From contig JAEUHG010000044.1 in assembly GCA_016795425.1 (NCBI GenBank), forward strand, positions 1-64,000: a DNA stretch of 64,000 nucleotides. Reading direction: 5' to 3'. Positions 1-64,000 of the stretch are shown here, piece after piece. Numbering within the stretch: the first letter of the stretch is position 1; every line of letters starts with the position of its first letter. The notes beneath the pieces were generated by a model. That model worked only from the letters and a program-made list of their open reading frames with translations. It was not told where the DNA came from and searched no databases. Source of the stretch: Verrucomicrobiales bacterium (GTDB lineage Bacteria > Verrucomicrobiota > Verrucomicrobiia > Limisphaerales > CAIMTB01). The translations under genes were made by a program, and so were the position numbers.

Positions 1-628
1 TCAGGTCGAGAGTGGCGCGACGCAGGAGTTCCGGGCGATCGGCCTCGGGACTGGGATCCAGGCCCTCAGCATCGAGTCGGGCGGCGACAAAGCGATCGAT
101 GGGTTGTCGAACCCAAGCCGGGTTTTTGACTTCCGGCTCGGCGGGCCGTCGCGGCGTGACGAAAGCCCAATGCTCGTTCCACGTGGCCCCCGATTGGATC
201 CAGCGTTGGATCAATGTGATCTGGGCTTCGGTGAGGGTTTTGCCCGATTTGACGGGCGGCATGTGATCGTCTTCGTCCTGGGTCGTCAGGCGCTCGAGGA
301 AATCACTCGCTTCCGGCTGCCCGGGAACGATCAGCGGTTCGCCCTTAGCCGATTTGAACGCGCCTTCCTTGGTATCGACCCGGTACTTGCCTTTTCGCTT
401 CTGGTCGTCGGGCCCGTGGCAAGTGAAGCAGTTCTCCGAGAGAATGGGTCGGATATCGCGGGTGAAATCGATGGCTTTCTCGGCGGCGTGGGTGCGGCAC
501 GCGACGGCACCGAGCCATGCGGCGACGAGTAATTCGCCGACCCTCCAGCGATCAAACCGGAAGGTCAGGGGCACGGACAAGTCGGGGGGACGCAACAAGG
601 TGCCGAGTCGGGTGACGAACCGGTGCAT
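1..628 (-). CDS. PSCyt1/DUF1549 planctomycete-type cytochrome c protein (partial, 3' end outside window)
   Basis: Translating the minus strand from the ATG at 628-626 gives an open frame that runs off the left edge. It has a hydrophobic stretch about 30 residues in (around ELLVAAWLGAVAC), then IDFTRDIRPILSENCFTCHGPD. That CXXCH motif and its surroundings are the hallmark of the PSCyt1 heme domain. Further on, MPPVKSGKTLT and QRWIQSGA continue the heme domain, and IDRFVAARLDAEGLDPSPEA followed by LLRRATLDL is the start of the DUF1549 region. The family is exported and usually continues with DUF1553; it is common in Planctomycetes and Verrucomicrobia and is often next to a DUF1501 gene. Substrate is unknown. 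An in-frame TAA lies just upstream of the chosen start, so the ATG is the most upstream possible ATG. Confidence 0.88.
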   Translation of the reverse strand, partial: MHRFVTRLGTLLRPPDLSVPLTFRFDRWRVGELLVAAWLGAVACRTHAAEKAIDFTRDIRPILSENCFTCHGPDDQKRKGKYRVDTKEGAFKSAKGEPLIVPGQPEASDFLERLTTQDEDDHMPPVKSGKTLTEAQITLIQRWIQSGATWNEHWAFVTPRRPAEPEVKNPAWVRQPIDRFVAARLDAEGLDPSPEADRPELLRRATLDL

Positions 629-720
629 AAGCGAAAGCAAATCGCAGGATTACCAAAGCCCTTGCTCACCATGGGTTGTCGAACGATGGCTGTTTTTTGT
701 CCGGCTCGTCTTTACCCCGA

Positions 721-750
721 CTCGGATTCGGTTGTGAACCGGACTCCGAG
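721..750. repeat. Imperfect hairpin between res and the PSCyt1 gene
   Basis: The arms CTCGGATTCGGTT and AACCGGACTCCGAG pair with one bulge and a mismatch around a GTG loop. It lies about 80 bases downstream of the res stop codon and upstream of the PSCyt1 gene. The T-run in this gap (691-696) is on the wrong side to make a classical intrinsic terminator for res, so the role is open. Nothing else was recognised in 629-831. Confidence 0.35.
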
Positions 751-831
751 GGTGACAGGCGGACGAGGGCGGTGCGAGGGGTGCATACGGCGGACTTGCA
801 CGCGCCGCCGCCAGGCTCCCCGGTTGGGGTT

Positions 832-1326
832 TCACTGCTGCCGGCGGGATCGGGCCTGGGCGAGCAGAGTTTGCAGCCGGTTGTCGAAGCGGAAAGGTTG
901 GGGTGTGTTCACCCAGCTCCAGTCCCAGTCCGGGTGGTGTGTATTCAGCAAGAGATTGAACTCTCCACGGGTCACGGCGCTGGGAACGCGCAACGCCGGT
1001 GAGTCCTGTCGATCGCACCAGGCGTTGCCGAGGGCTTGAGCCGCGGGCAGGAGATCCGTGCCGTCCCAGCCCGCCGGCACCTCGCCAAGCGACCGAACGG
1101 CGGTGCCCGGAAGATCGATGGAGCACACCACATGCGCCTGCAGGTCATTGAAGCGCTTGTAATGGACCAGTCGTTCGAGCACAGCCAGCGAGAGGCTCTC
1201 GGCGGCGTAATCGAGTCGTCGGCCGCTGGAATGCCAACGTCCATCGACGGTGAATCCGCTCCATCCGCTTAGAATCTCCCGTGCGGTTCGTCCGTGGGAT
1301 TCCAGCGCAATGCGAAAGCCCCTCAC
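832..1326 (-). CDS. RES-domain toxin of a Xre-RES toxin-antitoxin system
   Basis: About 164 residues, the usual length for a single RES domain. The N-terminus (FRIALESHGRTAREI) leads into GRWHSSGRRLDYAAES and SLAVLERLVH, matching the conserved Arg, Tyr, Ser and Glu of the RES fold. A C-terminal block, SPALRVPSAVT...LLNTHHPDW, is also typical. RES toxins characterised elsewhere deplete NAD+ (MbcT phosphorylase, Res NADases) or modify Prs (ParT). The start is taken as a GTG at 1326-1324 that overlaps the TGA of the antitoxin (GTGA), because homology begins at once there and the overlap implies translational coupling. A much longer open frame exists upstream but it lies over the antitoxin and lacks RES homology. 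Confidence 0.9.
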   Translation of the reverse strand: MRGFRIALESHGRTAREILSGWSGFTVDGRWHSSGRRLDYAAESLSLAVLERLVHYKRFNDLQAHVVCSIDLPGTAVRSLGEVPAGWDGTDLLPAAQALGNAWCDRQDSPALRVPSAVTRGEFNLLLNTHHPDWDWSWVNTPQPFRFDNRLQTLLAQARSRRQQ

Positions 1327-1721
1327 AGCGGGATCCCGTGAATCATGGCCTTCAGCAAGTGGTCGACCCTCGCGGCGCCGAGGTCGGTCGAGAGCATGGC
1401 CAGCGGTGTCCGTCCATCGAGGGCCGGATCGGGTGCGGTCAGCCATGCGGCCACACTTTCGTCGGAGGCAAAGATCTCGCGGGCGGCTTTGCGGAGGCGG
1501 ATGAGTCGGAGGAGGCGTTCGGACTCGGACGACGAGAAGGCCTGGCGCCGGCTGGAACGGAGGGCGACGGTCCGCGGGGCGAAGCCGAGCGCCTCGATAA
1601 CGGCCTTTTGGGAAACGCCGAGCGCTTCGACAATCTGCCGCAGCGTTGAAGCGGGCAACCCGCGTTCGATGGCGGCGATCTGCTCGGTGACGGGACGGTC
1701 GGCGAGGGCGAGAACGCTCAT
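1323..1721 (-). CDS. Xre/MbcA/ParS-type antitoxin (DUF2384)
   Basis: A 132-residue protein. The first half has a helix-turn-helix-like segment (LRQIVEALGVSQKAVIEALGF), and the C-terminal half carries the DUF2384 toxin-binding pattern (WLTAPDPALDGRTPLAML, then GAARVDHLLKAMIHG). This is the standard partner of RES toxins and is always the first gene of the pair, as here. The ATG at 1721 is chosen because antitoxin homology starts there; an upstream in-frame extension has no family support. The protein is expected to neutralise the RES toxin and to repress its own promoter. A perfect 12-base palindrome 22 bases upstream of the start is a plausible operator. Confidence 0.9.
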   Translation of the reverse strand: MSVLALADRPVTEQIAAIERGLPASTLRQIVEALGVSQKAVIEALGFAPRTVALRSSRRQAFSSSESERLLRLIRLRKAAREIFASDESVAAWLTAPDPALDGRTPLAMLSTDLGAARVDHLLKAMIHGIPL

Positions 1722-1743
1722 AGCATTTATGCCAAATTGCAGA

Positions 1744-1755
1744 TGCAATATTGCA
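1744..1755. promoter_or_regulatory. Candidate operator of the xre-res operon
   Basis: TGCAATATTGCA is a perfect palindrome centred about 28 bases upstream of the xre ATG. A second copy of the half-site motif ATTGCAG begins at 1736, giving two direct half-sites about one and a half helical turns apart. The local AT content is far higher than in the flanking genes, as expected for a promoter. Autoregulation by Xre antitoxins is known for the family; binding here is inferred. Confidence 0.5.
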
Positions 1756-1897
1756 GTCATTGGAGGAAACGTCAACGGGCGCGTGTTGGGGGGGCGGGGC
1801 AATTCCTGGGTCGCTTTTATGCGGGTCGCCTGCCACGCTTCGCCGGTCCCATGGCGCTTCCACCCAGGCGTCGTGGTCGGCGGGTGGTGCCAAGGCA

Positions 1898-3007
1898 ATG
1901 AGCGCACCCGCGGCCAGCGATTTGTTGCGCCGCTTCCCGGCATCGAAGCGGGTGGGGAATCGCGTCGACTTCGAGGCGGCCTACCCGGGCATTCTTTTCC
2001 TGGACCCTGCGGAACCGCAGGCGATGGACGCGTACCTGAGAGAGGCAGGAGTGTTGGAAGCGGGAGAAATGGTGGTGCGCGCTGCCAAGGCTGGCGAGGC
2101 GACGATGAATTGCACGGTGCGTGTGACCACCAATCGGCGGACGATGATCGCGAAGCAATCGCGTCCATGGGTGGAGAAGCATCCTCAGTTTTCGGCGCCG
2201 CGGGACCGCGCCCTTCGGGAGATCATGTTTTATGAGTTGGTGGCGAACGACCCGGTGGTGTCGCGGTTGATGCCGGAACTGATCCTGGGGGATCGTCGGG
2301 CCCGGATCCTGGTATTGGAGGACGTGGCAAGCGGGGTGGATTACACGGGCATCTATCGTGGGGAAACTTTGGATGAGCGGGCGGTGGATCAGTTGGCGGA
2401 TTATCTCACCGCGCTGCACGCCATCCTGGGCGGTCGGGTGGCAATCGGGGAACTGGCCAATCGGGAGATGCGCGCGTTGACCCGAGCGCACATGTTTTTC
2501 ATACCGTTACAGCCGGAGAACGGCTTGGATCTCGAAGGCATCGAGCCGGGTTTGACGGGGGGCGCTCGAACGCTGAGAGAGGATGAGGCGTTTGTGACCA
2601 TGGTGGCCCGGTTGGGGCACGAGGTTTACATGGCGGAAGGCACGAACCTGGTCCACGGAGACTTCTTTCCCGGCAGTTTTCTTCGGGCACGCCAGGGGCC
2701 GCGGATCATCGATGCGGAATGCTGTTTCGCGGGACGGTCGGAGTTTGATGTGGGAGTCCTGCTGGCGCACCTGCTGTTGGGGCGCCTGCCCGGTCAGCTT
2801 TCCGATCGATTCCTGGAGCGATACCAGCCATCGGGTCGATGGGACGAGGTGCTGGTTCTTCGGTTGGCGGGAGTGGAGATCATGCGGCGGCTGATTGGGT
2901 ACGATCAGTTGCCTCTGGGGTATGGGATCGAGCCGCGACTCGAGCTCTTGAAGCTTGCGCGGCGCTTGGTGATGGACCCGCAGCGGGACCTCATTTATGG
3001 CCCGTAG
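1898..3007 (+). CDS. Aminoglycoside-phosphotransferase-fold small-molecule kinase
   Basis: A 369-residue cytoplasmic protein of the APH/choline kinase superfamily. The catalytic loop is [12 protein letters not shown] (residues ~250-261) with the Asp of HGD. The metal-binding segment is [18 protein letters not shown], in which the usual D(F/P)E pattern is seen as DAE. An N-lobe Lys (MIAKQSRPW) and ILVLEDV hinge region are also visible. The layout recalls 5-methylthioribose kinase (HGDLHTGS...IDPEF) and other metabolic kinases more than antibiotic-resistance enzymes, but the substrate cannot be assigned. The start at ATG 1898 is where kinase-like sequence begins; earlier in-frame sequence reads through the toxin-antitoxin promoter. 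The gene overlaps the convergent racemase gene by 17 bases. Confidence 0.75.
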
Positions 3008-3935
3008 GGGGACGAATGCCCCAGCGGAACGGATCCGAGGGTTCGAGCAGCAGGGTGGATTCCGCGGTGAGATGTGCGGTGCCGGTGATGGTCGGTTCGA
3101 TGATGCCGGCGGAGCGGTCCAACCACCGATACCGGCCGGCGAAGGTGCTGCCGAGAATGCTTTCCTGAATCCAGCGGTCGCCTTCCGCCAATTTCTGATC
3201 CGCAGCCAGGCACGCGAGTTTGGCACTGGTGCCAGTGCCACACGGTGAGCGGTCATAGGCGCGTCCGGGGCAGAGGACAAAGTTGCGGGCGTGTCCGCCG
3301 GCCTGGGGCGGCCCAAACAGTTCGACGTGATCGACCTCGGGAAAGCCATGGGCGTTGATGGCCTGCCGAATTTTCCAGGAGACCTCGGTCAATAATTCCA
3401 CTTCATCCAGTCGCAAGTTCCAGGGGTGGTGGCCCACGAGGTAAAACCAGTTTCCGCCCCAGGCGACGTCGCCTTCTATCGGGCCGAGGTCCGGTACTTG
3501 AAGGGTGACCCCCTTCGCCTTGCGATGGCTGGGAACATTTTCGATGGAGACAGAACCGTCGTCGTGGAGCGTGGCGGTGACGACGCCCACCGGTGTCTCC
3601 ACGCGGTGCCGCCCGGCTTGAATTCGACCGAGATGCGCCAGGGTCACGACCACGCCGATCATGCCATGTCCGCACATGCCGAGGTAACCGACGTTGTTGA
3701 AGAAGATGACGCCAGCGGCGCAGGTGGCATCCACCGGGTCGGTGAGCAACGCGCCGACGAGGACATCGGATCCGCGAGGCTCGTTGACGACAGCGGATCG
3801 AAAGGTGTCGTGGTCTGTGCGTAGCCGAGCCAGGCGTTCTTCCATGGAACCGCGCCCAAGGTCGGGAGCGCCGTCGATCACGGTACGGGTGGGTTCACCG
3901 CCGGTGTGGGAGTCGATGATGGGGATGCGTTGCAT
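2991..3935 (-). CDS. Proline racemase family, probable 4-hydroxyproline 2-epimerase
   Basis: A 314-residue cytoplasmic enzyme of the proline racemase family. It opens with [11 protein letters not shown] and has both catalytic cysteines: Cys88 in [12 protein letters not shown] and Cys232 in [13 protein letters not shown] pair of cysteines of this kind is expected for a two-base racemase or epimerase; homologues with Thr at the second site are dehydratases instead. 4-hydroxyproline epimerases convert trans-4-hydroxy-L-proline to cis-4-hydroxy-D-proline at the first step of catabolism. The dihydrodipicolinate-synthase-family lyase at 10.5-11.4 kb on the same strand fits a later step of that pathway, which favours hydroxyproline over proline. 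Specificity is inferred. Confidence 0.88.
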
Positions 3936-3951
3936 AGCGAGAGATGCTGTG

Positions 3952-4047
3952 CCCTGTCGCAGCGCGACAGGGCTGGCAGGGCCGACAAGGGCCCACCTGG
4001 ATTGGAGATGGATTCAGTCAGGTGGCCCTCGTCGCGCTGCGACGAGG
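3952..4047. repeat. REPIN-like element, copy A
   Basis: Two perfect hairpins with 9-base stems and 3-base loops, CCCTGTCGC/AGC/GCGACAGGG (3952-3972) and CCTCGTCGC/GCT/GCGACGAGG (4027-4047), flank a 54-base centre. The core GTCGCAGCGCGAC of one hairpin is the reverse complement of GTCGCGCTGCGAC in the other, so the whole element can also fold on itself. The centre holds an inner CCACCTG/CAGGTGG inverted repeat. It sits between the tricorn protease and racemase genes. A related copy in opposite orientation is at 60792-60865. Confidence 0.75.
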
Positions 4048-4113
4048 TGTGCAGGGTCCACCGGGTCATGGGAAACGGTGGCGCAGGAAGGATGTCGCCG
4101 GGAATGAGATCCA

Positions 4114-7100
4114 TCATCGAGGGCGGAACGCCTTATCCGGGTATTTGGGTGTGGGCGGAACCGGGCGGGGATCGCGGGCGATGAGTTCCTGGAGGTGTTT
4201 GACCGCGGCTTCGAGTTGGGCGTCGCCGCCCTTGAAGGTGGCGTGGGGCGGATTATCGACGACGATGTCCGGGTCGACGCCATGGCCTTCAATCAGCCAG
4301 GCGCCTTCGGGTCCGTAGACACCGATCTCGGCGGCGGTGGCCATGCCGCTATCGACGAGCCAGCGTTGGGCGGAGAGCCAGATTTCGCCGCCCCAGGTGC
4401 GGGTACCGATGACTTTGCCGAGGCCGAGTCGACGGAAGCCTTCGGTGAAGGCCTCGCCGTCGCTGGCGGTTTTCTCGTTGCAGATAACCACCACATGACC
4501 GCGGAAGGCGTACTGCATGTTCCAGGTGGGATCGCCCACGCGGGGTTGCCAGTAGAACCAGGCTTTGCGCAGGAGCTTGCCGAGGATCCAGGAATCGATG
4601 TTGCCGCCGCGATTGTGTCTGACATCGATGATGAGTCCTTGGCGTTGGAAGACGGGATAGAAGTCGCGGGCCCATTCCGCGATATTGCCACCGCCCATGG
4701 CGCGGAGGTGGACGTAACCAATGGAGCCCTTGCCAAGTTCTTCGACGCGCTGGCGGCGGGTGAATTCCCATTCATCATAGCGCAACTCGGCTTCCTGTTC
4801 CGCCGTGATGGGTGTGACGATCACGGGGCGCGGGGAATCGGCGGTGGGCGACTTCACTTCGATGCGGACCTGTTGTCCGGCCTGACGTCGCAACAGGAGG
4901 TTGGGATGGGGAAGGTCGAGGGTGGAACGGCCGTTGATGGAGCGGAGGATGTCTCCGTCACGAATCTCGATTCCGGGTTTGGCGAGCGGCGACAGGTCTT
5001 CGGGATAATCCGGATCCGATTGGTAAATATGTTCGACACGCCATCCTGAGGCGGCCGGGTCGCGAACCAGTCGGGCGCCGAGCGACGCGGTAGGGATTTG
5101 GTCGGGGCCATCCCGCTCATCGCCGAATCGAACAAAGATGTGCAGGGCGGAAAGTTCGCCGGCCATTTCGGCCATGACGGCGTTCAGTTCGCTGCGGTCG
5201 CTGACCCGGTCGACCAACGGGAGATACTTTTGCAGCACCGCAGGCCAGTCGACCTGGTGCATGCCGCGGTCGTAGAAGAAGTCGCGGAGCATGCGCCACG
5301 CCTCGGTGAAAATCTGCCGCCATTCTTCGCGCGGCTGGATGGAAAAGCTCCAGCTGTCGAGCTTCACCTTGTCTTCCAATTTGGCCGGGGCCGATGCATC
5401 GCTGGCGATGACGTAGAAGTCGTCGCCTTTGCGGATCAGCAGTTTCTTGCGGTCCGCGGAAAGCTCATAGGAACGGACGTCTTCGACCAGGGTTTTGGGT
5501 TTGGGATCCTTGGAGGTGATCTCCAGTTGGCGCAGGTTGTTCTTGGCGTCGAAACCAGTATCGCGTGCCGTCCAATAAAGATGCTTGGAGGTGGCGGCAA
5601 GGGCCTCGTAGTTGCCGGCGGGAACGGGAACTTGGTGCAGTCGGTTCGCCAGGCCATCCAAGTCAATGACCACCGCGGGGGAATTGGGAGCAGCATTGGT
5701 GACCGAGGCGGCGACTGGTGCAGGAGAGGCTGCTGTTGCGGCTCCGGTTGCGGCGTCGGGAGCTCCGTCTACGGTCTTTTTCTCGGGGGTAGTGGTTTCC
5801 TTCTTCTCTGGTTCCGATGGCGACAACTCATCTTTCGGCGCGAAGGGGGATCGGAGATCCTTGCGAAGGGCGAGTTGGTAGATCCTCGTGGTTTCAGTGA
5901 AGAACGGATCGGGTTGGCGGGGTCCCCATGGGCTGGGCACCAGCGAACGCAACTGCCGGTCGGTCAGGAAATAGAGCCATTTGCCGTCAGGCGACCATAC
6001 CGGCCGACGACTGTCGGTACGATCGCTGGTGACGGCGGTCAGCAGCCCGTCGGTAACCCGGTAGAGGTGAATCTGAGGATAGCTGTTGGTGGCCGATTGG
6101 GTGAAAGCCAACCACTGGCTGTCGGGCGACCACGCGAGATCGCCAGGTTCATCCGTTCGATTCTCGCAGACCATCTTGGTTTCGCGCCGTTCGAGATGAT
6201 GCACCCAAAGGCGCTGATTCTTATCGACCCAGGCCAACCAGGTCCCGTCGGGAGAGGGAACTCCCTGAAAGCGGAAGATGGTGCCATTGGTGGTGAGTTG
6301 GGTGGGCTCGGACAAACCGTCAGCTGAGAGTTTCCAGAACTCCAGTTCGCGGGTGGCGTCGGAGAGGGCGACGACGGATTTGCCGTCGGGCAGAAAAACG
6401 GCCTCCCGGTACCGAACGCCGGGCGCCCGCGGGATCTCGATGAAACGCCCCTGTTCGACAGGCGCGACAAAGACCTGTCCGCGGGCCGTGAGAACGAGTC
6501 GATCGCCGTTGGGAGACAGATGGACGGCGGTGAGGTAATCCGCGGGTTTTTTGACCCATCGTTCCCGCTGCTGATCGAAGTCGGAGGCCAAACGAACCGG
6601 CACCCGCGCATCCGTCCCGGCGGCAATGTCGTAGAGCCATAGATCCGCGCCGGTCTGGTAGGCAATGCGCCCGTTGTGAAGCGACGCCGAGGCGATATCG
6701 AAGTCGTGACGTCGGGTCAGTTGTCGGACGTCCGAGCCGTCCGGCAGGCACGACCACAGGTTCATGATGCCGTCGCGGTCGCTGATGAAATAGACCCGAC
6801 CGCGCCACCACATCGGGTTTCTGCGAGTTCCCTTGAAGTCCGTGGGAATCGGCATGGCTTCCGCGTCGCCGGGATGGAAGCGCCACAGATTTTGGATCCA
6901 GCCGCCTTCGTAACGCTTGGTGCTGCTCCCTTGCTTGGGCAGTCGGGTGAAGAAGAGGGCGCCGTTTTCGGGGGAGTAGACGCCTTCGCTGGCTTGTGCC
7001 AAGGGAACAGCCTGTCGGTGACCGGTTGCCAGGTCGATGGTGCTCAATTGGTCATCGGGCAACGTGGACTGAACGGTGGAGCGCACCAGGATTCGACCCT

Positions 7101-7497
7101 CGGGCGTCCAGCCGGCGACCGTGCTGTTGGCGCCGTCGAAGGTCCGGCGTGTTGGCAGACCGCCGTCGAGCGGCATGGTGTAGACCTCGGTGGGGCCTTC
7201 GTATTCCGCGGAAAAGGCGAGCGTGGTGCCGTCGGGTGAAATGGCCGGATGACTCTCGGCGCCCGGATGCGAGGTGAGACGCTGCGCGACGCCGCCGGAG
7301 ACTGGGACTCGCCAAAGGTCGCTTTCGCTGACGAATACCAGGGTGTCGCCGTGCAGTGCCGGCGTGCGGAAGAAGCCGTTGGGAGTGTCCGCCCCATGCA
7401 CCAGGACCGATACAATCAGGGCGACACCGAACCATCCGGGAGCGGCGTGCCATCGTCGACGTGAACGACAGGACGTGGGGAACGAGGCGGTCGACAT
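4114..7497 (-). CDS. Tricorn-type protease (propeller, PDZ and S41 peptidase domains), exported
   Basis: An 1127-residue protein with a signal peptide (about residues 1-36, ending near VLVHGA). Then follow TolB/WD40-like propeller blades (for example SHPAISPDGTTLAFSAEYEG and WSPDGKWLYFLTD), a low-complexity Pro/Ala/Thr/Lys linker near 560-620, the C1 core, a PDZ segment (IEIRDGDILRSINGRSTL) and an S41-type peptidase domain. The peptidase domain shows LIIDVRHNRGGNID and the nucleophile region EKTASDGEAF with Ser near residue 1013. Length and order match archaeal tricorn, which trims peptides; the signal peptide places this one in the periplasm. Neighbouring genes encode a second peptidase and a peptide transporter, so a role in peptide breakdown is likely. 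Confidence 0.93.
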   Translation of the reverse strand: MSTASFPTSCRSRRRWHAAPGWFGVALIVSVLVHGADTPNGFFRTPALHGDTLVFVSESDLWRVPVSGGVAQRLTSHPGAESHPAISPDGTTLAFSAEYEGPTEVYTMPLDGGLPTRRTFDGANSTVAGWTPEGRILVRSTVQSTLPDDQLSTIDLATGHRQAVPLAQASEGVYSPENGALFFTRLPKQGSSTKRYEGGWIQNLWRFHPGDAEAMPIPTDFKGTRRNPMWWRGRVYFISDRDGIMNLWSCLPDGSDVRQLTRRHDFDIASASLHNGRIAYQTGADLWLYDIAAGTDARVPVRLASDFDQQRERWVKKPADYLTAVHLSPNGDRLVLTARGQVFVAPVEQGRFIEIPRAPGVRYREAVFLPDGKSVVALSDATRELEFWKLSADGLSEPTQLTTNGTIFRFQGVPSPDGTWLAWVDKNQRLWVHHLERRETKMVCENRTDEPGDLAWSPDSQWLAFTQSATNSYPQIHLYRVTDGLLTAVTSDRTDSRRPVWSPDGKWLYFLTDRQLRSLVPSPWGPRQPDPFFTETTRIYQLALRKDLRSPFAPKDELSPSEPEKKETTTPEKKTVDGAPDAATGAATAASPAPVAASVTNAAPNSPAVVIDLDGLANRLHQVPVPAGNYEALAATSKHLYWTARDTGFDAKNNLRQLEITSKDPKPKTLVEDVRSYELSADRKKLLIRKGDDFYVIASDASAPAKLEDKVKLDSWSFSIQPREEWRQIFTEAWRMLRDFFYDRGMHQVDWPAVLQKYLPLVDRVSDRSELNAVMAEMAGELSALHIFVRFGDERDGPDQIPTASLGARLVRDPAASGWRVEHIYQSDPDYPEDLSPLAKPGIEIRDGDILRSINGRSTLDLPHPNLLLRRQAGQQVRIEVKSPTADSPRPVIVTPITAEQEAELRYDEWEFTRRQRVEELGKGSIGYVHLRAMGGGNIAEWARDFYPVFQRQGLIIDVRHNRGGNIDSWILGKLLRKAWFYWQPRVGDPTWNMQYAFRGHVVVICNEKTASDGEAFTEGFRRLGLGKVIGTRTWGGEIWLSAQRWLVDSGMATAAEIGVYGPEGAWLIEGHGVDPDIVVDNPPHATFKGGDAQLEAAVKHLQELIARDPRPVPPTPKYPDKAFRPR

Positions 7498-7568
7498 GCC
7501 GACATGAAATCCGGATCCGGCCGCAATGCCAATCTTCCGAGAAGACGCGCCCGGCGGGACGGGTGGCG

Positions 7569-8969
7569 TCAGTTCAGCCGAATGGCGCGCTGGATACGGA
7601 CCGGTTCGCGGAGGAGTTGGCCGTCACAGGGGCGTTGATGAATGGCGCGCACCACTTCCTTGCCTTTTACCACCTGGCCAAACGCGGCGAAGCCTTGGCC
7701 ATCAGGATTGCGTCGACCTCCGAAATCCAACTCTGGTTGATCGCCGACGCAGATGAAGAAGTGATCCTGGGCGGTATCGGGGCCATCGCGGGCCATGGAG
7801 ATCGTGCCGTCGCGATGGCTGAGTTGGGTGTCGCGAGTTCTTTCCAGGCGGATGGCGGCCGGGAAATCATTGGTGAGCCTCGGGTTTGCCTGGGCCTGGA
7901 TCACAGCGATCCTGACGTGGTTGGTCGGCTGATTGTCGGGGGTCACGGAGCGAAAGAAGACGCCGTCGGCGTAGAAGCCCGAGTGGACGTAGTGCAGAAA
8001 GTTGCGGGTGGTCTCAGGGGCGTGGCGGGCGTCCAATTCCACCTCGACGTCGCCGATGCTGGTTTGAATGAGCACACGCGGACGATCGGGAACAGGCTCC
8101 TGGCGCCAACGGAACCGGGGTGCCTGCGATGGATCGAATCCCGCGAGGTGCCGACGGTCAGCTTCCGGACGAAGGGCGGGTTTGCGATAGCGCCAGGAAA
8201 GGTCGCCGAACACTTCCCGGCACAGGTCGGCGACGGCGGGATCGTAGGCGCGCAGTTCGATGCGGGTATTGACGTGATTATGCAGGGCGTCGTTTTCGCG
8301 GTTGTCGTCGAACCAGGATTGCACGGCTTCGGCCCAGTATTCCTCCTTGTTGACGGCGGCATAGGTTCCGCGCCAAAGGCCGCTATTGGTGGCGCTGTGG
8401 AAAGACCGGGCGAGGCGAGCGTCAAAGGTGGGGTCGACGGTATTCATGCCTGTCTCGTGGATGGCATGGGCGAATTCGTGAATGAGGATGTTTTCGGTCG
8501 AGTAGGGATCTCCGGGAAAGCACAGGAGATTCTCTTCCGCACAGCTTACCGCGGGTGCCGAGGGCGTTGCCCCAAGTCCACGTGCCCGGCGGTCCCAAAA
8601 CACCCGAGGTTCGAGCGACGCATGCTCCGGAACATCCGTGGTGTATTCCGTGGCAGCCATGACCGCGAGGCGCACTTTGTTCGTGGCCAATGTTTTCAGG
8701 ACATCGGGGCGGTGGCTCATCATTTGCTCAACGATCCAAGCCGCTTCGAGCAGGGCAAAATCAGAGACCTTCGCCGAACCGAGAATCGGGAATCCATTCA
8801 CCTGAGTGGATTTTTGGTAGAAATCGCGGAGCCCAAGTCGTTGGCGAAGTTCAGGAGATATGGATTGAACGCGGGCGGCATTCTGAGCGTTGGCGGAAAC
8901 CGTCAGCCACAGGGCGACGGCGGTGACCGCAGCGACGCGGAGGAGGATGCGGGCGGACCGGGGTTTCAT
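7569..8969 (-). CDS. Secreted zinc metallopeptidase (ATLF/M34-like) fused to a cyclophilin-type prolyl isomerase
   Basis: A 466-residue exported protein with a signal peptide ending at ANAQ (about residue 29). Residues ~35-265 resemble the anthrax-lethal-factor-like (M34) peptidase fold: HEFAHAIHE (164-172) is the HExxH zinc motif and EYWAEAVQSWF (210-220) supplies the likely third ligand. From ~298 to the end is a cyclophilin domain (VLIQTSIGDVEVELDARHAP, then FFRSVTPDNQ and FGQVVKGKEVV). The start ATG overlaps the stop of the upstream transporter gene (ATGA), so the two are translationally coupled. The pairing of a peptidase with a prolyl isomerase suits proline-rich substrates, in line with the hydroxyproline enzymes nearby; that link is inference. 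Confidence 0.85.
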   Translation of the reverse strand: MKPRSARILLRVAAVTAVALWLTVSANAQNAARVQSISPELRQRLGLRDFYQKSTQVNGFPILGSAKVSDFALLEAAWIVEQMMSHRPDVLKTLATNKVRLAVMAATEYTTDVPEHASLEPRVFWDRRARGLGATPSAPAVSCAEENLLCFPGDPYSTENILIHEFAHAIHETGMNTVDPTFDARLARSFHSATNSGLWRGTYAAVNKEEYWAEAVQSWFDDNRENDALHNHVNTRIELRAYDPAVADLCREVFGDLSWRYRKPALRPEADRRHLAGFDPSQAPRFRWRQEPVPDRPRVLIQTSIGDVEVELDARHAPETTRNFLHYVHSGFYADGVFFRSVTPDNQPTNHVRIAVIQAQANPRLTNDFPAAIRLERTRDTQLSHRDGTISMARDGPDTAQDHFFICVGDQPELDFGGRRNPDGQGFAAFGQVVKGKEVVRAIHQRPCDGQLLREPVRIQRAIRLN

Positions 8970-10444
8970 TGGACGCCCTCCATCAGGCGGCGGATTGGCC
9001 GGGTGAAGAGCATCAGAATGAGGCCGGTGCCACCAGCCGTCAGGACCACCTGGAAGAATCGCCAGGGCATGGCCTGAGTGTTGTCGCCACTGACCTCGGC
9101 GGCGAATTGGCCGGCGATAAGATTGCCCAGAGAGGTGGCGAGGAACCAGATGCCCATCATCTGTCCCACCAGCCGCGGAGGGGCGAGTTTCGTAACGGAA
9201 CTGAGGCCCACCGGACTGAGGAAGAGTTCGCCAAAGGTGTGCAGGAGGTAAGTCGCAATGAGCCATGTCGGCCAGACGGGTCCGGTTTGGATGGCAGCCT
9301 TTGCGCCAATCGCCAGGACCAGGAATCCGGCGGCGAGCAGGAGGAGGCCCCAGGACACTTTGATGGTCAGACTGGGATTTCGGCCACGCTGATTCAGGCG
9401 GATCCACAGGGCCGCCGCAGCTGGGGCCAGGAGGATGATGAAAGCGGCATTCAAGGACTGGAACCAGCCTGCGGGGACTTCGAACCCGGCGAGGACGCGC
9501 TGGGTGTGGCGTTCCGCGAAGAGGTTCAACGACGAACCTGCCTGTTCGAAACCCGACCAAAACATCGCCGAAGCCACGAAGAGGATGGCGATGACGGTGA
9601 GGCGTCGTTTCTCGAGGCCAGTGAGGCCGGCACCGAGGAAGGCCCAGGCGAAGAAGGCCACGGCAATGGAGACAATCACCACGGTGGTGTTGCGCGCGAG
9701 TTTCACCGGATCGATCACCAGGACGCCACTGATGGCCAGGATCACCGTGACCGCCACGGCGCCGATGCCGGCCCAGGCCAGAATGCTGTCACGTCGAACG
9801 TCGCTTGCCGGGAACTGGGGGCGCATGCCGATGGCGCCCAGGTGATGGCGGGTCAGTTTGAATTGGATCAGGCCCAGCACCATACCGACCCCGGCGGCGG
9901 TGAAGCCGTAGTGCCAGTTCAGTTTCTCGCCGAGGGTACTGCAAACGAGGGGCCCCAGGGCGGCGCCGAGGTTGATCCCCATGTAGAACAGGGTGAACCC
10001 GGCGTCCCGGCGCGCGCCGCCTTCCGGGTACAATTGACCCACCAGCGTGCTGATGTTGGGTTTCAACAGGCCGGTGCCCAACACAACCAGGACCAGGCCG
10101 AGAAAAAAGGTCTCGGTTCGTGGAATGCCGAGTGAGAAGTGCCCCGCGGCAATGAGAATGCCGCCATACGCAATGGCGCGTTGGGCGCCGAGCAGGCGGT
10201 CGGCGAGCCAGCCGCCCGGCAGCGCCGCCAGGTACACGCCGGCGGTGTAAAGACCGTAGATCGCCGTCGCAACCGGATCGGTGAGACCCAGCCCGCCATT
10301 CCGGACTTGGTCCACCATGAAAAGAACCAGCAGAGCCCGCATGCCGTAGTAACTCAGCCGCTCCCACATCTCGGTGAAGAACAGGGTGTAGAGTCCGGCG
10401 GGATGCCGGGTCGATCCTGTCTCGGCAGCAGAAGGCGCGATCAT
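8966..10444 (-). CDS. POT-family proton-dependent di/tripeptide transporter
   Basis: A 492-residue inner-membrane protein with about 12-14 hydrophobic segments. The first membrane segment carries EMWERLSYYG, the POT signature ExxERxxYYG used in proton coupling. Later segments show GGWLADRLLGAQRAI (major facilitator loop 2-3) and FYMGINLGAALGPLV (PTR2 signature region). POT proteins import di- and tripeptides with protons. The ATG at 10444 is chosen because the POT motif follows after a normal-length N-terminus; an upstream in-frame extension would run into the next gene. The gene lies 26 bases after the lyase gene and overlaps the peptidase-cyclophilin gene at ATGA. Confidence 0.93.
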   Translation of the reverse strand: MIAPSAAETGSTRHPAGLYTLFFTEMWERLSYYGMRALLVLFMVDQVRNGGLGLTDPVATAIYGLYTAGVYLAALPGGWLADRLLGAQRAIAYGGILIAAGHFSLGIPRTETFFLGLVLVVLGTGLLKPNISTLVGQLYPEGGARRDAGFTLFYMGINLGAALGPLVCSTLGEKLNWHYGFTAAGVGMVLGLIQFKLTRHHLGAIGMRPQFPASDVRRDSILAWAGIGAVAVTVILAISGVLVIDPVKLARNTTVVIVSIAVAFFAWAFLGAGLTGLEKRRLTVIAILFVASAMFWSGFEQAGSSLNLFAERHTQRVLAGFEVPAGWFQSLNAAFIILLAPAAAALWIRLNQRGRNPSLTIKVSWGLLLLAAGFLVLAIGAKAAIQTGPVWPTWLIATYLLHTFGELFLSPVGLSSVTKLAPPRLVGQMMGIWFLATSLGNLIAGQFAAEVSGDNTQAMPWRFFQVVLTAGGTGLILMLFTRPIRRLMEGVQ

Positions 10445-10470
10445 GGGGCAGGGATGGCGACGGAAATGGG

Positions 10471-11409
10471 TCAGCGGGATGGGGAAGAGCGCTTCGCGGT
10501 CCCGCGCCGCGGCAATTTGGGTCGATGCTTCATGCCGTCGTGGATCACTTTCAGCACTTGCTGGCGTTCGGTTCCTGTCAGGGGCAGGCGCGGGGCCCGG
10601 ACCCATTCCTTGCCGAGGCCGCATTCTTGAACGGCGAGTTTGATGTACTGGACGAATTTGGGGTGGGTATCGAGGTGGGCAAGCGGGGTGAACCAGCGAT
10701 TGAATTCGCGGGCTTCCTCCCATTTCCCGGCGCGGGTGAGGTCCCAGAGGTGTTGGTTCTCGGGGGGAAAGGCGATGCCAGCTCCGGCGACCCAACCATC
10801 GATGCCGAGAATGGCACTTTCGAGAACGAGGTCATCGACACCGGTGAACAGGGCATAGCGATCACCGACCGTATGGTGCAGGTCCGTGATGCGCCGCGGG
10901 TTTCCCGAACTTTCCTTCAACGCCACGAAGTTCTTTTGGGTGGCCAATCGAGCGAACATCTCGGGTGTGATGTCGTGTCCATAGCTGATCGGGTTGTTGT
11001 AGATCATGATCGGCAACCCGGTCGCCTTGGCCACCGTTCGAAAGTGGTGCAGCGACTCCGCCGGGTCGGGCGATTTATAGACCATCGGAGGCATCAGCAT
11101 GAAACCGTCGACACCGAGTCGCTCACCATCGGCAACGTACCGGCAGGCCTCGGCGACGCTGGTCTCGGCGACGCCGCTCAGGACGGGGATTCGTCCGTCG
11201 ACCGCTTCCACCATGGCAGCCATAACGTCGCGCTTGTCCTCGGCGGTCATAGATTGGTTTTCGCCGAGCGAACCCAGGATGACGAGGCCACTGATGCCGC
11301 TTTGGATCAGGACTTCGGCGTGAGCCGCGGTGGCGGCCAGATCCAGCGAACCATCGCGGTGCATCTGAGTGGTGTGGGCGGGAAAGACTCCGGACCAGAA
11401 CGGTTTCAT
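10471..11409 (-). CDS. Dihydrodipicolinate synthase family lyase, possible 1-pyrroline-4-hydroxy-2-carboxylate deaminase
   Basis: A 312-residue class I aldolase-fold protein. It has GSLGENQSM (~46-54), Tyr137 in MIYNNPISYG and the Schiff-base Lys165 in FVALKESSGN, all expected for the DapA/NanA superfamily. Housekeeping DapA cannot be excluded by motif alone, but the 4-hydroxyproline-epimerase-type racemase on the same strand suggests the hydroxyproline pathway deaminase, which forms alpha-ketoglutarate semialdehyde. The oxidase and the semialdehyde dehydrogenase of that pathway are not in the window. The ATG at 11409 starts at family homology; an extension upstream is translated from a purine-rich repeat and is unlikely to be coding. 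Confidence 0.82.
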   Translation of the reverse strand: MKPFWSGVFPAHTTQMHRDGSLDLAATAAHAEVLIQSGISGLVILGSLGENQSMTAEDKRDVMAAMVEAVDGRIPVLSGVAETSVAEACRYVADGERLGVDGFMLMPPMVYKSPDPAESLHHFRTVAKATGLPIMIYNNPISYGHDITPEMFARLATQKNFVALKESSGNPRRITDLHHTVGDRYALFTGVDDLVLESAILGIDGWVAGAGIAFPPENQHLWDLTRAGKWEEAREFNRWFTPLAHLDTHPKFVQYIKLAVQECGLGKEWVRAPRLPLTGTERQQVLKVIHDGMKHRPKLPRRGTAKRSSPSR

Positions 11410-11447
11410 GCGGGCGGAGGATGGGATGGGGAAGGGGCGTTGGGGAA

Positions 11448-11580
11448 GAGGGAAGGGAGCGTTGGGGAAGTGGGAAGTGCGATTGAAGACCAACAGGAAC
11501 AAGGGGCCTGGCTGCCTGCTGGAAAATTTGACCACTGGCTGCCGTCAACCACTTCCCACTTCCCCAACCCCTCTTCCCTC
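11448..11580. repeat. Purine/pyrimidine-rich inverted repeat at the threonine aldolase 3' end
   Basis: A ~32-base G/A-rich arm (11448-11479, containing GTTGGGGAAGTGGGAAGTG) is mirrored by a C/T-rich arm (11550-11580), separated by about 70 bases. The pairing is nearly perfect. The right arm falls inside the last codons of the threonine aldolase gene and gives it a Gly/Val/Glu tail; the left arm is upstream of the lyase gene. It could be a transcriptional or mobile repeat element. Confidence 0.6.
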
Positions 11581-12663
11581 TGGAAGGAGAGATTGAAGGT
11601 CGGCGACGAAGGCGTTCAGGTCGTCCTCGGTGGTGTCCCACGAGCACATCAGACGGCAGCCTGTCTCGCCTTCAAAGACGTAGAAGTGCCATCCGCGGGC
11701 GTGGAGGGCGCGGATGGCGGGGCCGGGCAATTCGACAAACACACCGTTGGCCTCCGTGGGATGCAGGAGACGAGTTCCGGGTAATCGCGAGAGGCGCTCG
11801 GAAAGGCGCCGGGCCATGGTGTTCGCATGCGTGGCATATCGAAGCCAGGCGCCATCGGCGAGCAATCCGATCCAGGGAGCCGCCAGGAATCGCATCTTTG
11901 ATGCCAGTTGTCCGGACTGTTTGATTCGGTAGTCGAGCTCCCGACCTAGCTCGCGGTCAAACACCACAATGGCCTCGCCGAAGAGTCCTCCATTCTTGGT
12001 GGCGCCGAGACTAAGGATGTCGATGCCGGCGCGCCAGGTGATGTCCTTGGGCGGGACACCCAGGGAGGCTACGGCATTGGCCAGCCGGGCACCGTCGAGG
12101 TGCACGCGCAGTCCATGGGCATGGGCGGTTTCCGATAATTCCGACAATTCCGCGGGGGTGTAGACCGTGCCGCATTCGGTGGCCTGGGTAAGGCTGAGAG
12201 CCGCGGGTTTTGAGGAGTGAAGGGGGAAATGGGAGGTCGCCGTTTTGGCGATGACCTCAGGTCGGAGTTTGCCGTGATCACCGGGCAACGGGAGCAGCTT
12301 GGCGCCGCCGCTGAAGAATTCGGGTGCTCCGCATTCGTCGTGCTGAATGTGGGCGAATTCGTGGCAGAGGACGGCATGGTACGGGCGGCAGGCGGCGGAC
12401 AGGGAGAGAGCATTGGCGGCGGTGCCGTTGAAGACGAAGAAGACCTGGGCATCCGTCTCGAGCAGGTCGCGAATCAACCTGCACGCCTGGGTGGTCCAAG
12501 GGTCATCGCCATAACCGGTGATGTGTCCGGAGTTCGCCGTGAGGACGGCGTTGAGGGCTTCGGGACAAATGCCGGAGTTGTTGTCGCTGGCGAAATGTCG
12601 CGGGCGTCGTGGCGAGGAATCGGTCACGTCCCGATGCAAGGGGCCGAGGCCGGGTTTGGGCAA
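11545..12663 (-). CDS. Low-specificity L-threonine aldolase (PLP enzyme)
   Basis: A 372-residue cytoplasmic fold-type I PLP enzyme. It has FASDNNSGICPEAL near the N-terminus, the substrate loop HITGYGDDPWT, FVFNGTAANALSL, the PLP Asp in VHLDGARLANA (Asp190) and the Schiff-base Lys223 in LSLGATKNGGLFGEA. Threonine aldolases cleave threonine and allo-threonine to glycine and acetaldehyde and act on other beta-hydroxy amino acids. The protein is slightly longer than usual at both ends: about 23 residues precede the conserved start, and the last ~11 residues derive from an inverted repeat. It is the first gene of the leftward peptide-use cluster and is divergent from the pseudopilin gene. Confidence 0.92.
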   Translation of the reverse strand: MPKPGLGPLHRDVTDSSPRRPRHFASDNNSGICPEALNAVLTANSGHITGYGDDPWTTQACRLIRDLLETDAQVFFVFNGTAANALSLSAACRPYHAVLCHEFAHIQHDECGAPEFFSGGAKLLPLPGDHGKLRPEVIAKTATSHFPLHSSKPAALSLTQATECGTVYTPAELSELSETAHAHGLRVHLDGARLANAVASLGVPPKDITWRAGIDILSLGATKNGGLFGEAIVVFDRELGRELDYRIKQSGQLASKMRFLAAPWIGLLADGAWLRYATHANTMARRLSERLSRLPGTRLLHPTEANGVFVELPGPAIRALHARGWHFYVFEGETGCRLMCSWDTTEDDLNAFVADLQSLLPEGRGVGEVGSG

Positions 12664-12722
12664 GACGGAAGGGGGAAACCGGCACTTTCGGGAACGTGGA
12701 GCCCGTGATAGGATGGAGCGCG

Positions 12723-13598
12723 ATGATGCAGGGGCGAAGACGCAACCTCCGGGCGACCGCGCTCTGGCCGATGGACCGGGGCGGGCGGGGTTTCAGCCTG
12801 GTGGAATTGCTCGTGGTCATTGCCATCATCGCCATTCTGGCGTCCTTTTTGCTGACCAGTCTTTCTCGGGCCAAGGAGACCGCCCGCCGCATCAAGTGCA
12901 CGAACAACCTGCGGCAGTTGGCCATCACCTGGCAGTTGTACGCGGACGATCACGAGGATCGAATGGTTCCGAACGGGGCGGGGAGTGCTGCGGACCTGGA
13001 CGGAAAGCGGTTATGGGTGGTGGGCAACACGCACCAGGACGTCCCGGCCTTTACCAATCGGGAATACCTGTTGAATCCCAAATACGCGGCGTTTGCCGAC
13101 TACTTGAAATCGCCGGAGATCTACAAGTGTCCGTCGGATCATCTGACCGTTCCGATCGGCGGCAAAGAGCATCCAACGACCCGCAGTTATGCCCTGAACG
13201 GATACCTGGCTTGGGAGGAGGCCCAGGGCCAGGCGTCACTGCTTTCCCCGGATTTCTACGTGTTCCAGAAGACCTCCGAACTCAGCGCCGGCAGCCCGTC
13301 GTCGATCCTGCAATTCGTGGACACCGCGCCGGGCAACCTTTGTCATTCGGCGTTCGTCATCTACCTCGATCACGGATTGGAGGGCCTTTACTACCATCTG
13401 CCTTCGGTGCAGCACGGCGGCGGTGGCACCGCAAGTTTTGCGGATGGCCACGTGGACTTTCACGAGTGGCGGGATCCCGAGACGACCCGCACCGCCCGGG
13501 ACAAATGGATTCCCAACCATTTCACGATTCAGGTTCCGCGGAACCAGGATCTGCGATGGTTGAAAGACCGCGCTTCGGCGCGGAAATTGGAACCCTGA
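12723..13598 (+). CDS. Type II secretion-like pseudopilin with C-terminal 'ADGHV' motif
   Basis: A 291-residue protein with a type III (prepilin) signal: RGGRGFSLVELLVVIAIIAILASFLL, read here as RGG RG|FSLVELLVV with cleavage after Gly23 and Glu at mature position 5. Then KETARRIKCTNNLRQLAITW and YADDHEDRMVPN follow. Near the end GGGGTASFADGHVDFHEW is the C-terminal motif seen in the very large pseudopilin paralogue families of Verrucomicrobia and Planctomycetes. It is probably processed by a prepilin peptidase and exposed in the envelope. ATG at 12723 is preferred since a GGATGG stretch lies just upstream and the prepilin leader then has normal length. Confidence 0.92.
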   Translation: MMQGRRRNLRATALWPMDRGGRGFSLVELLVVIAIIAILASFLLTSLSRAKETARRIKCTNNLRQLAITWQLYADDHEDRMVPNGAGSAADLDGKRLWVVGNTHQDVPAFTNREYLLNPKYAAFADYLKSPEIYKCPSDHLTVPIGGKEHPTTRSYALNGYLAWEEAQGQASLLSPDFYVFQKTSELSAGSPSSILQFVDTAPGNLCHSAFVIYLDHGLEGLYYHLPSVQHGGGGTASFADGHVDFHEWRDPETTRTARDKWIPNHFTIQVPRNQDLRWLKDRASARKLEP

Positions 13599-13757
13599 AT
13601 CGCGAGCGTTTGCCTCGAATCGGCGCCCGACGGGCGGGGCGCGCCGTGTGCGCGGAAATCGATCCGATCGCAAATCAACGCCCACCCCAGGGGGGCCATG
13701 ACTTCCGCAGAGCGGTTGCGGGTGAGGCTGCCAGGATGTGTCGCACCTGGATGCGGT

Positions 13758-14477
13758 TTATCGGCGCACGGCTTCCGGTGGCGCGGCGACCGGGATGGCG
13801 GCGTCGACCGGAAGGAACTCGAAATAGGCGAAGTTATTGCCCTTGGTGTAGTGGAAGGTGAGGAGTTGTCGGCCAGTTGTGGGGAACCGAATGGTGCCAA
13901 TGTCGGCAAGGTCCCAGTGGTGGTAGCTTGCCGTGGCGACGGGCAGGCGACACTCGGCGGCGGGCACGCCGTTCAAGTCGAAACGCACCACATTGGTCTG
14001 AAAGGCATAAAGGCAGCGGATGCGGTAGGTGCCGGCGTGGAGGACGTTGACCGTGTAGTTGCACCACTCGCCGTTCTCGGTCCATCCGATGTAGAACTGA
14101 TTGATGTGCGGGCTGACACGATTGGTGTGGTTAAGGTCGGCCCAGTCTTTCACGAACGAGAGGTCGACGCCTTCGTCCCTGCGGAAATGCCAGATATATG
14201 GCGCGGCGTGTGACCGTTGATGTCCGGGTTCGAGATTAAGTTTTCCGCTTCCATTATTGAGGGCGTCGGTGTCGTGGTAGCTGATCCCCTCGCCACCTTG
14301 GTCATACAACGCGCATTGCACGATGCCTGGAATGTTGGGTGGCCCCATTTTGTGGAAAGGGTCGGTAAAGGGACGGCCCTGGTATTCGGAAGGCTCCGCG
14401 GCACCGACGCCCAGTAGGGCGAACAGCATCCAGGGGGCGGCGAAGAGCAGGCTTGGGCGGAATCGAAGGAATGGCAT
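13758..14477 (-). CDS. Secreted carbohydrate-binding protein (CBM6/malectin-like)
   Basis: A 239-residue exported protein with a signal peptide (hydrophobic to about residue 27, ending GVGAAEP). The body has GISYHDTDALNNG, YIGWTENGEWCNYTVNV and AGTYRIRCLYA, then VRFDLNGVPAAE and LLTFHYTKGNNFAYFEF, a beta-sandwich pattern typical of CBM6-type carbohydrate-binding domains. No catalytic domain is seen. The gene starts 37 bases after the GH30-like gene on the same strand, so the two are probably co-transcribed and act together on an extracellular glycan. Confidence 0.75.
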   Translation of the reverse strand: MPFLRFRPSLLFAAPWMLFALLGVGAAEPSEYQGRPFTDPFHKMGPPNIPGIVQCALYDQGGEGISYHDTDALNNGSGKLNLEPGHQRSHAAPYIWHFRRDEGVDLSFVKDWADLNHTNRVSPHINQFYIGWTENGEWCNYTVNVLHAGTYRIRCLYAFQTNVVRFDLNGVPAAECRLPVATASYHHWDLADIGTIRFPTTGRQLLTFHYTKGNNFAYFEFLPVDAAIPVAAPPEAVRR

Positions 14478-14514
14478 GGTGGCGGTGGTGGGACGGACGG
14501 GAATCTTTGATGAA

Positions 14515-16704
14515 TCAGCGAGTGGTACCCAGGAATGTCAGGTAACTGGCGGTCGGCAACCGGCAATGGGCGACACCCTTTTCTACAGGAACTTGAGGCA
14601 ATTCGAGCATTCCCCGGGTGGCGTCGGTAACCAGCGGTTGGAGTGAGGCCAGGGCATCGGGAAGTCCGGTAATGGTGACGTCGCGATCGGCGCCGCGATT
14701 GACAACATGGATGGCGAATTGACCGAGAACGAGTTGGCCGAAGGCGGCGCAGGTCAGGTCCGCGCGATTTTTTGAAATCGGCAGGGCAAAGGCGCCCGGC
14801 GGGGTGCGCCCCAACTGACAAAGGTTCCAGAAGCGTTGCGTCGGCCGGATGGGGCCGTCGCTGCCGTAGACACCCGCACCCCAGAGAACTGAGTAGTCCG
14901 CGGTGAGTTGCCAATGCATCACGGTGGCCGGCTGGGCGACTGAACAGACGCGCAGGTACAAATCGATCTCCTGAAGCGCAAACCATGGCTCCAGCATGAT
15001 CGACGGATACTCGTGCAGGTGGGCGTCCGGACCTGCCTCCGTGGCCAACAGCGGCACGCGCAGGGACCGGGCGGCATCGGACCATTGGTGCAAATCGGTA
15101 TCCGTGCAACCACGCCACGTATGAAACGCGATGGCCCCGATATGCCGGTGGGTAGCGGGGTCATCCATGGATGGTTTCAAAAACGCCAAGGCGGACGGGA
15201 TGGCATGGGCCGTGTCACCCAGGAGCAATCGGGTCGCCAGGCCGCGATCGGCCAGCTCTGCTCCCATGGCTTTCAGGTAGGCGCAGTGTTCGTCCGGCGT
15301 CTGGCGCACCTCGACCCCGATCTCGGGTTCGTTCAATGAAAAGAAATCCGCCTCCACGCCGTGGCTGGTCTTGAGCCACGCGAGGTAGGCGCCAATGCCA
15401 CGGCAAAGACGCTGGAGTTTGGCGGGATTCAGGGCGGTGCCGCGAAGTCCCTGCGGTTGATGAAGGGCGCGGCCCCAGGAAGGCGGCGACCAGGCGCTGA
15501 CGATGACCGGCATGCCTCGTCGGGCGAGCGTGCGCGCCATGGACATCGCATCGGCAACGCGGCGATCGACAGTGCGATGGCGAGCGCTTTCGAGTGGATC
15601 GACATCTTCGTTGGGGTCCCATTCAGCCCACGGCATGGCCACGCGACCCCAGGCGACCCGGAGATGATCGAGGTTGTATTCAATGACCGCCGGGTCCGTC
15701 TCCGGAAACTGAAGGCGAAAGTTGCCGCCGATGCCATCGAAACGCGCCCCCGGGCGATGGAGATCGACCGCGATCGTCGCCGGACTGTCATCGCGTTTCG
15801 GATCCACGGTGAATCGGAGTTCGGTCTCGGTTTCCTGACCGGGCACGGCGTTGCCAGGGAGGAGGCGGAAATAGACCTGCAGACCGTCCGGCGGCCGCGC
15901 GGTCCCCGTGGGCAAAAACTTCTGCAGCGCTTGTGGATTGTTCAGACGAGTTGGGCGCTCCGACGCATCCTGGCGGAGTCGTACTTCCGTCGCTGGCGAA
16001 CATTGGATTTCGAGGGTGAGGCCATGGCCCTGCAGTCGAAGGCCGTGAGCGGCGGATTCGCGGATCTCGTGATCGAAGGGGCCATTGGGAAGTGAGGTGA
16101 TGCCGCGGGTGGCTGCGGATCCGATCCATTCCAGGCCGGCACCTGCTGCGATCGGCATCGGAAGTTCCAGACAGAAATACGCACCTGACATGGGATCCGG
16201 CTGCAGCGCCTTGGTCCGAATACGGAGCGTGAAGCGACCCGGCGCCACGTCCTCCAAGATGTGGCGGACTTCGAGGCCGGCCAATTTCGTGTCGACCGTC
16301 GCGTGTTGATTCGTTCGGGTGAATTGCGGGCGCTGAAGGTATTTCACCGTGGTGTGGAATCCCGATTCGTCGGGGAGCAACGCGCGTGTGCTCCCCTCGA
16401 ACTCCACCAGATGACCGTGTACTCGAACGCCAAGCAGGTTTCCCCAGGGTGCCAGGATCGCCTGGCCGATGGCCGGGCTAGATGCCGAAAGGCAGATCAG
16501 GACGCCCAGGAAGACGCTGCCGCGTCGCGAAAGATCTGAGGTTCGTTCTGAACCGCGCCGTGCACCGCGAAGCGGTTGTGCCGGGCCGAGGCTTCCGCGA
16601 GTCAAATCGTCGGAAGGGTTCACGCCGACTTGCGAAACGCGGCCCTGATGCGAGGTGGGGGCGACGGATCGCTGGCGGAGGTCAGCGAAGCGGTTGGATT
16701 TCAC
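14515..16704 (-). CDS. Secreted GH30-like clan A glycoside hydrolase
   Basis: A 729-residue protein. After a long N-terminus comes a signal-like segment (SVFLGVLICLSASSPAIGQA). The N-terminal ~300 residues form a putative beta-rich domain. The catalytic barrel starts at RFDGIGGNFRLQF, a GH30-like opening (GFGG type), and continues with MPVIVSAWSPPSWG. The acid/base candidate is Glu in FFSLNEPEIG (~458) and the nucleophile candidate is Glu in LLATEAGPDA (~556); their spacing fits clan GH-A. The barrel is followed by a beta domain ending VAHCRLPTASYLTFLG, as in GH30. The true start could lie downstream of 16704, as about 65 residues precede the signal segment. Substrate is unknown. Confidence 0.75.
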   Translation of the reverse strand: MKSNRFADLRQRSVAPTSHQGRVSQVGVNPSDDLTRGSLGPAQPLRGARRGSERTSDLSRRGSVFLGVLICLSASSPAIGQAILAPWGNLLGVRVHGHLVEFEGSTRALLPDESGFHTTVKYLQRPQFTRTNQHATVDTKLAGLEVRHILEDVAPGRFTLRIRTKALQPDPMSGAYFCLELPMPIAAGAGLEWIGSAATRGITSLPNGPFDHEIRESAAHGLRLQGHGLTLEIQCSPATEVRLRQDASERPTRLNNPQALQKFLPTGTARPPDGLQVYFRLLPGNAVPGQETETELRFTVDPKRDDSPATIAVDLHRPGARFDGIGGNFRLQFPETDPAVIEYNLDHLRVAWGRVAMPWAEWDPNEDVDPLESARHRTVDRRVADAMSMARTLARRGMPVIVSAWSPPSWGRALHQPQGLRGTALNPAKLQRLCRGIGAYLAWLKTSHGVEADFFSLNEPEIGVEVRQTPDEHCAYLKAMGAELADRGLATRLLLGDTAHAIPSALAFLKPSMDDPATHRHIGAIAFHTWRGCTDTDLHQWSDAARSLRVPLLATEAGPDAHLHEYPSIMLEPWFALQEIDLYLRVCSVAQPATVMHWQLTADYSVLWGAGVYGSDGPIRPTQRFWNLCQLGRTPPGAFALPISKNRADLTCAAFGQLVLGQFAIHVVNRGADRDVTITGLPDALASLQPLVTDATRGMLELPQVPVEKGVAHCRLPTASYLTFLGTTR

Positions 16705-16842
16705 GGTAAGACCGCGACATTAGGGATCAACATCGCCGCCACAAGTCACAAGCCGTGGTTGCGGCCGGGCCCGTCGATGGGTGCGTTACGTTCCCCTTTG
16801 GGGGCATTGGCCATGAGAAATCGCTGAGGCACTTTGTGACCG

Positions 16843-18873
16843 ATGTCGATCCGGAAAGCTCTCCATGGTTTGGGTGTGGCCCTTTCATTGGGTCTCTCGA
16901 GTTTCTCGCAAAGCGATGGGGCCCCGAGTTCAATGCCGCTGCGTACCTTTGGATTGGGTGAGGTTCGGTTGCTTGCAGTTTCAGCCGACCTCCGCTTCCT
17001 GGCATCGGCAGGACAGGCCGGTGCCTATCTCTGGAACACCGACGGTTCCCGCCTCCGGCATCGACTCACCAGTGCCGGGCCGGTCTCCGCATTGGCGTTT
17101 TCTCCCGACGGAGGCGTGTTACTGACCGCGCATACCACCGTCATTCTGGCGTGGGACACGGAGTCAGGGACGCTCCTGAAGGAATTTCGCGGACATGGGC
17201 GCGGGATCGCCCGTCTGCAGTTTGCACCCGACGGGATGTCGTTCGCCTCCGCGGGCGAGGACAACACGGCCCGGGTGTGGTCGTGGGCGACCGGTGCCGA
17301 GATGCATTCCTTTGAGATACGCGGGTCACCCATCGGCGACGTGGCGATCGCACCGGACGGCTTGCGACTGGTGACGGTCGACACCTTTCTGACGAACAGC
17401 GTGAAGATTTGGGACCTGCGGTCGGACTCGCTGATTCGCGCCCTGCCGATGACTAATCAAACGGCGCAACGCTGTGCGTTCTCTCCAGCCGGCGACCTTC
17501 TGACCGTCGCGGCCGATCGCCAGATCGTGCGGTGGAACGCGGAGAGTGGCGAGATCCTCAAGAAGTATGAAGGCATCGTGGGGCAGACCACGATGATCCA
17601 CGAAATTTGGTTCCCGAATGACTTCACACTCGCGGCGACGTGCAATGACGGCAGTGTCTATCTGTGGAACCTCGAGCAATCGGCCCCGGTGAAGGTGGTC
17701 GCGGGCGAGGCCAACGTGTTCTCCTCCGGCGTCCGGGGCGACTTCCTGGTGGCGGTGGCCAATCTCGATAGCGTGATCCGCATCCGGCAGTTGCCGTCCG
17801 GTGACACGCTGCGTGAGTTTGTCGGGCACACCACCTCCACCCATGCGGCCGTGGCCTTCTCGCCGGACGGTCGTTTCGTCCTGAGTGGTGGCACGGAGGC
17901 GGCGACGCGGCTTTGGGATCGGAACACCGGCGGATTGGTGAGGACTTTCACGGGATCGCCCGCGGGAACGATGGCCGCGACATTCTCGACGGATGGCAGT
18001 CGAATCCTGACCACGGTGGGTTTGCCGAATCCCGGCGCACGACTGTGGAAGACCGAGACCGGCGAGATCGAACGGGACTTCCGGTGGACAGGGAGTTGGC
18101 CCAGCAGCGCGGCGATTTCCAAGGATGGTACGCGCGTTGCCGCCGGGGCACAGGACGGTCGTATTCGCCTCTTTGACGCGGGCACGGGCGCTTTGGTGCG
18201 GACGATGGTGGGGGAGGGGTGGATGACGCGGTTGGCCTTTTCGCCCACGGCTCCGTTGTTGGCCAGCGGCGAAGGTGGTCTTGAGTACCGGGCGGCCTTG
18301 TATAATTACGAATCCGGACAGCGCCTTCATGACTTTCCCCTCGATGCCGGCCCCGTGACGGCGGTGGCATTCTCGCCTGCGGGCGACCTGTTGATGGTGG
18401 GTTGGCAGGACGGAGTCATTCGCCTTTACAACGCCGTGAACCTGGAACTGCGCCAGGAATGGGTGACCAAGACGGGCTTTTTGGATGCCGCAGCGTTTTC
18501 GCCGGATGGACGCACGGTGATCACCGGGGAGAGTTTTCCAAACTTTGTCGCGACATTGTGGGACGTGAGGACCGGTCACGTCCTGCGATCATTCCGCGAT
18601 CACTACTGGGTCATCGGTGCGGTTGCCTTTGATCCCTCCGGAACCCGGATTCTCACCGGAGCGGAGGTGGTTCGTGAATGGTCGGTGGCAGATCTGGCGG
18701 CACAACTCCGCATCGACCGGTTTGCCGATCATTCCCTGGTCCATTGGTCCCGGGGACAATTGCAGCACGCCGCCACACTGGCAGGGCCATGGATGACGTT
18801 GACGAATGCCGTCAGTCCGCACCGCGAGGCGTCGGATAAGCCGGCCGGCTATTATCGCGTCCAAGTCGAGTGA
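16843..18873 (+). CDS. Secreted WD40-repeat propeller protein
   Basis: A 676-residue protein with a signal peptide (first ~26 residues, ending SQSDGA). It holds around 13-14 WD40-type blades, for example LAFSPDGGVLLTAHTTVILAW, LQFAPDGMSFASAGEDNTARV and VAFSPDGRFVLSGGTEAATRL, probably two seven-bladed propellers. The last ~45 residues (SRGQLQHAATLAGPWMTLTN ... AGYYRVQVE) form the short beta module found at the end of several exported proteins in this window. No catalytic residues are visible. It is monocistronic between a divergent hydrolase and a convergent PQQ-propeller gene. Confidence 0.85.
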   Translation: MSIRKALHGLGVALSLGLSSFSQSDGAPSSMPLRTFGLGEVRLLAVSADLRFLASAGQAGAYLWNTDGSRLRHRLTSAGPVSALAFSPDGGVLLTAHTTVILAWDTESGTLLKEFRGHGRGIARLQFAPDGMSFASAGEDNTARVWSWATGAEMHSFEIRGSPIGDVAIAPDGLRLVTVDTFLTNSVKIWDLRSDSLIRALPMTNQTAQRCAFSPAGDLLTVAADRQIVRWNAESGEILKKYEGIVGQTTMIHEIWFPNDFTLAATCNDGSVYLWNLEQSAPVKVVAGEANVFSSGVRGDFLVAVANLDSVIRIRQLPSGDTLREFVGHTTSTHAAVAFSPDGRFVLSGGTEAATRLWDRNTGGLVRTFTGSPAGTMAATFSTDGSRILTTVGLPNPGARLWKTETGEIERDFRWTGSWPSSAAISKDGTRVAAGAQDGRIRLFDAGTGALVRTMVGEGWMTRLAFSPTAPLLASGEGGLEYRAALYNYESGQRLHDFPLDAGPVTAVAFSPAGDLLMVGWQDGVIRLYNAVNLELRQEWVTKTGFLDAAAFSPDGRTVITGESFPNFVATLWDVRTGHVLRSFRDHYWVIGAVAFDPSGTRILTGAEVVREWSVADLAAQLRIDRFADHSLVHWSRGQLQHAATLAGPWMTLTNAVSPHREASDKPAGYYRVQVE

Positions 18874-18900
18874 TGGCGCGGGGAGTCGAGTCCGGAAGGA

Positions 18901-20718
18901 TCAAGGTTGCTTTGGGCGAAGTTCGTAAGCCGCCATTTCTTCGCTGTTGCGAACCAGGAGCACATTTCCCGCAAGCGCGGGATGGTTCCACGTTTTCCCG
19001 CTGATCGCCGGATGCCGGGCCAATTCCTCGAATCCGTCCGGCTTGGCGGCGACGAGCGCCACATGGCCTTGTTCCGCCACGACCAACATGAGGTCCTGAT
19101 CCGGCAAGAGCAGGAGTTGGCCGTGGCCGTAACGTCCGTCCTTCCATTGGCGCTCGCCGTCCTCGAGTTGGATGCAGGCGAGAATGCTGCCGTCGAAGCC
19201 GTAGACGTGGGACTTGTGCACCGCGAAGTCGTTGAAGTAAGGCTTGAGGCCTTTGGAGGTCCATTCTTCGCGGACGACCCAGCCGTCGGTGCTGTGGGCG
19301 ACGGCAAGACGTCGCAACCCGACACCGCCCGAAGCGCTTCCGGTGGCGATCAGGAGGTCGCCATCGGGAAGAAGCGCCGGTTGGATGATGGTGGCACCTG
19401 CCCACGAGTGTTCCCACAGGATCTCACCGGAGGAAGGTACGGCGCTGAACACGCCTTTTCCGGTTTGGAACAGGACCTGAGGGATGCCATGTAGTTCGGC
19501 GAAATGCGGTGAGCTGTAACTGCCACCCTGGTTCGTGCTGGTCCATCGCGACGCCCCGGAAGTGGCGTCATACGCAGCCAGCACGCCGGAAGCGGCCACG
19601 ACGACCAGATCACCGGTGACAAGGGGAGAGCCGGAGAATCCCCATAGGGGCGTCTTCGTTTGAGTTTCGGCGGCCACATTCCGAGTCCATAGAACGGTGC
19701 CGTTGGTGGCATTCAGTGCGTTCAGGATGCCGGTGCCGCCGAGGGCGTAGAGTCGACCGTTCGCCAATGTGGGTGTTGCCCTGGGGCCAGCACCGGCGTT
19801 CGATTCCCAGAAGCGGGCATGGTCGGCGTGGTGCCATCGTTCCTGGCCGGTGCGAATGGAGCAACAGGTGACCCATTCTTCTTCTCCCCGCTGTTCCTGC
19901 GTGAAGAAGTCGTCGCCTGCGACGGCGAAGGAAGACCATGCCGGGCCCACTGGCCGGCGCCATAGCTGGACTGGCGGGAACTGGTTCCAATTGGTTTCGA
20001 GTCGAGTGCCTCGAACCACACCGTCGCGCTTTGGTCCGCGGAACCCCGACCAGAGCACAGGTCGAGGGGTGGGGTCCGCTGCCGGAATTGCATTCGTCGA
20101 TTCAGACGTGGGGGGCGTGGGTGGGTGTGCTGCCTTTCCTTCGCGTTCCGGCACGGAAACGCGCGGTGGCCCACCGAGGAGGCGTTCTTCATGAGTGGGA
20201 CTCCAACGCCACTTCAGTTCCGAACCGCCGTCACCATCGATCCCGTCGGTGCGAATCAGCGCCATCACCCCAGCGACCAACCCCGGTAGGATGATCATGG
20301 ATGCCGCCCGTCGAAGACCGGTCCAGTGCCGGAACAAGACGGCCCAGGCGACCCAGCCGAGGCAAAAGATCGGCAGACCGTGGACCACCAGCATCCATCC
20401 CATCATGCCGGTGGCGATCGATTCGTGGACGAGATGGTAGGAGGCGTAGACTGCCGTCGCGATCAGAGCAAGACCGCCGAGGCGCTCGCGCCAAGGTGCC
20501 CGGCTGAAGAACAGCCACCACAGGATGATAAGGATTCCAAAGGCGAAACCTCCCAGAATCGCGGCACCGTGGGAGTCGGGACGAAACAGTGGCAACCCAA
20601 GTTTGAAGGTGATGACTCCGGCGGCGCCCAGGATCCCGGGCCACAGTCGCAGTTCGCGGGGCACGGTCGAAGGGTCGGGGGTGGGCGACGTTGTTGCCAT
20701 GAAATCGGGAATAGCCAT
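18901..20718 (-). CDS. Membrane-anchored PQQ-like beta-propeller protein
   Basis: A 605-residue protein. The first ~170 residues contain four to five hydrophobic helices (for example AAILGGFAFGILIILWWLFF and MGWMLVVHGLPIFCLGWVAW). A short linker rich in Pro/Thr is followed by a PQQ/BamB-like propeller (~220-600) with blades such as GRLYALGGTGILNALNATNG and GDLVVVAASGVLAAYDATSG. It lacks obvious dehydrogenase cofactor ligands, so it is a scaffold-type propeller rather than a proven quinoprotein. Such membrane-anchored propellers are frequent in Planctomycetes and Verrucomicrobia. A second ATG 18 bases downstream (20700) is also a possible start. Confidence 0.8.
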   Translation of the reverse strand: MAIPDFMATTSPTPDPSTVPRELRLWPGILGAAGVITFKLGLPLFRPDSHGAAILGGFAFGILIILWWLFFSRAPWRERLGGLALIATAVYASYHLVHESIATGMMGWMLVVHGLPIFCLGWVAWAVLFRHWTGLRRAASMIILPGLVAGVMALIRTDGIDGDGGSELKWRWSPTHEERLLGGPPRVSVPEREGKAAHPPTPPTSESTNAIPAADPTPRPVLWSGFRGPKRDGVVRGTRLETNWNQFPPVQLWRRPVGPAWSSFAVAGDDFFTQEQRGEEEWVTCCSIRTGQERWHHADHARFWESNAGAGPRATPTLANGRLYALGGTGILNALNATNGTVLWTRNVAAETQTKTPLWGFSGSPLVTGDLVVVAASGVLAAYDATSGASRWTSTNQGGSYSSPHFAELHGIPQVLFQTGKGVFSAVPSSGEILWEHSWAGATIIQPALLPDGDLLIATGSASGGVGLRRLAVAHSTDGWVVREEWTSKGLKPYFNDFAVHKSHVYGFDGSILACIQLEDGERQWKDGRYGHGQLLLLPDQDLMLVVAEQGHVALVAAKPDGFEELARHPAISGKTWNHPALAGNVLLVRNSEEMAAYELRPKQP

Positions 20719-20830
20719 ACGCTGGTGAGCTCACGGCAACAAGGCTGGGAGTTTCAGCGAAGTTCAGATTGGTGGGAGGGAGATTCGCCGCTTCCCTGGG
20801 CATGGCGGCCCCGGCTACCATTCGGCATTC

Positions 20831-21502
20831 ATGATCGTTCCAGCGCGCCCAGGTTCGCCGCCTCGTTGGTTGATGTTTGCAGCGTGCTGGGTGATCTCCA
20901 TCGGTACGGGTTTTGGCGAGGACGCCGGAGGATTGATGTCGCTCGAGATGGCATCCAGCACCCAGGCCCTGTCGGCCGGTGAGTCCACTTCGGTGATCGG
21001 TGAAATTCAGAACCGGACGGGAGCCACGGTTCCACTCCTGGATCTGGCTATTTTCGTCCGAACTTCGACCGGACGATCGACCAGCCTGTTTGTCGATTTG
21101 GCGGCGCCCTTCCTGGCGGCAATCGGGCCGGATTGGGCGATCCCATCCGCCGGGTATCGCGGTCCACTCCTCACGGTGGTGGCGAGCCCATCGACTGCGC
21201 CGCCGCCGGCATCATCGATCCGCTTGGAATTGACGGCCGGCGGGTCGTCGGCGGGAGTCGCGGTCTTGCGAGGGGACACGCAGATCAATTTTCCGAGGTT
21301 GGAATCCTCAACTTCAGACGGTGCGCTGGTCCTCTCCTGGTCGCCGCCCGATGTCCGATTCGAACTGCTCGGTCGAGCGACCTCGGAGAACCGGGTGCCG
21401 TGGCGACCGGTGACCAACGGGGTTGCGACGCTGGCGGGACGGAATGAGATGCGGTTGGCTCCCACCGGCGAGGCGAAGTTCTTCCGATTGCAGATGCGAT
21501 GA
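20831..21502 (+). CDS. Exported protein of unknown function with C-terminal beta module
   Basis: A 223-residue protein with a signal peptide (WLMFAACWVISIGTGFGE). The middle (SLEMASSTQALSAGESTSV, then IGEIQNRTGATVPLLDLAIF) resembles an immunoglobulin-like beta-sandwich. The end, FELLGRATSENRVPWRPVTN ... AKFFRLQMR, is the short C-terminal module shared with other exported proteins here. Its TGA overlaps the ATG of the next gene (ATGA), so the two are translationally coupled and the proteins probably act together. I do not recognise a specific family. Confidence 0.72.
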   Translation: MIVPARPGSPPRWLMFAACWVISIGTGFGEDAGGLMSLEMASSTQALSAGESTSVIGEIQNRTGATVPLLDLAIFVRTSTGRSTSLFVDLAAPFLAAIGPDWAIPSAGYRGPLLTVVASPSTAPPPASSIRLELTAGGSSAGVAVLRGDTQINFPRLESSTSDGALVLSWSPPDVRFELLGRATSENRVPWRPVTNGVATLAGRNEMRLAPTGEAKFFRLQMR

Positions 21503-24195
21503 AGCGAATCTCCCCAGGCACGGCGTGGTTCAATCCCATTCGGCCCGCCCTGTGGGCGATGATTCTGGGACTTCCTTCGGGGCATGCCTATGAAGTGAAC
21601 ACTCACGGGGCGATTTCGATTGTCGCTGCGCGACATCATCCTGAGTCCAAGGTTCAAGAGGTTTTGATCGGCGATTTGGGCCAGGCCGCCGGCCTGGAGG
21701 AGGAGGGGCGACTGGGATTCGACGCGCGACCGAGGTCGTTGCTGGAATGGTTGTCGATTGGGGCCGTCAACGAGGATTCCTACTATCTCGCACGGTTTGT
21801 GAATCATTTCTACAACCCGATCAACAAGGAGGGACTCAGTGACATCGCCCTGTATCGCTATCAGTTGTCGGTGACGGGAATGAACGCTTTGGATTGGGCT
21901 TGGGAGAACCGCGGAAGCCTGCTGAACCAGGACCACGGATGGAAACATGCCCGTGAAGTCTACCTTGCCTCGGTCCTGTCCCCTGGCCGGGAGACGCGCC
22001 GGTCACGACTGGCAGAGGCATTCTTCGATTTGGGCCACGTGATCCACCTGTTGCAGGACATGGCTCAGCCCCAACACACCCGGAACGATGCTCATGCGCC
22101 CGCGGGGGCACCTCTCTTCGGCGAGACGGCGCCCTACGAGGTCTTTTGTTCCCACCAATATGGCTCGCCGGAAGCGGTGTTGGCTTTGGGAGGTCCGGTG
22201 CCGGTTCCGCGGTTTAGCCGACTTCCCCCGTCTCACCTGCTCAACGGGAAGCCACCGGAGTTCGTGGCGTTTTGGGATACCTATCAACTGGCGCGTCACG
22301 CGGACGACGTGACGGATGTCTATTTTGGCACGGGCCATCCGTTGGGAATGGCGGAGATCTCCAACGCCTTTTTCGTTACGGACGACACGATGTTCACTGG
22401 CGAAGGGGAGACGGTCACGATATTCCAACGGGAGAATGCCAGGCGTTATGAGTTCCGGTTCGATAACCGCGATCTGCAGCCCTTCCATCGGTTCGTCTTC
22501 CCGCGCCTGGCGAATATGGCCGGTTTGACAGCGTTGATTGGGAATGTGGATCGGACCGGGGATCGGGCGTTGTCGGTTATCCGGTTGGGAGAACCGATCG
22601 CCGAGGGATTACCACTGGCGGTCGCGGAGCAGTTGTTCGCACGAGGGGGACCACTCGCGTTGCGTGGAATGAACCTGGGAGAAGCGTGTGCCGCGGCTTA
22701 TTCACCGAATGAAGTCGCGGTCCTGAATATGTTCGTAGTCGGTTTGCGTGATGCCACTCGTAAGGACTACGCGACCCAATTGATTCCAAGGGCGGTCGCG
22801 TACTGCACCGGGCTCCTCAACTACTTTTTTCGCGGACGGCTGTCGTGCAGTTGGTCGAGCAGTGTGACCGGGGAAGGGAAGGTGCGCGTCGTCAATTCGG
22901 GCCCCGACCCCCTTCGGGAGGGATCCATCCATGTGATGACCGACCTTGGCTCAGGCGAGACCCAGATTCGCAGACTCCTGTCGACGGTGGATTCCTCGGC
23001 GGCCTTTGGGGACGGTGTTTTGGAGCCCGGGGAGTCCTTCGAGGTATCGGTGGATCCAGCGATGCGCGGTCAACCCATCACGGTGGTATTTGAAGGGACG
23101 TTGGGATCCGAGGTCGACGTGGGTGTGGCGGTCGGGCGCACTTGCGTGCCGCCGTTGGCGGCCGCCGACGCTCGATTTCGAGTGGTGGACCTGGGCGTGG
23201 TGCCGGGGATCTTTGAGAACGACGTTGGCAACTGGGGTTTGAATCACCGCGGTGCGGTGGTGGGCTGGCACGGGCGGTTCTCTGGGGTGCCGGTCCCGAC
23301 GGGTGGAGGTGCCGTCTTCTGGCAGGATCTGAACGATGATCTTCAGATTCAACCGGCGGAAACACAGTCGATAGGAGTTCCGGTTGGTCAGCCTGGGGTT
23401 CGGGTGATGGACATCAACGATGCCGGGGTCGTGGTGGGAGTGGCGCTTGGATCCGATTTCGTCAACCGCCTCGCCCTATGGGTCCCCGACAACGAGGGGC
23501 GTTATCCGGCATCGCCGGTCTTAGGATCGCAAGCCGCCGGAGGATTGGTGGTGAACGGGGCGGGAACCGTGCTGGATCCGTTGGTGGGGCGCCTTTGGCC
23601 GCTGGGCCGTGGGGTCGTGAATCTCTCCGAGGTGTTCAAACAGGAATTCGATCCTGGTCAGTTGCGGTTTGTGGCAGCCGTCGATCTCGATGACAGGGAT
23701 CGACTCCTGACCATCGCCAGCGTGCAGGAGGCCGACGAGGGCGGGCGCGTGAACTGGGTTTCGAAATTTATTCTCTGGTCGCCTGGACGGGGCAAGGTGG
23801 ATACGGGGGTGCGCGCCCTGGGCATCGGCGTGCTGAATAACGTTGGTCAGGCGGTGCTGATGTCTCCCAAGCGGCGATTGGTGAATGGAGTGGAGTTGGA
23901 TCTTCCGAACGTCGTGGTTTGGCGCGAGCGGGACGGGCGTGTGGCCGATCTCGATATCACCGCCAGCGGCCTCGATTTCAATGATTGCGGGGTGGTATGC
24001 GGCTACTCCACCGGAGTCGCCAATGCGCGGGTTTGGATATGGGAGGAAGATCGCGGCATTCGAGATCTGGCGCCGCTGGCGACGCTGCCGCAGGGAGTCG
24101 CGCTCACCCACGCGCTTCGCATCAACAACCAAGGCAGCGTTCTGGCTGCCGGTTTGGTCAACGGCCAGCGGCACGCCTACCTGTTGGTCCCGTGA
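21499..24195 (+). CDS. Secreted phospholipase C/P1-nuclease-like protein with HAF-repeat propeller
   Basis: An 898-residue exported protein (hydrophobic signal to ~31, ending GHAYEV). Residues ~30-430 look like the all-helical zinc phospholipase C/S1-P1 nuclease fold: an N-terminal NTHGAISIVAA, SYYLARFVNHFYNP, and FFDLGHVIHLLQDMAQPQHT followed by RNDAH, in which the His/Asp pattern suits zinc binding. A beta domain follows. The last ~330 residues carry HAF-type repeats (NWGLNHRGAVVGWHG, VMDINDAGVVVGVA, LDFNDCGVVCGYS, LRINNQGSVLAAG). The combination suggests an extracellular lipase or nuclease with a propeller; the enzyme activity is inferred from the motif only. Confidence 0.75.
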   Translation: MKRISPGTAWFNPIRPALWAMILGLPSGHAYEVNTHGAISIVAARHHPESKVQEVLIGDLGQAAGLEEEGRLGFDARPRSLLEWLSIGAVNEDSYYLARFVNHFYNPINKEGLSDIALYRYQLSVTGMNALDWAWENRGSLLNQDHGWKHAREVYLASVLSPGRETRRSRLAEAFFDLGHVIHLLQDMAQPQHTRNDAHAPAGAPLFGETAPYEVFCSHQYGSPEAVLALGGPVPVPRFSRLPPSHLLNGKPPEFVAFWDTYQLARHADDVTDVYFGTGHPLGMAEISNAFFVTDDTMFTGEGETVTIFQRENARRYEFRFDNRDLQPFHRFVFPRLANMAGLTALIGNVDRTGDRALSVIRLGEPIAEGLPLAVAEQLFARGGPLALRGMNLGEACAAAYSPNEVAVLNMFVVGLRDATRKDYATQLIPRAVAYCTGLLNYFFRGRLSCSWSSSVTGEGKVRVVNSGPDPLREGSIHVMTDLGSGETQIRRLLSTVDSSAAFGDGVLEPGESFEVSVDPAMRGQPITVVFEGTLGSEVDVGVAVGRTCVPPLAAADARFRVVDLGVVPGIFENDVGNWGLNHRGAVVGWHGRFSGVPVPTGGGAVFWQDLNDDLQIQPAETQSIGVPVGQPGVRVMDINDAGVVVGVALGSDFVNRLALWVPDNEGRYPASPVLGSQAAGGLVVNGAGTVLDPLVGRLWPLGRGVVNLSEVFKQEFDPGQLRFVAAVDLDDRDRLLTIASVQEADEGGRVNWVSKFILWSPGRGKVDTGVRALGIGVLNNVGQAVLMSPKRRLVNGVELDLPNVVVWRERDGRVADLDITASGLDFNDCGVVCGYSTGVANARVWIWEEDRGIRDLAPLATLPQGVALTHALRINNQGSVLAAGLVNGQRHAYLLVP

Positions 24196-24207
24196 TCGGG
24201 CGAGCCG

Positions 24208-27200
24208 TCAGGGTTTGCGCAATCGATAGAACCGATTCACCGGGCTGGCCTGCATGTCCTCGGTGAATGGCGAAGTTGGCGCCGGGTTGACGCCGGTCCA
24301 CGGTCCGGTGATCGCGGGTGCCCATTCGAGGTTTCCAGTTCCGCTCCAAGTCAGCGTGATCTTGCGATTGGCCGCGGAAGTGGAAAGGAACTTGGGCGGT
24401 TCGCCGGAGTCGCCGGCGGCGTGGATGCGAACGTAATCGATGCCCATCCAGTTGCCGCCACCCTCGGCGCTGTAGTTCACACCGCGAAGCGAAACAATGT
24501 TGTCCGTGCCCGTCCCAATGGCCGCGTTGACGCTGGCGAGGGTGAATGGCGGGGTGGTGATGGCCGTACCGAGTTGGTTGGTGCGGATCACGATCTCGTT
24601 CTGGACCTTCACGTTGTTGAAATAGACCTCCACGCCGTAGTGCGGGTCTTCGACGCTGTCGTCGAGGTTGTAGGGATCCAAGGTGATGGCCACCTGGTCC
24701 GAAGGTTTCAAAGTGGAGGGCAAGTTGAAGTGGTAGCGCAGGTCGTTGTCGGACCCGGCGAAGGCGCGTTCGGCAGCTTCTTCGTTCCGGGGCAGGATGC
24801 CGATGGGCGTGTAATCACCATTTGCCGCGATGATATTGGTGTAGGACCCGGCGAAGTAATAGTCGTTGTCAGCCTGCTGATTGACCTCGGCGTTGTGGGC
24901 CGAGCCGGGCAGCTCGTTGATCGAACCATTCTCCTGCACGAAGCTGGCGTTGGCTCCGCCCCCGTTGCCGAGCGGCCAGCCGTCGTCGTTCATTCCGATT
25001 TCGAGAGGGAAGACCGGCGTCGGCATGGGATTGAGCTGGAGGTAATCGATGCCCATCCATTGTCCGCCGCCATCGGCGCTGTAGTTCACGCCCTTGAGGG
25101 TGATGATGTTGTCGAATCCGGGGCCGATGCCCGCGTTGACACTGGCGAGGGTGAACGGCGCGGTGGTGTAGTCCACGTCAAGTTCCGCATTGCCGATGCG
25201 CAACTCGGGTTGGATGAGAACGCCGTTGAAATAGATCTCGACGCCGTAGTGCGGATCGGTGCCGCTGGTGTCGAGGTTGGTGGCATCGAAGGTGACGAGC
25301 AGCTGGTCGCTGGCCGTGAGCGTCGACGGAAGGTTGAAGTGATAGCGCTTGGTATTGTCCGATCCGGCGAAAGCGCGTTCGGCGGCCTCTTCATTGACGA
25401 GGACGGTGCCGACGGGCGTGTAGTCGCCATTGCCAGCGATGATCTTGCTGTACTCGCCCGCGAAGTAATAATCGTCGTCGGCCTGTTGATCGATTTCGGG
25501 ACTGGCCGGGCTGCCCGGCAGATCGTTGACCCCGGCTTCTTGGACGAAGCTGGCGGCGGCGCCACCACCGTCGCCGGCTGGCCATCCGTTATCGTCCCGG
25601 CCGACGTCCCAAGGGAAGGGTGCCGCGGCGACCACGTTGAACTGAAAATAATCGAAGCCCATCCAATTGCCGCCGCCCTCGGCACTATAGTTGATGCCGC
25701 GAAGACTGACGATGTTGTCGTAACCGGCGCCGACCTGCCCATTGACTTGAGCGAGCGTGAAGGGTGCGGTGTTGATCGTGACATTCAGCTGCTCGGGACG
25801 AATGAGGATTTGGTCCTGAACCTTGACGTTATTGACGTAGACCTCGACGCCGTATCGCGGCTCCGCCGCGCTGTCATCGAGGTTCATCGGGTCGAATGCG
25901 ATTGAGAATTGGCTGTCGGATTTGAGCGTGGTGGGCAGGTTAAAGTGAAATCGCAGTTCATTGGCGGAACCGGCGAAGGCGCGTTCCGCGGCTTCCTCGT
26001 GGACCAGGACCTCGCCGACCGGCGTGTAATCTCCGTTGCCCGGGATGACCGTGCTGTAAACACCGGCGAAGTAGTAGTCGTTGTCGGCTTGTTGATCGAC
26101 CTCGGGACTGTTTGGAACGCCCGGCAACGGATTGGTCGTGCCGTTTTCCTGGACGAAGCTCGTGTTGGGTCCGCCACCATTGCCACTCGGCCAGCCATTG
26201 TCGTTTCGCCCGACCGACCATGGAACGACTGGTGGCGGGATGGGTTTGGCGACGGGAATAAGTGCGACGTAATCAATGCCTAACGAATTGCCGCCCCCTT
26301 CGGCGGCATGGCTGATACCGCGGAGGGTGACGATGTTATCGTGGCCGGAACCGACGAGGGCGTTCACGCTGGCGAGGGTGAACTGGGGGGTGGTGATGGG
26401 GGTATCCAACTGCGCCGCGCGGATCAGGCTCTCAGGCATGACGCGCACCCCGTTGACCCACACTTCGACGCCATACCGAGGATCGGCTCCGCTGGTATCG
26501 AGACCGGTGGCATCGAAGCGAACCGCGAGTAAGTCCGAAGGTTGAAGCGAATTAGGAAGGTTGAAATGGAAGCGCAGCTCGTTTTCGGCGCCAGCGAAAC
26601 CGCGTTCCGCCGCTTCCTCATTGGCGGGAACGATGCCAACCGGTTCGTAGGTGCCATTGGCGGTGATGACGTTGGTGTAGACACCCGCAAAGTAGTAGTC
26701 GTTGTCCGCTCCACCCGCGGTCTCGGTGCTGGTGGCTTTTCCGGGGAGGGTGTTCACCGACCCGTTGCCTTCAACGAAGGTCGTATTGGTGCCGCCACCA
26801 TTGCCGACCGGCCAACCGTCATCGTCGATGCCAACCGACCATGGAAAGGTGGGCGGAGGAATGCGGGTGGTCTCGAGGTTCAACTGGACATAGTCGATAC
26901 CCAGCCAGGCGCCGCCGCCTTCCGAATTGTAGCTGGTGCCCCGCAGGCTGACGATGTTGTCGGCGCCAGGACCAACCTCGGCCTGGACGCTTTCCACGGT
27001 AAACTGAGGCGTCGTGTAATCGGTATCGAGCTGGGCTGGGCGAATAAGGATCTGCGGCTGAACCAAAACTCCATTGACGAACACCTCGACGCCGAAGCGC
27101 GGATCAGAACCGCTGGTGTCAATTTCATTGGCGTCGAACGTGACGGACAGCAGGCTCGAGGGCGTCAGGGTATCGGGTAGATTGAAATGATAGCGAAGAT

Positions 27201-27552
27201 CGAGATCCCGCCCGGCGAAGGCGCGTTCGGCAGCCTCTTCGTTCACATCGACCACGCCAACCGGATCGTATTCCCCATTGCCGGGGATGATCCGCGAATA
27301 GTCGCCTGCGAAATAATAGTCATTGTCCGCACCACCCGAAGTCGACGTGCTGAACGGGCTGCCGGGGAGCGGGTTGATGCCGCCGTTTTCCTGGACAAAG
27401 CTGGCCTCCTCACCACCGGCGGTGCCGGCCGGCCAGCCATTGTCATCCAAGCCGACCGTCCAAAGGAGTTGAGCAGAGGAGGGCAGGCTCAAGGCCGAAA
27501 TCGCCGCCACGGTACAAAACGCCGCCCGCAAAGAAGAAACGCCGGCTTGCAT
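24208..27552 (-). CDS. Secreted protein with five tandem ~205-residue repeats
   Basis: A 1114-residue exported protein (signal peptide MQAGVSSLRAAFCTV ... SSAQ). The bulk is five copies of a ~205-residue unit. Each unit opens with WxVGxDDNGWPxGNGGGxNxSFV, contains NDYYFAGxYxxVIxxNGxYxPVG, EEAAERAFAGS, LRYHFNLPxTL, DPRYGVEVxxNGV and LASVNAxxGxxxDNIVxLRG, and ends NYSAEGGGNWMGIDYVxL. The unit resembles a galactose-binding-like jelly roll. The C-terminal ~60 residues are the shared module (NLEWAPAITGPWTG...NRFYRLRKP). The ATG at 27552 is preferred over a TTG at 27570 because AAGGG lies about 10 bases upstream of it. Its role may be adhesion or glycan binding; no family function is known to me. 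Confidence 0.8.
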   Translation of the reverse strand: MQAGVSSLRAAFCTVAAISALSLPSSAQLLWTVGLDDNGWPAGTAGGEEASFVQENGGINPLPGSPFSTSTSGGADNDYYFAGDYSRIIPGNGEYDPVGVVDVNEEAAERAFAGRDLDLRYHFNLPDTLTPSSLLSVTFDANEIDTSGSDPRFGVEVFVNGVLVQPQILIRPAQLDTDYTTPQFTVESVQAEVGPGADNIVSLRGTSYNSEGGGAWLGIDYVQLNLETTRIPPPTFPWSVGIDDDGWPVGNGGGTNTTFVEGNGSVNTLPGKATSTETAGGADNDYYFAGVYTNVITANGTYEPVGIVPANEEAAERGFAGAENELRFHFNLPNSLQPSDLLAVRFDATGLDTSGADPRYGVEVWVNGVRVMPESLIRAAQLDTPITTPQFTLASVNALVGSGHDNIVTLRGISHAAEGGGNSLGIDYVALIPVAKPIPPPVVPWSVGRNDNGWPSGNGGGPNTSFVQENGTTNPLPGVPNSPEVDQQADNDYYFAGVYSTVIPGNGDYTPVGEVLVHEEAAERAFAGSANELRFHFNLPTTLKSDSQFSIAFDPMNLDDSAAEPRYGVEVYVNNVKVQDQILIRPEQLNVTINTAPFTLAQVNGQVGAGYDNIVSLRGINYSAEGGGNWMGFDYFQFNVVAAAPFPWDVGRDDNGWPAGDGGGAAASFVQEAGVNDLPGSPASPEIDQQADDDYYFAGEYSKIIAGNGDYTPVGTVLVNEEAAERAFAGSDNTKRYHFNLPSTLTASDQLLVTFDATNLDTSGTDPHYGVEIYFNGVLIQPELRIGNAELDVDYTTAPFTLASVNAGIGPGFDNIITLKGVNYSADGGGQWMGIDYLQLNPMPTPVFPLEIGMNDDGWPLGNGGGANASFVQENGSINELPGSAHNAEVNQQADNDYYFAGSYTNIIAANGDYTPIGILPRNEEAAERAFAGSDNDLRYHFNLPSTLKPSDQVAITLDPYNLDDSVEDPHYGVEVYFNNVKVQNEIVIRTNQLGTAITTPPFTLASVNAAIGTGTDNIVSLRGVNYSAEGGGNWMGIDYVRIHAAGDSGEPPKFLSTSAANRKITLTWSGTGNLEWAPAITGPWTGVNPAPTSPFTEDMQASPVNRFYRLRKP
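24427..27480 (-). repeat. Five in-gene tandem repeats, period ~610 bp
   Basis: The codons for NDYYFAG recur near 24.86, 25.46, 26.07, 26.69 and 27.31 kb, a period of 606-622 bases, in the same frame throughout. The copies are diverged at the DNA level, so the array is old or under selection for different sequence. It encodes the repeat domains of the protein at 24208-27552. Boundaries are approximate. Confidence 0.85.
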
Positions 27553-27752
27553 GGGAAAGGACCCTTGCAACTGGATGGAAAAGGTGTCAACCGGGAAGAC
27601 CTCACATTTGGAATCCGATGCGATGCCAATGGAAGATGCCTTGTGCCGTCCTAGGTCTGCGACCCGTGAACCGTCCGATGGACAGAGTACTCGCGTGCCA
27701 GAGCGACCAACCCACGCGAGACCGGCGCGGACTTTCTAGAATCGCAGGATGG

Positions 27753-30700
27753 ATGCGAGGTCTGGGGTCCACGCTCCTCGTCCTCTTGGGTGGCGCCATC
27801 GCCCACGGACAGATCTCCCCCGGAACGCCGACTCCCGCCACGAAAGCCAGGGAATCGGAGGACGACCGTTTGGTCCGTTCGATCGTGACTTCCGAGGAAA
27901 CGCAATTGGTCCTGACACGTCGCCTCGAGGAACTGGTTCGGGCGGTCGAGGATTTGCGACTGCCCAGCGCGCGGTCCGAAGCCGCGAACCTCTTTGCCCC
28001 CCAGGTGGCGACGGTGGATCTGGGGCCGGCACCGGACCTGAAGTCAACGAATTCGAGCCCCGGTCCTGGGTTCGACGCATTCTCCTGGCCTCTGGCAAGC
28101 CCGTCAGTATCTGCCGCGCCGGTGGAGCTTTGGCGGTCGTTCCTCGATTCGTTGGCCTACGTGGATCACGCGCGTTTTCGGGTCTTGGATGGAGTGCACC
28201 CCGACGGTGACTTATTGCGATTCGACGCAGAGTTGGGTTTTGAAGGATCGGTGCGAGCCCGATCGGGCGAATGGCGGGACGTTTCAGCCCTGATCGAAAC
28301 GCGCTGGGAGCGGCGGCAGGCAACGGATGGTACCGTCGGCGAATGGCAGGTGGCGGCTTGGAACACGCGAGAACTGCGATGTCTCACCAGTCCGCGACGA
28401 TTCTTTACCGAGGTGTTGGACCAAGTCCTCCGATCGCCCGCGGATCCGGGACTGCTGCGCCGTTCCCAGCATTACGAGGCGACCGTGAAGTACTATCGGG
28501 AGGGAATGAAGAAGCTCCCGCATCCGTACTTCGCGCCGATTTCCGTGAACCAAAAGGAAGGTGTGGCGGTGGCGGACGTCAACGGGGACGGCTTCGACGA
28601 CCTCTACATCACGGTGCGCCTGGGAAAGAATCTGCTCCTCATCAATCACGGCGACGGAACCTTTTCGGAGCAGGCTGCGGCCTATCATCTTGACCTGCCA
28701 GGACACACGACATGCGCGTTGTTCGCCGACTTTGACAATGACGGCGATCTCGACGTGATGTTGGGGAGAAGCCTGCTTCGAGCCACCTATCTCGAGAATC
28801 GTGACGGCGTTTACCATCAGCATCCCATCCCCAAGTTCATGCCGATGGCGGTCATCTCCATGGCGGCGGCGGATTACAATGGTGACGGTCTGTTGGATGT
28901 TTATCTCTGCACCTACCGTCCCGCCGCGCCGGCAGGATCGGGCACTGGCGGTGGCTACGGCATGGTGGCCAAGGAAGGGGATTTCGATTGGCCGGACGAG
29001 TTCTTTTCTCCCGAGCAGGCGCGCGAGTTCCGCCAGCGCCTGGCCGAGCATCGCCAACGTGTCGGGGCGTCGGCACTCGACCAACTAGGGCCACCGAACG
29101 TCCTGCTGGTGAATCGGGGCGGTGGGAAATTCGAACCGGCTCCCGAGAACAGTACGGTCGGTTTGTGGCGTAACTCGCTGCAGGCCACCTGGTGCGATTA
29201 CAACCTGGACGGACGGCCGGATCTCTACATTCCGAACGATTGGGGGATGAACGTGCTGTTTCGAAATGACGGTCCGGCCGGGTTCAAGGATGTGACCGTC
29301 GAGGCTGGGTTGACCTTCTATGGATTTTCCATGGGCGCATCGTTTGGCGACTACGACAACGATGGTCGCGACGATCTCTACGTCTCCAACATGTCCAGCG
29401 ACGCCGGCCGGCGGATGACCTCCAAGGTTCCAGGTCTCGACCGAATGCTGATCGAATCCGCACTTGGAAACTGGCTGTACCATGGACGTGAGGATGGGCG
29501 GTTCGTCCAGGTGTCGGGCCTGCGGCCACCGGCGGTACCGGTGATGAAGGCCGGTTGGTCCTGGGGCGGATGCTTTGGCGATTTCAACAATGACACCTTT
29601 CTTGATCTCTATGTGGTCAACGGGTACTTCACCGCGCCTGCTGAATTGGCGTCGGGCCTCGACCTGGAGAGCAACCTGTGGCGCACGATGCTCAGGGCCG
29701 ACGCGAAGTTGACGCGCAACAGTTTCCGGGCATCGCCCGAGTGGCGTCGCACGCCACCGCCGGACCGGCTAGGCCCGCAAATCGACGCGAGGCTGAGCGG
29801 CGTCGAGCGCACCGGCGATCGTTTGCTGGTGCATTCGCTTCATGGACAGGAGCGCAATCGGTTTTTTGCCAACCACGGCGGGCGACAGTTCGTGGATGCT
29901 TCTGGGATCTCCGGATTGGACAACCCGGCGGATGGTCGTGGTTTTGGAATTTTGGACATGAATCGGGACGGTTGGTTGGATCTGGCGCTGGTCAATGCGA
30001 ACCAACCGCTCTTCAACCTTTACCGAAATGACATGGCATCCGCGGGCTTCGCCGGAGGCGTGATCGCCCTTCGATTCCGAGGTGCCAACCGAACTGCCGA
30101 GGCGTCCACCAAGAAGGCCTGTCGGGACGGATTTGGCGCTCGGGTCGAACTGGATCTGGGGGATCAACGCATCGTCCGGGAGCACCGTTGCGGAGAGGGA
30201 TGGTCCGCCCAGCACTCGGCCACGATGGTCGTCGGCATTGGCGTCCGAAACCAAGTCCCCGCCGTAACCGTGCGCTGGCCGTCCGGACGATCGAGCACGA
30301 CACGGCAGGTGCCCGAAGGCACGTTGTTGACGGTGTATGAGGATCCAACAGAAGCGGCGGCAACCGAAGGCTGGACGCGTGAATCGTATCGGATTCCTCC
30401 CCCCGCGGCGCCGGCTGTCGAGGTCCGAAAGCGCCCCGCGTTTGCGGTACGTTCCCTCGATACGGCGGCGAAGCCATCGAGGTTGCGCCTCTACACCGCC
30501 TTCGCGACGTCCTGGCCCGGTTCGGTGGAGTTATTGGGATCGATGCGCCAGGTGCAGGAGGAACTGCGGCGCGACGGTGTCGACTGCGTTCTGGTGACCC
30601 TGGACCCCTTGGATGACGACGTTCGTCTGGGAGCGTTTCATCGCCAATGGAAGCCAACCTGGCGCCTGGCGAACATCCCTGTGGCGCGACGACCGGAGGT

Positions 30701-30851
30701 GAGCGCCGCGTTTGCCGCGGTCACAGCTCGAGTGCCGACTGGCCCCGTGACGGTGGTGACCGACGACACTGGCGGCATGGTGGCGGTCGAGATGGGTGTC
30801 CCGACGGTGTCTTCCGCGAGGCGGGCGCTGGAGGGCATCGACCGTCGCTAA
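27753..30851 (+). CDS. Secreted CRTAC1 protein (VCBS repeats, ASPIC/UnbV) with C-terminal thioredoxin-like domain
   Basis: About 1032 residues. After a signal peptide (MRGLGSTLLVLLGGAIAHGQ) and a ~200-residue N-terminal domain come VCBS/FG-GAP repeats with calcium-binding DxNxDGxxD motifs (VADVNGDGFDDLYI, FADFDNDGDLDVML, AADYNGDGLLDVYL, FGDYDNDGRDDLYV, FGDFNNDTFLDLYV). An ASPIC/UnbV domain (EGWSAQHSATMVVGIGV, VTVRWPSGRSSTTRQV) follows. The last ~120 residues (RLRLYTAFATSWPGSVELLG ... VLVTLDPLDDDVRLGAFHR) look like a thioredoxin-fold domain of the TlpA/SCO type without the CxxC. The ATG at 27753 gives a clean signal peptide; longer starts at 27618 and 27678 are possible. Function is unknown beyond an extracytoplasmic propeller. 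Confidence 0.82.
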   Translation: MRGLGSTLLVLLGGAIAHGQISPGTPTPATKARESEDDRLVRSIVTSEETQLVLTRRLEELVRAVEDLRLPSARSEAANLFAPQVATVDLGPAPDLKSTNSSPGPGFDAFSWPLASPSVSAAPVELWRSFLDSLAYVDHARFRVLDGVHPDGDLLRFDAELGFEGSVRARSGEWRDVSALIETRWERRQATDGTVGEWQVAAWNTRELRCLTSPRRFFTEVLDQVLRSPADPGLLRRSQHYEATVKYYREGMKKLPHPYFAPISVNQKEGVAVADVNGDGFDDLYITVRLGKNLLLINHGDGTFSEQAAAYHLDLPGHTTCALFADFDNDGDLDVMLGRSLLRATYLENRDGVYHQHPIPKFMPMAVISMAAADYNGDGLLDVYLCTYRPAAPAGSGTGGGYGMVAKEGDFDWPDEFFSPEQAREFRQRLAEHRQRVGASALDQLGPPNVLLVNRGGGKFEPAPENSTVGLWRNSLQATWCDYNLDGRPDLYIPNDWGMNVLFRNDGPAGFKDVTVEAGLTFYGFSMGASFGDYDNDGRDDLYVSNMSSDAGRRMTSKVPGLDRMLIESALGNWLYHGREDGRFVQVSGLRPPAVPVMKAGWSWGGCFGDFNNDTFLDLYVVNGYFTAPAELASGLDLESNLWRTMLRADAKLTRNSFRASPEWRRTPPPDRLGPQIDARLSGVERTGDRLLVHSLHGQERNRFFANHGGRQFVDASGISGLDNPADGRGFGILDMNRDGWLDLALVNANQPLFNLYRNDMASAGFAGGVIALRFRGANRTAEASTKKACRDGFGARVELDLGDQRIVREHRCGEGWSAQHSATMVVGIGVRNQVPAVTVRWPSGRSSTTRQVPEGTLLTVYEDPTEAAATEGWTRESYRIPPPAAPAVEVRKRPAFAVRSLDTAAKPSRLRLYTAFATSWPGSVELLGSMRQVQEELRRDGVDCVLVTLDPLDDDVRLGAFHRQWKPTWRLANIPVARRPEVSAAFAAVTARVPTGPVTVVTDDTGGMVAVEMGVPTVSSARRALEGIDRR

Positions 30852-30901
30852 CGGGCGGATACCGGCTGCTGGCGAGGGGTTGGCTGAGGACATGACCTGC
30901 A

Positions 30902-33900
30902 TCAGCGCCGGGCGGTCCGTTTCAAAGCCGAGCCGTCCACCCAGCGGGTGTTGTACTTCAGGTGCAAGGCGTCGCTGGGAAAGGGCGGCCGTGCTTCGCT
31001 GCCGTAGCGTTGGGCATCCATCCCGTGGAACGGCAAGGGCCCGACCGTGGTGCCGGCGGCAATATGGAAATCGGAGTCCTTGTCCCAGCCGTCCACGTAG
31101 AGGAAGAATTCGCGCGCGCTGCCGGGAACTCGGTTGGGCAGGGCCGCCTCGGCAAATTCCAGCACCAACTCGTCGCCGCTGTGGATCAGGACCAGGGCTT
31201 CGTCGCGACGGGCCACCAACTCCAATACATCGCCGTGGCGGGTGGTCCATCCCTCGGGAATGATGGTCCAGAGAGAGTCAGGAGTCGCGCCATCATAATC
31301 CGGGGTGGCGGGCCAATCAGGAGGCAACGATTGGAGCGGCCCGAAGCCGTGAGGTCGCAACTGCGCGGTTGCCGGCGCGACCCAGGCGATGCGAGTGGAG
31401 GTGCGGGGTGATTTTTCGAGCAGCGCAATGCGGTCCCAATGGATCTCGAAGGCGTGCCGGATGCGCAGGCGGCGAGATCCGTGGGGGAGTCGGCCTTCGA
31501 GATCCACGAGGATCGTCTTCGTCTTACCGGCGGGTGCTCCGACCACCACATCGATCCTTCGCCATTCGCCCGTTGCCGATTCGGCTTCGAGCTCCGGGAA
31601 GGGGAACGGAAGGTTCGGGTCATGTGAGGCGGCCATGTTCGCCATGCCACCGCCAAATCGAAGCCACCCGTTCATGACCAGCACGTACGGTCGGTCCGAG
31701 TCCAGCGGCCCGAAATCGAGGATATAGCCGTGGGGCTCGGCCAGGCCACGCAGCTGAGGGATTCGCAGCTGGGGAGGGGACGCCCGCCGGGCATCGACGG
31801 CGCGCAGCAGGTCGGTGACGTCCCGGCCCTCGAGGGTCTCGGCGTGCTGCAGTGCGTGCTCGTTCTCCAACGTCCACAGGCTTCCCGGCGGGTAGGGGCC
31901 TGCTGGAAGCAGCTTGTCGGTGGCGTGGACTTCGACATCGGGTTCACGATCGACGACCACGAGTTTGGCGTCGTCGAGGTAGAGCACTTCGCGGAGTTCC
32001 TCGGTGATGGAAATCACACGATGCCCCTGGCGCGGCGGAAAGGAGGCCTCGTTGCCAATGCGCACGAGTTCTTCGGGATCCGGTTCGATATATCGACCTT
32101 CGGCGACCGGCAGACCGAGGGGTGCGGCCCCGAGAATGTCGGTGATAAATCGAAACGTCGTTCCATCCCAGGCGTAGAGATACGGGCAGGACCCTTCCTG
32201 GATGGTGGCCTCGACGGCGAGAATCGGTTCCTCGCAGCGCACCGGCGTCTCGGTGGTGCCTTGCGGCCAGTTGAGCCAGTGGACCAGCAGGGCATCGAGT
32301 CTCTGATGCCGTCCGACGCCGATTTCGACGGGCCATTGTCTCACGGTTCGCAGCAAGCGTAGGCCTCCCGCTTCGATCTCGACCTTGCAGCCCAGTCCAC
32401 TGGCATTCGAGCGATTGCCGAGCAGATGAACCTTCACCATCTGATGTGCGTTGCCGCCTTCGTTTCGCAGGAACCGCAGTCCACCGCTGGCCAGAGCGAC
32501 CACCAGGTCGGGGTCGCAGTCGGAATCAAAATCGGCGACATGAATCGACGCGACCGCACCCACTGAAAGCCGGTCCAGGCCCAGTGCCCTGGAGCATTCC
32601 TGGAAACCGGACAGTCCACCATTGCGCCAAGCGCGGAGTCCCTCGCCCACCGCCCATAGGTCGAGCCATCCATCATTGTCGTGATCCAAGGCAACCAGGC
32701 GTCGCACGGGGGCTTGGGTCGGCAGGTCGATTTCTCTTCGGCCGCCGGCGGCAAGGCACACCACCAGTTTCGAGCCATTGAGAACGGCCAGGTCGGGACG
32801 GAGATCGTTGTCGAAGTCGCCGCTGCAGGCCACCGATCCGGAGACCCAATCGCTCGGGGTGCGCAGAGTGAGCGGACCGCCACGAATCTTTTCGAACAAC
32901 ATCGGGACGCCGTCGGTCCGGCTCACCGTGAGATCCGCGAGGCCGTCGCTGTTCCAATCGTCCATATGAACCTCGCGAACGTCGCGGAGGGTCTGCGGGA
33001 TGCCGGCGGCTTCGGTGGTCTCGGCGAAGCGGAACGGTCCCAATTGTCGGAAGATTCGAACGGAGCCGGAGGGCGAGACAACGGAGACCAGATCGAGTTT
33101 GCCGGTGAAATCCAGATCGACGAGCAGTCCGTCGGAGGCGCGCAACGTGGCGAGCGCGGTTTGCGACGTCACTTCTCGCAGTGCGCCGTTCGTCGTGAAT
33201 TGAAAGACCTGCGATCCCTGGTCTCCGAGCGCGATGACATCCTCGAAGCGGTCGTTCTGGAGGTCACCCACGAGCAACACGCGATGCGGTACTCCTGTTT
33301 GCGCGGGAAATGTTGGTTCCTGGGCGACGAACGCGCCGTGGTCGTTGCGGAGCCAGCGAAAACCAACTCCTCGTTCCAGGACAAACAGGCTGGGGGAACC
33401 GGATTTGTCGGGTTCGACCAATCCGACGGGACCGAGATAGCGATCGGCCTCGGTCCCGAGAGCTTCGGCGGTGGCATCGATGAATTGTACGGCGATACCG
33501 GAACCGTCCGGCTGTTCGAGTCGGAATGGAACGCGGGCTTGGGTGTAACGGCTGCGCTCAAAGGTGGCAACGGATACCGCGGCGCCATCGGTTTCCCGTC
33601 CCATCTGATGTTGGGCCAACTCCTCGCGTGCCTCGTCGGCGCGTCCGGCGCGCAGGAGCGCCTGGCCGACGAGGAAATGGATGGGGGCATGGAGGCGATT
33701 GGGATCCAGCGCCAACCCCTCACGGAAGGCAGTGACGGCCTCATTCCACTGCTTGAGTTCCATACGGGCGCGGCCGAGTTGGAAGTAAGTCGCAATCTCG
33801 CCCGGATCGATGGTGCGGGCGTTTTCCAAGGCCTTCACCGCGGCTTCGGCTTGACCCAGCCGGAGATGTGCCGAACCGATAATAAAATAGGCGGCCGCCG

Positions 33901-34276
33901 AATTGGGGGCGGCCTGACGTGCTTTCTCTCCTTCGCGGATGGCCGCGGCGGCATCGCCGGCAAGCAGGTGTGAGGTGGCCAGGTTCAGCCGTGCGTCGGC
34001 ATTCTGGGGAGCCGCGGAAACGGCCTTCTCATACGTACGAATGGCATTCGTCGAGTCGCCCTGGTCCAGATATCCCTTCCCGACATTCATGAGCGCCAGG
34101 AATTGTTCGGTCGGGGCCGGGTCGGCGCCAGCAGAAGGAGCCGTGTTTGATGGCGCCCCGTCCTGGGATCCGCGACCGCAGCTGACCAGGATCGCAGGCA
34201 GCACCAGAAGCAGTGGGTTGAGCCAGCCCTTCGAGGACAGTCCAAGGCGGGGGATGATCCAGTGGATGAAATGCAT
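30902..34276 (-). CDS. TPR-CRTAC1 lipoprotein
   Basis: An 1124-residue lipoprotein: the signal ends in a lipobox with Cys (LLLVLPAILVSCGRG). Residues ~60-230 hold about five TPR units (GKGYLDQGDSTNAIRTYEKA, YFIIGSAHLRLGQAEAAVKA, YFQLGRARMELKQWNEAVTA). Then a CRTAC1-type propeller follows (VHMDDWNSDGLADLTVS, CSGDFDNDLRPDLAVLN, LDHDNDGWLDLWAVG, VADFDSDCDPDLVVAL) with an UnbV-like segment. The C-terminal ~350 residues (from CPYLYAWDGTTFRFITDILG) are a conserved extension seen with this architecture, with unknown function. It starts 13 bases after the CotH gene stops and is likely co-transcribed with it. Confidence 0.82.
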   Translation of the reverse strand: MHFIHWIIPRLGLSSKGWLNPLLLVLPAILVSCGRGSQDGAPSNTAPSAGADPAPTEQFLALMNVGKGYLDQGDSTNAIRTYEKAVSAAPQNADARLNLATSHLLAGDAAAAIREGEKARQAAPNSAAAYFIIGSAHLRLGQAEAAVKALENARTIDPGEIATYFQLGRARMELKQWNEAVTAFREGLALDPNRLHAPIHFLVGQALLRAGRADEAREELAQHQMGRETDGAAVSVATFERSRYTQARVPFRLEQPDGSGIAVQFIDATAEALGTEADRYLGPVGLVEPDKSGSPSLFVLERGVGFRWLRNDHGAFVAQEPTFPAQTGVPHRVLLVGDLQNDRFEDVIALGDQGSQVFQFTTNGALREVTSQTALATLRASDGLLVDLDFTGKLDLVSVVSPSGSVRIFRQLGPFRFAETTEAAGIPQTLRDVREVHMDDWNSDGLADLTVSRTDGVPMLFEKIRGGPLTLRTPSDWVSGSVACSGDFDNDLRPDLAVLNGSKLVVCLAAGGRREIDLPTQAPVRRLVALDHDNDGWLDLWAVGEGLRAWRNGGLSGFQECSRALGLDRLSVGAVASIHVADFDSDCDPDLVVALASGGLRFLRNEGGNAHQMVKVHLLGNRSNASGLGCKVEIEAGGLRLLRTVRQWPVEIGVGRHQRLDALLVHWLNWPQGTTETPVRCEEPILAVEATIQEGSCPYLYAWDGTTFRFITDILGAAPLGLPVAEGRYIEPDPEELVRIGNEASFPPRQGHRVISITEELREVLYLDDAKLVVVDREPDVEVHATDKLLPAGPYPPGSLWTLENEHALQHAETLEGRDVTDLLRAVDARRASPPQLRIPQLRGLAEPHGYILDFGPLDSDRPYVLVMNGWLRFGGGMANMAASHDPNLPFPFPELEAESATGEWRRIDVVVGAPAGKTKTILVDLEGRLPHGSRRLRIRHAFEIHWDRIALLEKSPRTSTRIAWVAPATAQLRPHGFGPLQSLPPDWPATPDYDGATPDSLWTIIPEGWTTRHGDVLELVARRDEALVLIHSGDELVLEFAEAALPNRVPGSAREFFLYVDGWDKDSDFHIAAGTTVGPLPFHGMDAQRYGSEARPPFPSDALHLKYNTRWVDGSALKRTARR

Positions 34277-34289
34277 CGGTAACGTAGTC

Positions 34290-37200
34290 TTATCTCATTC
34301 GAACCTGCAGACGCAGAAACAAGGGCGGGGAGGGTTTCGATGGGGGATTAAAGCGCCAAGTCACTTGCGACCGGCCGTCACCGAGGTCTTCGATCGCGCG
34401 CTCAGTCAAAAGGTGAGTTGCGTCCTGCCAACGGATGAGGTCTTCCGTGTACACCAGGGTGATCACCGCTCGATCGGCTCCGATTTGAATCGGATGGCTG
34501 ACGAAGCACCCGGATGAGCCAGGGTCGGGAAGGATCCGATATTCAATCTCCAACGAACGGAAGTCGTGGTCCGCGTCATTCCCCAAGGCGTAGTCGACAA
34601 GGTCCGGTTCCCCATTTTCGTTCGCATCACCCATGGGCTGCAAGGGCAACGGCACGGTGTCCGAGGTGCCTGGATTGCCGCGCGTGGCAACGCTGGGACG
34701 CCATTGGGAGGGCAGGGAAGGATCGGGTCGCGTCTCGGGAGCAATGAGAACCAAGCTGTGTCCATGGAGGGCCGCTTCGGCGGGCCATGGAGGCAAGTCC
34801 CCGTAGGCAAATTCGGCGATCGTGCCGTTCTCGGCATCCTCGAGTTTGAGCCATTCACCATCGTTGGCGAGCGCGGTACCACTCGCAAACGCGCCGGCAA
34901 CGGGCAGGTTGGTGCCATACACGGCAGCGAAGGCGGCGAGATCGCGGACCACGACGATCCGGCCGCCGGGAGGCAGTTGGGTGATGGCGGCGCCTGTGAA
35001 GTCGAAGAGAACGCCTTCGGTGAACCGCATGCCGGTGAGGTCCAGGGTGACGGTGCTGCTGATATTGAGCAGTTCGATGAATTCGCTGCCGGGTTCGGTG
35101 GCCGGGCGGTAGAGGATTTCGTCGATGACGAGGAAACGTTGGGCGTCCGAAAGTTGTGCCGGGTAAGTCGTGGTTTGATTGGTGGCACCGGCGGCATCCA
35201 GGAGCACCAGCGTCTCGCCGGCATTCGAGAGGTGTCCGCGATAACCGCCCTGGACCAGCAGTCCTTCGCCTCCTTTCGGCGAGGTGGCTCGGGCTCGGAA
35301 GGCGGCGACCGAGGGACTGACATAGAGGGTGCCGTTGGGAGGGAGAACGGTGCCGCCTCGGAAGGTATGCTGGACCGCTCCGCTGAGGCGCCAGCCGGAG
35401 ATGTCGACGGCAATGGGCGCCGGGTTGAGGAGTTGGATGAACTCCTCATCCTGGTTTCCGGACGCGGGGCGGACCTCAATGGCACCGAACTGAAGGCGTG
35501 GTTCCTGGGCGGCGGCTGGAACGAACCGGCCGCCGTGCAGTTCCGGCACTTGAATCATGTCGCTGCTGGTGACGGCATCGTTCAGTCCCTGGATCGCGAG
35601 CAGGTTGCGGCCGGGCCTTAGCAGCGCGAGGCGATGCGACACATCAAACGCGGTGAAGGCGTTGGGATTGGCCTCCCGGGAGGAGAGGGCGGCGGAATTC
35701 CATTGCGGCGAGGCGGGGGCATTGGCGGAGAAGAGGGGCGAACCGTTGAGGAAGGCGACGAAACCATCGTCGTATTTCATGCGCAGTTCGAGGCGATCAA
35801 AGGCGGCGGGATCCGCGACTTCGAATTCGATGCGGAGATAAACGCTGTTGTTCACGCGCATCGGAGTCTCCACGTTGAGGCCGATCAATGATTGGTAGCC
35901 GGTGCCGCGCTCGTAGCCCACGCCGGTGGTGCCGGTGAGCCATCCGCCGGTATTGAAAGGCTCGAGTGCCGGGTCGCCAGTCCAGCGCAGTCCAAGGCTG
36001 GCATTGGTGGGTACCAGCACTTTTACCGCCGCGCCGCTTCGAACCAGGGCGGTGAAGTTGGTGATGGCGGGTGTCTGGTCCTGGGGCAACGGAATCTCGC
36101 CACCACGTCCGACGATCTGAGTATCGTAGATGTATCGGCGGCGGGCGGGCAGATACTCGGATTTCCAGCGGCGGATCGCTTCGGCCATGGTTTCGACCGC
36201 GGGAGCCGTGTTCGTGTAGCTCACGACCGCGCCGCCCTGGAGCCACGAACCCCATTTCTCAAAATCCAGGCGGGCATCGGACGGCGTGATGTCCGAAGGA
36301 TCGATCTGTGCCGACATCTCGTTCAGCCGTCGTTCGTAGTAGAGTTCCGTTTCGGGAGTGCCCAACGCCGGTGGCGATTGGAGGAAACGATCCGTGAGGG
36401 TGCGGATGCGGCGAAAGATCATCGCTCGGATCCGGGAATTATTGAACAGGTGATCGACCAGGCGGATGGAGTTGGCGGTCACGACAAAACCATCGGTGTA
36501 CAGGGCGTTGTCGAAGTAGGTGTTCTGCTCGTTCCAGACCCGGCCGTGGGAGAGGTCGAGGTCCCAGGGGAGAATAGACCATTCACCGCTGCGTCCCGTA
36601 TCGCGATAAGCGTACCAGTTCTTCTGGTGCATATCGATGTTGCGGATGACGGAGTTGGCAGCGAGGAAGTTGACGCAGGCTGGAATGTCGATGTGGTCGT
36701 ACAGGTAGCGTTCGAGGGCGGTTCCGGTGAGGTCCAAGCCGTCGATCAACGCCTGGAGATCCTGGTTGTTCTCGGTGAGGCGGGTCTTCTTCTCGACGCC
36801 GGTATTGCCGGTGTTCCCAGCGTCCTTGTTGAGCAGGTTGGCGTACATCTTGTAGAGCGCGCCATCGGGGTTGAGTCCGGCGCGTTCGAGGTAGCGTTCG
36901 TCGGCGTCCTCCACGAGGTCGGCGGTACTGAAGAATCGGCCGTTCTGCTGCACGCGCACGGTGAAGGCGAAGTGCGCGGCGACGCCGGCCTCGCGCATCA
37001 CTTCATAGGCGAGAACATGGCGCGCCTTCGATTTGTCGGCCCAGTTGGTGAGCAGATCGATGTCCGCGACGCGCGGTGCGTTCGTGCTCCATTGGAAGCG
37101 GTGATCGCGATTGAAATCGATGTTGTAGCTCTTCTTGGGGAAGCCCGCCGAGGATTGGCCGTGCAACGTGAAGAGGACGTTGTCGTAGAACTCGTCGTTG

Positions 37201-38180
37201 AACGAAAGCGATCCGCGGGCGCCAGTCGCGGTGCCGGCACCGCCGGTGCTGTTGATGAACCAATGCAACACGGGGAGTTTCGACAGGATGCGCGGATCGG
37301 CCGTGACCGTCCCGTAATAGCGCGCCGAATCGACGGGGTTGGGATAGGGAGGATCCTGAGTTTCAATCCCGGCGGCGTCCGTCGCCACAAAGCGCCAGCG
37401 GGTCATTTCGCCCGGGACAAAGACCGAGGCGGGAAGGCTTGCGCTCCAGATCCCGTCACCGGCCACGGCATCGGGCCCGGTCCCATTATCGACCATGAGC
37501 ACCCTCGATTCAGCGACGTACATGCGACGGTAGTACGCGACGACGCCGGTGACGTGATCGTTGATGGGCAGGACTTGGGCGGTGACCGTCAGGGGTCCCG
37601 ACGTTGGCGGGCGCCGGTTGCGGGTCTGGGGCAGGAGGATCGGTCCCGCGCGGCGACCCGGCAAATTGGCGGCACCTGGGGATGGGGTGGTGAAGAAACT
37701 CCAGACCATCGGGAATCCTGCGGGATCGAGTCCGAAGGATTGATCCTCGGTCTGAGGCGGGTATCTCACCGACCACAGACTCGTGTTCGTACCACCCGTT
37801 GGGGGCAGGAGGGCCAAGAACTCACCCTCCGCTGAGAGCTGGAAATCGGTGTGGAGCGGTTGGGACGGATCGCGGCGATCCTTGCCCGAAGCAAAGACCA
37901 CGAGGTACGCGCCGGGGCTCAGGGTGAGATCGGGAAACGTCCAACCGTTGTGGTCGTCGGTCTTGTCGGTGAGGCGAAAGCCGGCAAGGGGTTGCGGAAG
38001 ACTGTCGGGATTGAAGATCTCGATCCAATCGGAGAAATCACCGTCCTCGTCGGCGAGGCCGGTCCGATGCGTGGCGCAGAATTCGGTGATGACCGGCGAT
38101 CCGAGGGTGCTGCGCGGGCCAAGGCAGGCCAGGCCGGCGATCAGGATTCTGAAAAGCACCCAGGGTGACAACTTCCGCAC
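34290..38180 (-). CDS. Secreted CotH-kinase and lamin-tail-domain protein
   Basis: A 1296-residue exported protein (signal ends near STLGSP). It begins with a lamin-tail domain (VITEFCATHRTGLADEDGDF, SDWIEIFNPDS). A CotH kinase domain occupies about 270-640: KKSYNIDFNRDHRFQWS, DIDLLTNWADKSKARHVLAY, GALYKMYANLLNKDAGNTG and EWSILPWDLDLSHGRVW. Two further lamin-tail domains (near 960-1200) contain EEFIQLLNPAPIAVDISGW and SEFIELLNISSTVTLDLTG, with a jelly-roll domain before them. The last ~100 residues carry the Ca-binding-like DANENGEPDLVDYALGN and the shared C-terminal module (LIRWQDATHLL...). CotH proteins phosphorylate spore-coat proteins in Bacillus; the target here is unknown. Confidence 0.85.
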   Translation of the reverse strand: MRKLSPWVLFRILIAGLACLGPRSTLGSPVITEFCATHRTGLADEDGDFSDWIEIFNPDSLPQPLAGFRLTDKTDDHNGWTFPDLTLSPGAYLVVFASGKDRRDPSQPLHTDFQLSAEGEFLALLPPTGGTNTSLWSVRYPPQTEDQSFGLDPAGFPMVWSFFTTPSPGAANLPGRRAGPILLPQTRNRRPPTSGPLTVTAQVLPINDHVTGVVAYYRRMYVAESRVLMVDNGTGPDAVAGDGIWSASLPASVFVPGEMTRWRFVATDAAGIETQDPPYPNPVDSARYYGTVTADPRILSKLPVLHWFINSTGGAGTATGARGSLSFNDEFYDNVLFTLHGQSSAGFPKKSYNIDFNRDHRFQWSTNAPRVADIDLLTNWADKSKARHVLAYEVMREAGVAAHFAFTVRVQQNGRFFSTADLVEDADERYLERAGLNPDGALYKMYANLLNKDAGNTGNTGVEKKTRLTENNQDLQALIDGLDLTGTALERYLYDHIDIPACVNFLAANSVIRNIDMHQKNWYAYRDTGRSGEWSILPWDLDLSHGRVWNEQNTYFDNALYTDGFVVTANSIRLVDHLFNNSRIRAMIFRRIRTLTDRFLQSPPALGTPETELYYERRLNEMSAQIDPSDITPSDARLDFEKWGSWLQGGAVVSYTNTAPAVETMAEAIRRWKSEYLPARRRYIYDTQIVGRGGEIPLPQDQTPAITNFTALVRSGAAVKVLVPTNASLGLRWTGDPALEPFNTGGWLTGTTGVGYERGTGYQSLIGLNVETPMRVNNSVYLRIEFEVADPAAFDRLELRMKYDDGFVAFLNGSPLFSANAPASPQWNSAALSSREANPNAFTAFDVSHRLALLRPGRNLLAIQGLNDAVTSSDMIQVPELHGGRFVPAAAQEPRLQFGAIEVRPASGNQDEEFIQLLNPAPIAVDISGWRLSGAVQHTFRGGTVLPPNGTLYVSPSVAAFRARATSPKGGEGLLVQGGYRGHLSNAGETLVLLDAAGATNQTTTYPAQLSDAQRFLVIDEILYRPATEPGSEFIELLNISSTVTLDLTGMRFTEGVLFDFTGAAITQLPPGGRIVVVRDLAAFAAVYGTNLPVAGAFASGTALANDGEWLKLEDAENGTIAEFAYGDLPPWPAEAALHGHSLVLIAPETRPDPSLPSQWRPSVATRGNPGTSDTVPLPLQPMGDANENGEPDLVDYALGNDADHDFRSLEIEYRILPDPGSSGCFVSHPIQIGADRAVITLVYTEDLIRWQDATHLLTERAIEDLGDGRSQVTWRFNPPSKPSPPLFLRLQVRMR

Positions 38181-38335
38181 GCGGATCCCTACCGCTGGAA
38201 CCCGGGCAAAGCAAGATTCCGGGGTTTCTTCGAATTGGCCGTTGGGCGGGCGGAATGCGCCTCACCCAAAGGAATCTTGACGGATCTCGGAGTCTGGCCG
38301 AGGAGAGTGGGGACTTCACCAAGGCGAATTTCCCA

Positions 38336-39571
38336 ATGAGTTACCGGGCATGTGGCACGGGCTGGCGAATGGCGGCGCTGACGTTGTTGACCGGGATGTT
38401 CCTGAGCTGGCGTTGCCACGGAGCGATCGAGTGGGTTGGACGTCTCGAGGATTTTAGGACCGGTGAACCGCTCGCCGGATTTCCGGTCATGGCAGGAGAC
38501 GCGGCGAATGCCGCAAGGACGGGGGTGCGTTTGACGGACGCCAGCGGCCTCTTTCGACTCGAGTATCCAGAGGATTACCACCTGCCGAACAAGTCCTTCT
38601 ACCAGCTGATCGCTTCGCCACCGGAATCGGAAGGCGCGGGGACATGGTTTCAGCATTCCCGGATCGATCGTGCCAGGCCTTCTTTCACCAAGATCGGGAT
38701 GCTGCCGGTCAAAGGTTTCATCCGCGGGATCGTAAGATCGTTGGCGACAGGTGAGCCCATCCCCAGCGCGAAAGTGGAGGCCCAGTTCCCAACCGAGTAT
38801 CACAACCTGGCCATCGTGAGCTCTGGGACGGATGCCGCCGGACGCTTTGAAATCCAGGCCATGGCTTATGACAGTGACAGTCGGCCGAACTACCTGGACG
38901 GTATCCCTCCGGAGGCGGTGGATCCGATGGTTCAGTTTTTTGGGCCATCTCCCAGGCCGCGGAAGGATGTCGTCCTGGTGGTTCGCGCCGCGGGGTTTCA
39001 GGAGTTCGACACCCGTTCCCGGTATTTCATCCCCATGCTGTCGTGTCAGGTCGCGGACCTGATTCACACGGCGGTCGAGATCGGTCTCCCGACTGTCGAT
39101 TCGGCCACGACGGCCACATTTCGGGCGGCCATCGACGATTCTGGATTGTTGAAGCGCTGGATGAGTCGGTTCCTGATTCCCGAGGCGCTCGAGGATCCTG
39201 GCATCGCGGGTCCGAACGCCGACCCGGATCAAGACGGCGTGGTGAACCGTGTCGAGTGCGCCTACTTAAGCAATCCTGCAGACCGCAAGTCTGTGCCGAT
39301 AGACCTGTTGACGGTGCGACGGGAGAATCAAACGGTACGGGTCGATTCGCGGCGTCAACTGATTTACCGCCTGGAACGCTCAGGCTCCCTCGGAGAGACC
39401 GCAGTTTGGTCGTACATCAGCGAATTTGCCGGAGACGATCAATTTCATGAGGTCCCGCTGGAGCCTTCGACCGCCGGGACGGCGTTTTACCGGCTGGCGG
39501 TTTCGCCAGCGGCTGCGGCTGCTTTTTCGACTTTCACCTCGGCGTCCTCCACCAGCACGGCGAAGCGATAG
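38336..39571 (+). CDS. Exported protein with carboxypeptidase-regulatory-like domains
   Basis: About 411 residues with a signal peptide (RMAALTLLTGMFLSWRCHGA). The segments IEWVGRLEDFRTGEPLAGFP ... LTDASGLFRLEYP and GIVRSLATGEPIPSAKVEAQ ... TDAAGRFEIQAM are the pattern of carboxypeptidase-regulatory-like beta-sandwiches. Near the end is a thrombospondin-type-3-like DPDQDGVVNRVECAYLSNPAD, then the shared C-terminal module (YRLERSGSLGETAVWSYIS, FYRLAVSP). The ATG at 38336 gives a signal peptide of normal length; an earlier start would add 57 residues. The 3' end overlaps the convergent NrfJ-like gene by 85 bases. Confidence 0.72.
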   Translation: MSYRACGTGWRMAALTLLTGMFLSWRCHGAIEWVGRLEDFRTGEPLAGFPVMAGDAANAARTGVRLTDASGLFRLEYPEDYHLPNKSFYQLIASPPESEGAGTWFQHSRIDRARPSFTKIGMLPVKGFIRGIVRSLATGEPIPSAKVEAQFPTEYHNLAIVSSGTDAAGRFEIQAMAYDSDSRPNYLDGIPPEAVDPMVQFFGPSPRPRKDVVLVVRAAGFQEFDTRSRYFIPMLSCQVADLIHTAVEIGLPTVDSATTATFRAAIDDSGLLKRWMSRFLIPEALEDPGIAGPNADPDQDGVVNRVECAYLSNPADRKSVPIDLLTVRRENQTVRVDSRRQLIYRLERSGSLGETAVWSYISEFAGDDQFHEVPLEPSTAGTAFYRLAVSPAAAAAFSTFTSASSTSTAKR

Positions 39572-40305
39572 CCGGCGCCAAAGTCGCGGTCGCGATGAAG
39601 CTTTCCACGGGCAGTGACGAGGTCCCCAGGGGCGGCTTCCTGTTTCGTGGTGATGACCACATCGCTGGAACCGTCGGGTCCCGAGCCATCACGGACGTGG
39701 AGCCAGTTCCGTCCGAGGATGTGCTCGGAATACTTCACCACCACCCCACGAATCGCCACCATTCGTCCGGTGTACTTCTTGGGATCCTTGAGGTACTCCG
39801 CGACCTTCTGTCCGCCCTGAGGTGGCTGAAGATTCTTCGGGATCGCGACAGGTGCCGACGCGATGCTGGGGTGTTGATAGGCGCCACCGATGGAGCCGTC
39901 GTCGGACAGTGGTGGATGACCCGACGGCAGGGCGGGGGTTCCGGAGGTGGAGGCGACCTGGGTTTCGGCAGGGGCGACCGTGGGTCGGTTGGGATTGGCG
40001 ACTCTCGGAGCGAATAGGATCCACTCGAATTTCCGATCGAGCGTGGTGCTTTGAAAGTCCTTCATCACCCAACCTCCCGGGACTTGAACCTCATCGCCGG
40101 CGTTGACCGTGAAGGCGCGACTGGCGACCCAGGTCTTCTCCTGGCCGTGTTCGACGAGCACGTAGGTGTAGCCGCCGGCGTCCATGGTTTCGACAACTCG
40201 ACCGGAGAAAGGTTTGGCATCGGGAGGGGGCGAAGCGGCAGAGGTGGATGGAGACGATGGGGCCAGCAGGGTGGTGAGAAGGAAGGCGAGACGTAGGGGG
40301 TTCAT
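39487..40305 (-). CDS. Exported NrfJ-like OB-fold protein
   Basis: A 272-residue protein with a signal peptide (MNPLRLAFLLTTLLAPSSP). The first domain (~32-100: FSGRVVETMDAGGYTYVLVE, WVASRAFTVNAGDEVQVPGG, MKDFQSTTLDRKFEWILFA) resembles the small NrfJ-type proteins found with multiheme nitrite reductase genes in epsilonproteobacteria, whose job is unclear. A Pro-rich spacer leads to a second OB-like domain (AEYLKDPKKYTGRMVAIRGV, DVVITTKQEAAPGDLVTARG). It lies about 108 bases after the twelve-heme cytochrome gene on the same strand and closes the electron-transfer operon. It may bind metal or a heme protein; that is inference. Confidence 0.68.
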   Translation of the reverse strand: MNPLRLAFLLTTLLAPSSPSTSAASPPPDAKPFSGRVVETMDAGGYTYVLVEHGQEKTWVASRAFTVNAGDEVQVPGGWVMKDFQSTTLDRKFEWILFAPRVANPNRPTVAPAETQVASTSGTPALPSGHPPLSDDGSIGGAYQHPSIASAPVAIPKNLQPPQGGQKVAEYLKDPKKYTGRMVAIRGVVVKYSEHILGRNWLHVRDGSGPDGSSDVVITTKQEAAPGDLVTARGKLHRDRDFGAGYRFAVLVEDAEVKVEKAAAAAGETASR

Positions 40306-40412
40306 GAGTGTGGGATCGGTTCGGCAGGTGTTGAGTTCGCAGGCGATGGAAGGCGCGGGAAATTGGGTCCCGACCAGGAGGCGAGGGCTGGGGGTACGAC
40401 GACTGTTCACGG

Positions 40413-42254
40413 TCAGTAACTTTCTGCGTTATGGGATTCGCCATGGCAAACCAGGGTGCAGTTGCCATTGAAACGGCCGGTTTTTACGAACTCGATGCGG
40501 CCGTTGCGGGGCGTGACGTAATTGAGGTTGAAATTGATGAGCTGGGTTTGGCCCGCAACTCCGTGCGGATCGTGACAAGTGGTGCAGGCGCTGCGCTCCT
40601 CCTGAACGTGCTTCTTATGTGGAAAACTGCGATCCGCCAGGATGCTGGTCCTGGAATGACACTTGTAACAAAGGGCGTAGGCGGTCGCGCTCTCCGCCTG
40701 GTTGTCCGTCAGGACGAGGTTGCGTTCCAGGATCGGGGCGAACGCGGACCCATGGGGTCCGGCGGGTCCTGTGCCTCCCGCGTTGGGTCCCTGATCGTTG
40801 TTATGGCAGTCGGTGCAATACATCATGCTGGAGGTCGTCCATGGCGCGAGGAGACTCGGCACATCGGGATTCTTCCCGACGGCAGCCACGGGGTGGAACG
40901 AGGCGCTGGTAGGCGAAAACTCGACCCGCGTGTTGGTCTCGGGGAACTGTCGATTAATCAGCGACGGCCCGCGGGAGAGGCTGTCGCCATGGCAACGGAA
41001 GCACAGTTCGAACTCCTTCTGCAGCGGCCGGGTGACGGTTCCGTCCACGGTGATACCGGTGACACCATCCAGGGCGCCACTCGCATTCGGTGCCGACGCT
41101 GGTCGCCCGTTGGAAGCGTGAGGATTGTGGCAATCCACGCATTCAACATGTCGGGCGGCGTTCACGGGATCCTCGGTGGGATCATGAACATGGGTCGTGA
41201 GGTGGATCGGATGGACGCTCGATTTATTGAACACCGCTTCAACGTTCTTCGATGCCACGTTGCCGTTGTGACAGGCAGTGCAGTTGTCCTCTTCAGTGGC
41301 GAAATTGAGTAGGCGTTCCGGAGTGCCAGCCGAATGGGGACGGTGACAGTTCTCGCACGCGTTGTCGGAGACGGTCGTCAACGCGGTGTGCGGCCATGGA
41401 TCGGGGGTCGAACCATTCCAGGTTCGCGAGGATGTCGCGTGCGAGGAACCGGCCCACTGATTGGGCGCATGACATTCGAGGCAGAGGGCGGAGGCCGTGT
41501 TGGGCATCACCAGGAAGGAGCCATTGGCATCGTCATGCGGATCATGGCAGGTCGTGCATTGCAGCTGGCCGTTCTCGAGACGGACGCGCCCGGAAAGCGC
41601 CGACGGGTCGCGCAATTGGCCATTCGCCGCGGCAAGGCTGCTGCTGTAGACGAAGCTGATGGGGTGATCATCCGACAGGTCGGTTCCGAGATGGGCTGGG
41701 TGCCCGTTCGGCATCGTGGTGATGCCGCCCGACATGGGGATGGGTTCGGTGCGACTCTGCACCATGCCGAGCGCGATGGTGCCGTCGTGGCAGCTCAGGC
41801 AGAGGCGTGAGGAGCCGGTGGGCTGCCCGATGGCGGCCTTGGTGGTGCTACTCAGGTACGTGGTGTAATTCGCGCCCGAACTGGTTCGATTCCAGAGCGG
41901 GGCTTCCCCGCTCGCCCCGTGCGGTGTGTGGCAGAAGATGCAGACCTCGGTCTCCGTCGAGGCTCGAACGGGCCCGGGACCGGAGGCGGACAAATTGTGG
42001 CGGCTGTTGACGATACTGTCCGCAACGGCTGACGTCCCCGACCAGGCGATCAGGATCGCCACGCACAACGCGCCCCAGGCTCGCTCGCGGGTTTCACCGG
42101 GCGCACCGAGCGGATTCAGCCTGGAAGAGAACGTCGGACGCTCTTGCAGGAGCCCCGTCGTCCCGAACGACGAGCAGTCGGGAGAACCACGAGGCGTCGC
42201 GCCGATGGCGACCCATTCCCAGGCGGAGGTTGGATCACAGGGGCGTGGCGACAT
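40413..42254 (-). CDS. Exported twelve-heme c-type cytochrome (doubled-CXXCH type)
   Basis: Eleven CXXCH motifs (CIFCH, CLSCH, CTTCH, CLECH, CENCH, CTACH, CVDCH, CFRCH, CTDCH, CYKCH, CTTCH) plus a terminal CTLVCH, a CX3CH that may bind a twelfth heme. Several read CHTPHG, CHDPHD, CHRPHS or CHNPHA, the doubled-CXXCH style seen in metal-reducer cytochromes. The signal-like segment is WGALCVAILIAWSGTSAVADS. The start is uncertain: the ATG at 42254 leaves ~58 residues ahead of that segment and overlaps the NHL gene by 20 bases, while a TTG close to the segment would be an alternative. A four-heme cytochrome at 47.3 kb shares its first half (HTPHxAxxxAPLWN, CLSCHDGT, GTDLxxDHPxSFVY). Confidence 0.85.
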   Translation of the reverse strand: MSPRPCDPTSAWEWVAIGATPRGSPDCSSFGTTGLLQERPTFSSRLNPLGAPGETRERAWGALCVAILIAWSGTSAVADSIVNSRHNLSASGPGPVRASTETEVCIFCHTPHGASGEAPLWNRTSSGANYTTYLSSTTKAAIGQPTGSSRLCLSCHDGTIALGMVQSRTEPIPMSGGITTMPNGHPAHLGTDLSDDHPISFVYSSSLAAANGQLRDPSALSGRVRLENGQLQCTTCHDPHDDANGSFLVMPNTASALCLECHAPNQWAGSSHATSSRTWNGSTPDPWPHTALTTVSDNACENCHRPHSAGTPERLLNFATEEDNCTACHNGNVASKNVEAVFNKSSVHPIHLTTHVHDPTEDPVNAARHVECVDCHNPHASNGRPASAPNASGALDGVTGITVDGTVTRPLQKEFELCFRCHGDSLSRGPSLINRQFPETNTRVEFSPTSASFHPVAAVGKNPDVPSLLAPWTTSSMMYCTDCHNNDQGPNAGGTGPAGPHGSAFAPILERNLVLTDNQAESATAYALCYKCHSRTSILADRSFPHKKHVQEERSACTTCHDPHGVAGQTQLINFNLNYVTPRNGRIEFVKTGRFNGNCTLVCHGESHNAESY

Positions 42255-43305
42255 ACTCAAACACCTGCACCCGCTGGTTGTAGGAATCGGCGACGAGAAT
42301 CTGGTGTCCGGAGGCCGCGACACCGCTGGGCAGCCAGAATTCGCCCGGACGCCGACCCGTGTGACCGACCGGCAGAAGAAATCGCCCGTCACCATCGAAG
42401 ATCTGGAAATTGTCGAACAAGGCGTCCGCCACGTAGACGTGACCGAACGAATCCGCCGCGACTCCTTTGGGCCGGCTGAGTTGTCCGGAGCTATCTCCCA
42501 GTCGCCCGATCACACGGAGCGCGGCGCCATCGCGACCGAGAACCTGAATCCTGCCGTTCAGGGCATCCGTGACCAGCAGCCGGCCCGATGGGTCGATGGC
42601 GATGTGGGTAGGAAAATTGAACTCGCCGGGTTGAACGCCGCGGCGGCCCAGTCGACGCAAAGGGCGGCCATCCAATCCGAAGACCTCGATGCGGTGGTTG
42701 GCCGAATCGACGACAAACAGTTCGTCGTGGTCGATGGCGAGGCCGGAAGGACGAACCAGTGGATCCGCAAGATCCAGGCGGATCTTGAGATCGTCCGTAA
42801 ACGCCAGGACACGGCCGAGGCTGGAGTCGGCGAGGTAGTTCACCCCTTGCCAACGGGCGATGCCGACCGGGGACCGGAGTTGGTAAGAGCCGACCTTGTC
42901 CCAGATGTGGAACTCCTTCTTGGCGCGGTCCAGGCACCACACCTTGCCGGAGCCCGTGTCGGTGACGCAGATGACGCCTTGATCGTCCATGGCGAGACCG
43001 CAAGGGCGGACGAGGCGTTCCTGGTCGGGTTGATTTCCGGTGAACCAGCCGGCGAGCCGCCGCAAGGCCGAGGAGCGTAACCCAAGATCAGCCGGCGATC
43101 CGAAGGTGAGCCGGAGCCCGATGCGGGCGGGTTCCGGGGCGGAAGGCCAGCGTTCCTGGAAGGCATGGGGATTCGCCGGGTCGCGCAGCGGGTCCTGGGC
43201 CGGACCGTGTCCATGGCAACCGGTCAGGACGACCAGGAGTCCGATAGACAGCGTTCGTGGGATGATTCCCTGGCGTGCTTGCAGGACGGAATGGAACGGC
43301 GTCAT
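42235..43305 (-). CDS. NHL-repeat lipoprotein
   Basis: A 356-residue protein with a lipobox (IGLLVVLTGCHG) and a six-bladed NHL propeller, for example LVRPCGLAMDDQGVICVTDT, LVRPSGLAIDHDELFVVDSA, FPTHIAIDPSGRLLVTDALN and LSRPKGVAADSFGHVYVADA. It starts 8 bases after the beta-barrel gene stops. NHL proteins of this kind are regular neighbours of multiheme cytochromes in Geobacter-type clusters and may act as scaffolds or docking proteins. The first conserved blade follows a ~90-residue N-terminal stretch. A second, distinct NHL lipoprotein lies upstream of the porin. Confidence 0.85.
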   Translation of the reverse strand: MTPFHSVLQARQGIIPRTLSIGLLVVLTGCHGHGPAQDPLRDPANPHAFQERWPSAPEPARIGLRLTFGSPADLGLRSSALRRLAGWFTGNQPDQERLVRPCGLAMDDQGVICVTDTGSGKVWCLDRAKKEFHIWDKVGSYQLRSPVGIARWQGVNYLADSSLGRVLAFTDDLKIRLDLADPLVRPSGLAIDHDELFVVDSANHRIEVFGLDGRPLRRLGRRGVQPGEFNFPTHIAIDPSGRLLVTDALNGRIQVLGRDGAALRVIGRLGDSSGQLSRPKGVAADSFGHVYVADALFDNFQIFDGDGRFLLPVGHTGRRPGEFWLPSGVAASGHQILVADSYNQRVQVFEYVATPL

Positions 43306-43313
43306 GGGAGGCG

Positions 43314-45341
43314 TCAGAAGGTTCGGCGCACCTTCAGGTAGAGGTAATGCTTGTGGTACACGTCAGCGAAATAGGCCTCGTCGTGGTACTCATAGCCGAG
43401 CAGGGCCGCGAAGCGTCCCAGGGTGTAGGAAATGTCCGCCCGCGCGGTGAAGATCGTTTGGTCGACGCCGTCGCCCTGCTCGATTCGATAGCCACCTTCC
43501 AGCTTGATGCTGACGGACCGCACCGGACGAATCTCGCAGCGTGCGATGAAATCCTGGTAGTTGACGCGGCGGTCGGTGTCTGGGAAGGCGGTGAAGGTCT
43601 GACTCAGGTTGATGCCCAGATTGGCATAAGTGAGGGGAGCCCAGTTGTAGCCTTCGCGGAATCGATAGGCTGTGTAGGGGGTCAGCGTGGAGTCGTAGTT
43701 TTCGTACTCGGCACCCAGTTGGAGGCCGCGCCATTCCGATTCCACGCCGACGACCGTATCAACGAACTCATTTAGGGTGGCCGAGGAGCCGCCGGGCTTC
43801 TCGTCGATGGTCATGCGCGCATAAAGACTGAGCAGACGCCCGAAGAGATCGAGACGCCACTGAAACGACTGGATCAGGTTGGTGTATTGGTCTGACTCCT
43901 GGTTGCGGGCGACGTAGCTGACCAACACCTCGCCGCCGTTGGGGATGTGGCCGCCGGAAACGCGTCGGATTTCGGTCACCTCGCCGCGGGCGAAGAGGAC
44001 GTAGTCCAGATTCGGGAGGTAGAGAATTGTTCCGGTGCTGTCGGTGACGCGGAGGGTAGCCGGATCGGCGTTGGGCAAGGCGAGCAGGGTGACGTCGGTG
44101 TCTCGCAACGTGTGAGGTTCATCCAGAATCTGAATGTCGCCGCCGGTGAAGGTGCGTTCTTCGGGTTGGATTCCGAAGGAGTAACCCAGGTGAAGGCGTC
44201 CCCACGAACCCAGCTTCTTCGTGTAGTTCTCCGACAGCGTGGCGCCGTAGCGAAAGACGTCGAGGGAACCCGAGGCACCGCGGCTGGTCTGGTCGTCGCC
44301 CCGAAACTCGAGGGAGGACGTCAGGCTTTCGTAGAGTTGATGCTGGATGCCAGCCCCGCCGGTGTGTCCTGTGTTCTCCGTTCCGCCGGACGTGCGCCGG
44401 TTGAAGGAATAGTCATAGAAGGTTTGCAGTGCTGAGGAGTGGCGCAGGAGCACGTTCTCATTGAACTGAAAGTCCTCGTCGCTGCGTCCGGTGGAATCGA
44501 CGCGGCCATAGCGCAGCAGTGACCGCAGAAGAATCCAATCGGCCGTGCCCAGTTTCTCGGAATCGGTGAGATCGGCACGGTGTGACTGACCGGAATCAGA
44601 GGCGAAGCCACGGTTGAGGCGGTCGAATGTGTTGTGAGTGTAGGTGAATTGGGTTTCACCGCCGTAGGCCCGCGAATTTCGCGCGTCCGCGGTCAGGATC
44701 TCCTCGTCGGTGGAACTGGGCCGGGCCATCCCCGACTCCGATTCGCTGCGCCGGTCGTAAGAGACGGTGACCGGGATCAGGCCGGCGCGATAACCGGCGC
44801 TTCCACCATAGCTCTCGGAATCGACGACGGTGCGGGTGAAGAAGTCGAGGTCCCGGAAGGCGCGACCGCGAGAGGCGTGGAAGATCGGCGAGTAGGGCTT
44901 GTCCTTCAGGATGCGGCCGTTCAGGTGGTAGCGGATCAAGGGATCCCAGCTGCTCTCGCTCCCATTGCTGGCCGGATCGGGTGATCCCGAGAGGTCGAAC
45001 TGCTCGTAGGCCACCAGATTCTCGCCGAAGAGGTCATACTCAAACAGGTTCGGGTGGTAGATGGACCCGCGCCCGCCCACTTCCACGACGGGCGCGACGT
45101 ACAGCCTGTCCCGGGTGTTGGGAGTGTCGGAGAAGCCACCGCGCCATTCCTGGGATTCGGCCTCTACATCGAGTCCCGCGGCGAGACGTTCGAGCCGGAA
45201 TCGCATCCAGCGGGGAGGCAGAGGTTCGGTGGCTTCCGCACCCGCCGTCCGTGTGGTCAGGGAACGATGACCGATCATGAGAAATCCCAAGGCCATCCAG
45301 CGGCGCCAATTGCATCCAGGCGTGCACCGAGGAACCCTCAT
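43314..45341 (-). CDS. Outer-membrane beta-barrel (candidate porin of a porin-cytochrome complex)
   Basis: A 675-residue protein with a signal peptide (RRWMALGFLMIGHRSLTTRTAGA). The body shows alternating hydrophobic/polar strands with many Tyr, Arg and Asp residues, no catalytic motifs, and it ends YLYLKVRRTF with a terminal Phe, the usual outer-membrane assembly signal. Strand counts above 20 seem likely (FIARCEIRPVRSVSIKLEGG, ADISYTLGRFAALLGYEY and many others). The ATG overlaps the stop of the five-heme lipoprotein gene (ATGA). Its position between multiheme genes is that of MtrB/OmbB-type porins that sheathe a cytochrome. No direct similarity to MtrB could be established by eye. Confidence 0.82.
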   Translation of the reverse strand: MRVPRCTPGCNWRRWMALGFLMIGHRSLTTRTAGAEATEPLPPRWMRFRLERLAAGLDVEAESQEWRGGFSDTPNTRDRLYVAPVVEVGGRGSIYHPNLFEYDLFGENLVAYEQFDLSGSPDPASNGSESSWDPLIRYHLNGRILKDKPYSPIFHASRGRAFRDLDFFTRTVVDSESYGGSAGYRAGLIPVTVSYDRRSESESGMARPSSTDEEILTADARNSRAYGGETQFTYTHNTFDRLNRGFASDSGQSHRADLTDSEKLGTADWILLRSLLRYGRVDSTGRSDEDFQFNENVLLRHSSALQTFYDYSFNRRTSGGTENTGHTGGAGIQHQLYESLTSSLEFRGDDQTSRGASGSLDVFRYGATLSENYTKKLGSWGRLHLGYSFGIQPEERTFTGGDIQILDEPHTLRDTDVTLLALPNADPATLRVTDSTGTILYLPNLDYVLFARGEVTEIRRVSGGHIPNGGEVLVSYVARNQESDQYTNLIQSFQWRLDLFGRLLSLYARMTIDEKPGGSSATLNEFVDTVVGVESEWRGLQLGAEYENYDSTLTPYTAYRFREGYNWAPLTYANLGINLSQTFTAFPDTDRRVNYQDFIARCEIRPVRSVSIKLEGGYRIEQGDGVDQTIFTARADISYTLGRFAALLGYEYHDEAYFADVYHKHYLYLKVRRTF

Positions 45342-46009
45342 GACTTCGGTGCCGGAGTGAGTCCGGCCAGGTTCCGGAGCAGGTACTCCCGGGATCCACG
45401 GTGCGGATCGTGACAAGTGATGCAGTCGGAACGCGCGGCGTCCTGGTGGCCGTCGACCCGGCTCAGCAGATCGGCGTCGTGACACTGGAGGCACAGTTCC
45501 GCGGCCTTCTTGACGAGGAGATGGGGAGATTCGGTGGTGTGTGGATGATGACAGGCGAGGCATTCACCGTTGCGAACCGGGCTGTGAACGAAGGCGCCTT
45601 CGGCGACCGTCTTGGCGTGACATCCCTGGCAGAGTTGATCGCGAGGGGCGCGCAGGGCATGGGAGAATCGGGCGCTGTGGCACTCCTGGCACTGGCGGTC
45701 GCCGTACGGTGCGTGAATGCTGACCACCAATGAAGTTGGCGGCTCGCCCGAGGAGGTGCGCAGAAAGCGATTCGATAACGCGTTGGTCGGCGGATGGGGT
45801 GTTCCCGCAAGGACCGCGGCATGGTTGGTGCGAGAATTGGGAACGCCATCCAGGAAATGGGAAAGCAGTGCCCGTCGACGCTCTGGCGTGCCGCATCCGG
45901 AAGCCGCGAGCAAAAGCGGCAGACCGCAGGCAAGGCCCATCGTCAGTCCGCGCACCCAGGGGGAGCGTGTCCACCTGGGACGGGTGAACTCTGGATGACT
46001 TCCGATCAT
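45338..46009 (-). CDS. Five-heme cytochrome lipoprotein
   Basis: A 223-residue protein with a lipobox (GLPLLLAASGCGTPE) after an unusually long positively charged N-terminus. Five CXXCH motifs (CQECH, CQGCH, CLACH, CLQCH, CITCH) are packed within about 100 residues. Extra histidines (HSPVRNGECLACHHPHT, CITCHDPHRG) suit bis-His ligation. The start overlaps the stop of the NHL gene upstream, and its stop overlaps the porin start (both ATGA). A small lipid-anchored multiheme next to a barrel suggests the cytochrome that plugs the porin, either periplasmic or surface side. Confidence 0.87.
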   Translation of the reverse strand: MIGSHPEFTRPRWTRSPWVRGLTMGLACGLPLLLAASGCGTPERRRALLSHFLDGVPNSRTNHAAVLAGTPHPPTNALSNRFLRTSSGEPPTSLVVSIHAPYGDRQCQECHSARFSHALRAPRDQLCQGCHAKTVAEGAFVHSPVRNGECLACHHPHTTESPHLLVKKAAELCLQCHDADLLSRVDGHQDAARSDCITCHDPHRGSREYLLRNLAGLTPAPKS

Positions 46010-47169
46010 GGAGACTTCGCCGAGGCAGTCGCGGACGGTGCTGATTTCTGCTCCGTCACGGGCCCGCGGGCGGGTGGTGGGGTGGACTCGCCGCGCCGGT
46101 GGCCGAAGCCGAAGACCGACACCTTGTTGGGTCCGTACTGGCTGGTGACGAAGAGGAGATATTCGACCTCGAAGTCCGGCGCGGCATAGCGCTGGAAGTG
46201 CTCGAGGTGATCGTAATCGATGACCACCTTGGCGGGCAGGACGAGGCCACCGCGGCTGCCCGCGGACTCGCCAAAGAAGACGAGGAGGCGTCCCTCGGCG
46301 TCAAAGACCTGCACAACCTCGGTGGCCGCGTCGACGACATAGACGCGGCCATCACGGTCGACGGCGACACCCTTGGGGCGGACCATGCCGCCGACGTGAT
46401 CACCAAGTTCGCCGAGCCGGCGGAGGAATCGTCCGTCGGGTGCGTAGATCTTCACGTTGAACGAACCCATGTCGGAGACGTAGACCTTCCCGTCGGCGCC
46501 CACCGCGATGTTGGCGGGCGAGAAGATCTGGCCTTCCTCCGATTCGCCCTCTTTTGGGATCCGGTAGAGTTCCTGGCGCGAGTCTTTGTCGAGGACTTTG
46601 ACGCCATGCTCGAGGAGGTCGGCAATGTAGAGACGGTTGCCTTGCACCACGACGTCGCTGGGTTTGGTGGTGCCGCGGGCGCCGATCGAACCGAGAAATC
46701 GGTCGTCCTTGCCGTAGATTAGAACCACGCCCCAGGCCGTGTCGGCGATGTACCGCGTGCCATCCGCGTCGATGGCGAGATTGATCGGTTTTCCGAGCCG
46801 TCCCGGACCTTCGGGGCGGAAGTAGTGGAGTTTTCCGGTGCGAAGGTCCACCTGGTCGACGGCGAAGGCGATGGTGTCGCAGAGGTGAACGGTGTGGTCC
46901 TGGACTGCGATGCCGTACGGTTTGATGATGGCTTGGGACGTCGGATCCTCACCGACAACGAACGATGCGAATCCGCCCTTATCGCCGCGCAGATCCTTTT
47001 CCTCGCCGAACCCGACGAGGAACTGGTACCGCGGACTGGCGGGTGGGCCAGGGTAGAAGACGTGGTTTGGGGAACCCTGGGCCTTGGATTTGCCGGGTGC
47101 CCGGCAGCTGGCGGTGACAAGGGCCAGGGCGGCCAGAGAAGCGAAGGCGAAGTGATGGAGGTGGGGCAC
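46006..47169 (-). CDS. NHL-repeat lipoprotein
   Basis: A 387-residue protein. The signal ends with a lipobox (SLAALALVTASCRAPGK). The propeller blades include IIKPYGIAVQDHTVHLCDTI, LGKPINLAIDADGTRYIADT, KPSDVVVQGNRLYIADLLE, FSPANIAVGADGKVYVSDMG and VRPKGVAVDRDGRVYVVDAA. The C-terminal ~45 residues are low-complexity Pro/Ala/Ser. It lies between the four-heme and five-heme cytochrome genes, with an ATGA overlap to the latter. Role as in the other NHL lipoprotein of the operon: probable scaffold; no enzymatic motif is seen. Confidence 0.87.
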   Translation of the reverse strand: MPHLHHFAFASLAALALVTASCRAPGKSKAQGSPNHVFYPGPPASPRYQFLVGFGEEKDLRGDKGGFASFVVGEDPTSQAIIKPYGIAVQDHTVHLCDTIAFAVDQVDLRTGKLHYFRPEGPGRLGKPINLAIDADGTRYIADTAWGVVLIYGKDDRFLGSIGARGTTKPSDVVVQGNRLYIADLLEHGVKVLDKDSRQELYRIPKEGESEEGQIFSPANIAVGADGKVYVSDMGSFNVKIYAPDGRFLRRLGELGDHVGGMVRPKGVAVDRDGRVYVVDAATEVVQVFDAEGRLLVFFGESAGSRGGLVLPAKVVIDYDHLEHFQRYAAPDFEVEYLLFVTSQYGPNKVSVFGFGHRRGESTPPPARGPVTEQKSAPSATASAKSP

Positions 47170-47265
47170 GTCGGGAGATCGGGGCTGCGGAGGGAAGAGA
47201 TGCGTTGGGAGGCTCGAATCCCTTCCCTCCCGGTGACTGATTGGCGACGAAGCGCGAGGTTTCGC

Positions 47266-47892
47266 CTACTTGTTATGACAAGTCAGGCAGAGTGCGCTTC
47301 CTTCGTTGCTCTTCAGGAGCATTTTGCCGATTCCGGCGGTGTTGTGCACATCGTGACACGACGAGCACTGCATCTTGTGGCTGATGAGCATCTTGGCGTC
47401 GACGGTCCCGCCAAGCCCTGAGTCGCGACTCGTCGGGCTGTGGAGGCCGCCATCGGTCGACGCGAGGCTGTCGTCATAGACGAACGAGACCGGGTGGTCA
47501 TTCCTCAGGTCGGTGCCGATCAGCGCGTTTCCTGTCATGATGGTCGTACCATTGGCTCCACCGTAGCTGTCGACCGCGACCGTGCCGTCGTGGCAGCTGA
47601 GGCAGAGTTTTGATGCCCCATCCGGAGCGCCGGGGGTCGCGTTCATCGTTCCACTGGCGTAGACGGTGAACGATGCGGCAGTCATGGTGTGATTCCACAA
47701 CGGCGCATCGGCGATACTGGTGTTCGCGTTGTGCGGTGTGTGGCACACGATGCAGATTTCGTTCTTGGCCCAGGCTTGCGAACTAAAGTCGTGCTTGGAC
47801 CCGACGATGCCCGCGGCTCCGTAGGCGGAGTTGAGGGCGCTTAGCATCCCGGCCGCGAGCACCAGGATGATCCGATAGGATTTGTTGTTCAT
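47266..47892 (-). CDS. Exported four-heme c-type cytochrome
   Basis: A 208-residue protein with a signal peptide (YRIILVLAAGMLSALNSAYG) and four CXXCH motifs (CIVCH, CLSCH, CSSCH, CLTCH). The stretch CIVCHTPHNANTSIADAPLW and CLSCHDGTVAVDS ... GTDLRNDHPVSFVY are close in pattern to the first half of the twelve-heme protein at 40.4 kb, suggesting duplication or shared ancestry. The ATG at 47892 is chosen over a longer frame because AAGGAAGG lies 9 bases upstream, the clearest ribosome binding site of the operon, and because the signal peptide follows at once. It is a candidate soluble periplasmic electron shuttle. The 194 bases upstream (47893-48086) hold nothing else recognised. Confidence 0.9.
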   Translation of the reverse strand: MNNKSYRIILVLAAGMLSALNSAYGAAGIVGSKHDFSSQAWAKNEICIVCHTPHNANTSIADAPLWNHTMTAASFTVYASGTMNATPGAPDGASKLCLSCHDGTVAVDSYGGANGTTIMTGNALIGTDLRNDHPVSFVYDDSLASTDGGLHSPTSRDSGLGGTVDAKMLISHKMQCSSCHDVHNTAGIGKMLLKSNEGSALCLTCHNK

Positions 47893-48086
47893 TACGGTCT
47901 GCCTTCCTTTTCTGTTGTCGGTATTGGGGTTGTTCCATCCACCCGACCCACAGGGTCGCGGTGGCGTTCTCTCGGCTGTCGCGGTTCGGTGGCAGACAGT
48001 CACCGCTCCGGTCGCAGCGGGGAGAATGGGGGCGGGGTGGCGGGTGGCCGGGGGTTCGGCGCCCTTCGTTGGAGTGGTGGCAACCC

Positions 48087-49415
48087 TCATGGCAGGCCTG
48101 ATTCCCCGGGCGGCCGAACGGATCGCCGAGTCACCAGAGAGGCGGCGGCCAGGGTCAGTCCGGCGCCCGCGACGACCCAACCGGCTCCCCCTGGATGGGT
48201 GACCTTTAGCGAGGGAGGGCCGCTTCGATGCAGTGTTTCCGCCAACGCTTCAAAAATGTAACCGTCGACGACCAGCGGACGGTGCGATTCGAGGCGATTG
48301 GTCCAACACGGTTGGCCCTTTCGTACAATGATGACGGACGCGTGGTTGAAATCGGCGGCCGATCCCCCTTTTAGAGCCCAGGCCGCCAGCGCTGCGGTGG
48401 CAGGATCGGTCTCTGCCTCGCCGCTCCCCTCGGCGGTCGTGCCGGATAAAGGCGTGGAGGCGAGGCTGTCGGGTGGCGTCGGTTCTTCGAGCGCATCGGC
48501 TTCGTAACGCAGGCGCAGCGGACTGGTCTTGGCGGCCTGTTCGGCCTCCTGGTGCATGGCGAGTTCGGGGAAGCGCGCAAAGAGCCATCGCTCGAGCGTG
48601 TATCCCGGCCCGATCTCCCGGACCAAGAGCGCGGGGTTGGCGGGCTTGTCCGATCGTGCCGTGACCTCGTGCGTCGTCGGATCCATGACGAAGTCAGGAA
48701 CGAGTCGGAGGAAGACCATGCGGAAGGCGTTGGAAGGCGTCGGACTCTCTCCCGGGGGAACGAGGAGCGGTGTGTCACCTATATGCACCGGCAATCGAAC
48801 GCTCAAGGAACGCGCCGGCCATTGGACGAGGAGTTGACCGGGGAATGGACGAAGTCCCATTGGACGTCGAACTTCGGGTGCGGAAGGAGACTTGCGCGCG
48901 GGAAGGGGCACCGCGGTTACGATCGGCTGTGGCTGCAATACCAAATCGAAGGGCAGCCTCCGAGGCCCGGATGCGGAGTCAAATTGGTGGACAGGTTGTC
49001 CGGGCTTGAGCACCAAGGTACCCGCATCATGGCGAATAGCGCCGGCCACACTGCCGAAGACAACGACCAGAAGTCCCAGGTGAAAGAAGGCCTGCGGCAT
49101 CAGTGGCGGCCGACTGAACCCGAACGCGAAGGAAGCCAGCACCAGGCAGCCCGCCGTCGACAGCAACCAAGGCGCATGAAGGCGGGCGATCCAGCCAGGC
49201 CCGGGACTCATCGGGCTCGGTACTACGACCGGAAGGGCCGTCAAGACCGCGAAAAGGATCGCGGCAGAAGTCACGCCGGCTCGAAGTCGATCGCCCGCGA
49301 GTGCGCGAGAACGCACCAGGGCTTGAGTCCGTGTCGGGTCATTGCCGCTGGGATCGGCAGCCCTTTCACACTGACGTTCCGAATGCGTCAGGACGGATGA
49401 TGCAGTTGGGGACAT
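48087..49415 (-). CDS. ResB/CcsB-like cytochrome c biogenesis protein
   Basis: A 442-residue inner-membrane protein. Three hydrophobic helices lie in the N-terminal third (about 46-66, 81-101 and 108-127), with the family His in FFHLGLLVVVFGS (His112), then a ~280-residue periplasmic domain and a C-terminal helix (VVAGAGLTLAAASLVT). This is the ResB layout. ResB partners ResA and CcsA in system II heme attachment. No CcsA lies in the window, so either it is elsewhere or this protein has a specialised role in loading heme onto the operon's cytochromes. The ATG at 49415 has no strong ribosome binding site. The 235 bases upstream contain a GGACCGGC hairpin near 49.6 kb and nothing else recognised. 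Confidence 0.72.
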   Translation of the reverse strand: MSPTASSVLTHSERQCERAADPSGNDPTRTQALVRSRALAGDRLRAGVTSAAILFAVLTALPVVVPSPMSPGPGWIARLHAPWLLSTAGCLVLASFAFGFSRPPLMPQAFFHLGLLVVVFGSVAGAIRHDAGTLVLKPGQPVHQFDSASGPRRLPFDLVLQPQPIVTAVPLPARKSPSAPEVRRPMGLRPFPGQLLVQWPARSLSVRLPVHIGDTPLLVPPGESPTPSNAFRMVFLRLVPDFVMDPTTHEVTARSDKPANPALLVREIGPGYTLERWLFARFPELAMHQEAEQAAKTSPLRLRYEADALEEPTPPDSLASTPLSGTTAEGSGEAETDPATAALAAWALKGGSAADFNHASVIIVRKGQPCWTNRLESHRPLVVDGYIFEALAETLHRSGPPSLKVTHPGGAGWVVAGAGLTLAAASLVTRRSVRPPGESGLP

Positions 49416-49650
49416 GTTGAAGTTTCGGCGCGCCCCGCTTCGGTTGCACGAGTCATGCCACTCCCTCCGCATCGGCAGGCGTCGGACCAGGGAGGTGCCA
49501 ACTAACCATGAAATCGCAGGGATCAGACCCTGAGACGGCATCGCGTGCCCGGGGTCGTTCCGGCGAAGGCGGTGGCGGTTGGTCCCGATGAGGACCGGCG
49601 AAAAGTGGGCCGGTCCCGCTCAGGACCGGCACGGTGAATCGCCGGCTATC

Positions 49651-52600
49651 TCAGAAGATCTGCGGATGACAATCCCGGCAGGAGGACTTGAGGGGTTTCC
49701 ATTGTCCCTTTTCGTGGCACTTGGCGCAGGCCACCGTGGCGTGATTCTCGTCGAGGCGGAATCGCGCCATGGTGTTGTGCTGAAATCGAAGGTCCTCGCC
49801 GACCCAGGACTGGTTGCCATGGCAGCGGCCGCAGGCAAAGCCGAGTACGCCCTGATGCGGTTCATCGGCGCGATGGCACGAGACGCACTCACCCTTTCCC
49901 GACGGGAACGCGTGAGGACCGTTCACCTTCGCGGCAATGTGACAAGCCTGGCACTCCGCCTTGAGATGTCGGCCACTGAGACGTTCGCCGTCCATGAGCA
50001 GTCGCTGGAAGTGTTGGGGACCCGGGCGTACGGTTGGCCAGGGAGTCTGAGTGTCGTGGCAGGACAGACAGTCGTTGCCGTAGGATTCGGGATGATGCGG
50101 CTCATGGCAGGGTGCGCAGGTCGTCGGTAATCCCTTGAACCTGGCCGAAGCGAGCGTCGCCTGGCCCGCGCTCGGCTGGTGACATCGGCGGCACTCAACG
50201 CTGGAGTGCCGGCCAGTCAGCGGGAAACGAGAATCAAGATCGTGCGAGAACCGGAGGTCGCCGCCGGTCCACTGCGTCGGCTGGGTATGGCAACGCGTGC
50301 AGTTCCGCTCGAACTGGCCGTTGTGTGGATCGCGATGGCAGTCGGCGCACTCGGATGGCAGGCCGCGGAACGCGGCATGGGCGAGCTTGGTTTCGGGTGG
50401 GGGCGGGATATGGCACTTCAGGCAATCGGTTTGGGCATGCTTCTGAACGAGGCTGAATTTGGAATCCTGATTGTGATCGAAGGTGAGTTGGGCCTTGTCC
50501 CACCCGCGCGTGGAATGGCACTGCGTGCAGTTTCGTTCGAATTGCCCGCGGTGCGGATCGCGATGGCAATCGGCGCAATCCGTCTTGGTTCCGCGAAAGC
50601 CGGCTGTGGCCAGGGCCTGGCCGGGGCCCGAGGTTTTGTGACATTGGAGACATGTCACCGTTGCGTGGCGATCGTGGAGTGGAAACTGCGTGTTGCGATT
50701 GTGGTCGAAGGTCAGGTGATCCAGTTTCCAGCCCGCCGGGGTATGGCATGCGGTGCAATGATCCGCCAGCGGTTGGAGATGAGGATCCTTGTGGCAATCG
50801 GCGCAGTCCGTGGCCAAACCCTTGAATTGAGCCGTCGCCAGGGAGGCGCCCGGTTCGGCCGGGGCATGGCATTTCTCACAGGTCACCTGCTGATGCCGAC
50901 CCACCAGCGGAAACTTCGAGTCTTCCAGGTGTGAGAATTCCAGGTGCGTGCCGGTCCAGCCATGCGGCGTGTGGCAGGCCGTGCAGTTCGCAGTGAACTG
51001 GCCTTGATGCGGCTCCTGGTGGCAGTCGGTGCAGGACTGGTGGGCGAGTCCGATGAAATGAATGCCGGCCTCCGGCGCGCGTGGACGGTCGTGGCATTCC
51101 TGGCAATTCACCTTGGAATGAGCGCCGACGAGGGGAAACGTGGTTTGATCGTGGGTGAAGGTGGCCGGCAGGGGTGGCATGAGGGTGCGGTTGGGCGCCG
51201 GATGTTCCTTGTGGCACTGCGTGCAATGACCTTGCAACGTGCCGTGGAAGCCAACGCGCTGGGTGCGGCGATCCTCCACGACCTGATGGCAGTCGGTGCA
51301 GCGCGAGTCCGGAATGCCACCGGTGAAGGTGTGACATCGGGTGCAATTGTCGGCTGCCGGACCGAAACGGTGCTTGAGGGAGAGTCGAGTGGGATTGATG
51401 GCGCTGGCGAAGCTGGAGGCGAACTGTTTTTTGACGGCCGCCACTTGGGTTCGCTGGAACGTGGCGGCACCGATGGATGCCATCACCGCCATGGCCACGA
51501 GCATGATGACCTCGACCTTCTTGAGCACGAGTTCCTCGCGCAGCGTGCGAGCGCTCGGCGGTGGCAGATGGGATCGGCGCGACGGCGGCAGACTGAGGGG
51601 ATGATGGTGTTCGACATACCTCATCGGCGACCAGCCATGGAAGATCGCCGGAAGCGAAATGCGTGTGCCGGGATTGATCAGTGCGAGGTAGAGGTGTCCT
51701 CCCACCGAGGCGAGGGCCGAGAAGTACAACGCGGTGTGGACATACCAGGGGAGGAGGCTGGCGCCGCGAAAATGCATGAGCGCGCCCGTGACCCCGAAGA
51801 AGACAAAGTAGAATGGCACCAGTCCCGCATTGGTCTTTTGCCCGGTGTTGAATCGCGGGGCAGGCGGCACCACCGCGCCGCGAAAGTAGAGACTGCGGAA
51901 GGACTGAATCATCCAGAGCAGGTCCACCGGGCCCCACCGAAGGAGCACACGGAGGTGCTGCCAATGGGCTCGCGGCCGTGACAGCACCACGAGGGGAACG
52001 GATATCAGCCACCCAACGGCAAAGGTCTTGTGCGCCAGGACTGCGAAGGCGAGCCAGGCCTGTTCGGTGGAGGCGAAACGGGCCACCAGCATCAGGCCGC
52101 CGCTGATCATGAGCAGCAGGAATGGGATCGCGTTGACCCAGTGCAGCACGATCTCCGGCTTCACGAAGCGGCGGAAGCGTTCAAAGTGAAACCCGTACCT
52201 GCCAGTCGTATCGTCGAGGAAAAGAAACCCGTCCTTGTCTGCTTCGCGAATCGCCTGGAGCGCCTGCGCCATCCATTGGCGGGGCGTGCGCGGCGACGAA
52301 TGGCCGGGTAGCCCGACGTCGGCGGAAGGCTCCTGAGTTGATTCCTCGGACGTGCCCGTGGCCGGAGAGACCGAAGGTTCTGCGAGGGAAGTGAGAGACT
52401 CCACCGATGCCGGATCGGCCGCGTGCCATGGGCCCAGCATGGAGTGGAGTTCATCCACCGTGATACCCAGCGGCGAGTAGATCGACGCCGTGGTCAGACG
52501 ATGCACGGCCAGAGCGCGAATCAGGCGCCGGGCGAGGGGGCGAAGGTCGGGTTCCAGGCGCGGGCAGGACCGACGTTCCAGGCGTCGACCGGCCGCCACC

Positions 52601-53691
52601 ACACCCTCTATCTCCAATCGGTGCCTCAGCCGTGGGTCCTTGGTGATCTCATACCAGTAGTCATCCAGGGTCAGGAATCCCGGGTGATCTTCCGGGACCG
52701 GGGTGCGCAGCACACGGTGAACCGCGCCGCGCAGGACGTCCCAGACGCAGCGTTCCGCCTTCACTGAGAGCCGGCCAAGTACCCTGAGGTAGTCGGGATG
52801 GATCGGATAGAGATCGATGAACGTCTCGAGGCGTGAGTCAAAAGCGCCATCGCTGGCGGTGAACTTCGACAGGTGACGTCCGATCCTTTCGCGTTGTTCG
52901 GGTGTCTTGGGCAGAAGGTGGCGCGCCACCACCTCGAAAAGATCTTCGCCTTCCAGCGTGAACTGGCAGTACCGATCCGCCAGCCGATCCCGCAGTGCGT
53001 GGGAGATCTCGACTTCCGGGCCGTCGAGGACACCGGATCGTGCATCCGCGAGCAGATGGAATCCGGATGTTTCCCCAACTTCGGCAAGAAGCAGCAGATC
53101 CTCGGCATCGCGGGCAACATCCGCCGGGTCACGGCAGGCATGGCGCAACGCCAATCCGTCGATGACGAACAGCAGGGACTGCTCCGGAGCCTGGCCGCGG
53201 AATGCGGCGGCCAGGTCCTGAAGTTGGCCCCGCAGGATTTCACGATTCCGGCGCCAGGAAAACCGCCGGCCACTTCCAGCGATGCTCAGTCTCGAGGCGA
53301 GACGCGAAACGATTCCCGGGAGGAGTTCCAGGGAAGGACCCGGGGCCTCGAGCTGGATGACCTGGAACCGTCCGGCCAGGGGTAGTGTGGCTCTCTCCAG
53401 CGCCGGATGGGGTGATCGGGCCTCCGCACCGTCCTGTCGAAGAACGGCAGAGATGGCGGCCAGGAGATGCGATTTTCCGAAGCCGGCATTGCCGGAAACA
53501 AGAAGGCTCGGAGCCCGGCAACCCGAGTCGGGATCGAGCATGGCCTCCAATCGCGGAAAGAATTCGCGGGCCAGTCGTTCCGAGAAGCCGGCGGAGACCG
53601 TCCAGGATGCCACCAGCGCTGGCGCGTCCCCTTGGGCCTTCGCACGCGATGCTGGAAAGTCCGTGATCTGAATCAGGTCGCAGTAGTCCAT
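49651..53691 (-). CDS. P-loop ATPase (DUF6079/PglY-like) fused to di-heme cytochrome b and 23-heme cytochrome c
   Basis: A single unbroken frame of 1346 residues. Residues 1-500 are a P-loop NTPase: Walker A GNAGFGKSH (67-75), Walker B LLFVIDG (173-179), and blocks FIDLYPIHPDYLRVLGRLSV and VPEDHPGFLTLDDYW that resemble DUF6079/BREX PglY. Residues ~505-700 match the formate dehydrogenase gamma/HydC cytochrome b fold: His517, His554, His652 and His666, the last pair 14 apart as in FdnI, give two b hemes. A fifth helix (728-745) leads to residues 783-1346 with 23 CXXCH motifs in ~70-residue repeats. ATPase in, five helices, multiheme out is self-consistent. The b-c part recalls Geobacter CbcL, an inner-membrane quinol oxidase for extracellular respiration. 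The ATPase fusion is unexpected. Confidence 0.9.
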   Translation of the reverse strand: MDYCDLIQITDFPASRAKAQGDAPALVASWTVSAGFSERLAREFFPRLEAMLDPDSGCRAPSLLVSGNAGFGKSHLLAAISAVLRQDGAEARSPHPALERATLPLAGRFQVIQLEAPGPSLELLPGIVSRLASRLSIAGSGRRFSWRRNREILRGQLQDLAAAFRGQAPEQSLLFVIDGLALRHACRDPADVARDAEDLLLLAEVGETSGFHLLADARSGVLDGPEVEISHALRDRLADRYCQFTLEGEDLFEVVARHLLPKTPEQRERIGRHLSKFTASDGAFDSRLETFIDLYPIHPDYLRVLGRLSVKAERCVWDVLRGAVHRVLRTPVPEDHPGFLTLDDYWYEITKDPRLRHRLEIEGVVAAGRRLERRSCPRLEPDLRPLARRLIRALAVHRLTTASIYSPLGITVDELHSMLGPWHAADPASVESLTSLAEPSVSPATGTSEESTQEPSADVGLPGHSSPRTPRQWMAQALQAIREADKDGFLFLDDTTGRYGFHFERFRRFVKPEIVLHWVNAIPFLLLMISGGLMLVARFASTEQAWLAFAVLAHKTFAVGWLISVPLVVLSRPRAHWQHLRVLLRWGPVDLLWMIQSFRSLYFRGAVVPPAPRFNTGQKTNAGLVPFYFVFFGVTGALMHFRGASLLPWYVHTALYFSALASVGGHLYLALINPGTRISLPAIFHGWSPMRYVEHHHPLSLPPSRRSHLPPPSARTLREELVLKKVEVIMLVAMAVMASIGAATFQRTQVAAVKKQFASSFASAINPTRLSLKHRFGPAADNCTRCHTFTGGIPDSRCTDCHQVVEDRRTQRVGFHGTLQGHCTQCHKEHPAPNRTLMPPLPATFTHDQTTFPLVGAHSKVNCQECHDRPRAPEAGIHFIGLAHQSCTDCHQEPHQGQFTANCTACHTPHGWTGTHLEFSHLEDSKFPLVGRHQQVTCEKCHAPAEPGASLATAQFKGLATDCADCHKDPHLQPLADHCTACHTPAGWKLDHLTFDHNRNTQFPLHDRHATVTCLQCHKTSGPGQALATAGFRGTKTDCADCHRDPHRGQFERNCTQCHSTRGWDKAQLTFDHNQDSKFSLVQKHAQTDCLKCHIPPPPETKLAHAAFRGLPSECADCHRDPHNGQFERNCTRCHTQPTQWTGGDLRFSHDLDSRFPLTGRHSSVECRRCHQPSAGQATLASARFKGLPTTCAPCHEPHHPESYGNDCLSCHDTQTPWPTVRPGPQHFQRLLMDGERLSGRHLKAECQACHIAAKVNGPHAFPSGKGECVSCHRADEPHQGVLGFACGRCHGNQSWVGEDLRFQHNTMARFRLDENHATVACAKCHEKGQWKPLKSSCRDCHPQIF

Positions 53692-54046
53692 TTGCGGGCG
53701 GCGTGAACCTCTTCCCGGGTGCCGGAGCGGGCGCGGGATTCAGGGAGGGCGAATACGAGTCGAGGAGAGTCCGACCCGCAGCGCTGGACGGCATTCCATG
53801 ACCGGATGAAAACGGAGACCGGAACCACTCGAATTCGTTGCAACGACCGATGCCTAAAGCACAAACCGCGCCACGATCCGGTGAGGCTCGAAGGCGGGTC
53901 AAAGGCCCGGGTTTCACAAGCTCCCGGCGCTTGATGGTACGCGAACCCCTGGAATCTGGTCCTCGGTGGTCCTGCCGGGGACCGAGAACCGGAGAGGTGT
54001 TGCTCGGACACGGTGGAAATGGCGGACCGTGGGCGGCGGTGCCGCC

Positions 54047-54260
54047 GAACGGTTCGGGCGCATCTCCGAGTTGTCGAGTGGGCGGCACCACCGTTCCGGC
54101 CGGGAATCGCCGTGCTGGGAAAGCGGCAGGGGACTGCCGCAGTCCACGACGCTTCGCGCCAGTCCGCACCCGGGGGCCAGGCAAGCGCTGGCCGTCCTGG
54201 AGTGCGGGAGCCCTCTCCCGCTTTTCGTCCCGACAATTCGGAGACGCGCCCGAACGGTTC
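54047..54260. repeat. Nested inverted-repeat (REPIN/MITE-like) element
   Basis: Outer ~30-base arms (54047-54076 and 54231-54260; GAACGGTTCGGGCGC and its near mirror) differ at only a few positions. Inside, two REP-like hairpins, AGCGGCAGGGGACTGCCGCA (near 54122-54141) and TGCGGGAGCCCTCTCCCGCT (near 54203-54222), are inverted relative to each other and share the pattern AAAGCGG...CCGCAGTCCA. The 670-base gap between the electron-transfer operon and the next gene otherwise holds no recognised gene. No transposase is present, so it would be mobilised in trans if at all. Confidence 0.7.
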
Positions 54261-54362
54261 TGGGGCTGCAAACGCTTAATGACGGCTTCATGCGTTCCCG
54301 GTTAGGGTGACCGCGAGCCATCGATCGCCAGTGGTTATCGGAAAGTCGGCGAAGGCGTGGGC

Positions 54363-54629
54363 ATGTCTAAAGAAATACTGGAGCGCATCCCCAATCCGCG
54401 CGGGCACGGGCTTCTCATGCTGCGACAGCGCGTGCTGCCGGCGGCTGTCTTCGCGCTGGCCTTGTTGATGGTGGGGCACCTGTGGCATCGGCGGTTGGGA
54501 GTTCCGGTCGACGGATCGGCGAATGAGTCGGTTCGACACGGGACTGCCGGGTCCACGGGCGGTGTTGCGGCTTGCCGGGAGAGTCGGGGTGGCGAAGCGG
54601 CGCCACGCATGGTCTCGGACGCGCGTTGA
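54363..54629 (+). CDS. Short ORF with one membrane segment, possibly a gene remnant
   Basis: About 88 residues beginning MSKEILERIPNPRGHGLLML, then RQRVLPAAVFALALLMVGHLW as one membrane helix. The N-terminal half looks like coding sequence for the leader of a membrane-anchored protein, for example a membrane fusion protein, but the C-terminal half is low complexity (Gly, Ala, Arg, Ser) and no domain follows. Either a small membrane protein or the 5' remnant of a larger gene. Bases 54630-54805 downstream show no recognised feature. Confidence 0.3.
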   Translation: MSKEILERIPNPRGHGLLMLRQRVLPAAVFALALLMVGHLWHRRLGVPVDGSANESVRHGTAGSTGGVAACRESRGGEAAPRMVSDAR

Positions 54630-54805
54630 AGATCGTTTTGCGCGGAGCCGCCGCGGCTGCCCATGGCCGGAGATCCTGGAGTCACACGGCGTGTCAGGGG
54701 CCGCCAGATGGGGTTGCCCAAGGGGGATCACACCGTGCGAGACTCCGGCGGGCATTCGTGCTAGGGTCACTGCGTACCACGTTGTTGCACGAACGTTTAC
54801 ATGCC

Positions 54806-56224
54806 ATGAGCCAACCGAACTCGTCCTATCCCAGCCGCCGAACCTCAAGCCCCACCTTCGCAGGGTTCAATGTCAGCCGGCGGAATTTCCTCAAGACAGC
54901 ATCCACGGCCCTCGCACTGTCCTCGTTGGGCGGTTTTGGAGCGGACCTGGTCAACGGCAAGACTCGGCGCGTTGGCCTGATCGGCGCAGGTTGGTACGGA
55001 AAGAGCGACCTTTGGCGACTGGTCCAGGTGGCCCCCGTGGAAATCGTGTCCATCTGCGATCCCGACAAGAAGATGTTGGCGGGTGCGGTGGAGATCGCGA
55101 GCCAGCGACAGAAGTCGAAAAAGGCGCCGCGCACCTACGCGGATTATCGGGACATGCTGAAGGAAAAGGATCTCGACCTCGTGCTGATCGGTTCGCCGGA
55201 CCATTGGCATTCCCTGCAAGCCATAGCCGCCATCGAGGCCGGTGCGGATGTTTACCTGCAGAAGCCCATCAGCGTCGATGTGATGGAAGGCGAGGCGATT
55301 CTGGCCGCCGCTCGCAAGCATCGGCGAGTGGTCCAAATCGGCACCCAACGCAAGAGCACGCCCCATCTCATCGATGCCAAGAAGCAGGTCGTTGAAGGTG
55401 GTTTGTTGGGTAAGATTGCCCACGTCGACATGTGCTGTTACTTCCACATGCGCGCCAATGGAAATCCTCCGTTGGAACCGGTTCCGGACCACCTGGATTA
55501 CGAGCTTTGGACCGGGCCGGCGCCGCTGCGGCCCTATGACGGCATACCGCACCTGCGTTGGTGGCGCACCTTCATGGAGTACGGCAACGGCATCATGGGC
55601 GACATGTGCGTCCACATGCTCGACACCGCGCGTTGGATGCTCGGGCTCGGCTGGCCGAAACGCATCAGTTCCAGCGGCGGCATCTACGTTCAGAAGGATG
55701 GCAAATCGAACATCGCCGACACGCAGAGCGCCATTTTCGAGTACGACGGCATCACGGCGTCCTGGGAACATCGGACCTGGGGAAGTCCGAATGATCCTGA
55801 CTACCCCTGGGCTCTGTTCATCCACGGCGAGAAAGGAGTGCTCAAGGCGAGCACCATGCGGGCCGACTTCGTCCCGCTCGACAAGAACCAGAAACCGATT
55901 CACTTCGAATGCCTGTACGAGCGTGAGAAGTACCCCGAGGATGTCACCGAAAAGGACATCGAGTTGAACGCAGCACCCGCCACCCGACGCCACATGCTCG
56001 ATTTCCTCGCGGCGGTCGAGAATCGCAGTCGGCCGGTCGCCGACATTGAAGAAGGCCATATTTCCACTGCGAGCTGCATCCTGGCGAATCTGTCGATGCA
56101 ACTCGGGCGAACCCTCAGCTACGATCCGAAGAAGCGTGAAGTGATTGGCGACCGGGAGGCGACCAAGTTGCTGAAGCGCGACTATCGGGCTCCCTGGAAG
56201 CATCCGATGCCGAGGACCGTCTGA
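54806..56224 (+). CDS. Tat-exported Gfo/Idh/MocA family oxidoreductase
   Basis: A 472-residue protein. The N-terminus has a twin-arginine signal (NVSRRNFLKTASTALALSSL). The Rossmann NAD(P) motif is GLIGAGWYGKSD and the acidic residue follows in VSICDPD. The catalytic-loop lysine is in ADVYLQKPISV, with Gln where EKP has Glu, a common change in this phylum. The C-terminal sheet domain has MGDMCVHMLDTARWML with the usual catalytic His region. Such periplasmic members act on sugars or inositols. ATG at 54806 is where a proper Tat signal begins; a longer frame upstream reads through non-coding sequence. Confidence 0.9.
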   Translation: MSQPNSSYPSRRTSSPTFAGFNVSRRNFLKTASTALALSSLGGFGADLVNGKTRRVGLIGAGWYGKSDLWRLVQVAPVEIVSICDPDKKMLAGAVEIASQRQKSKKAPRTYADYRDMLKEKDLDLVLIGSPDHWHSLQAIAAIEAGADVYLQKPISVDVMEGEAILAAARKHRRVVQIGTQRKSTPHLIDAKKQVVEGGLLGKIAHVDMCCYFHMRANGNPPLEPVPDHLDYELWTGPAPLRPYDGIPHLRWWRTFMEYGNGIMGDMCVHMLDTARWMLGLGWPKRISSSGGIYVQKDGKSNIADTQSAIFEYDGITASWEHRTWGSPNDPDYPWALFIHGEKGVLKASTMRADFVPLDKNQKPIHFECLYEREKYPEDVTEKDIELNAAPATRRHMLDFLAAVENRSRPVADIEEGHISTASCILANLSMQLGRTLSYDPKKREVIGDREATKLLKRDYRAPWKHPMPRTV

Positions 56225-56260
56225 AGATCCTTCCGGCGGGTCACGCGGTTTCGGCCGTTC

Positions 56261-56866
56261 TCAAGCCCCGGTGAGCCGATGGTGGCTCCCGGGGCCGATT
56301 GCCTGACGGAACCTCCATGGCCGCGCCTTGGTCCAGCCCAAGGTCAGGGTCGCCAAAGCCAGCAGTTGAAACGCCGACGGTTCGGGAATTCCGGTAAGTA
56401 CCAGCGGTCGGAGACCGGTGAGCGACGCCGGCAACGTGGGAGGATGAGTTCCATTTCCGGTGTCTCCGCCGAGCACGATCGGCAAGACGTCAAAGGTGCC
56501 GTGGTACCCACCGCGAGCCACCACTTGGTCGTAATTTCCAGCACCCGCCATGAAGGCCCGAATCTGGATGTAGGCCGTTTCGCCGGGGTTGAAGTTATCG
56601 AAAGTGTAGATCTGCGGAGTCCAATAGCCTTCCAGGGACAGGTAGAGATTGACGGGCACGGGGGCGAGATTTGACGAATCACGTCCGGCGAACACCTCGA
56701 GGAGGAGGGGGGGCTGGAAGAGAGTGACGCCCCCTGGGTAATAGATGGGGGCGTCAATGCCCGCGCGGGCATCGCGGTTGGCGAACCACACCGTTCCCTG
56801 AGCCCAGCTTGCAGGGCAGCCCAGGAGAGTAAGCAACGTGGAACAGAGGAGGCGGAGGAGTGGCAT
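56261..56866 (-). CDS. PEP-CTERM sorted exported protein
   Basis: A 201-residue protein with a signal peptide (LLRLLCSTLLTLLGCPASWAQ) and a C-terminal PEP-CTERM signal: IPEPSAFQLLALATLTLGW followed by basic residues. PEP-CTERM proteins are processed by exosortase and displayed at the surface, often in organisms making extracellular polysaccharide. The middle (YYPGGVTLFQPPLLLEVFAG, NLYLSLEGYWTPQ, NFNPGETAYIQIRAFMAG) is a beta-rich domain of unknown function, related in style to repeats in the next gene. No exosortase is in the window. Confidence 0.88.
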   Translation of the reverse strand: MPLLRLLCSTLLTLLGCPASWAQGTVWFANRDARAGIDAPIYYPGGVTLFQPPLLLEVFAGRDSSNLAPVPVNLYLSLEGYWTPQIYTFDNFNPGETAYIQIRAFMAGAGNYDQVVARGGYHGTFDVLPIVLGGDTGNGTHPPTLPASLTGLRPLVLTGIPEPSAFQLLALATLTLGWTKARPWRFRQAIGPGSHHRLTGA

Positions 56867-56886
56867 GGCGAGGAAGATCGGGGACG

Positions 56887-59157
56887 TTAGGGCTGAACGG
56901 AGAGGAATACGGTTTCGTTCGCGGAAATTTGCGGCTCACCGCGGTCCCACGCGCCGAAGGAGTAGGAGTTCACCTCCCACCGGCCGTCCCGGTAGCGGAA
57001 CAGGACGTCACCTTCGACGGGGACCAGACCGGTCAACTCGAGCCAGGAGACACTTCTTCCAAACGTATTGCCCCGGCATTCGAATCGCGCCTGTCCCTTC
57101 GGTCGGCTCAGCGCTCGGAGCGGACCATGGGCGCCGGGAAAGAGCAGGGTGACGGGTTGTGGCGATGGATTGAAAAGGAAGAATCCCTCGCCTGGGGCGA
57201 AGAAGGACGACGCGTTGGCGTACCACGCTCGATGGCGCACCGCGAATTGGTAAGACTGAAGTTCGGCGTCGAATTGGAAGATCAGCAGCCCGGAGGGAAG
57301 GTCCGAGAACAAATCGTCCCACGCGTAGGACGTTCCAAGGTGGTTGGTGGTCGGATTCGAAAACAACCCCATCCCTGGTGGCACTGTGATCGGCCACTTC
57401 CGGGGAATCATGGTGACGGGTTGGAGGTGAACGGTGCTGGGGGCACTCGACAGCCTGGGGAACGCGACGAAGACTCGACTAGAATCCCAATCGGTGGCCG
57501 TCGCGAAACCGACCTGCCCGCCCGTGCGGAGACTTTCCTCGTAGTTTGACCCAGCGGCTCCGTCCCAGACGCGAAACTGCACCTGAAAGAGGTTCTCGGG
57601 TGCTCCATCGTCCTTGGCCGGGCGGACGGGGATGCCGGGGATGATTTGGTGCTCATCCACCTCCCACCGTCCAGCATTGGCGGCTTCGTGGCCCACCCGA
57701 GCCACCGGTCCCACGGGAACGCCCCCTCGTCCCGACTGGAAAGCGGCGTCATTGATATTGGTTTGCAGGTACAACTGACCCAAGAACCCAGGCTGGGAGA
57801 GCGGCGTGCCGGAGTATTCACCGGTTTGAACCCAAACCGTGGCCGTCGCCGGTTGGGTCACCGTCAAGGCCGGTGCTTCGTAATCCTGCAAGGTGATCAA
57901 TCCCAGCTTCGGAAGGGTCCGCACCTGACCGTCTCGAAAGAACCTCAGGAGCTTCGAAACGGCCCGCCGTCCCCCCGCGGCTTGCGCGAAGTTCGTTCCG
58001 GCCCGCGAATCCCATACGCGGACCTGAACCACGGCACAACACCCCACCGAAACCGTGAGCCGCACTTGAGGATCGGCGTCGGGAATCCAATAACCCGAGT
58101 CGGCCCCGGTTCCGAACGGCCTTGGCGACCCGACGGGCGTCGCCTTGGCGAGCCCGCCAACCTCCGGTACCCGATAGAGCTGGGCCATGTAGAAAGGCCC
58201 GGCGAGTCGAGAGCCGAATTCGTCAAAGACCGGCTGATCCACCACCGGCTGGAGCGGGTCGATTCCGGGAATAAAATTCCGGAAATCGACGATCACCGGT
58301 GAACTGACAATCTGAAGAGATTCGGACGGCGGCTGCGTTCGATCCTCATCGGCCGCGCGATTCGATGGTGCAGCGGCGACGGCCAAACCCAGTAGGAGTC
58401 CAGGAGTGCAGATCCGACGGAACGTTTCCCACCAAGGAGCGATCACCTGGAATAGGTCACACTTCTGAGTAAGTTCGGCAACCGAATTGTGGGAGTAGTC
58501 ATGCGTTGCACCGTCCTGGGCTTTGGTGGCGATGACGATCAAATCAGTGGTGACTTGGCTCGCCTGGATCGGGCTCGCCAAATGAATTCGATGAACCACA
58601 CGAAACCCGTGGCGCTCAAGCGTTGCCAACAGGTCTGTTTCGGTATGGTAGGTGACATGGAACTCCTCTCCGCTGGAGTGACGGTGAACTCCAGAGGCCG
58701 AGGGGTCGCCGAGCACGGTGCTGAGGTAAAGCACGCCGCCCGGCAGTAGGCGTTCACTGGCCTCGGCAATGAACGTTCGGGCGGAATCTGTCGTGAGGTA
58801 CGGAAGGCCAAAGGCGCAAACAATGCCGTCGAAGCGTTCTTCCAATCGGCCAAGGTGGCGGACGTCAAAGTGCCTGAATCGAGCGCCCGGGACCGCCGAG
58901 GTTGCCAACTCGACCATCCGCGGGGCCAGATCGAGGCCGAGCACCTCCAGATCCGGGCGGTATCCTAGTAGGAAGCGCGCCACGTTTCCGGGACCGCAGG
59001 CGGCGTCCAGCACGCTGGACTTTGGCCGTGGCAAATGATCACAGAAGATCCGGTAGGAATCATGATACAGCGTGAGATCCATGAATTTCTCGCGGTAAAG
59101 ATCTGCGAGTCGATGGAATGACTCTGCCGATGAATGCCCGGGGTCCATAAGTGCCAT
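56887..59157 (-). CDS. SAM methyltransferase in-frame with a secreted repeat protein
   Basis: An unbroken 756-residue frame. Residues 1-~220 are a class I SAM methyltransferase (VLDAACGPGNVARFLL at 49-64, then VLGLDLAPRMVELA and a FDGIVCAFGLPYLT block). At ~238 a GTG (58446) is followed by WWETFRRICTPGLLLGLAVA, a good signal peptide. The rest is typical of exported beta-rich proteins of this phylum: two repeats (PVGSPRPFGTGADSGYWIP, VPVGPVARVGHEAANAG) and a C-terminal domain (VPPGMGLFSNPTTNHLGTSY, PGEGFFLFNPS). A cytoplasmic enzyme and a secreted domain are not expected in one polypeptide, so two genes without an intervening stop, with the second started at the GTG, seem likely. Confidence 0.7.
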   Translation of the reverse strand: MALMDPGHSSAESFHRLADLYREKFMDLTLYHDSYRIFCDHLPRPKSSVLDAACGPGNVARFLLGYRPDLEVLGLDLAPRMVELATSAVPGARFRHFDVRHLGRLEERFDGIVCAFGLPYLTTDSARTFIAEASERLLPGGVLYLSTVLGDPSASGVHRHSSGEEFHVTYHTETDLLATLERHGFRVVHRIHLASPIQASQVTTDLIVIATKAQDGATHDYSHNSVAELTQKCDLFQVIAPWWETFRRICTPGLLLGLAVAAAPSNRAADEDRTQPPSESLQIVSSPVIVDFRNFIPGIDPLQPVVDQPVFDEFGSRLAGPFYMAQLYRVPEVGGLAKATPVGSPRPFGTGADSGYWIPDADPQVRLTVSVGCCAVVQVRVWDSRAGTNFAQAAGGRRAVSKLLRFFRDGQVRTLPKLGLITLQDYEAPALTVTQPATATVWVQTGEYSGTPLSQPGFLGQLYLQTNINDAAFQSGRGGVPVGPVARVGHEAANAGRWEVDEHQIIPGIPVRPAKDDGAPENLFQVQFRVWDGAAGSNYEESLRTGGQVGFATATDWDSSRVFVAFPRLSSAPSTVHLQPVTMIPRKWPITVPPGMGLFSNPTTNHLGTSYAWDDLFSDLPSGLLIFQFDAELQSYQFAVRHRAWYANASSFFAPGEGFFLFNPSPQPVTLLFPGAHGPLRALSRPKGQARFECRGNTFGRSVSWLELTGLVPVEGDVLFRYRDGRWEVNSYSFGAWDRGEPQISANETVFLSVQP

Positions 59158-59304
59158 CGCTTGGGTTGGAAGAGTACAGGATGGACGCGGCTAGGAAACG
59201 TCGAAGTCTGACGCCGCCATTGCGTAGGGTGAGGTCGACGAAAGTCGAATGTCGAAGATGGAGATTTTGGTGGCCGACGCCGGAGTGATGCCGATGATGA
59301 ACCG

Positions 59305-59805
59305 GTGCACCGAGTTGGCGCCGTCCTGACGATTCTGATTGGCGGGTTTCTGGCACTCTCCGGACTGGAGAGAGCGGTGCTTGGGAGGATTTCGGCAACC
59401 TGGCCGTCGACCCAAGGCACGGTCCTGGCTTCGGAAGTCGAGGCGGAGATGGTTGCCGACGCGTCCTCGGTGACTTCCGGCGGCCAGAAGGTGGAGTATC
59501 GACCACGCATCACGTACATTTACACCGTGGCGGGGCGAGTACTGACCAACAACCAGTATTCGGTGGATGAGTTGACGTACTCGCAGCATTCCGCGCATGC
59601 CGTGGTTCGGAATCACCGGCCCGGATCGAAGGTCACGGTCCACTATCGCCGGGGACAACCGGATCAGGCGGTCCTGGTGGTGGGGTCCTCGGTCCGGGCG
59701 TGGCTGCTTGCGGGCGCCGGAGGCTATGCCGTGGTGTGGGGGATGAATCGTCTTCTGTCCAAGAAACGCAGCGGGGATCCCGAGCCTGACGCTGATCAAT
59801 CCTGA
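59305..59805 (+). CDS. DUF3592 membrane protein
   Basis: A 166-residue protein starting at a GTG (59305). A helix at the N-terminus (VGAVLTILIGGFLALSG) and another near the C-terminus (WLLAGAGGYAVVWGMNRLL) flank an extracytoplasmic beta domain with STQGTVLASEVEAE, YRPRITYIYTVAG, LTNNQYSVDEL and KVTVHYRRGQPDQAVL. This is the DUF3592 layout. Function unknown. Divergent from the methyltransferase fusion gene. Confidence 0.75.
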   Translation: MHRVGAVLTILIGGFLALSGLERAVLGRISATWPSTQGTVLASEVEAEMVADASSVTSGGQKVEYRPRITYIYTVAGRVLTNNQYSVDELTYSQHSAHAVVRNHRPGSKVTVHYRRGQPDQAVLVVGSSVRAWLLAGAGGYAVVWGMNRLLSKKRSGDPEPDADQS

Positions 59806-59857
59806 ATGGCGTACCGTTCCTTGGCAGGAGAGCAGCCTCCTGTTATGGATTCATCTC

Positions 59858-60730
59858 ATGAACCGCCGCGATTTTCTTCGGGCCACCTCTTTGGCATTGG
59901 CGTCTGCCTCGCCGCTGGCGCGCGCGCTGGAGGCCGACAACGCGTATCGACGCAATATCGGTCTGCAACTCTACACCCTGCGCAATGAACTGGCCTCCGA
60001 CACCCCGGGAACGATCAAGGCCATCGCCAAAGCGGGTTACAAACAGGCCGAGATGTTCGGGTTCCCGGACTGCGACCCTGTCATCACCGCCTGTAAGGAG
60101 TCCGGCCTCGCTTTGAATTCGACGCACTTCCAATGGGACACGGTCGTGAGTCCAAAAGATGACCGTTACTCTGACTTCCAGCGGATCCTCGAGAAGGCCA
60201 ACAAGATCGGGCTGAAGCACCTGGTCATTCCCTACCTGACCGACCAGCAGCGCAAGACCCTCGACGATTTCAAGAAAGTGGCGGCGCACGCGAACAAGGC
60301 GGCGGAGCTCTCCAGGAAGGCCGGGATTCAGCTCTCTTACCACAATCACGCCTTCGAGTTTCAGCCGCGGGAGGGCGGGCAAACCGGGTTTGAGATCTTC
60401 ATGAAGGAGTTCACCCCTGAAGTTCAGTTCGAACTCGATGTCTTTTGGGTGAAAGTGGGCGGTGTGGAGCCTGTGTCATTGATGCGGAAGCTCTCAGGTC
60501 GCGTTTCGCAGCTGCACCTCAAGGACCTCAAGGACGGTTTGAAGTTGCCGGAGTTTGGCAGCGTTCCCAATGACGCGTTTCAGGAGCTCGGCGATGGCAT
60601 CATTCCGATGGAACCGATCATCGTGGCTGGCAAGGCGATCGGAGTGAAGCACTGCCACGTGGAACAGGATCAGTCGCCGAACCCGCTTGAAAGTGTGCGC
60701 CAGAGTCTGGCGTACCTTCAGAAACTCTGA
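59858..60730 (+). CDS. Tat-exported sugar isomerase/epimerase-like TIM-barrel protein
   Basis: A 290-residue protein with a Tat signal (MNRRDFLRATSLALASA). The TIM barrel (xylose-isomerase-like) shows NIGLQLYTLRNELASD, YKQAEMFGF, the metal/substrate region IQLSYHNHAFEFQP and LHLKDLKDG, and VKHCHVEQDQSPNP near the end, matching the family's His/Glu metal site. Such members are annotated as sugar phosphate isomerase/epimerase; in this phylum they are exported and often paired with oxidoreductases of the Gfo/Idh/MocA type, one of which lies about 4 kb upstream. Substrate is unknown. A repeat element follows before the next gene. Confidence 0.87.
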   Translation: MNRRDFLRATSLALASASPLARALEADNAYRRNIGLQLYTLRNELASDTPGTIKAIAKAGYKQAEMFGFPDCDPVITACKESGLALNSTHFQWDTVVSPKDDRYSDFQRILEKANKIGLKHLVIPYLTDQQRKTLDDFKKVAAHANKAAELSRKAGIQLSYHNHAFEFQPREGGQTGFEIFMKEFTPEVQFELDVFWVKVGGVEPVSLMRKLSGRVSQLHLKDLKDGLKLPEFGSVPNDAFQELGDGIIPMEPIIVAGKAIGVKHCHVEQDQSPNPLESVRQSLAYLQKL

Positions 60731-60791
60731 AAGCGGGTTCATACGAGGCTGTCCTCTTCGGCCTTCCTATGGGCCTCGAGACCCTGCCCAC

Positions 60792-60865
60792 CTCGTCGCA
60801 GCGCGACGAGATCCGCCTGACTGGAACCCTATTCGACTCAGGCAGGCTCTGTCGCGCTGCGACAG
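60792..60865. repeat. REPIN-like element, copy B (inverted relative to copy A)
   Basis: CTCGTCGC/AGC/GCGACGAG (60792-60810) and CTGTCGC/GCT/GCGACAG (60849-60865) are perfect hairpins flanking a 38-base centre with an inner CGCCTGA/TCAGGC repeat. The order and sequence match copy A at 3952-4047 read on the opposite strand, with a shared CCTGACTG. It lies between the isomerase-like gene and the glycosidase-like gene and reaches to about 30 bases before the ATG of the latter. Confidence 0.75.
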
Positions 60866-60893
60866 GGAAGTCCCGGCCTCTTGGTGGCTCCGC

Positions 60894-63695
60894 ATGATCA
60901 GAGTCTTGTTAACGTGGATCGGCCTGTTCTCCTTGCTGGGTGCGACTCGGGCTGATCCGGTGGTCATTCAGACCGCGGGATTCGAGTACCGAATCGCGAC
61001 CAACGGCGCCAACCTGGCTTTCATCGATCGGGCCACCGGCGTCGACTACCTTCGCCATGAGGCTTCGACGTCCTGCATTTGGGTTCGCGCCAACGGCACC
61101 ACCGGAACGCCCACCGCAGCTGCTGTTTCTGACGGCCGACTATTGTTGCGATTCGCCCCATCGGAACTCGAGGTGGCCTTAAAGGTTGAGGTGCGGACGA
61201 ACTACGTCGTCTTCACGGTGGACTCCGTCCGGGGCGGCGAGATTCAGGAACTGAAGTTTCTCAATGTGCCGTTGACCTTGCAGGGCCTGCCGTCGGAGCC
61301 ATTCGGAGCCTGTGTGCATGCGCTCAATCTGAGGACGCGCGTCGACGCTTTGCCCGCGTTGCAGCGGGACCTGGGAGCGGCGTGTGAAACGAAGTTCGGG
61401 TTGTTGGGAGCCAAGGCGGCGCTGGTCGCCGTTCCCACTTCGAGGATGCTATCGGTGCTTCAGGAGGTCCTGTCCAAGGAGAGCGAACTGCCGGTGTGCA
61501 AGGTGGCGGGTCCCTGGGCCCGGGAAACTCCCTTTGCCCATGGCTCTTATCTTTTCAACTTTGGAGCGCTGGAGACCTCCAACGTTGACGGCTGGATCGA
61601 GACGGTACGGTCGTTGGGTTTCTCCCAGACCGATCATCACGGCGGAAGTCCGGGGTTCTTTCGATTCGGCGATTTCGAGTTGAATCGGGAGAAGTGGCCG
61701 GAAGGTTGGTCATCCTTTCGACGCGTGGTCGATCGCCTCCACCAAGCAGGCATCGGCTCAATCTTCCACACCTACGCCTTCTTTATCGACAAGAAGTCCA
61801 AGTACGTCACGCCGGTTCCGGACCGTCGACTCGACGCATTTCGTGTGTTCACGCTGGCCGCGCCGCTGACCAAGTCGGCGACGGAGTTGGTGGTCAACGA
61901 GCCGACTGCCGGGATTCAAACCACGACGGGATTCTTCGAGGCGAACAGCGTGGTGCTTCACGTGGGCGACGAACTGGTCACCTTCGGCGGCGCCAGCAAA
62001 CAGGCGCCGTGGACTTTCACCGGCTTGACGCGTGGCGCGCTGGGCACCAAGGCAGCGGAACATCAACCCGGGACCCAGGCGCGACACTTGAAAGAGATGT
62101 TCGGCCTTTTCGTGCCGGATGTGGCATCGACGTTGTTTGAGGAAATCGCGGCGAATCATGCGCAGGTGGTGAATGACTGCGGTTTCGACGGTCTCTACCT
62201 GGATGCCATCGATGGCAGTGGCATCCTGAGAGGTAATGACGAATTCTGGTACTGGTCGCAGAAGTTCGTGATCGAAATCCAAAAGCGACTGAACAAGCCG
62301 GTGGGCATGGAGATGAGCGCGATGGCGCATCATTTCTGGCAGTACCGCACCCGCTGGCAGGCTTGGGACTACCCGCGCCGCGGACATAAGCGCTTTATCG
62401 ACCTCCATGCGGCTGGTGTGGACGCTGGTCTCCTGCTGCCTCTGCATCTGGGTTGGTGGAATCTTCAGGCATTCGAACCGCCGCAATGCGAGCCGACCTA
62501 CCCGGATGTCATGGAACATCTCGGCGCGCGAATGATTGGCTGGGATGCGGGCGTTTCCCTGACCGCTGCCGTCAATCGAGGCGCCTTGCGGGAGACGCCG
62601 TTGTTCCGTCGGGCGGTGGAGATTCTCCAGACTTGTGAGCAGTTGCGCGCTTCGAAAGCGTATGACGACGCGGCGCGAGCCGAGCTGCGCGAGTCGGGCA
62701 ATGAATTTCGACTGGGAAAAGATCCCACGGGTCGTCCCCGATTCCTGAGGGTCCATTCGGCGTCACAGGTGGTCGCCCGCGACGAACCATGGTCCGAACG
62801 ATGGACGGTGACGAATCGGGGTCCTGTTAGGCCGATTCGGCTTCGCATCGAAGCGCTGATGTCGGCGGACACTCGCCAAGGTAGTGCAGAAATCCTTGTG
62901 GACCCAGCCGACATGGACGCGAGTTCGTGGACTCGGTCGACAGCCAACGGGGTGCGATGCGACGTACAACGCCGGCCGGACGAACAAGGCGGCGGGCGGC
63001 TGCTGGTAGCCACCAACGCCGGGGTGGTTCCGAGAAATGCGGCGTGGGCGAAAGCCGTTCGGCTGCTGGCACCGACGCGGAACCTGAAGGAGCGACAGGG
63101 CTTGCACGTGGAAATTAACGGTGACGGATCGGGTGCCTGGATCGCCATTCGTCTGGAAAGTCCCAGCCATCTATCCTTTGGCGGTTTTGCGGATCGTTAT
63201 GTGGTCGTTGATTTCGTCGGGCGGCGCCAGCTGACGCTGGTGGAGACGGAGTCCGCGCGTTGGAGCGACTTCGTGTGGAACGACGCCAAAGGGCTCTACC
63301 ACGCCTATCGGGAGTCCGCGCATTGGGAAGCCGTCGAATCCGTCGGCGTTTGGCTTCAGAATCTGGCACCGGGTCGAGAGACCCGGATAGGAATTGGCCC
63401 GGTGCAGGCGGTGCGCTTGCGCACCAATAAGGTGGTTAATCCAAGAATTTCGATCGGAGGAAAGACCATCGAGTGGGTCGGGGGTATAGGGTCCGGCGGT
63501 TGGATAGAGGCGAACGGCCCCGACGATTGTACTGCATTCGGGCCGAAGGGCGAAAACTTGGGGAAGATCGAAGCCCGCGGCGAGTGGCCGTTGATTCAAC
63601 CAGGAGTGTCCGAATTGCGATTCACTTGTGACGCTGGGCCCGGTGAATCCCCGCGCGTGCGTTTGGTTACCACGTTGGACGGTGAGTTCCTGTAG
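60894..63695 (+). CDS. Large secreted glycosidase-like protein
   Basis: A 933-residue exported protein (signal MIRVLLTWIGLFSLLGATRAD). A beta-rich N-terminal domain (~20-180) leads to a barrel-like region with FSQTDHHGGSPGFF, FHTYAFFIDKKS, GFDGLYLDAIDGSGIL and PVGMEMSAMAHHFWQYRTRW. The YLDAIDG strand end is a good candidate for an active-site Asp of a TIM-barrel hydrolase. A beta-rich C-terminal third follows. I cannot place it in a numbered GH family with confidence. The ATG at 60894 gives a clean signal peptide; the in-frame extension upstream is translated from the repeat element. Confidence 0.72.
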   Translation: MIRVLLTWIGLFSLLGATRADPVVIQTAGFEYRIATNGANLAFIDRATGVDYLRHEASTSCIWVRANGTTGTPTAAAVSDGRLLLRFAPSELEVALKVEVRTNYVVFTVDSVRGGEIQELKFLNVPLTLQGLPSEPFGACVHALNLRTRVDALPALQRDLGAACETKFGLLGAKAALVAVPTSRMLSVLQEVLSKESELPVCKVAGPWARETPFAHGSYLFNFGALETSNVDGWIETVRSLGFSQTDHHGGSPGFFRFGDFELNREKWPEGWSSFRRVVDRLHQAGIGSIFHTYAFFIDKKSKYVTPVPDRRLDAFRVFTLAAPLTKSATELVVNEPTAGIQTTTGFFEANSVVLHVGDELVTFGGASKQAPWTFTGLTRGALGTKAAEHQPGTQARHLKEMFGLFVPDVASTLFEEIAANHAQVVNDCGFDGLYLDAIDGSGILRGNDEFWYWSQKFVIEIQKRLNKPVGMEMSAMAHHFWQYRTRWQAWDYPRRGHKRFIDLHAAGVDAGLLLPLHLGWWNLQAFEPPQCEPTYPDVMEHLGARMIGWDAGVSLTAAVNRGALRETPLFRRAVEILQTCEQLRASKAYDDAARAELRESGNEFRLGKDPTGRPRFLRVHSASQVVARDEPWSERWTVTNRGPVRPIRLRIEALMSADTRQGSAEILVDPADMDASSWTRSTANGVRCDVQRRPDEQGGGRLLVATNAGVVPRNAAWAKAVRLLAPTRNLKERQGLHVEINGDGSGAWIAIRLESPSHLSFGGFADRYVVVDFVGRRQLTLVETESARWSDFVWNDAKGLYHAYRESAHWEAVESVGVWLQNLAPGRETRIGIGPVQAVRLRTNKVVNPRISIGGKTIEWVGGIGSGGWIEANGPDDCTAFGPKGENLGKIEARGEWPLIQPGVSELRFTCDAGPGESPRVRLVTTLDGEFL

Positions 63696-63705
63696 ATCGG
63701 CCAGC

Positions 63706-64000
63706 TCAGGCCGTTACCACTTCATCGCAGACTCGGAAGAAGGCCTCGATATCGGAGGGTCGGCAGTGAATGTGAGTCGAGAGCCGCGTGCGCGTTCCCA
63801 CGATGGCATTGATGTTGGCGGCTTTCATGGCTTTCCCGAGCGTTTCGCCAGGATCCCTCCTGAACCGAAACGAGATCATGGCGTGAAAGAGGCGGTCATC
63901 GTCAGGAGTTACGGCCTCCAAATAGGGCCGACGGTGGACTTCGGCCAAGGCGAGCCGGGCGAGGTGATGGATGCGGCGATAGACCTGGTCCGGTCCCAAT
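63706..64000 (-). CDS. C-terminus of a class V aminotransferase-like protein (partial)
   Basis: Only the last ~97 residues are inside the window; the gene begins beyond the right edge. The segment LFHAMISFRFRRDPGETLGK, then IVGTRTRLSTHIHCRPSDIE and AFFRVCDEVV matches the C-terminal domain of class V aminotransferases (selenocysteine lyase, isopenicillin N epimerase and kin). The PLP lysine lies outside, so activity cannot be judged. It is convergent with the glycosidase-like gene and 10 bases away from its stop. Confidence 0.7.
   Translation of the reverse strand, partial: LGPDQVYRRIHHLARLALAEVHRRPYLEAVTPDDDRLFHAMISFRFRRDPGETLGKAMKAANINAIVGTRTRLSTHIHCRPSDIEAFFRVCDEVVTA

Follow-up and report, generated by a model that had tools for sequence, protein, structure and literature searches.

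The window analysed here, a stretch of 64,000 nucleotides from a Verrucomicrobiales bacterium, carries on its minus strand (as are all features given below) a single frame of 1346 aa at 49651..53691, with its ATG at 53691 and its stop at 49651; the plus-strand frame over the same positions contains many stops. An earlier note on this DNA had described an unbroken 1346-residue frame and had given its coordinates correctly, without stating its minus-strand orientation. A Pfam search of the kind proposed in that note matched three families, namely DUF6079 at residues 1-419 (E 5e-65), Ni_hydr_CYTB at residues 510-685 (E 1e-10) and Cytochrome_C7 in six stretches (E 4e-21). This confirms that a PglY/BrxC-like ATPase front, a membrane cytochrome b and 23 heme-binding motifs are joined in one chain. 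Of the 1238 positions of the DUF6079 profile only 1-420 were matched, and the remainder of the chain matches cytochrome families. In the literature searched, DUF6079 appeared in BREX context only and no protein combining it with a cytochrome was described, in agreement with the note's remark that it knew of no such architecture.

The protein starts with an M-x-Y-x-[DE] box (residues 1-10, 53662..53691), followed by an AAA+ nucleotide-binding core of the ORC/Cdc6 type (residues 28-255, 52927..53610), identified by profile and model, and by a helical lid with a BrxC-type winged helix (residues 256-507, 52171..52926), in which a linker at about residues 426-464 is modelled with low confidence. 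The nearest PDB folds to the predicted head structure are BrxC itself; a PDB sequence search with the single head gave no BrxC match, and the search with the head profile did match BrxC. The fold and the DUF6079 match bear out the PglY-like N-terminus read earlier. The Walker A motif GNAGFGKS lies at residues 67-74 (53470..53493). The Walker B claim stands only in part: the strand LFVIDG (residues 174-179, 53155..53172) and its Asp178 are present, but Gly179 takes the place of the catalytic Glu. Asp216 (53044..53046) lies on strand 211-218. R236 and R240 align in sequence with the arginine fingers K326/R330 of Acinetobacter BrxC (a numbering offset of one was checked on E269Q), and no place was found in the fusion numbering for BrxC sensor-2 (R430).

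The FdnI/HydC-type cytochrome b (residues 508-700, 51592..52170; Pfam and profile alignment) contains four His, H517, H554, H652 and H666 (H666 following H652 by 14 residues), all of which fall on the His residues of E. coli FdnI (formate dehydrogenase-N cytochrome b, 1kqf) in a weak profile alignment (E 0.06) that also sets R-F-N-T-G-Q-K at 613-619, with the shared N-x-G-Q-K motif, against FdnI 108-114. 1kqf FdnI stood at Foldseek rank 19, and the NCBIfam FdnI-type model matched below its own cut-off, whereas Pfam Ni_hydr_CYTB matched above. Unlike the fusion protein, FdnI is a 217-aa subunit with no ATPase and no c-type hemes. A fifth transmembrane helix is predicted at about residues 725-745 (51457..51519), before a multiheme c domain (residues 783-1346, 49654..51345) with 23 CXXCH motifs and Cytochrome_C7 matches. 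The four His and the count of 23 had been given correctly before, and the predicted helix agrees with the fifth one named there.

Next to the fusion gene lies an ORF of 484 aa with no Pfam match (48087..49541); over 180 aa it shares 29% identity with an ORF located some 9 kb away from the L010 fusion. A 4-heme cytochrome c of uncertain start codon (47266..48180) has homologues, and an NHL-repeat (beta-propeller) protein (46006..47169) its closest homologues, near the fusion in L007, L010, L012, L013 and L015. Homologues near the fusion were likewise found for a 5-heme paired-CXXCH cytochrome (45338..46009; L010, L013, L015), a predicted outer-membrane beta-barrel of 749 aa (43314..45563; L007, L010, L012, L013) and, as closest homologues, a second NHL-repeat protein (42235..43305; L007, L010, L013). 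An 11-heme cytochrome c (40413..42395) with MtrC/MtrF-type and DmsE-type profile matches shares 52-62% identity with 10-/11-heme ORFs near the fusion in L007, L008, L009, L010, L012 and L013, and a conserved hypothetical neighbour (39487..40410) has homologues in L010 and L013. Relatives also have genes for cytochrome assembly near the fusion. Since the barrel model is weak (pLDDT 63, pTM 0.44), the "barrel" call rests on strand content, conservation and the 50 Foldseek matches listed, which are other outer-membrane barrels (among them ushers, TonB-type receptors and LptD) at low TM, with no MtrB-type chain among these 50. The predicted barrel gene beside genes for 4-, 5- and 11-heme cytochromes fits a porin-cytochrome-type cluster and supports the extracellular electron-transfer setting that the earlier note had supposed. 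By description, it resembles the clusters of predicted porins and multiheme cytochromes reported from the same phylum, Verrucomicrobia, for which electron transfer to humic substances was proposed; the text of that source labels the inner-membrane step only "ET in IM" and mentions no cytochrome b, quinol or ATPase (PMC5615132).

The homologue search that had been suggested returned dozens of proteins with the same fusion, which removes the doubt whether any relative shares it. Among 77 pooled proteins, 53, the window's protein included, show this three-part order, which excludes a chance origin of the fusion. Some DUF6079 is kept in 74 of the 77, the lid/winged helix being present in all 74, and the P-loop core is present in 53 of these (long forms) and absent in 21 (short forms). 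Hence, as far as these sequences tell, ATP sensing cannot be indispensable to the family. The absence amounts to six changes on the tree, five of them forced; the large tree was built by a quick method. Despite the absent core, 19/21 short forms have the M-x-Y-x-[DE] box at their start or at most 12 residues from it. P0045 and P0064 are without the head and P0086 and P0088 without the start box; since all four may be cut or mis-started, they are not relied on as losses, and one or two of the 21 short forms (P0086, P0088) may be start-cut. Heme motifs in the family number mostly 20 or 23. The counts refer to sequences and not to independent events, since three near-identical pairs (P0059/L009, P0061/L011, P0090/L008) remain among the 77, from which contained duplicates (P0025, P0031, P0034, P0073, L015), L024 (same locus as L010) and L017-L023, matching mainly cytochrome b, had been left out. 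Family size and spread are lower bounds: in protein searches 1 and 2 scoring was confined to the 7993 and 7994 candidates with the most words in common, in search 3 the cytochrome b region served to score 1387 candidates, and in the phylum search no genome had more than two candidates scored.

Walker A is intact in 51/53 long forms. Its G, G and K, like the Walker B Asp, rank with the most conserved residues of the core, including in proteins that lack the Glu. However, core retention alone is no proof of nucleotide binding, since residues with a structural role, F109 and G107 for example, are conserved to the same degree as Walker A. The catalytic Walker B Glu, present in 15/15 stand-alone DUF6079 proteins, is found in 19/53 long forms and changed in 34/53. 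The positions aligned with K326/R330 are basic in 28/53 and 14/53 long forms, respectively, versus 15/15 stand-alone proteins, and both are basic in only 6/53. Position 216, which is Gly in 15/15 stand-alone proteins, is acidic in 9/13 long forms without an acid at 179 versus 0/40 with one. A Fisher test over 226 core positions places it at the top, with a p-value that is phylogenetically unsound because all nine cases fall in two clades and position 122 looks alike (9/13 versus 2/40).

The fusion protein shares with BrxC/PglY, the phage-defence ATPase of BREX (PDB 9zdx, 9zll), the DUF6079 N-terminal AAA+ core with Walker A. Beyond the first winged helix, BrxC is described as continuing with an alpha+beta domain, a second winged helix, a coiled coil and a C-terminal dimerisation part (PMC12839542, PMC13326643), in place of all of which the fusion has cytochrome b and hemes. 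CbcL/MtrH/MtoC of Geobacter and iron oxidisers are reported likewise to join an FdnI/HydC-type di-heme cytochrome b to multiheme c, beside porin-cytochrome genes, and the CbcL homologues listed have 3 to 23 heme motifs and up to 1034 aa, four of them in Verrucomicrobia and a few with five or four helices (PMC6295460). However, CbcL itself is described with nine hemes first and then six helices (PMC6295460, PMC9129911), while the fusion has the opposite order: ATPase, five predicted helices, then hemes. We therefore rejected a simple CbcL orthologue; of the CbcL likeness drawn earlier, the FdnI-type cytochrome b with a multiheme tail stands and the CbcL architecture does not. In Nitrospirae GWC2_42_7 (L016), an 18-heme protein has cytochrome b followed by hemes (40% identity over query residues 506-1212) but no DUF6079 part.

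The fusion protein likely serves an extracellular electron-transfer pathway as its quinone enzyme in the inner membrane, an outward direction of electrons (quinol oxidation) being likelier than an inward one. The five predicted membrane helices would place the head in the cytoplasm and the hemes in the periplasm. The head segment kept here corresponds to BrxC fragment 1-551, which dimerises upon ATP binding (PMC13326643). We tentatively propose, with somewhat less than even confidence, that the BrxC-type AAA+ head binds ATP, that the ATP-bound head pairs with a second copy, and that this pairing sets the rate at which electrons pass between quinone and hemes; electron exit, we infer, would be gated by ATP. 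Some ten residues ahead of His517, the winged helix passes into helix 1. If FdnI is a guide, this His would hold the heme beside a quinone site on the cytoplasmic side, and changes in the head might then be passed straight to that site. By the known layout of FdnI, a cytochrome of this type that exports electrons would move charge out, release protons inside and cost membrane voltage, and hence a direct ATP link would make sense. Lineages without the P-loop core would possess the enzyme without the ATP switch. We counted against such a switch the absent P-loop core (21/74), the catalytic Glu in only 19/53 long forms, the basic residues at the two arginine-finger positions in only 28/53 and 14/53, and the poor conservation of the core (35% identity).

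Quite possibly, although we would not call it probable, the head is instead a scaffold, in which the lid and winged helix dock or dimerise the enzyme on the cytoplasmic face and the nucleotide site is a non-regulating relic, lost piecemeal. The lid/winged helix indeed outlasts the P-loop core in the short forms, K262, Q266, H298 and P299 are 95-100% conserved across long and short forms together, and the mean pairwise identity of the long-form core (35%) is below that of the lid (43%) and of cytochrome b (62%), whereas in stand-alone proteins the core is not lower (59% versus 56%). Yet a decaying site should lose Walker A equally fast, while its residues and the Walker B Asp are among the best kept, and the core is still present in 53/74 proteins after long divergence. 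A frameshift or assembly error joining two adjacent genes deserves next to no credence: although two of the first four fused relatives (P0002, P0004) lie on contigs <9 kb, the same three parts recur in 53 sequences, several of them on contigs longer than 100 kb (P0003, P0031, P0047, P0078), and the fusion's own contig measures 113 kb; an assembly artefact was therefore rejected.

It also seems quite unlikely that the protein is a membrane-tethered regulator, whose winged helix would bind DNA while the heme chain senses electron flow in the manner of ToxR/CadC. The winged helix directly precedes helix 1, and ToxR-type proteins have the same part order, but the equivalent fragment, BrxC 1-551, alone does not bind DNA (PMC13326643). 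Charge says little on this point, since stand-alone proteins are equally negative: the mean net charge is -0.7 (long), -1.1 (short) and -1.3 (stand-alone) over the winged-helix stretch, and -1.6, -1.9 and -2.5, respectively, at the presumed recognition helix. DUF6079 is described as otherwise coming from BREX and BREX-related systems (PMC12839542), which could suggest phage defence, with BrxC-type phage sensing coupled to a membrane effector draining or blocking respiration. We give this reading very little weight, since the gene is surrounded by cytochrome genes and a predicted barrel gene, joined in relatives by genes for cytochrome assembly, the protein lacks the portions with which BrxC binds DNA, and neither PglZ nor a second DUF6079 protein was found in the window's genome (94% complete). 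No BREX genes lie near the fusion, and BREX membership was rejected on the missing PglZ and C-terminal BrxC parts.

A bolder version, which we hold to be improbable, makes the head an ATP-driven motor: the ATP cycle would pair and unpair the enzyme, so that electrons leaving quinol would be pushed, or gated one way, across the membrane voltage, through the chain of 23 hemes and on to the cell exterior. In two branches, including that of this protein, the catalytic acid would have shifted away from Walker B onto the adjacent strand (Asp/Glu at 216), and such a relocation would speak for a live ATPase rather than a relic; if true, a quinone enzyme with an integral AAA+ ATPase would be the first of its kind. 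The fusion bears on the question of how electron flow to outside acceptors is controlled: it links a predicted quinone enzyme, within a single polypeptide, to a module for which the relative of solved structure forms dimers on ATP. It also shows the reuse of a phage-defence ATPase module in what seems to be energy metabolism. As natural versions exist with and without the P-loop, and with and without the catalytic Glu, the ATP question is testable in one protein.

The fusion gene lies at 49651..53691 of the window, as the earlier note had placed it, and is read from the minus strand (ATG 53691, stop 49651) as a single open frame of 1346 residues with zero internal stops; its GC content (0.62-0.67) is similar to that of the flanking DNA. 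The proposed three-part architecture was recovered by Pfam (DUF6079 at residues 1-419, Ni_hydr_CYTB at 510-685 and cytochrome c7/c3 families across the tail), the motif count again gave 23 CXXCH, and the best NCBIfam match was an FdnI-type cytochrome b model, below that model's cut-off. When the N-terminal half was used as the query, four relatives at 73 to 41% identity proved to share the three-part layout. Scanning one genome per species matched 17 loci, with the full fusion at seven (L007-L011, L013, L015), a shortened head at two (L012, L014), cytochrome b and 18 hemes with the head absent at L016 (Nitrospirae), and a match mainly to cytochrome b at the other seven (L017-L023). Of the nine fused loci, all but L010 belong to Verrucomicrobia or Opitutae MAGs; L010 coincides with L024 of G202, which is itself from the window's phylum. 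A single Opitutae MAG (Umea2p3_bin-1644) has the fusion twice (L013 and L015), with 4- and 5-heme neighbours at each copy. With the cytochrome b region as query, 71 proteins were matched, among them P0042, whose record bears the name Candidatus Paceibacterota. Once contained duplicates were removed, the pooled set comprised 77 proteins, the window protein included: 53 with a full head (long forms), 21 with a short head and 3 headless, so that the concern that no related genome would hold a homologue with the same fusion falls away.

In the phylum sample, 17/387 genomes matched the query, of which two carried the fusion (the window's genome and G202), seven matched over the first ~488 positions only, i.e., DUF6079 without cytochrome, and eight gave scraps only. 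Since only 2/58 genomes of the genus and order sample (the window's genome and G016) and none of its four same-genus genomes carried it, the fusion is patchily distributed. When 14 fused heads were placed in a tree together with 15 stand-alone DUF6079 heads, a branch with support 92/96 separated the two groups, a topology that does not contradict a single origin. The architecture, which the earlier note could match to no described protein, was likewise absent from the literature searched: full texts (subscription papers and preprints mostly fell outside) contained nothing joining DUF6079 and a cytochrome and placed DUF6079 in a BREX context alone, and among the papers listed on AAA+ ATPases fused to multiheme cytochromes in quinol-linked extracellular electron transfer, or on fused ATPase domains in the extracellular electron transfer of Verrucomicrobiota, no title, read with the opening of the abstract, pointed to such a fusion.

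Of the 53 long forms, 51 have an intact Walker A and 52 keep the Walker B Asp, but just 19 keep the catalytic Glu, compared with 15/15 stand-alone DUF6079 proteins; the position of this Glu is otherwise occupied by Asp (21), Gly (5), Gln (4) or other residues (4). The Walker B reported earlier for the window protein stands as regards the motif strand (VIDG), but the catalytic Glu is absent, with Gly instead. A quick tree built from the cytochrome part needed 16 changes to account for the label "Glu lost", 12 of which supported branches forced, and six, five of them forced, to account for the missing P-loop core. The positions aligned with the BrxC arginine fingers are basic in 28/53 and 14/53 long forms, and both are Arg in the window protein. 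We ranked 69 core columns, near-invariant among stand-alone proteins, by their retention in Glu-less fusions (mean 58%, several ties): the Walker A residues G67, G72 and K73 ranked 1, 2 and 7 and Asp178 ranked 5, while the arginine-finger positions ranked 48 and 58. Hence, nucleotide-binding residues are maintained and partner-sensing and hydrolytic ones drift; other, presumably structural residues, such as F109, V111 and G107, are retained as well as the Walker A and Asp178 residues. Among individual long forms, Walker A Lys is replaced by Arg in P0039, and most of the nucleotide site is gone in P0074.

Asp or Glu occurs at position 216 in 9/13 long forms without an acid at 179, including the window protein, and in 0/40 with one; the strand carrying 216 is the one adjacent to Walker B in an AAA+ sheet. 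Because the nine proteins fall in just two clades and the pattern at position 122 is similar, a possible relocation of the catalytic acid from 179 to 216 is a lead rather than a result. Gly216 is kept in 89% of Glu-keeping fusions vs 15% of Glu-lost fusions, and the long forms P0036, P0043, P0074 and P0081 carry an acid at neither 179 nor 216.

Residues 1-551 of the BREX ATPase BrxC stay monomeric when ATP is absent, dimerise to a small extent when it is present, and are mostly dimeric with ATP-gamma-S, or with ATP once Gln replaces the Walker B Glu; this fragment does not bind DNA (PMC13326643). The fusion keeps the equivalent of 1-551 but not the parts of BrxC for DNA binding and constitutive dimerisation, which leads us to favour the head as an ATP-dependent pairing switch that would control a quinone:multiheme enzyme; a longer-lived ATP state would then result in the many lineages that lost the Glu. 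Nearly as likely is that the head serves as a scaffold whose nucleotide site is fading, and this explains the short forms more simply. These 21 proteins lack the P-loop core and retain the lid and winged helix; in 19 of them an [MV]-x-Y-x-[DE] box stands at the start or <=12 residues from it, and around the L012 and L014 starts no P-loop motif was found in the three forward frames. Thus, the enzyme can dispense with the nucleotide site. L012 is accompanied by a ResB gene, 4-, 11- and 13-heme ORFs and a homologue of the window's predicted barrel.

In the cytochrome b part, GQK is present in 77/77 pooled proteins and the four His in 76/77, the exception being P0064, which lacks the first His and begins within helix 1. 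A weak profile alignment (E 0.06) sets R-F-N-T-G-Q-K against FdnI K-Y-N-A-G-Q-K (residues 108-114) and H517 against FdnI His18; in the FdnI structure, these residues border the quinone site next to the cytoplasmic heme. The five predicted helices of the window protein and its loop charges (seven basic residues in each of loops 567-618 and 669-724, none and one in the two short loops) fit a head inside and hemes outside. Most long forms have 20 or 23 CXXCH (range 17 to 26). Close together in the window's genome (contig C274), L044 and L046 encode two further multiheme proteins that contain a cytochrome b part; it is preceded by 9 and 11 CXXCH, which is the order of CbcL.

Downstream of the fusion gene lie a 484-aa ORF of no assigned family, 4-heme and 5-heme cytochromes, two NHL proteins, a 749-aa predicted barrel, an 11-heme cytochrome and a conserved hypothetical. 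The 11-heme protein shares 52-62% identity with ORFs close to the fusion in L007, L008, L010, L012 and L013, and in L009 with a 10-heme fragment; the barrel shares 26-33% with ORFs in L007, L010, L012 and L013. Its predicted structure consists almost entirely of long strands (pLDDT 63), and the Foldseek matches listed were mostly outer-membrane barrels. The fusions at L009, L010 and L012 also have ResB and/or CcsA-type assembly genes nearby. Porin-multiheme clusters were earlier reported in freshwater Verrucomicrobia, with a proposed role in electron transfer to humic substances; that report names no inner-membrane enzyme (PMC5615132). At other loci, relatives of the 4-heme protein (47266-48180) match the 11-heme protein (40413-42395) in its N-terminal part, and vice versa; hence, the larger protein looks like the smaller one with an added heme domain. 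Just past the cluster, a large protein (34290-38180) combines a CotH kinase domain with lamin-tail domains. The minus strand also encodes, upstream of the fusion, a 756-aa protein (56887-59157) that has a methyltransferase domain at its N-terminus and is otherwise, over a long stretch, without assignment.
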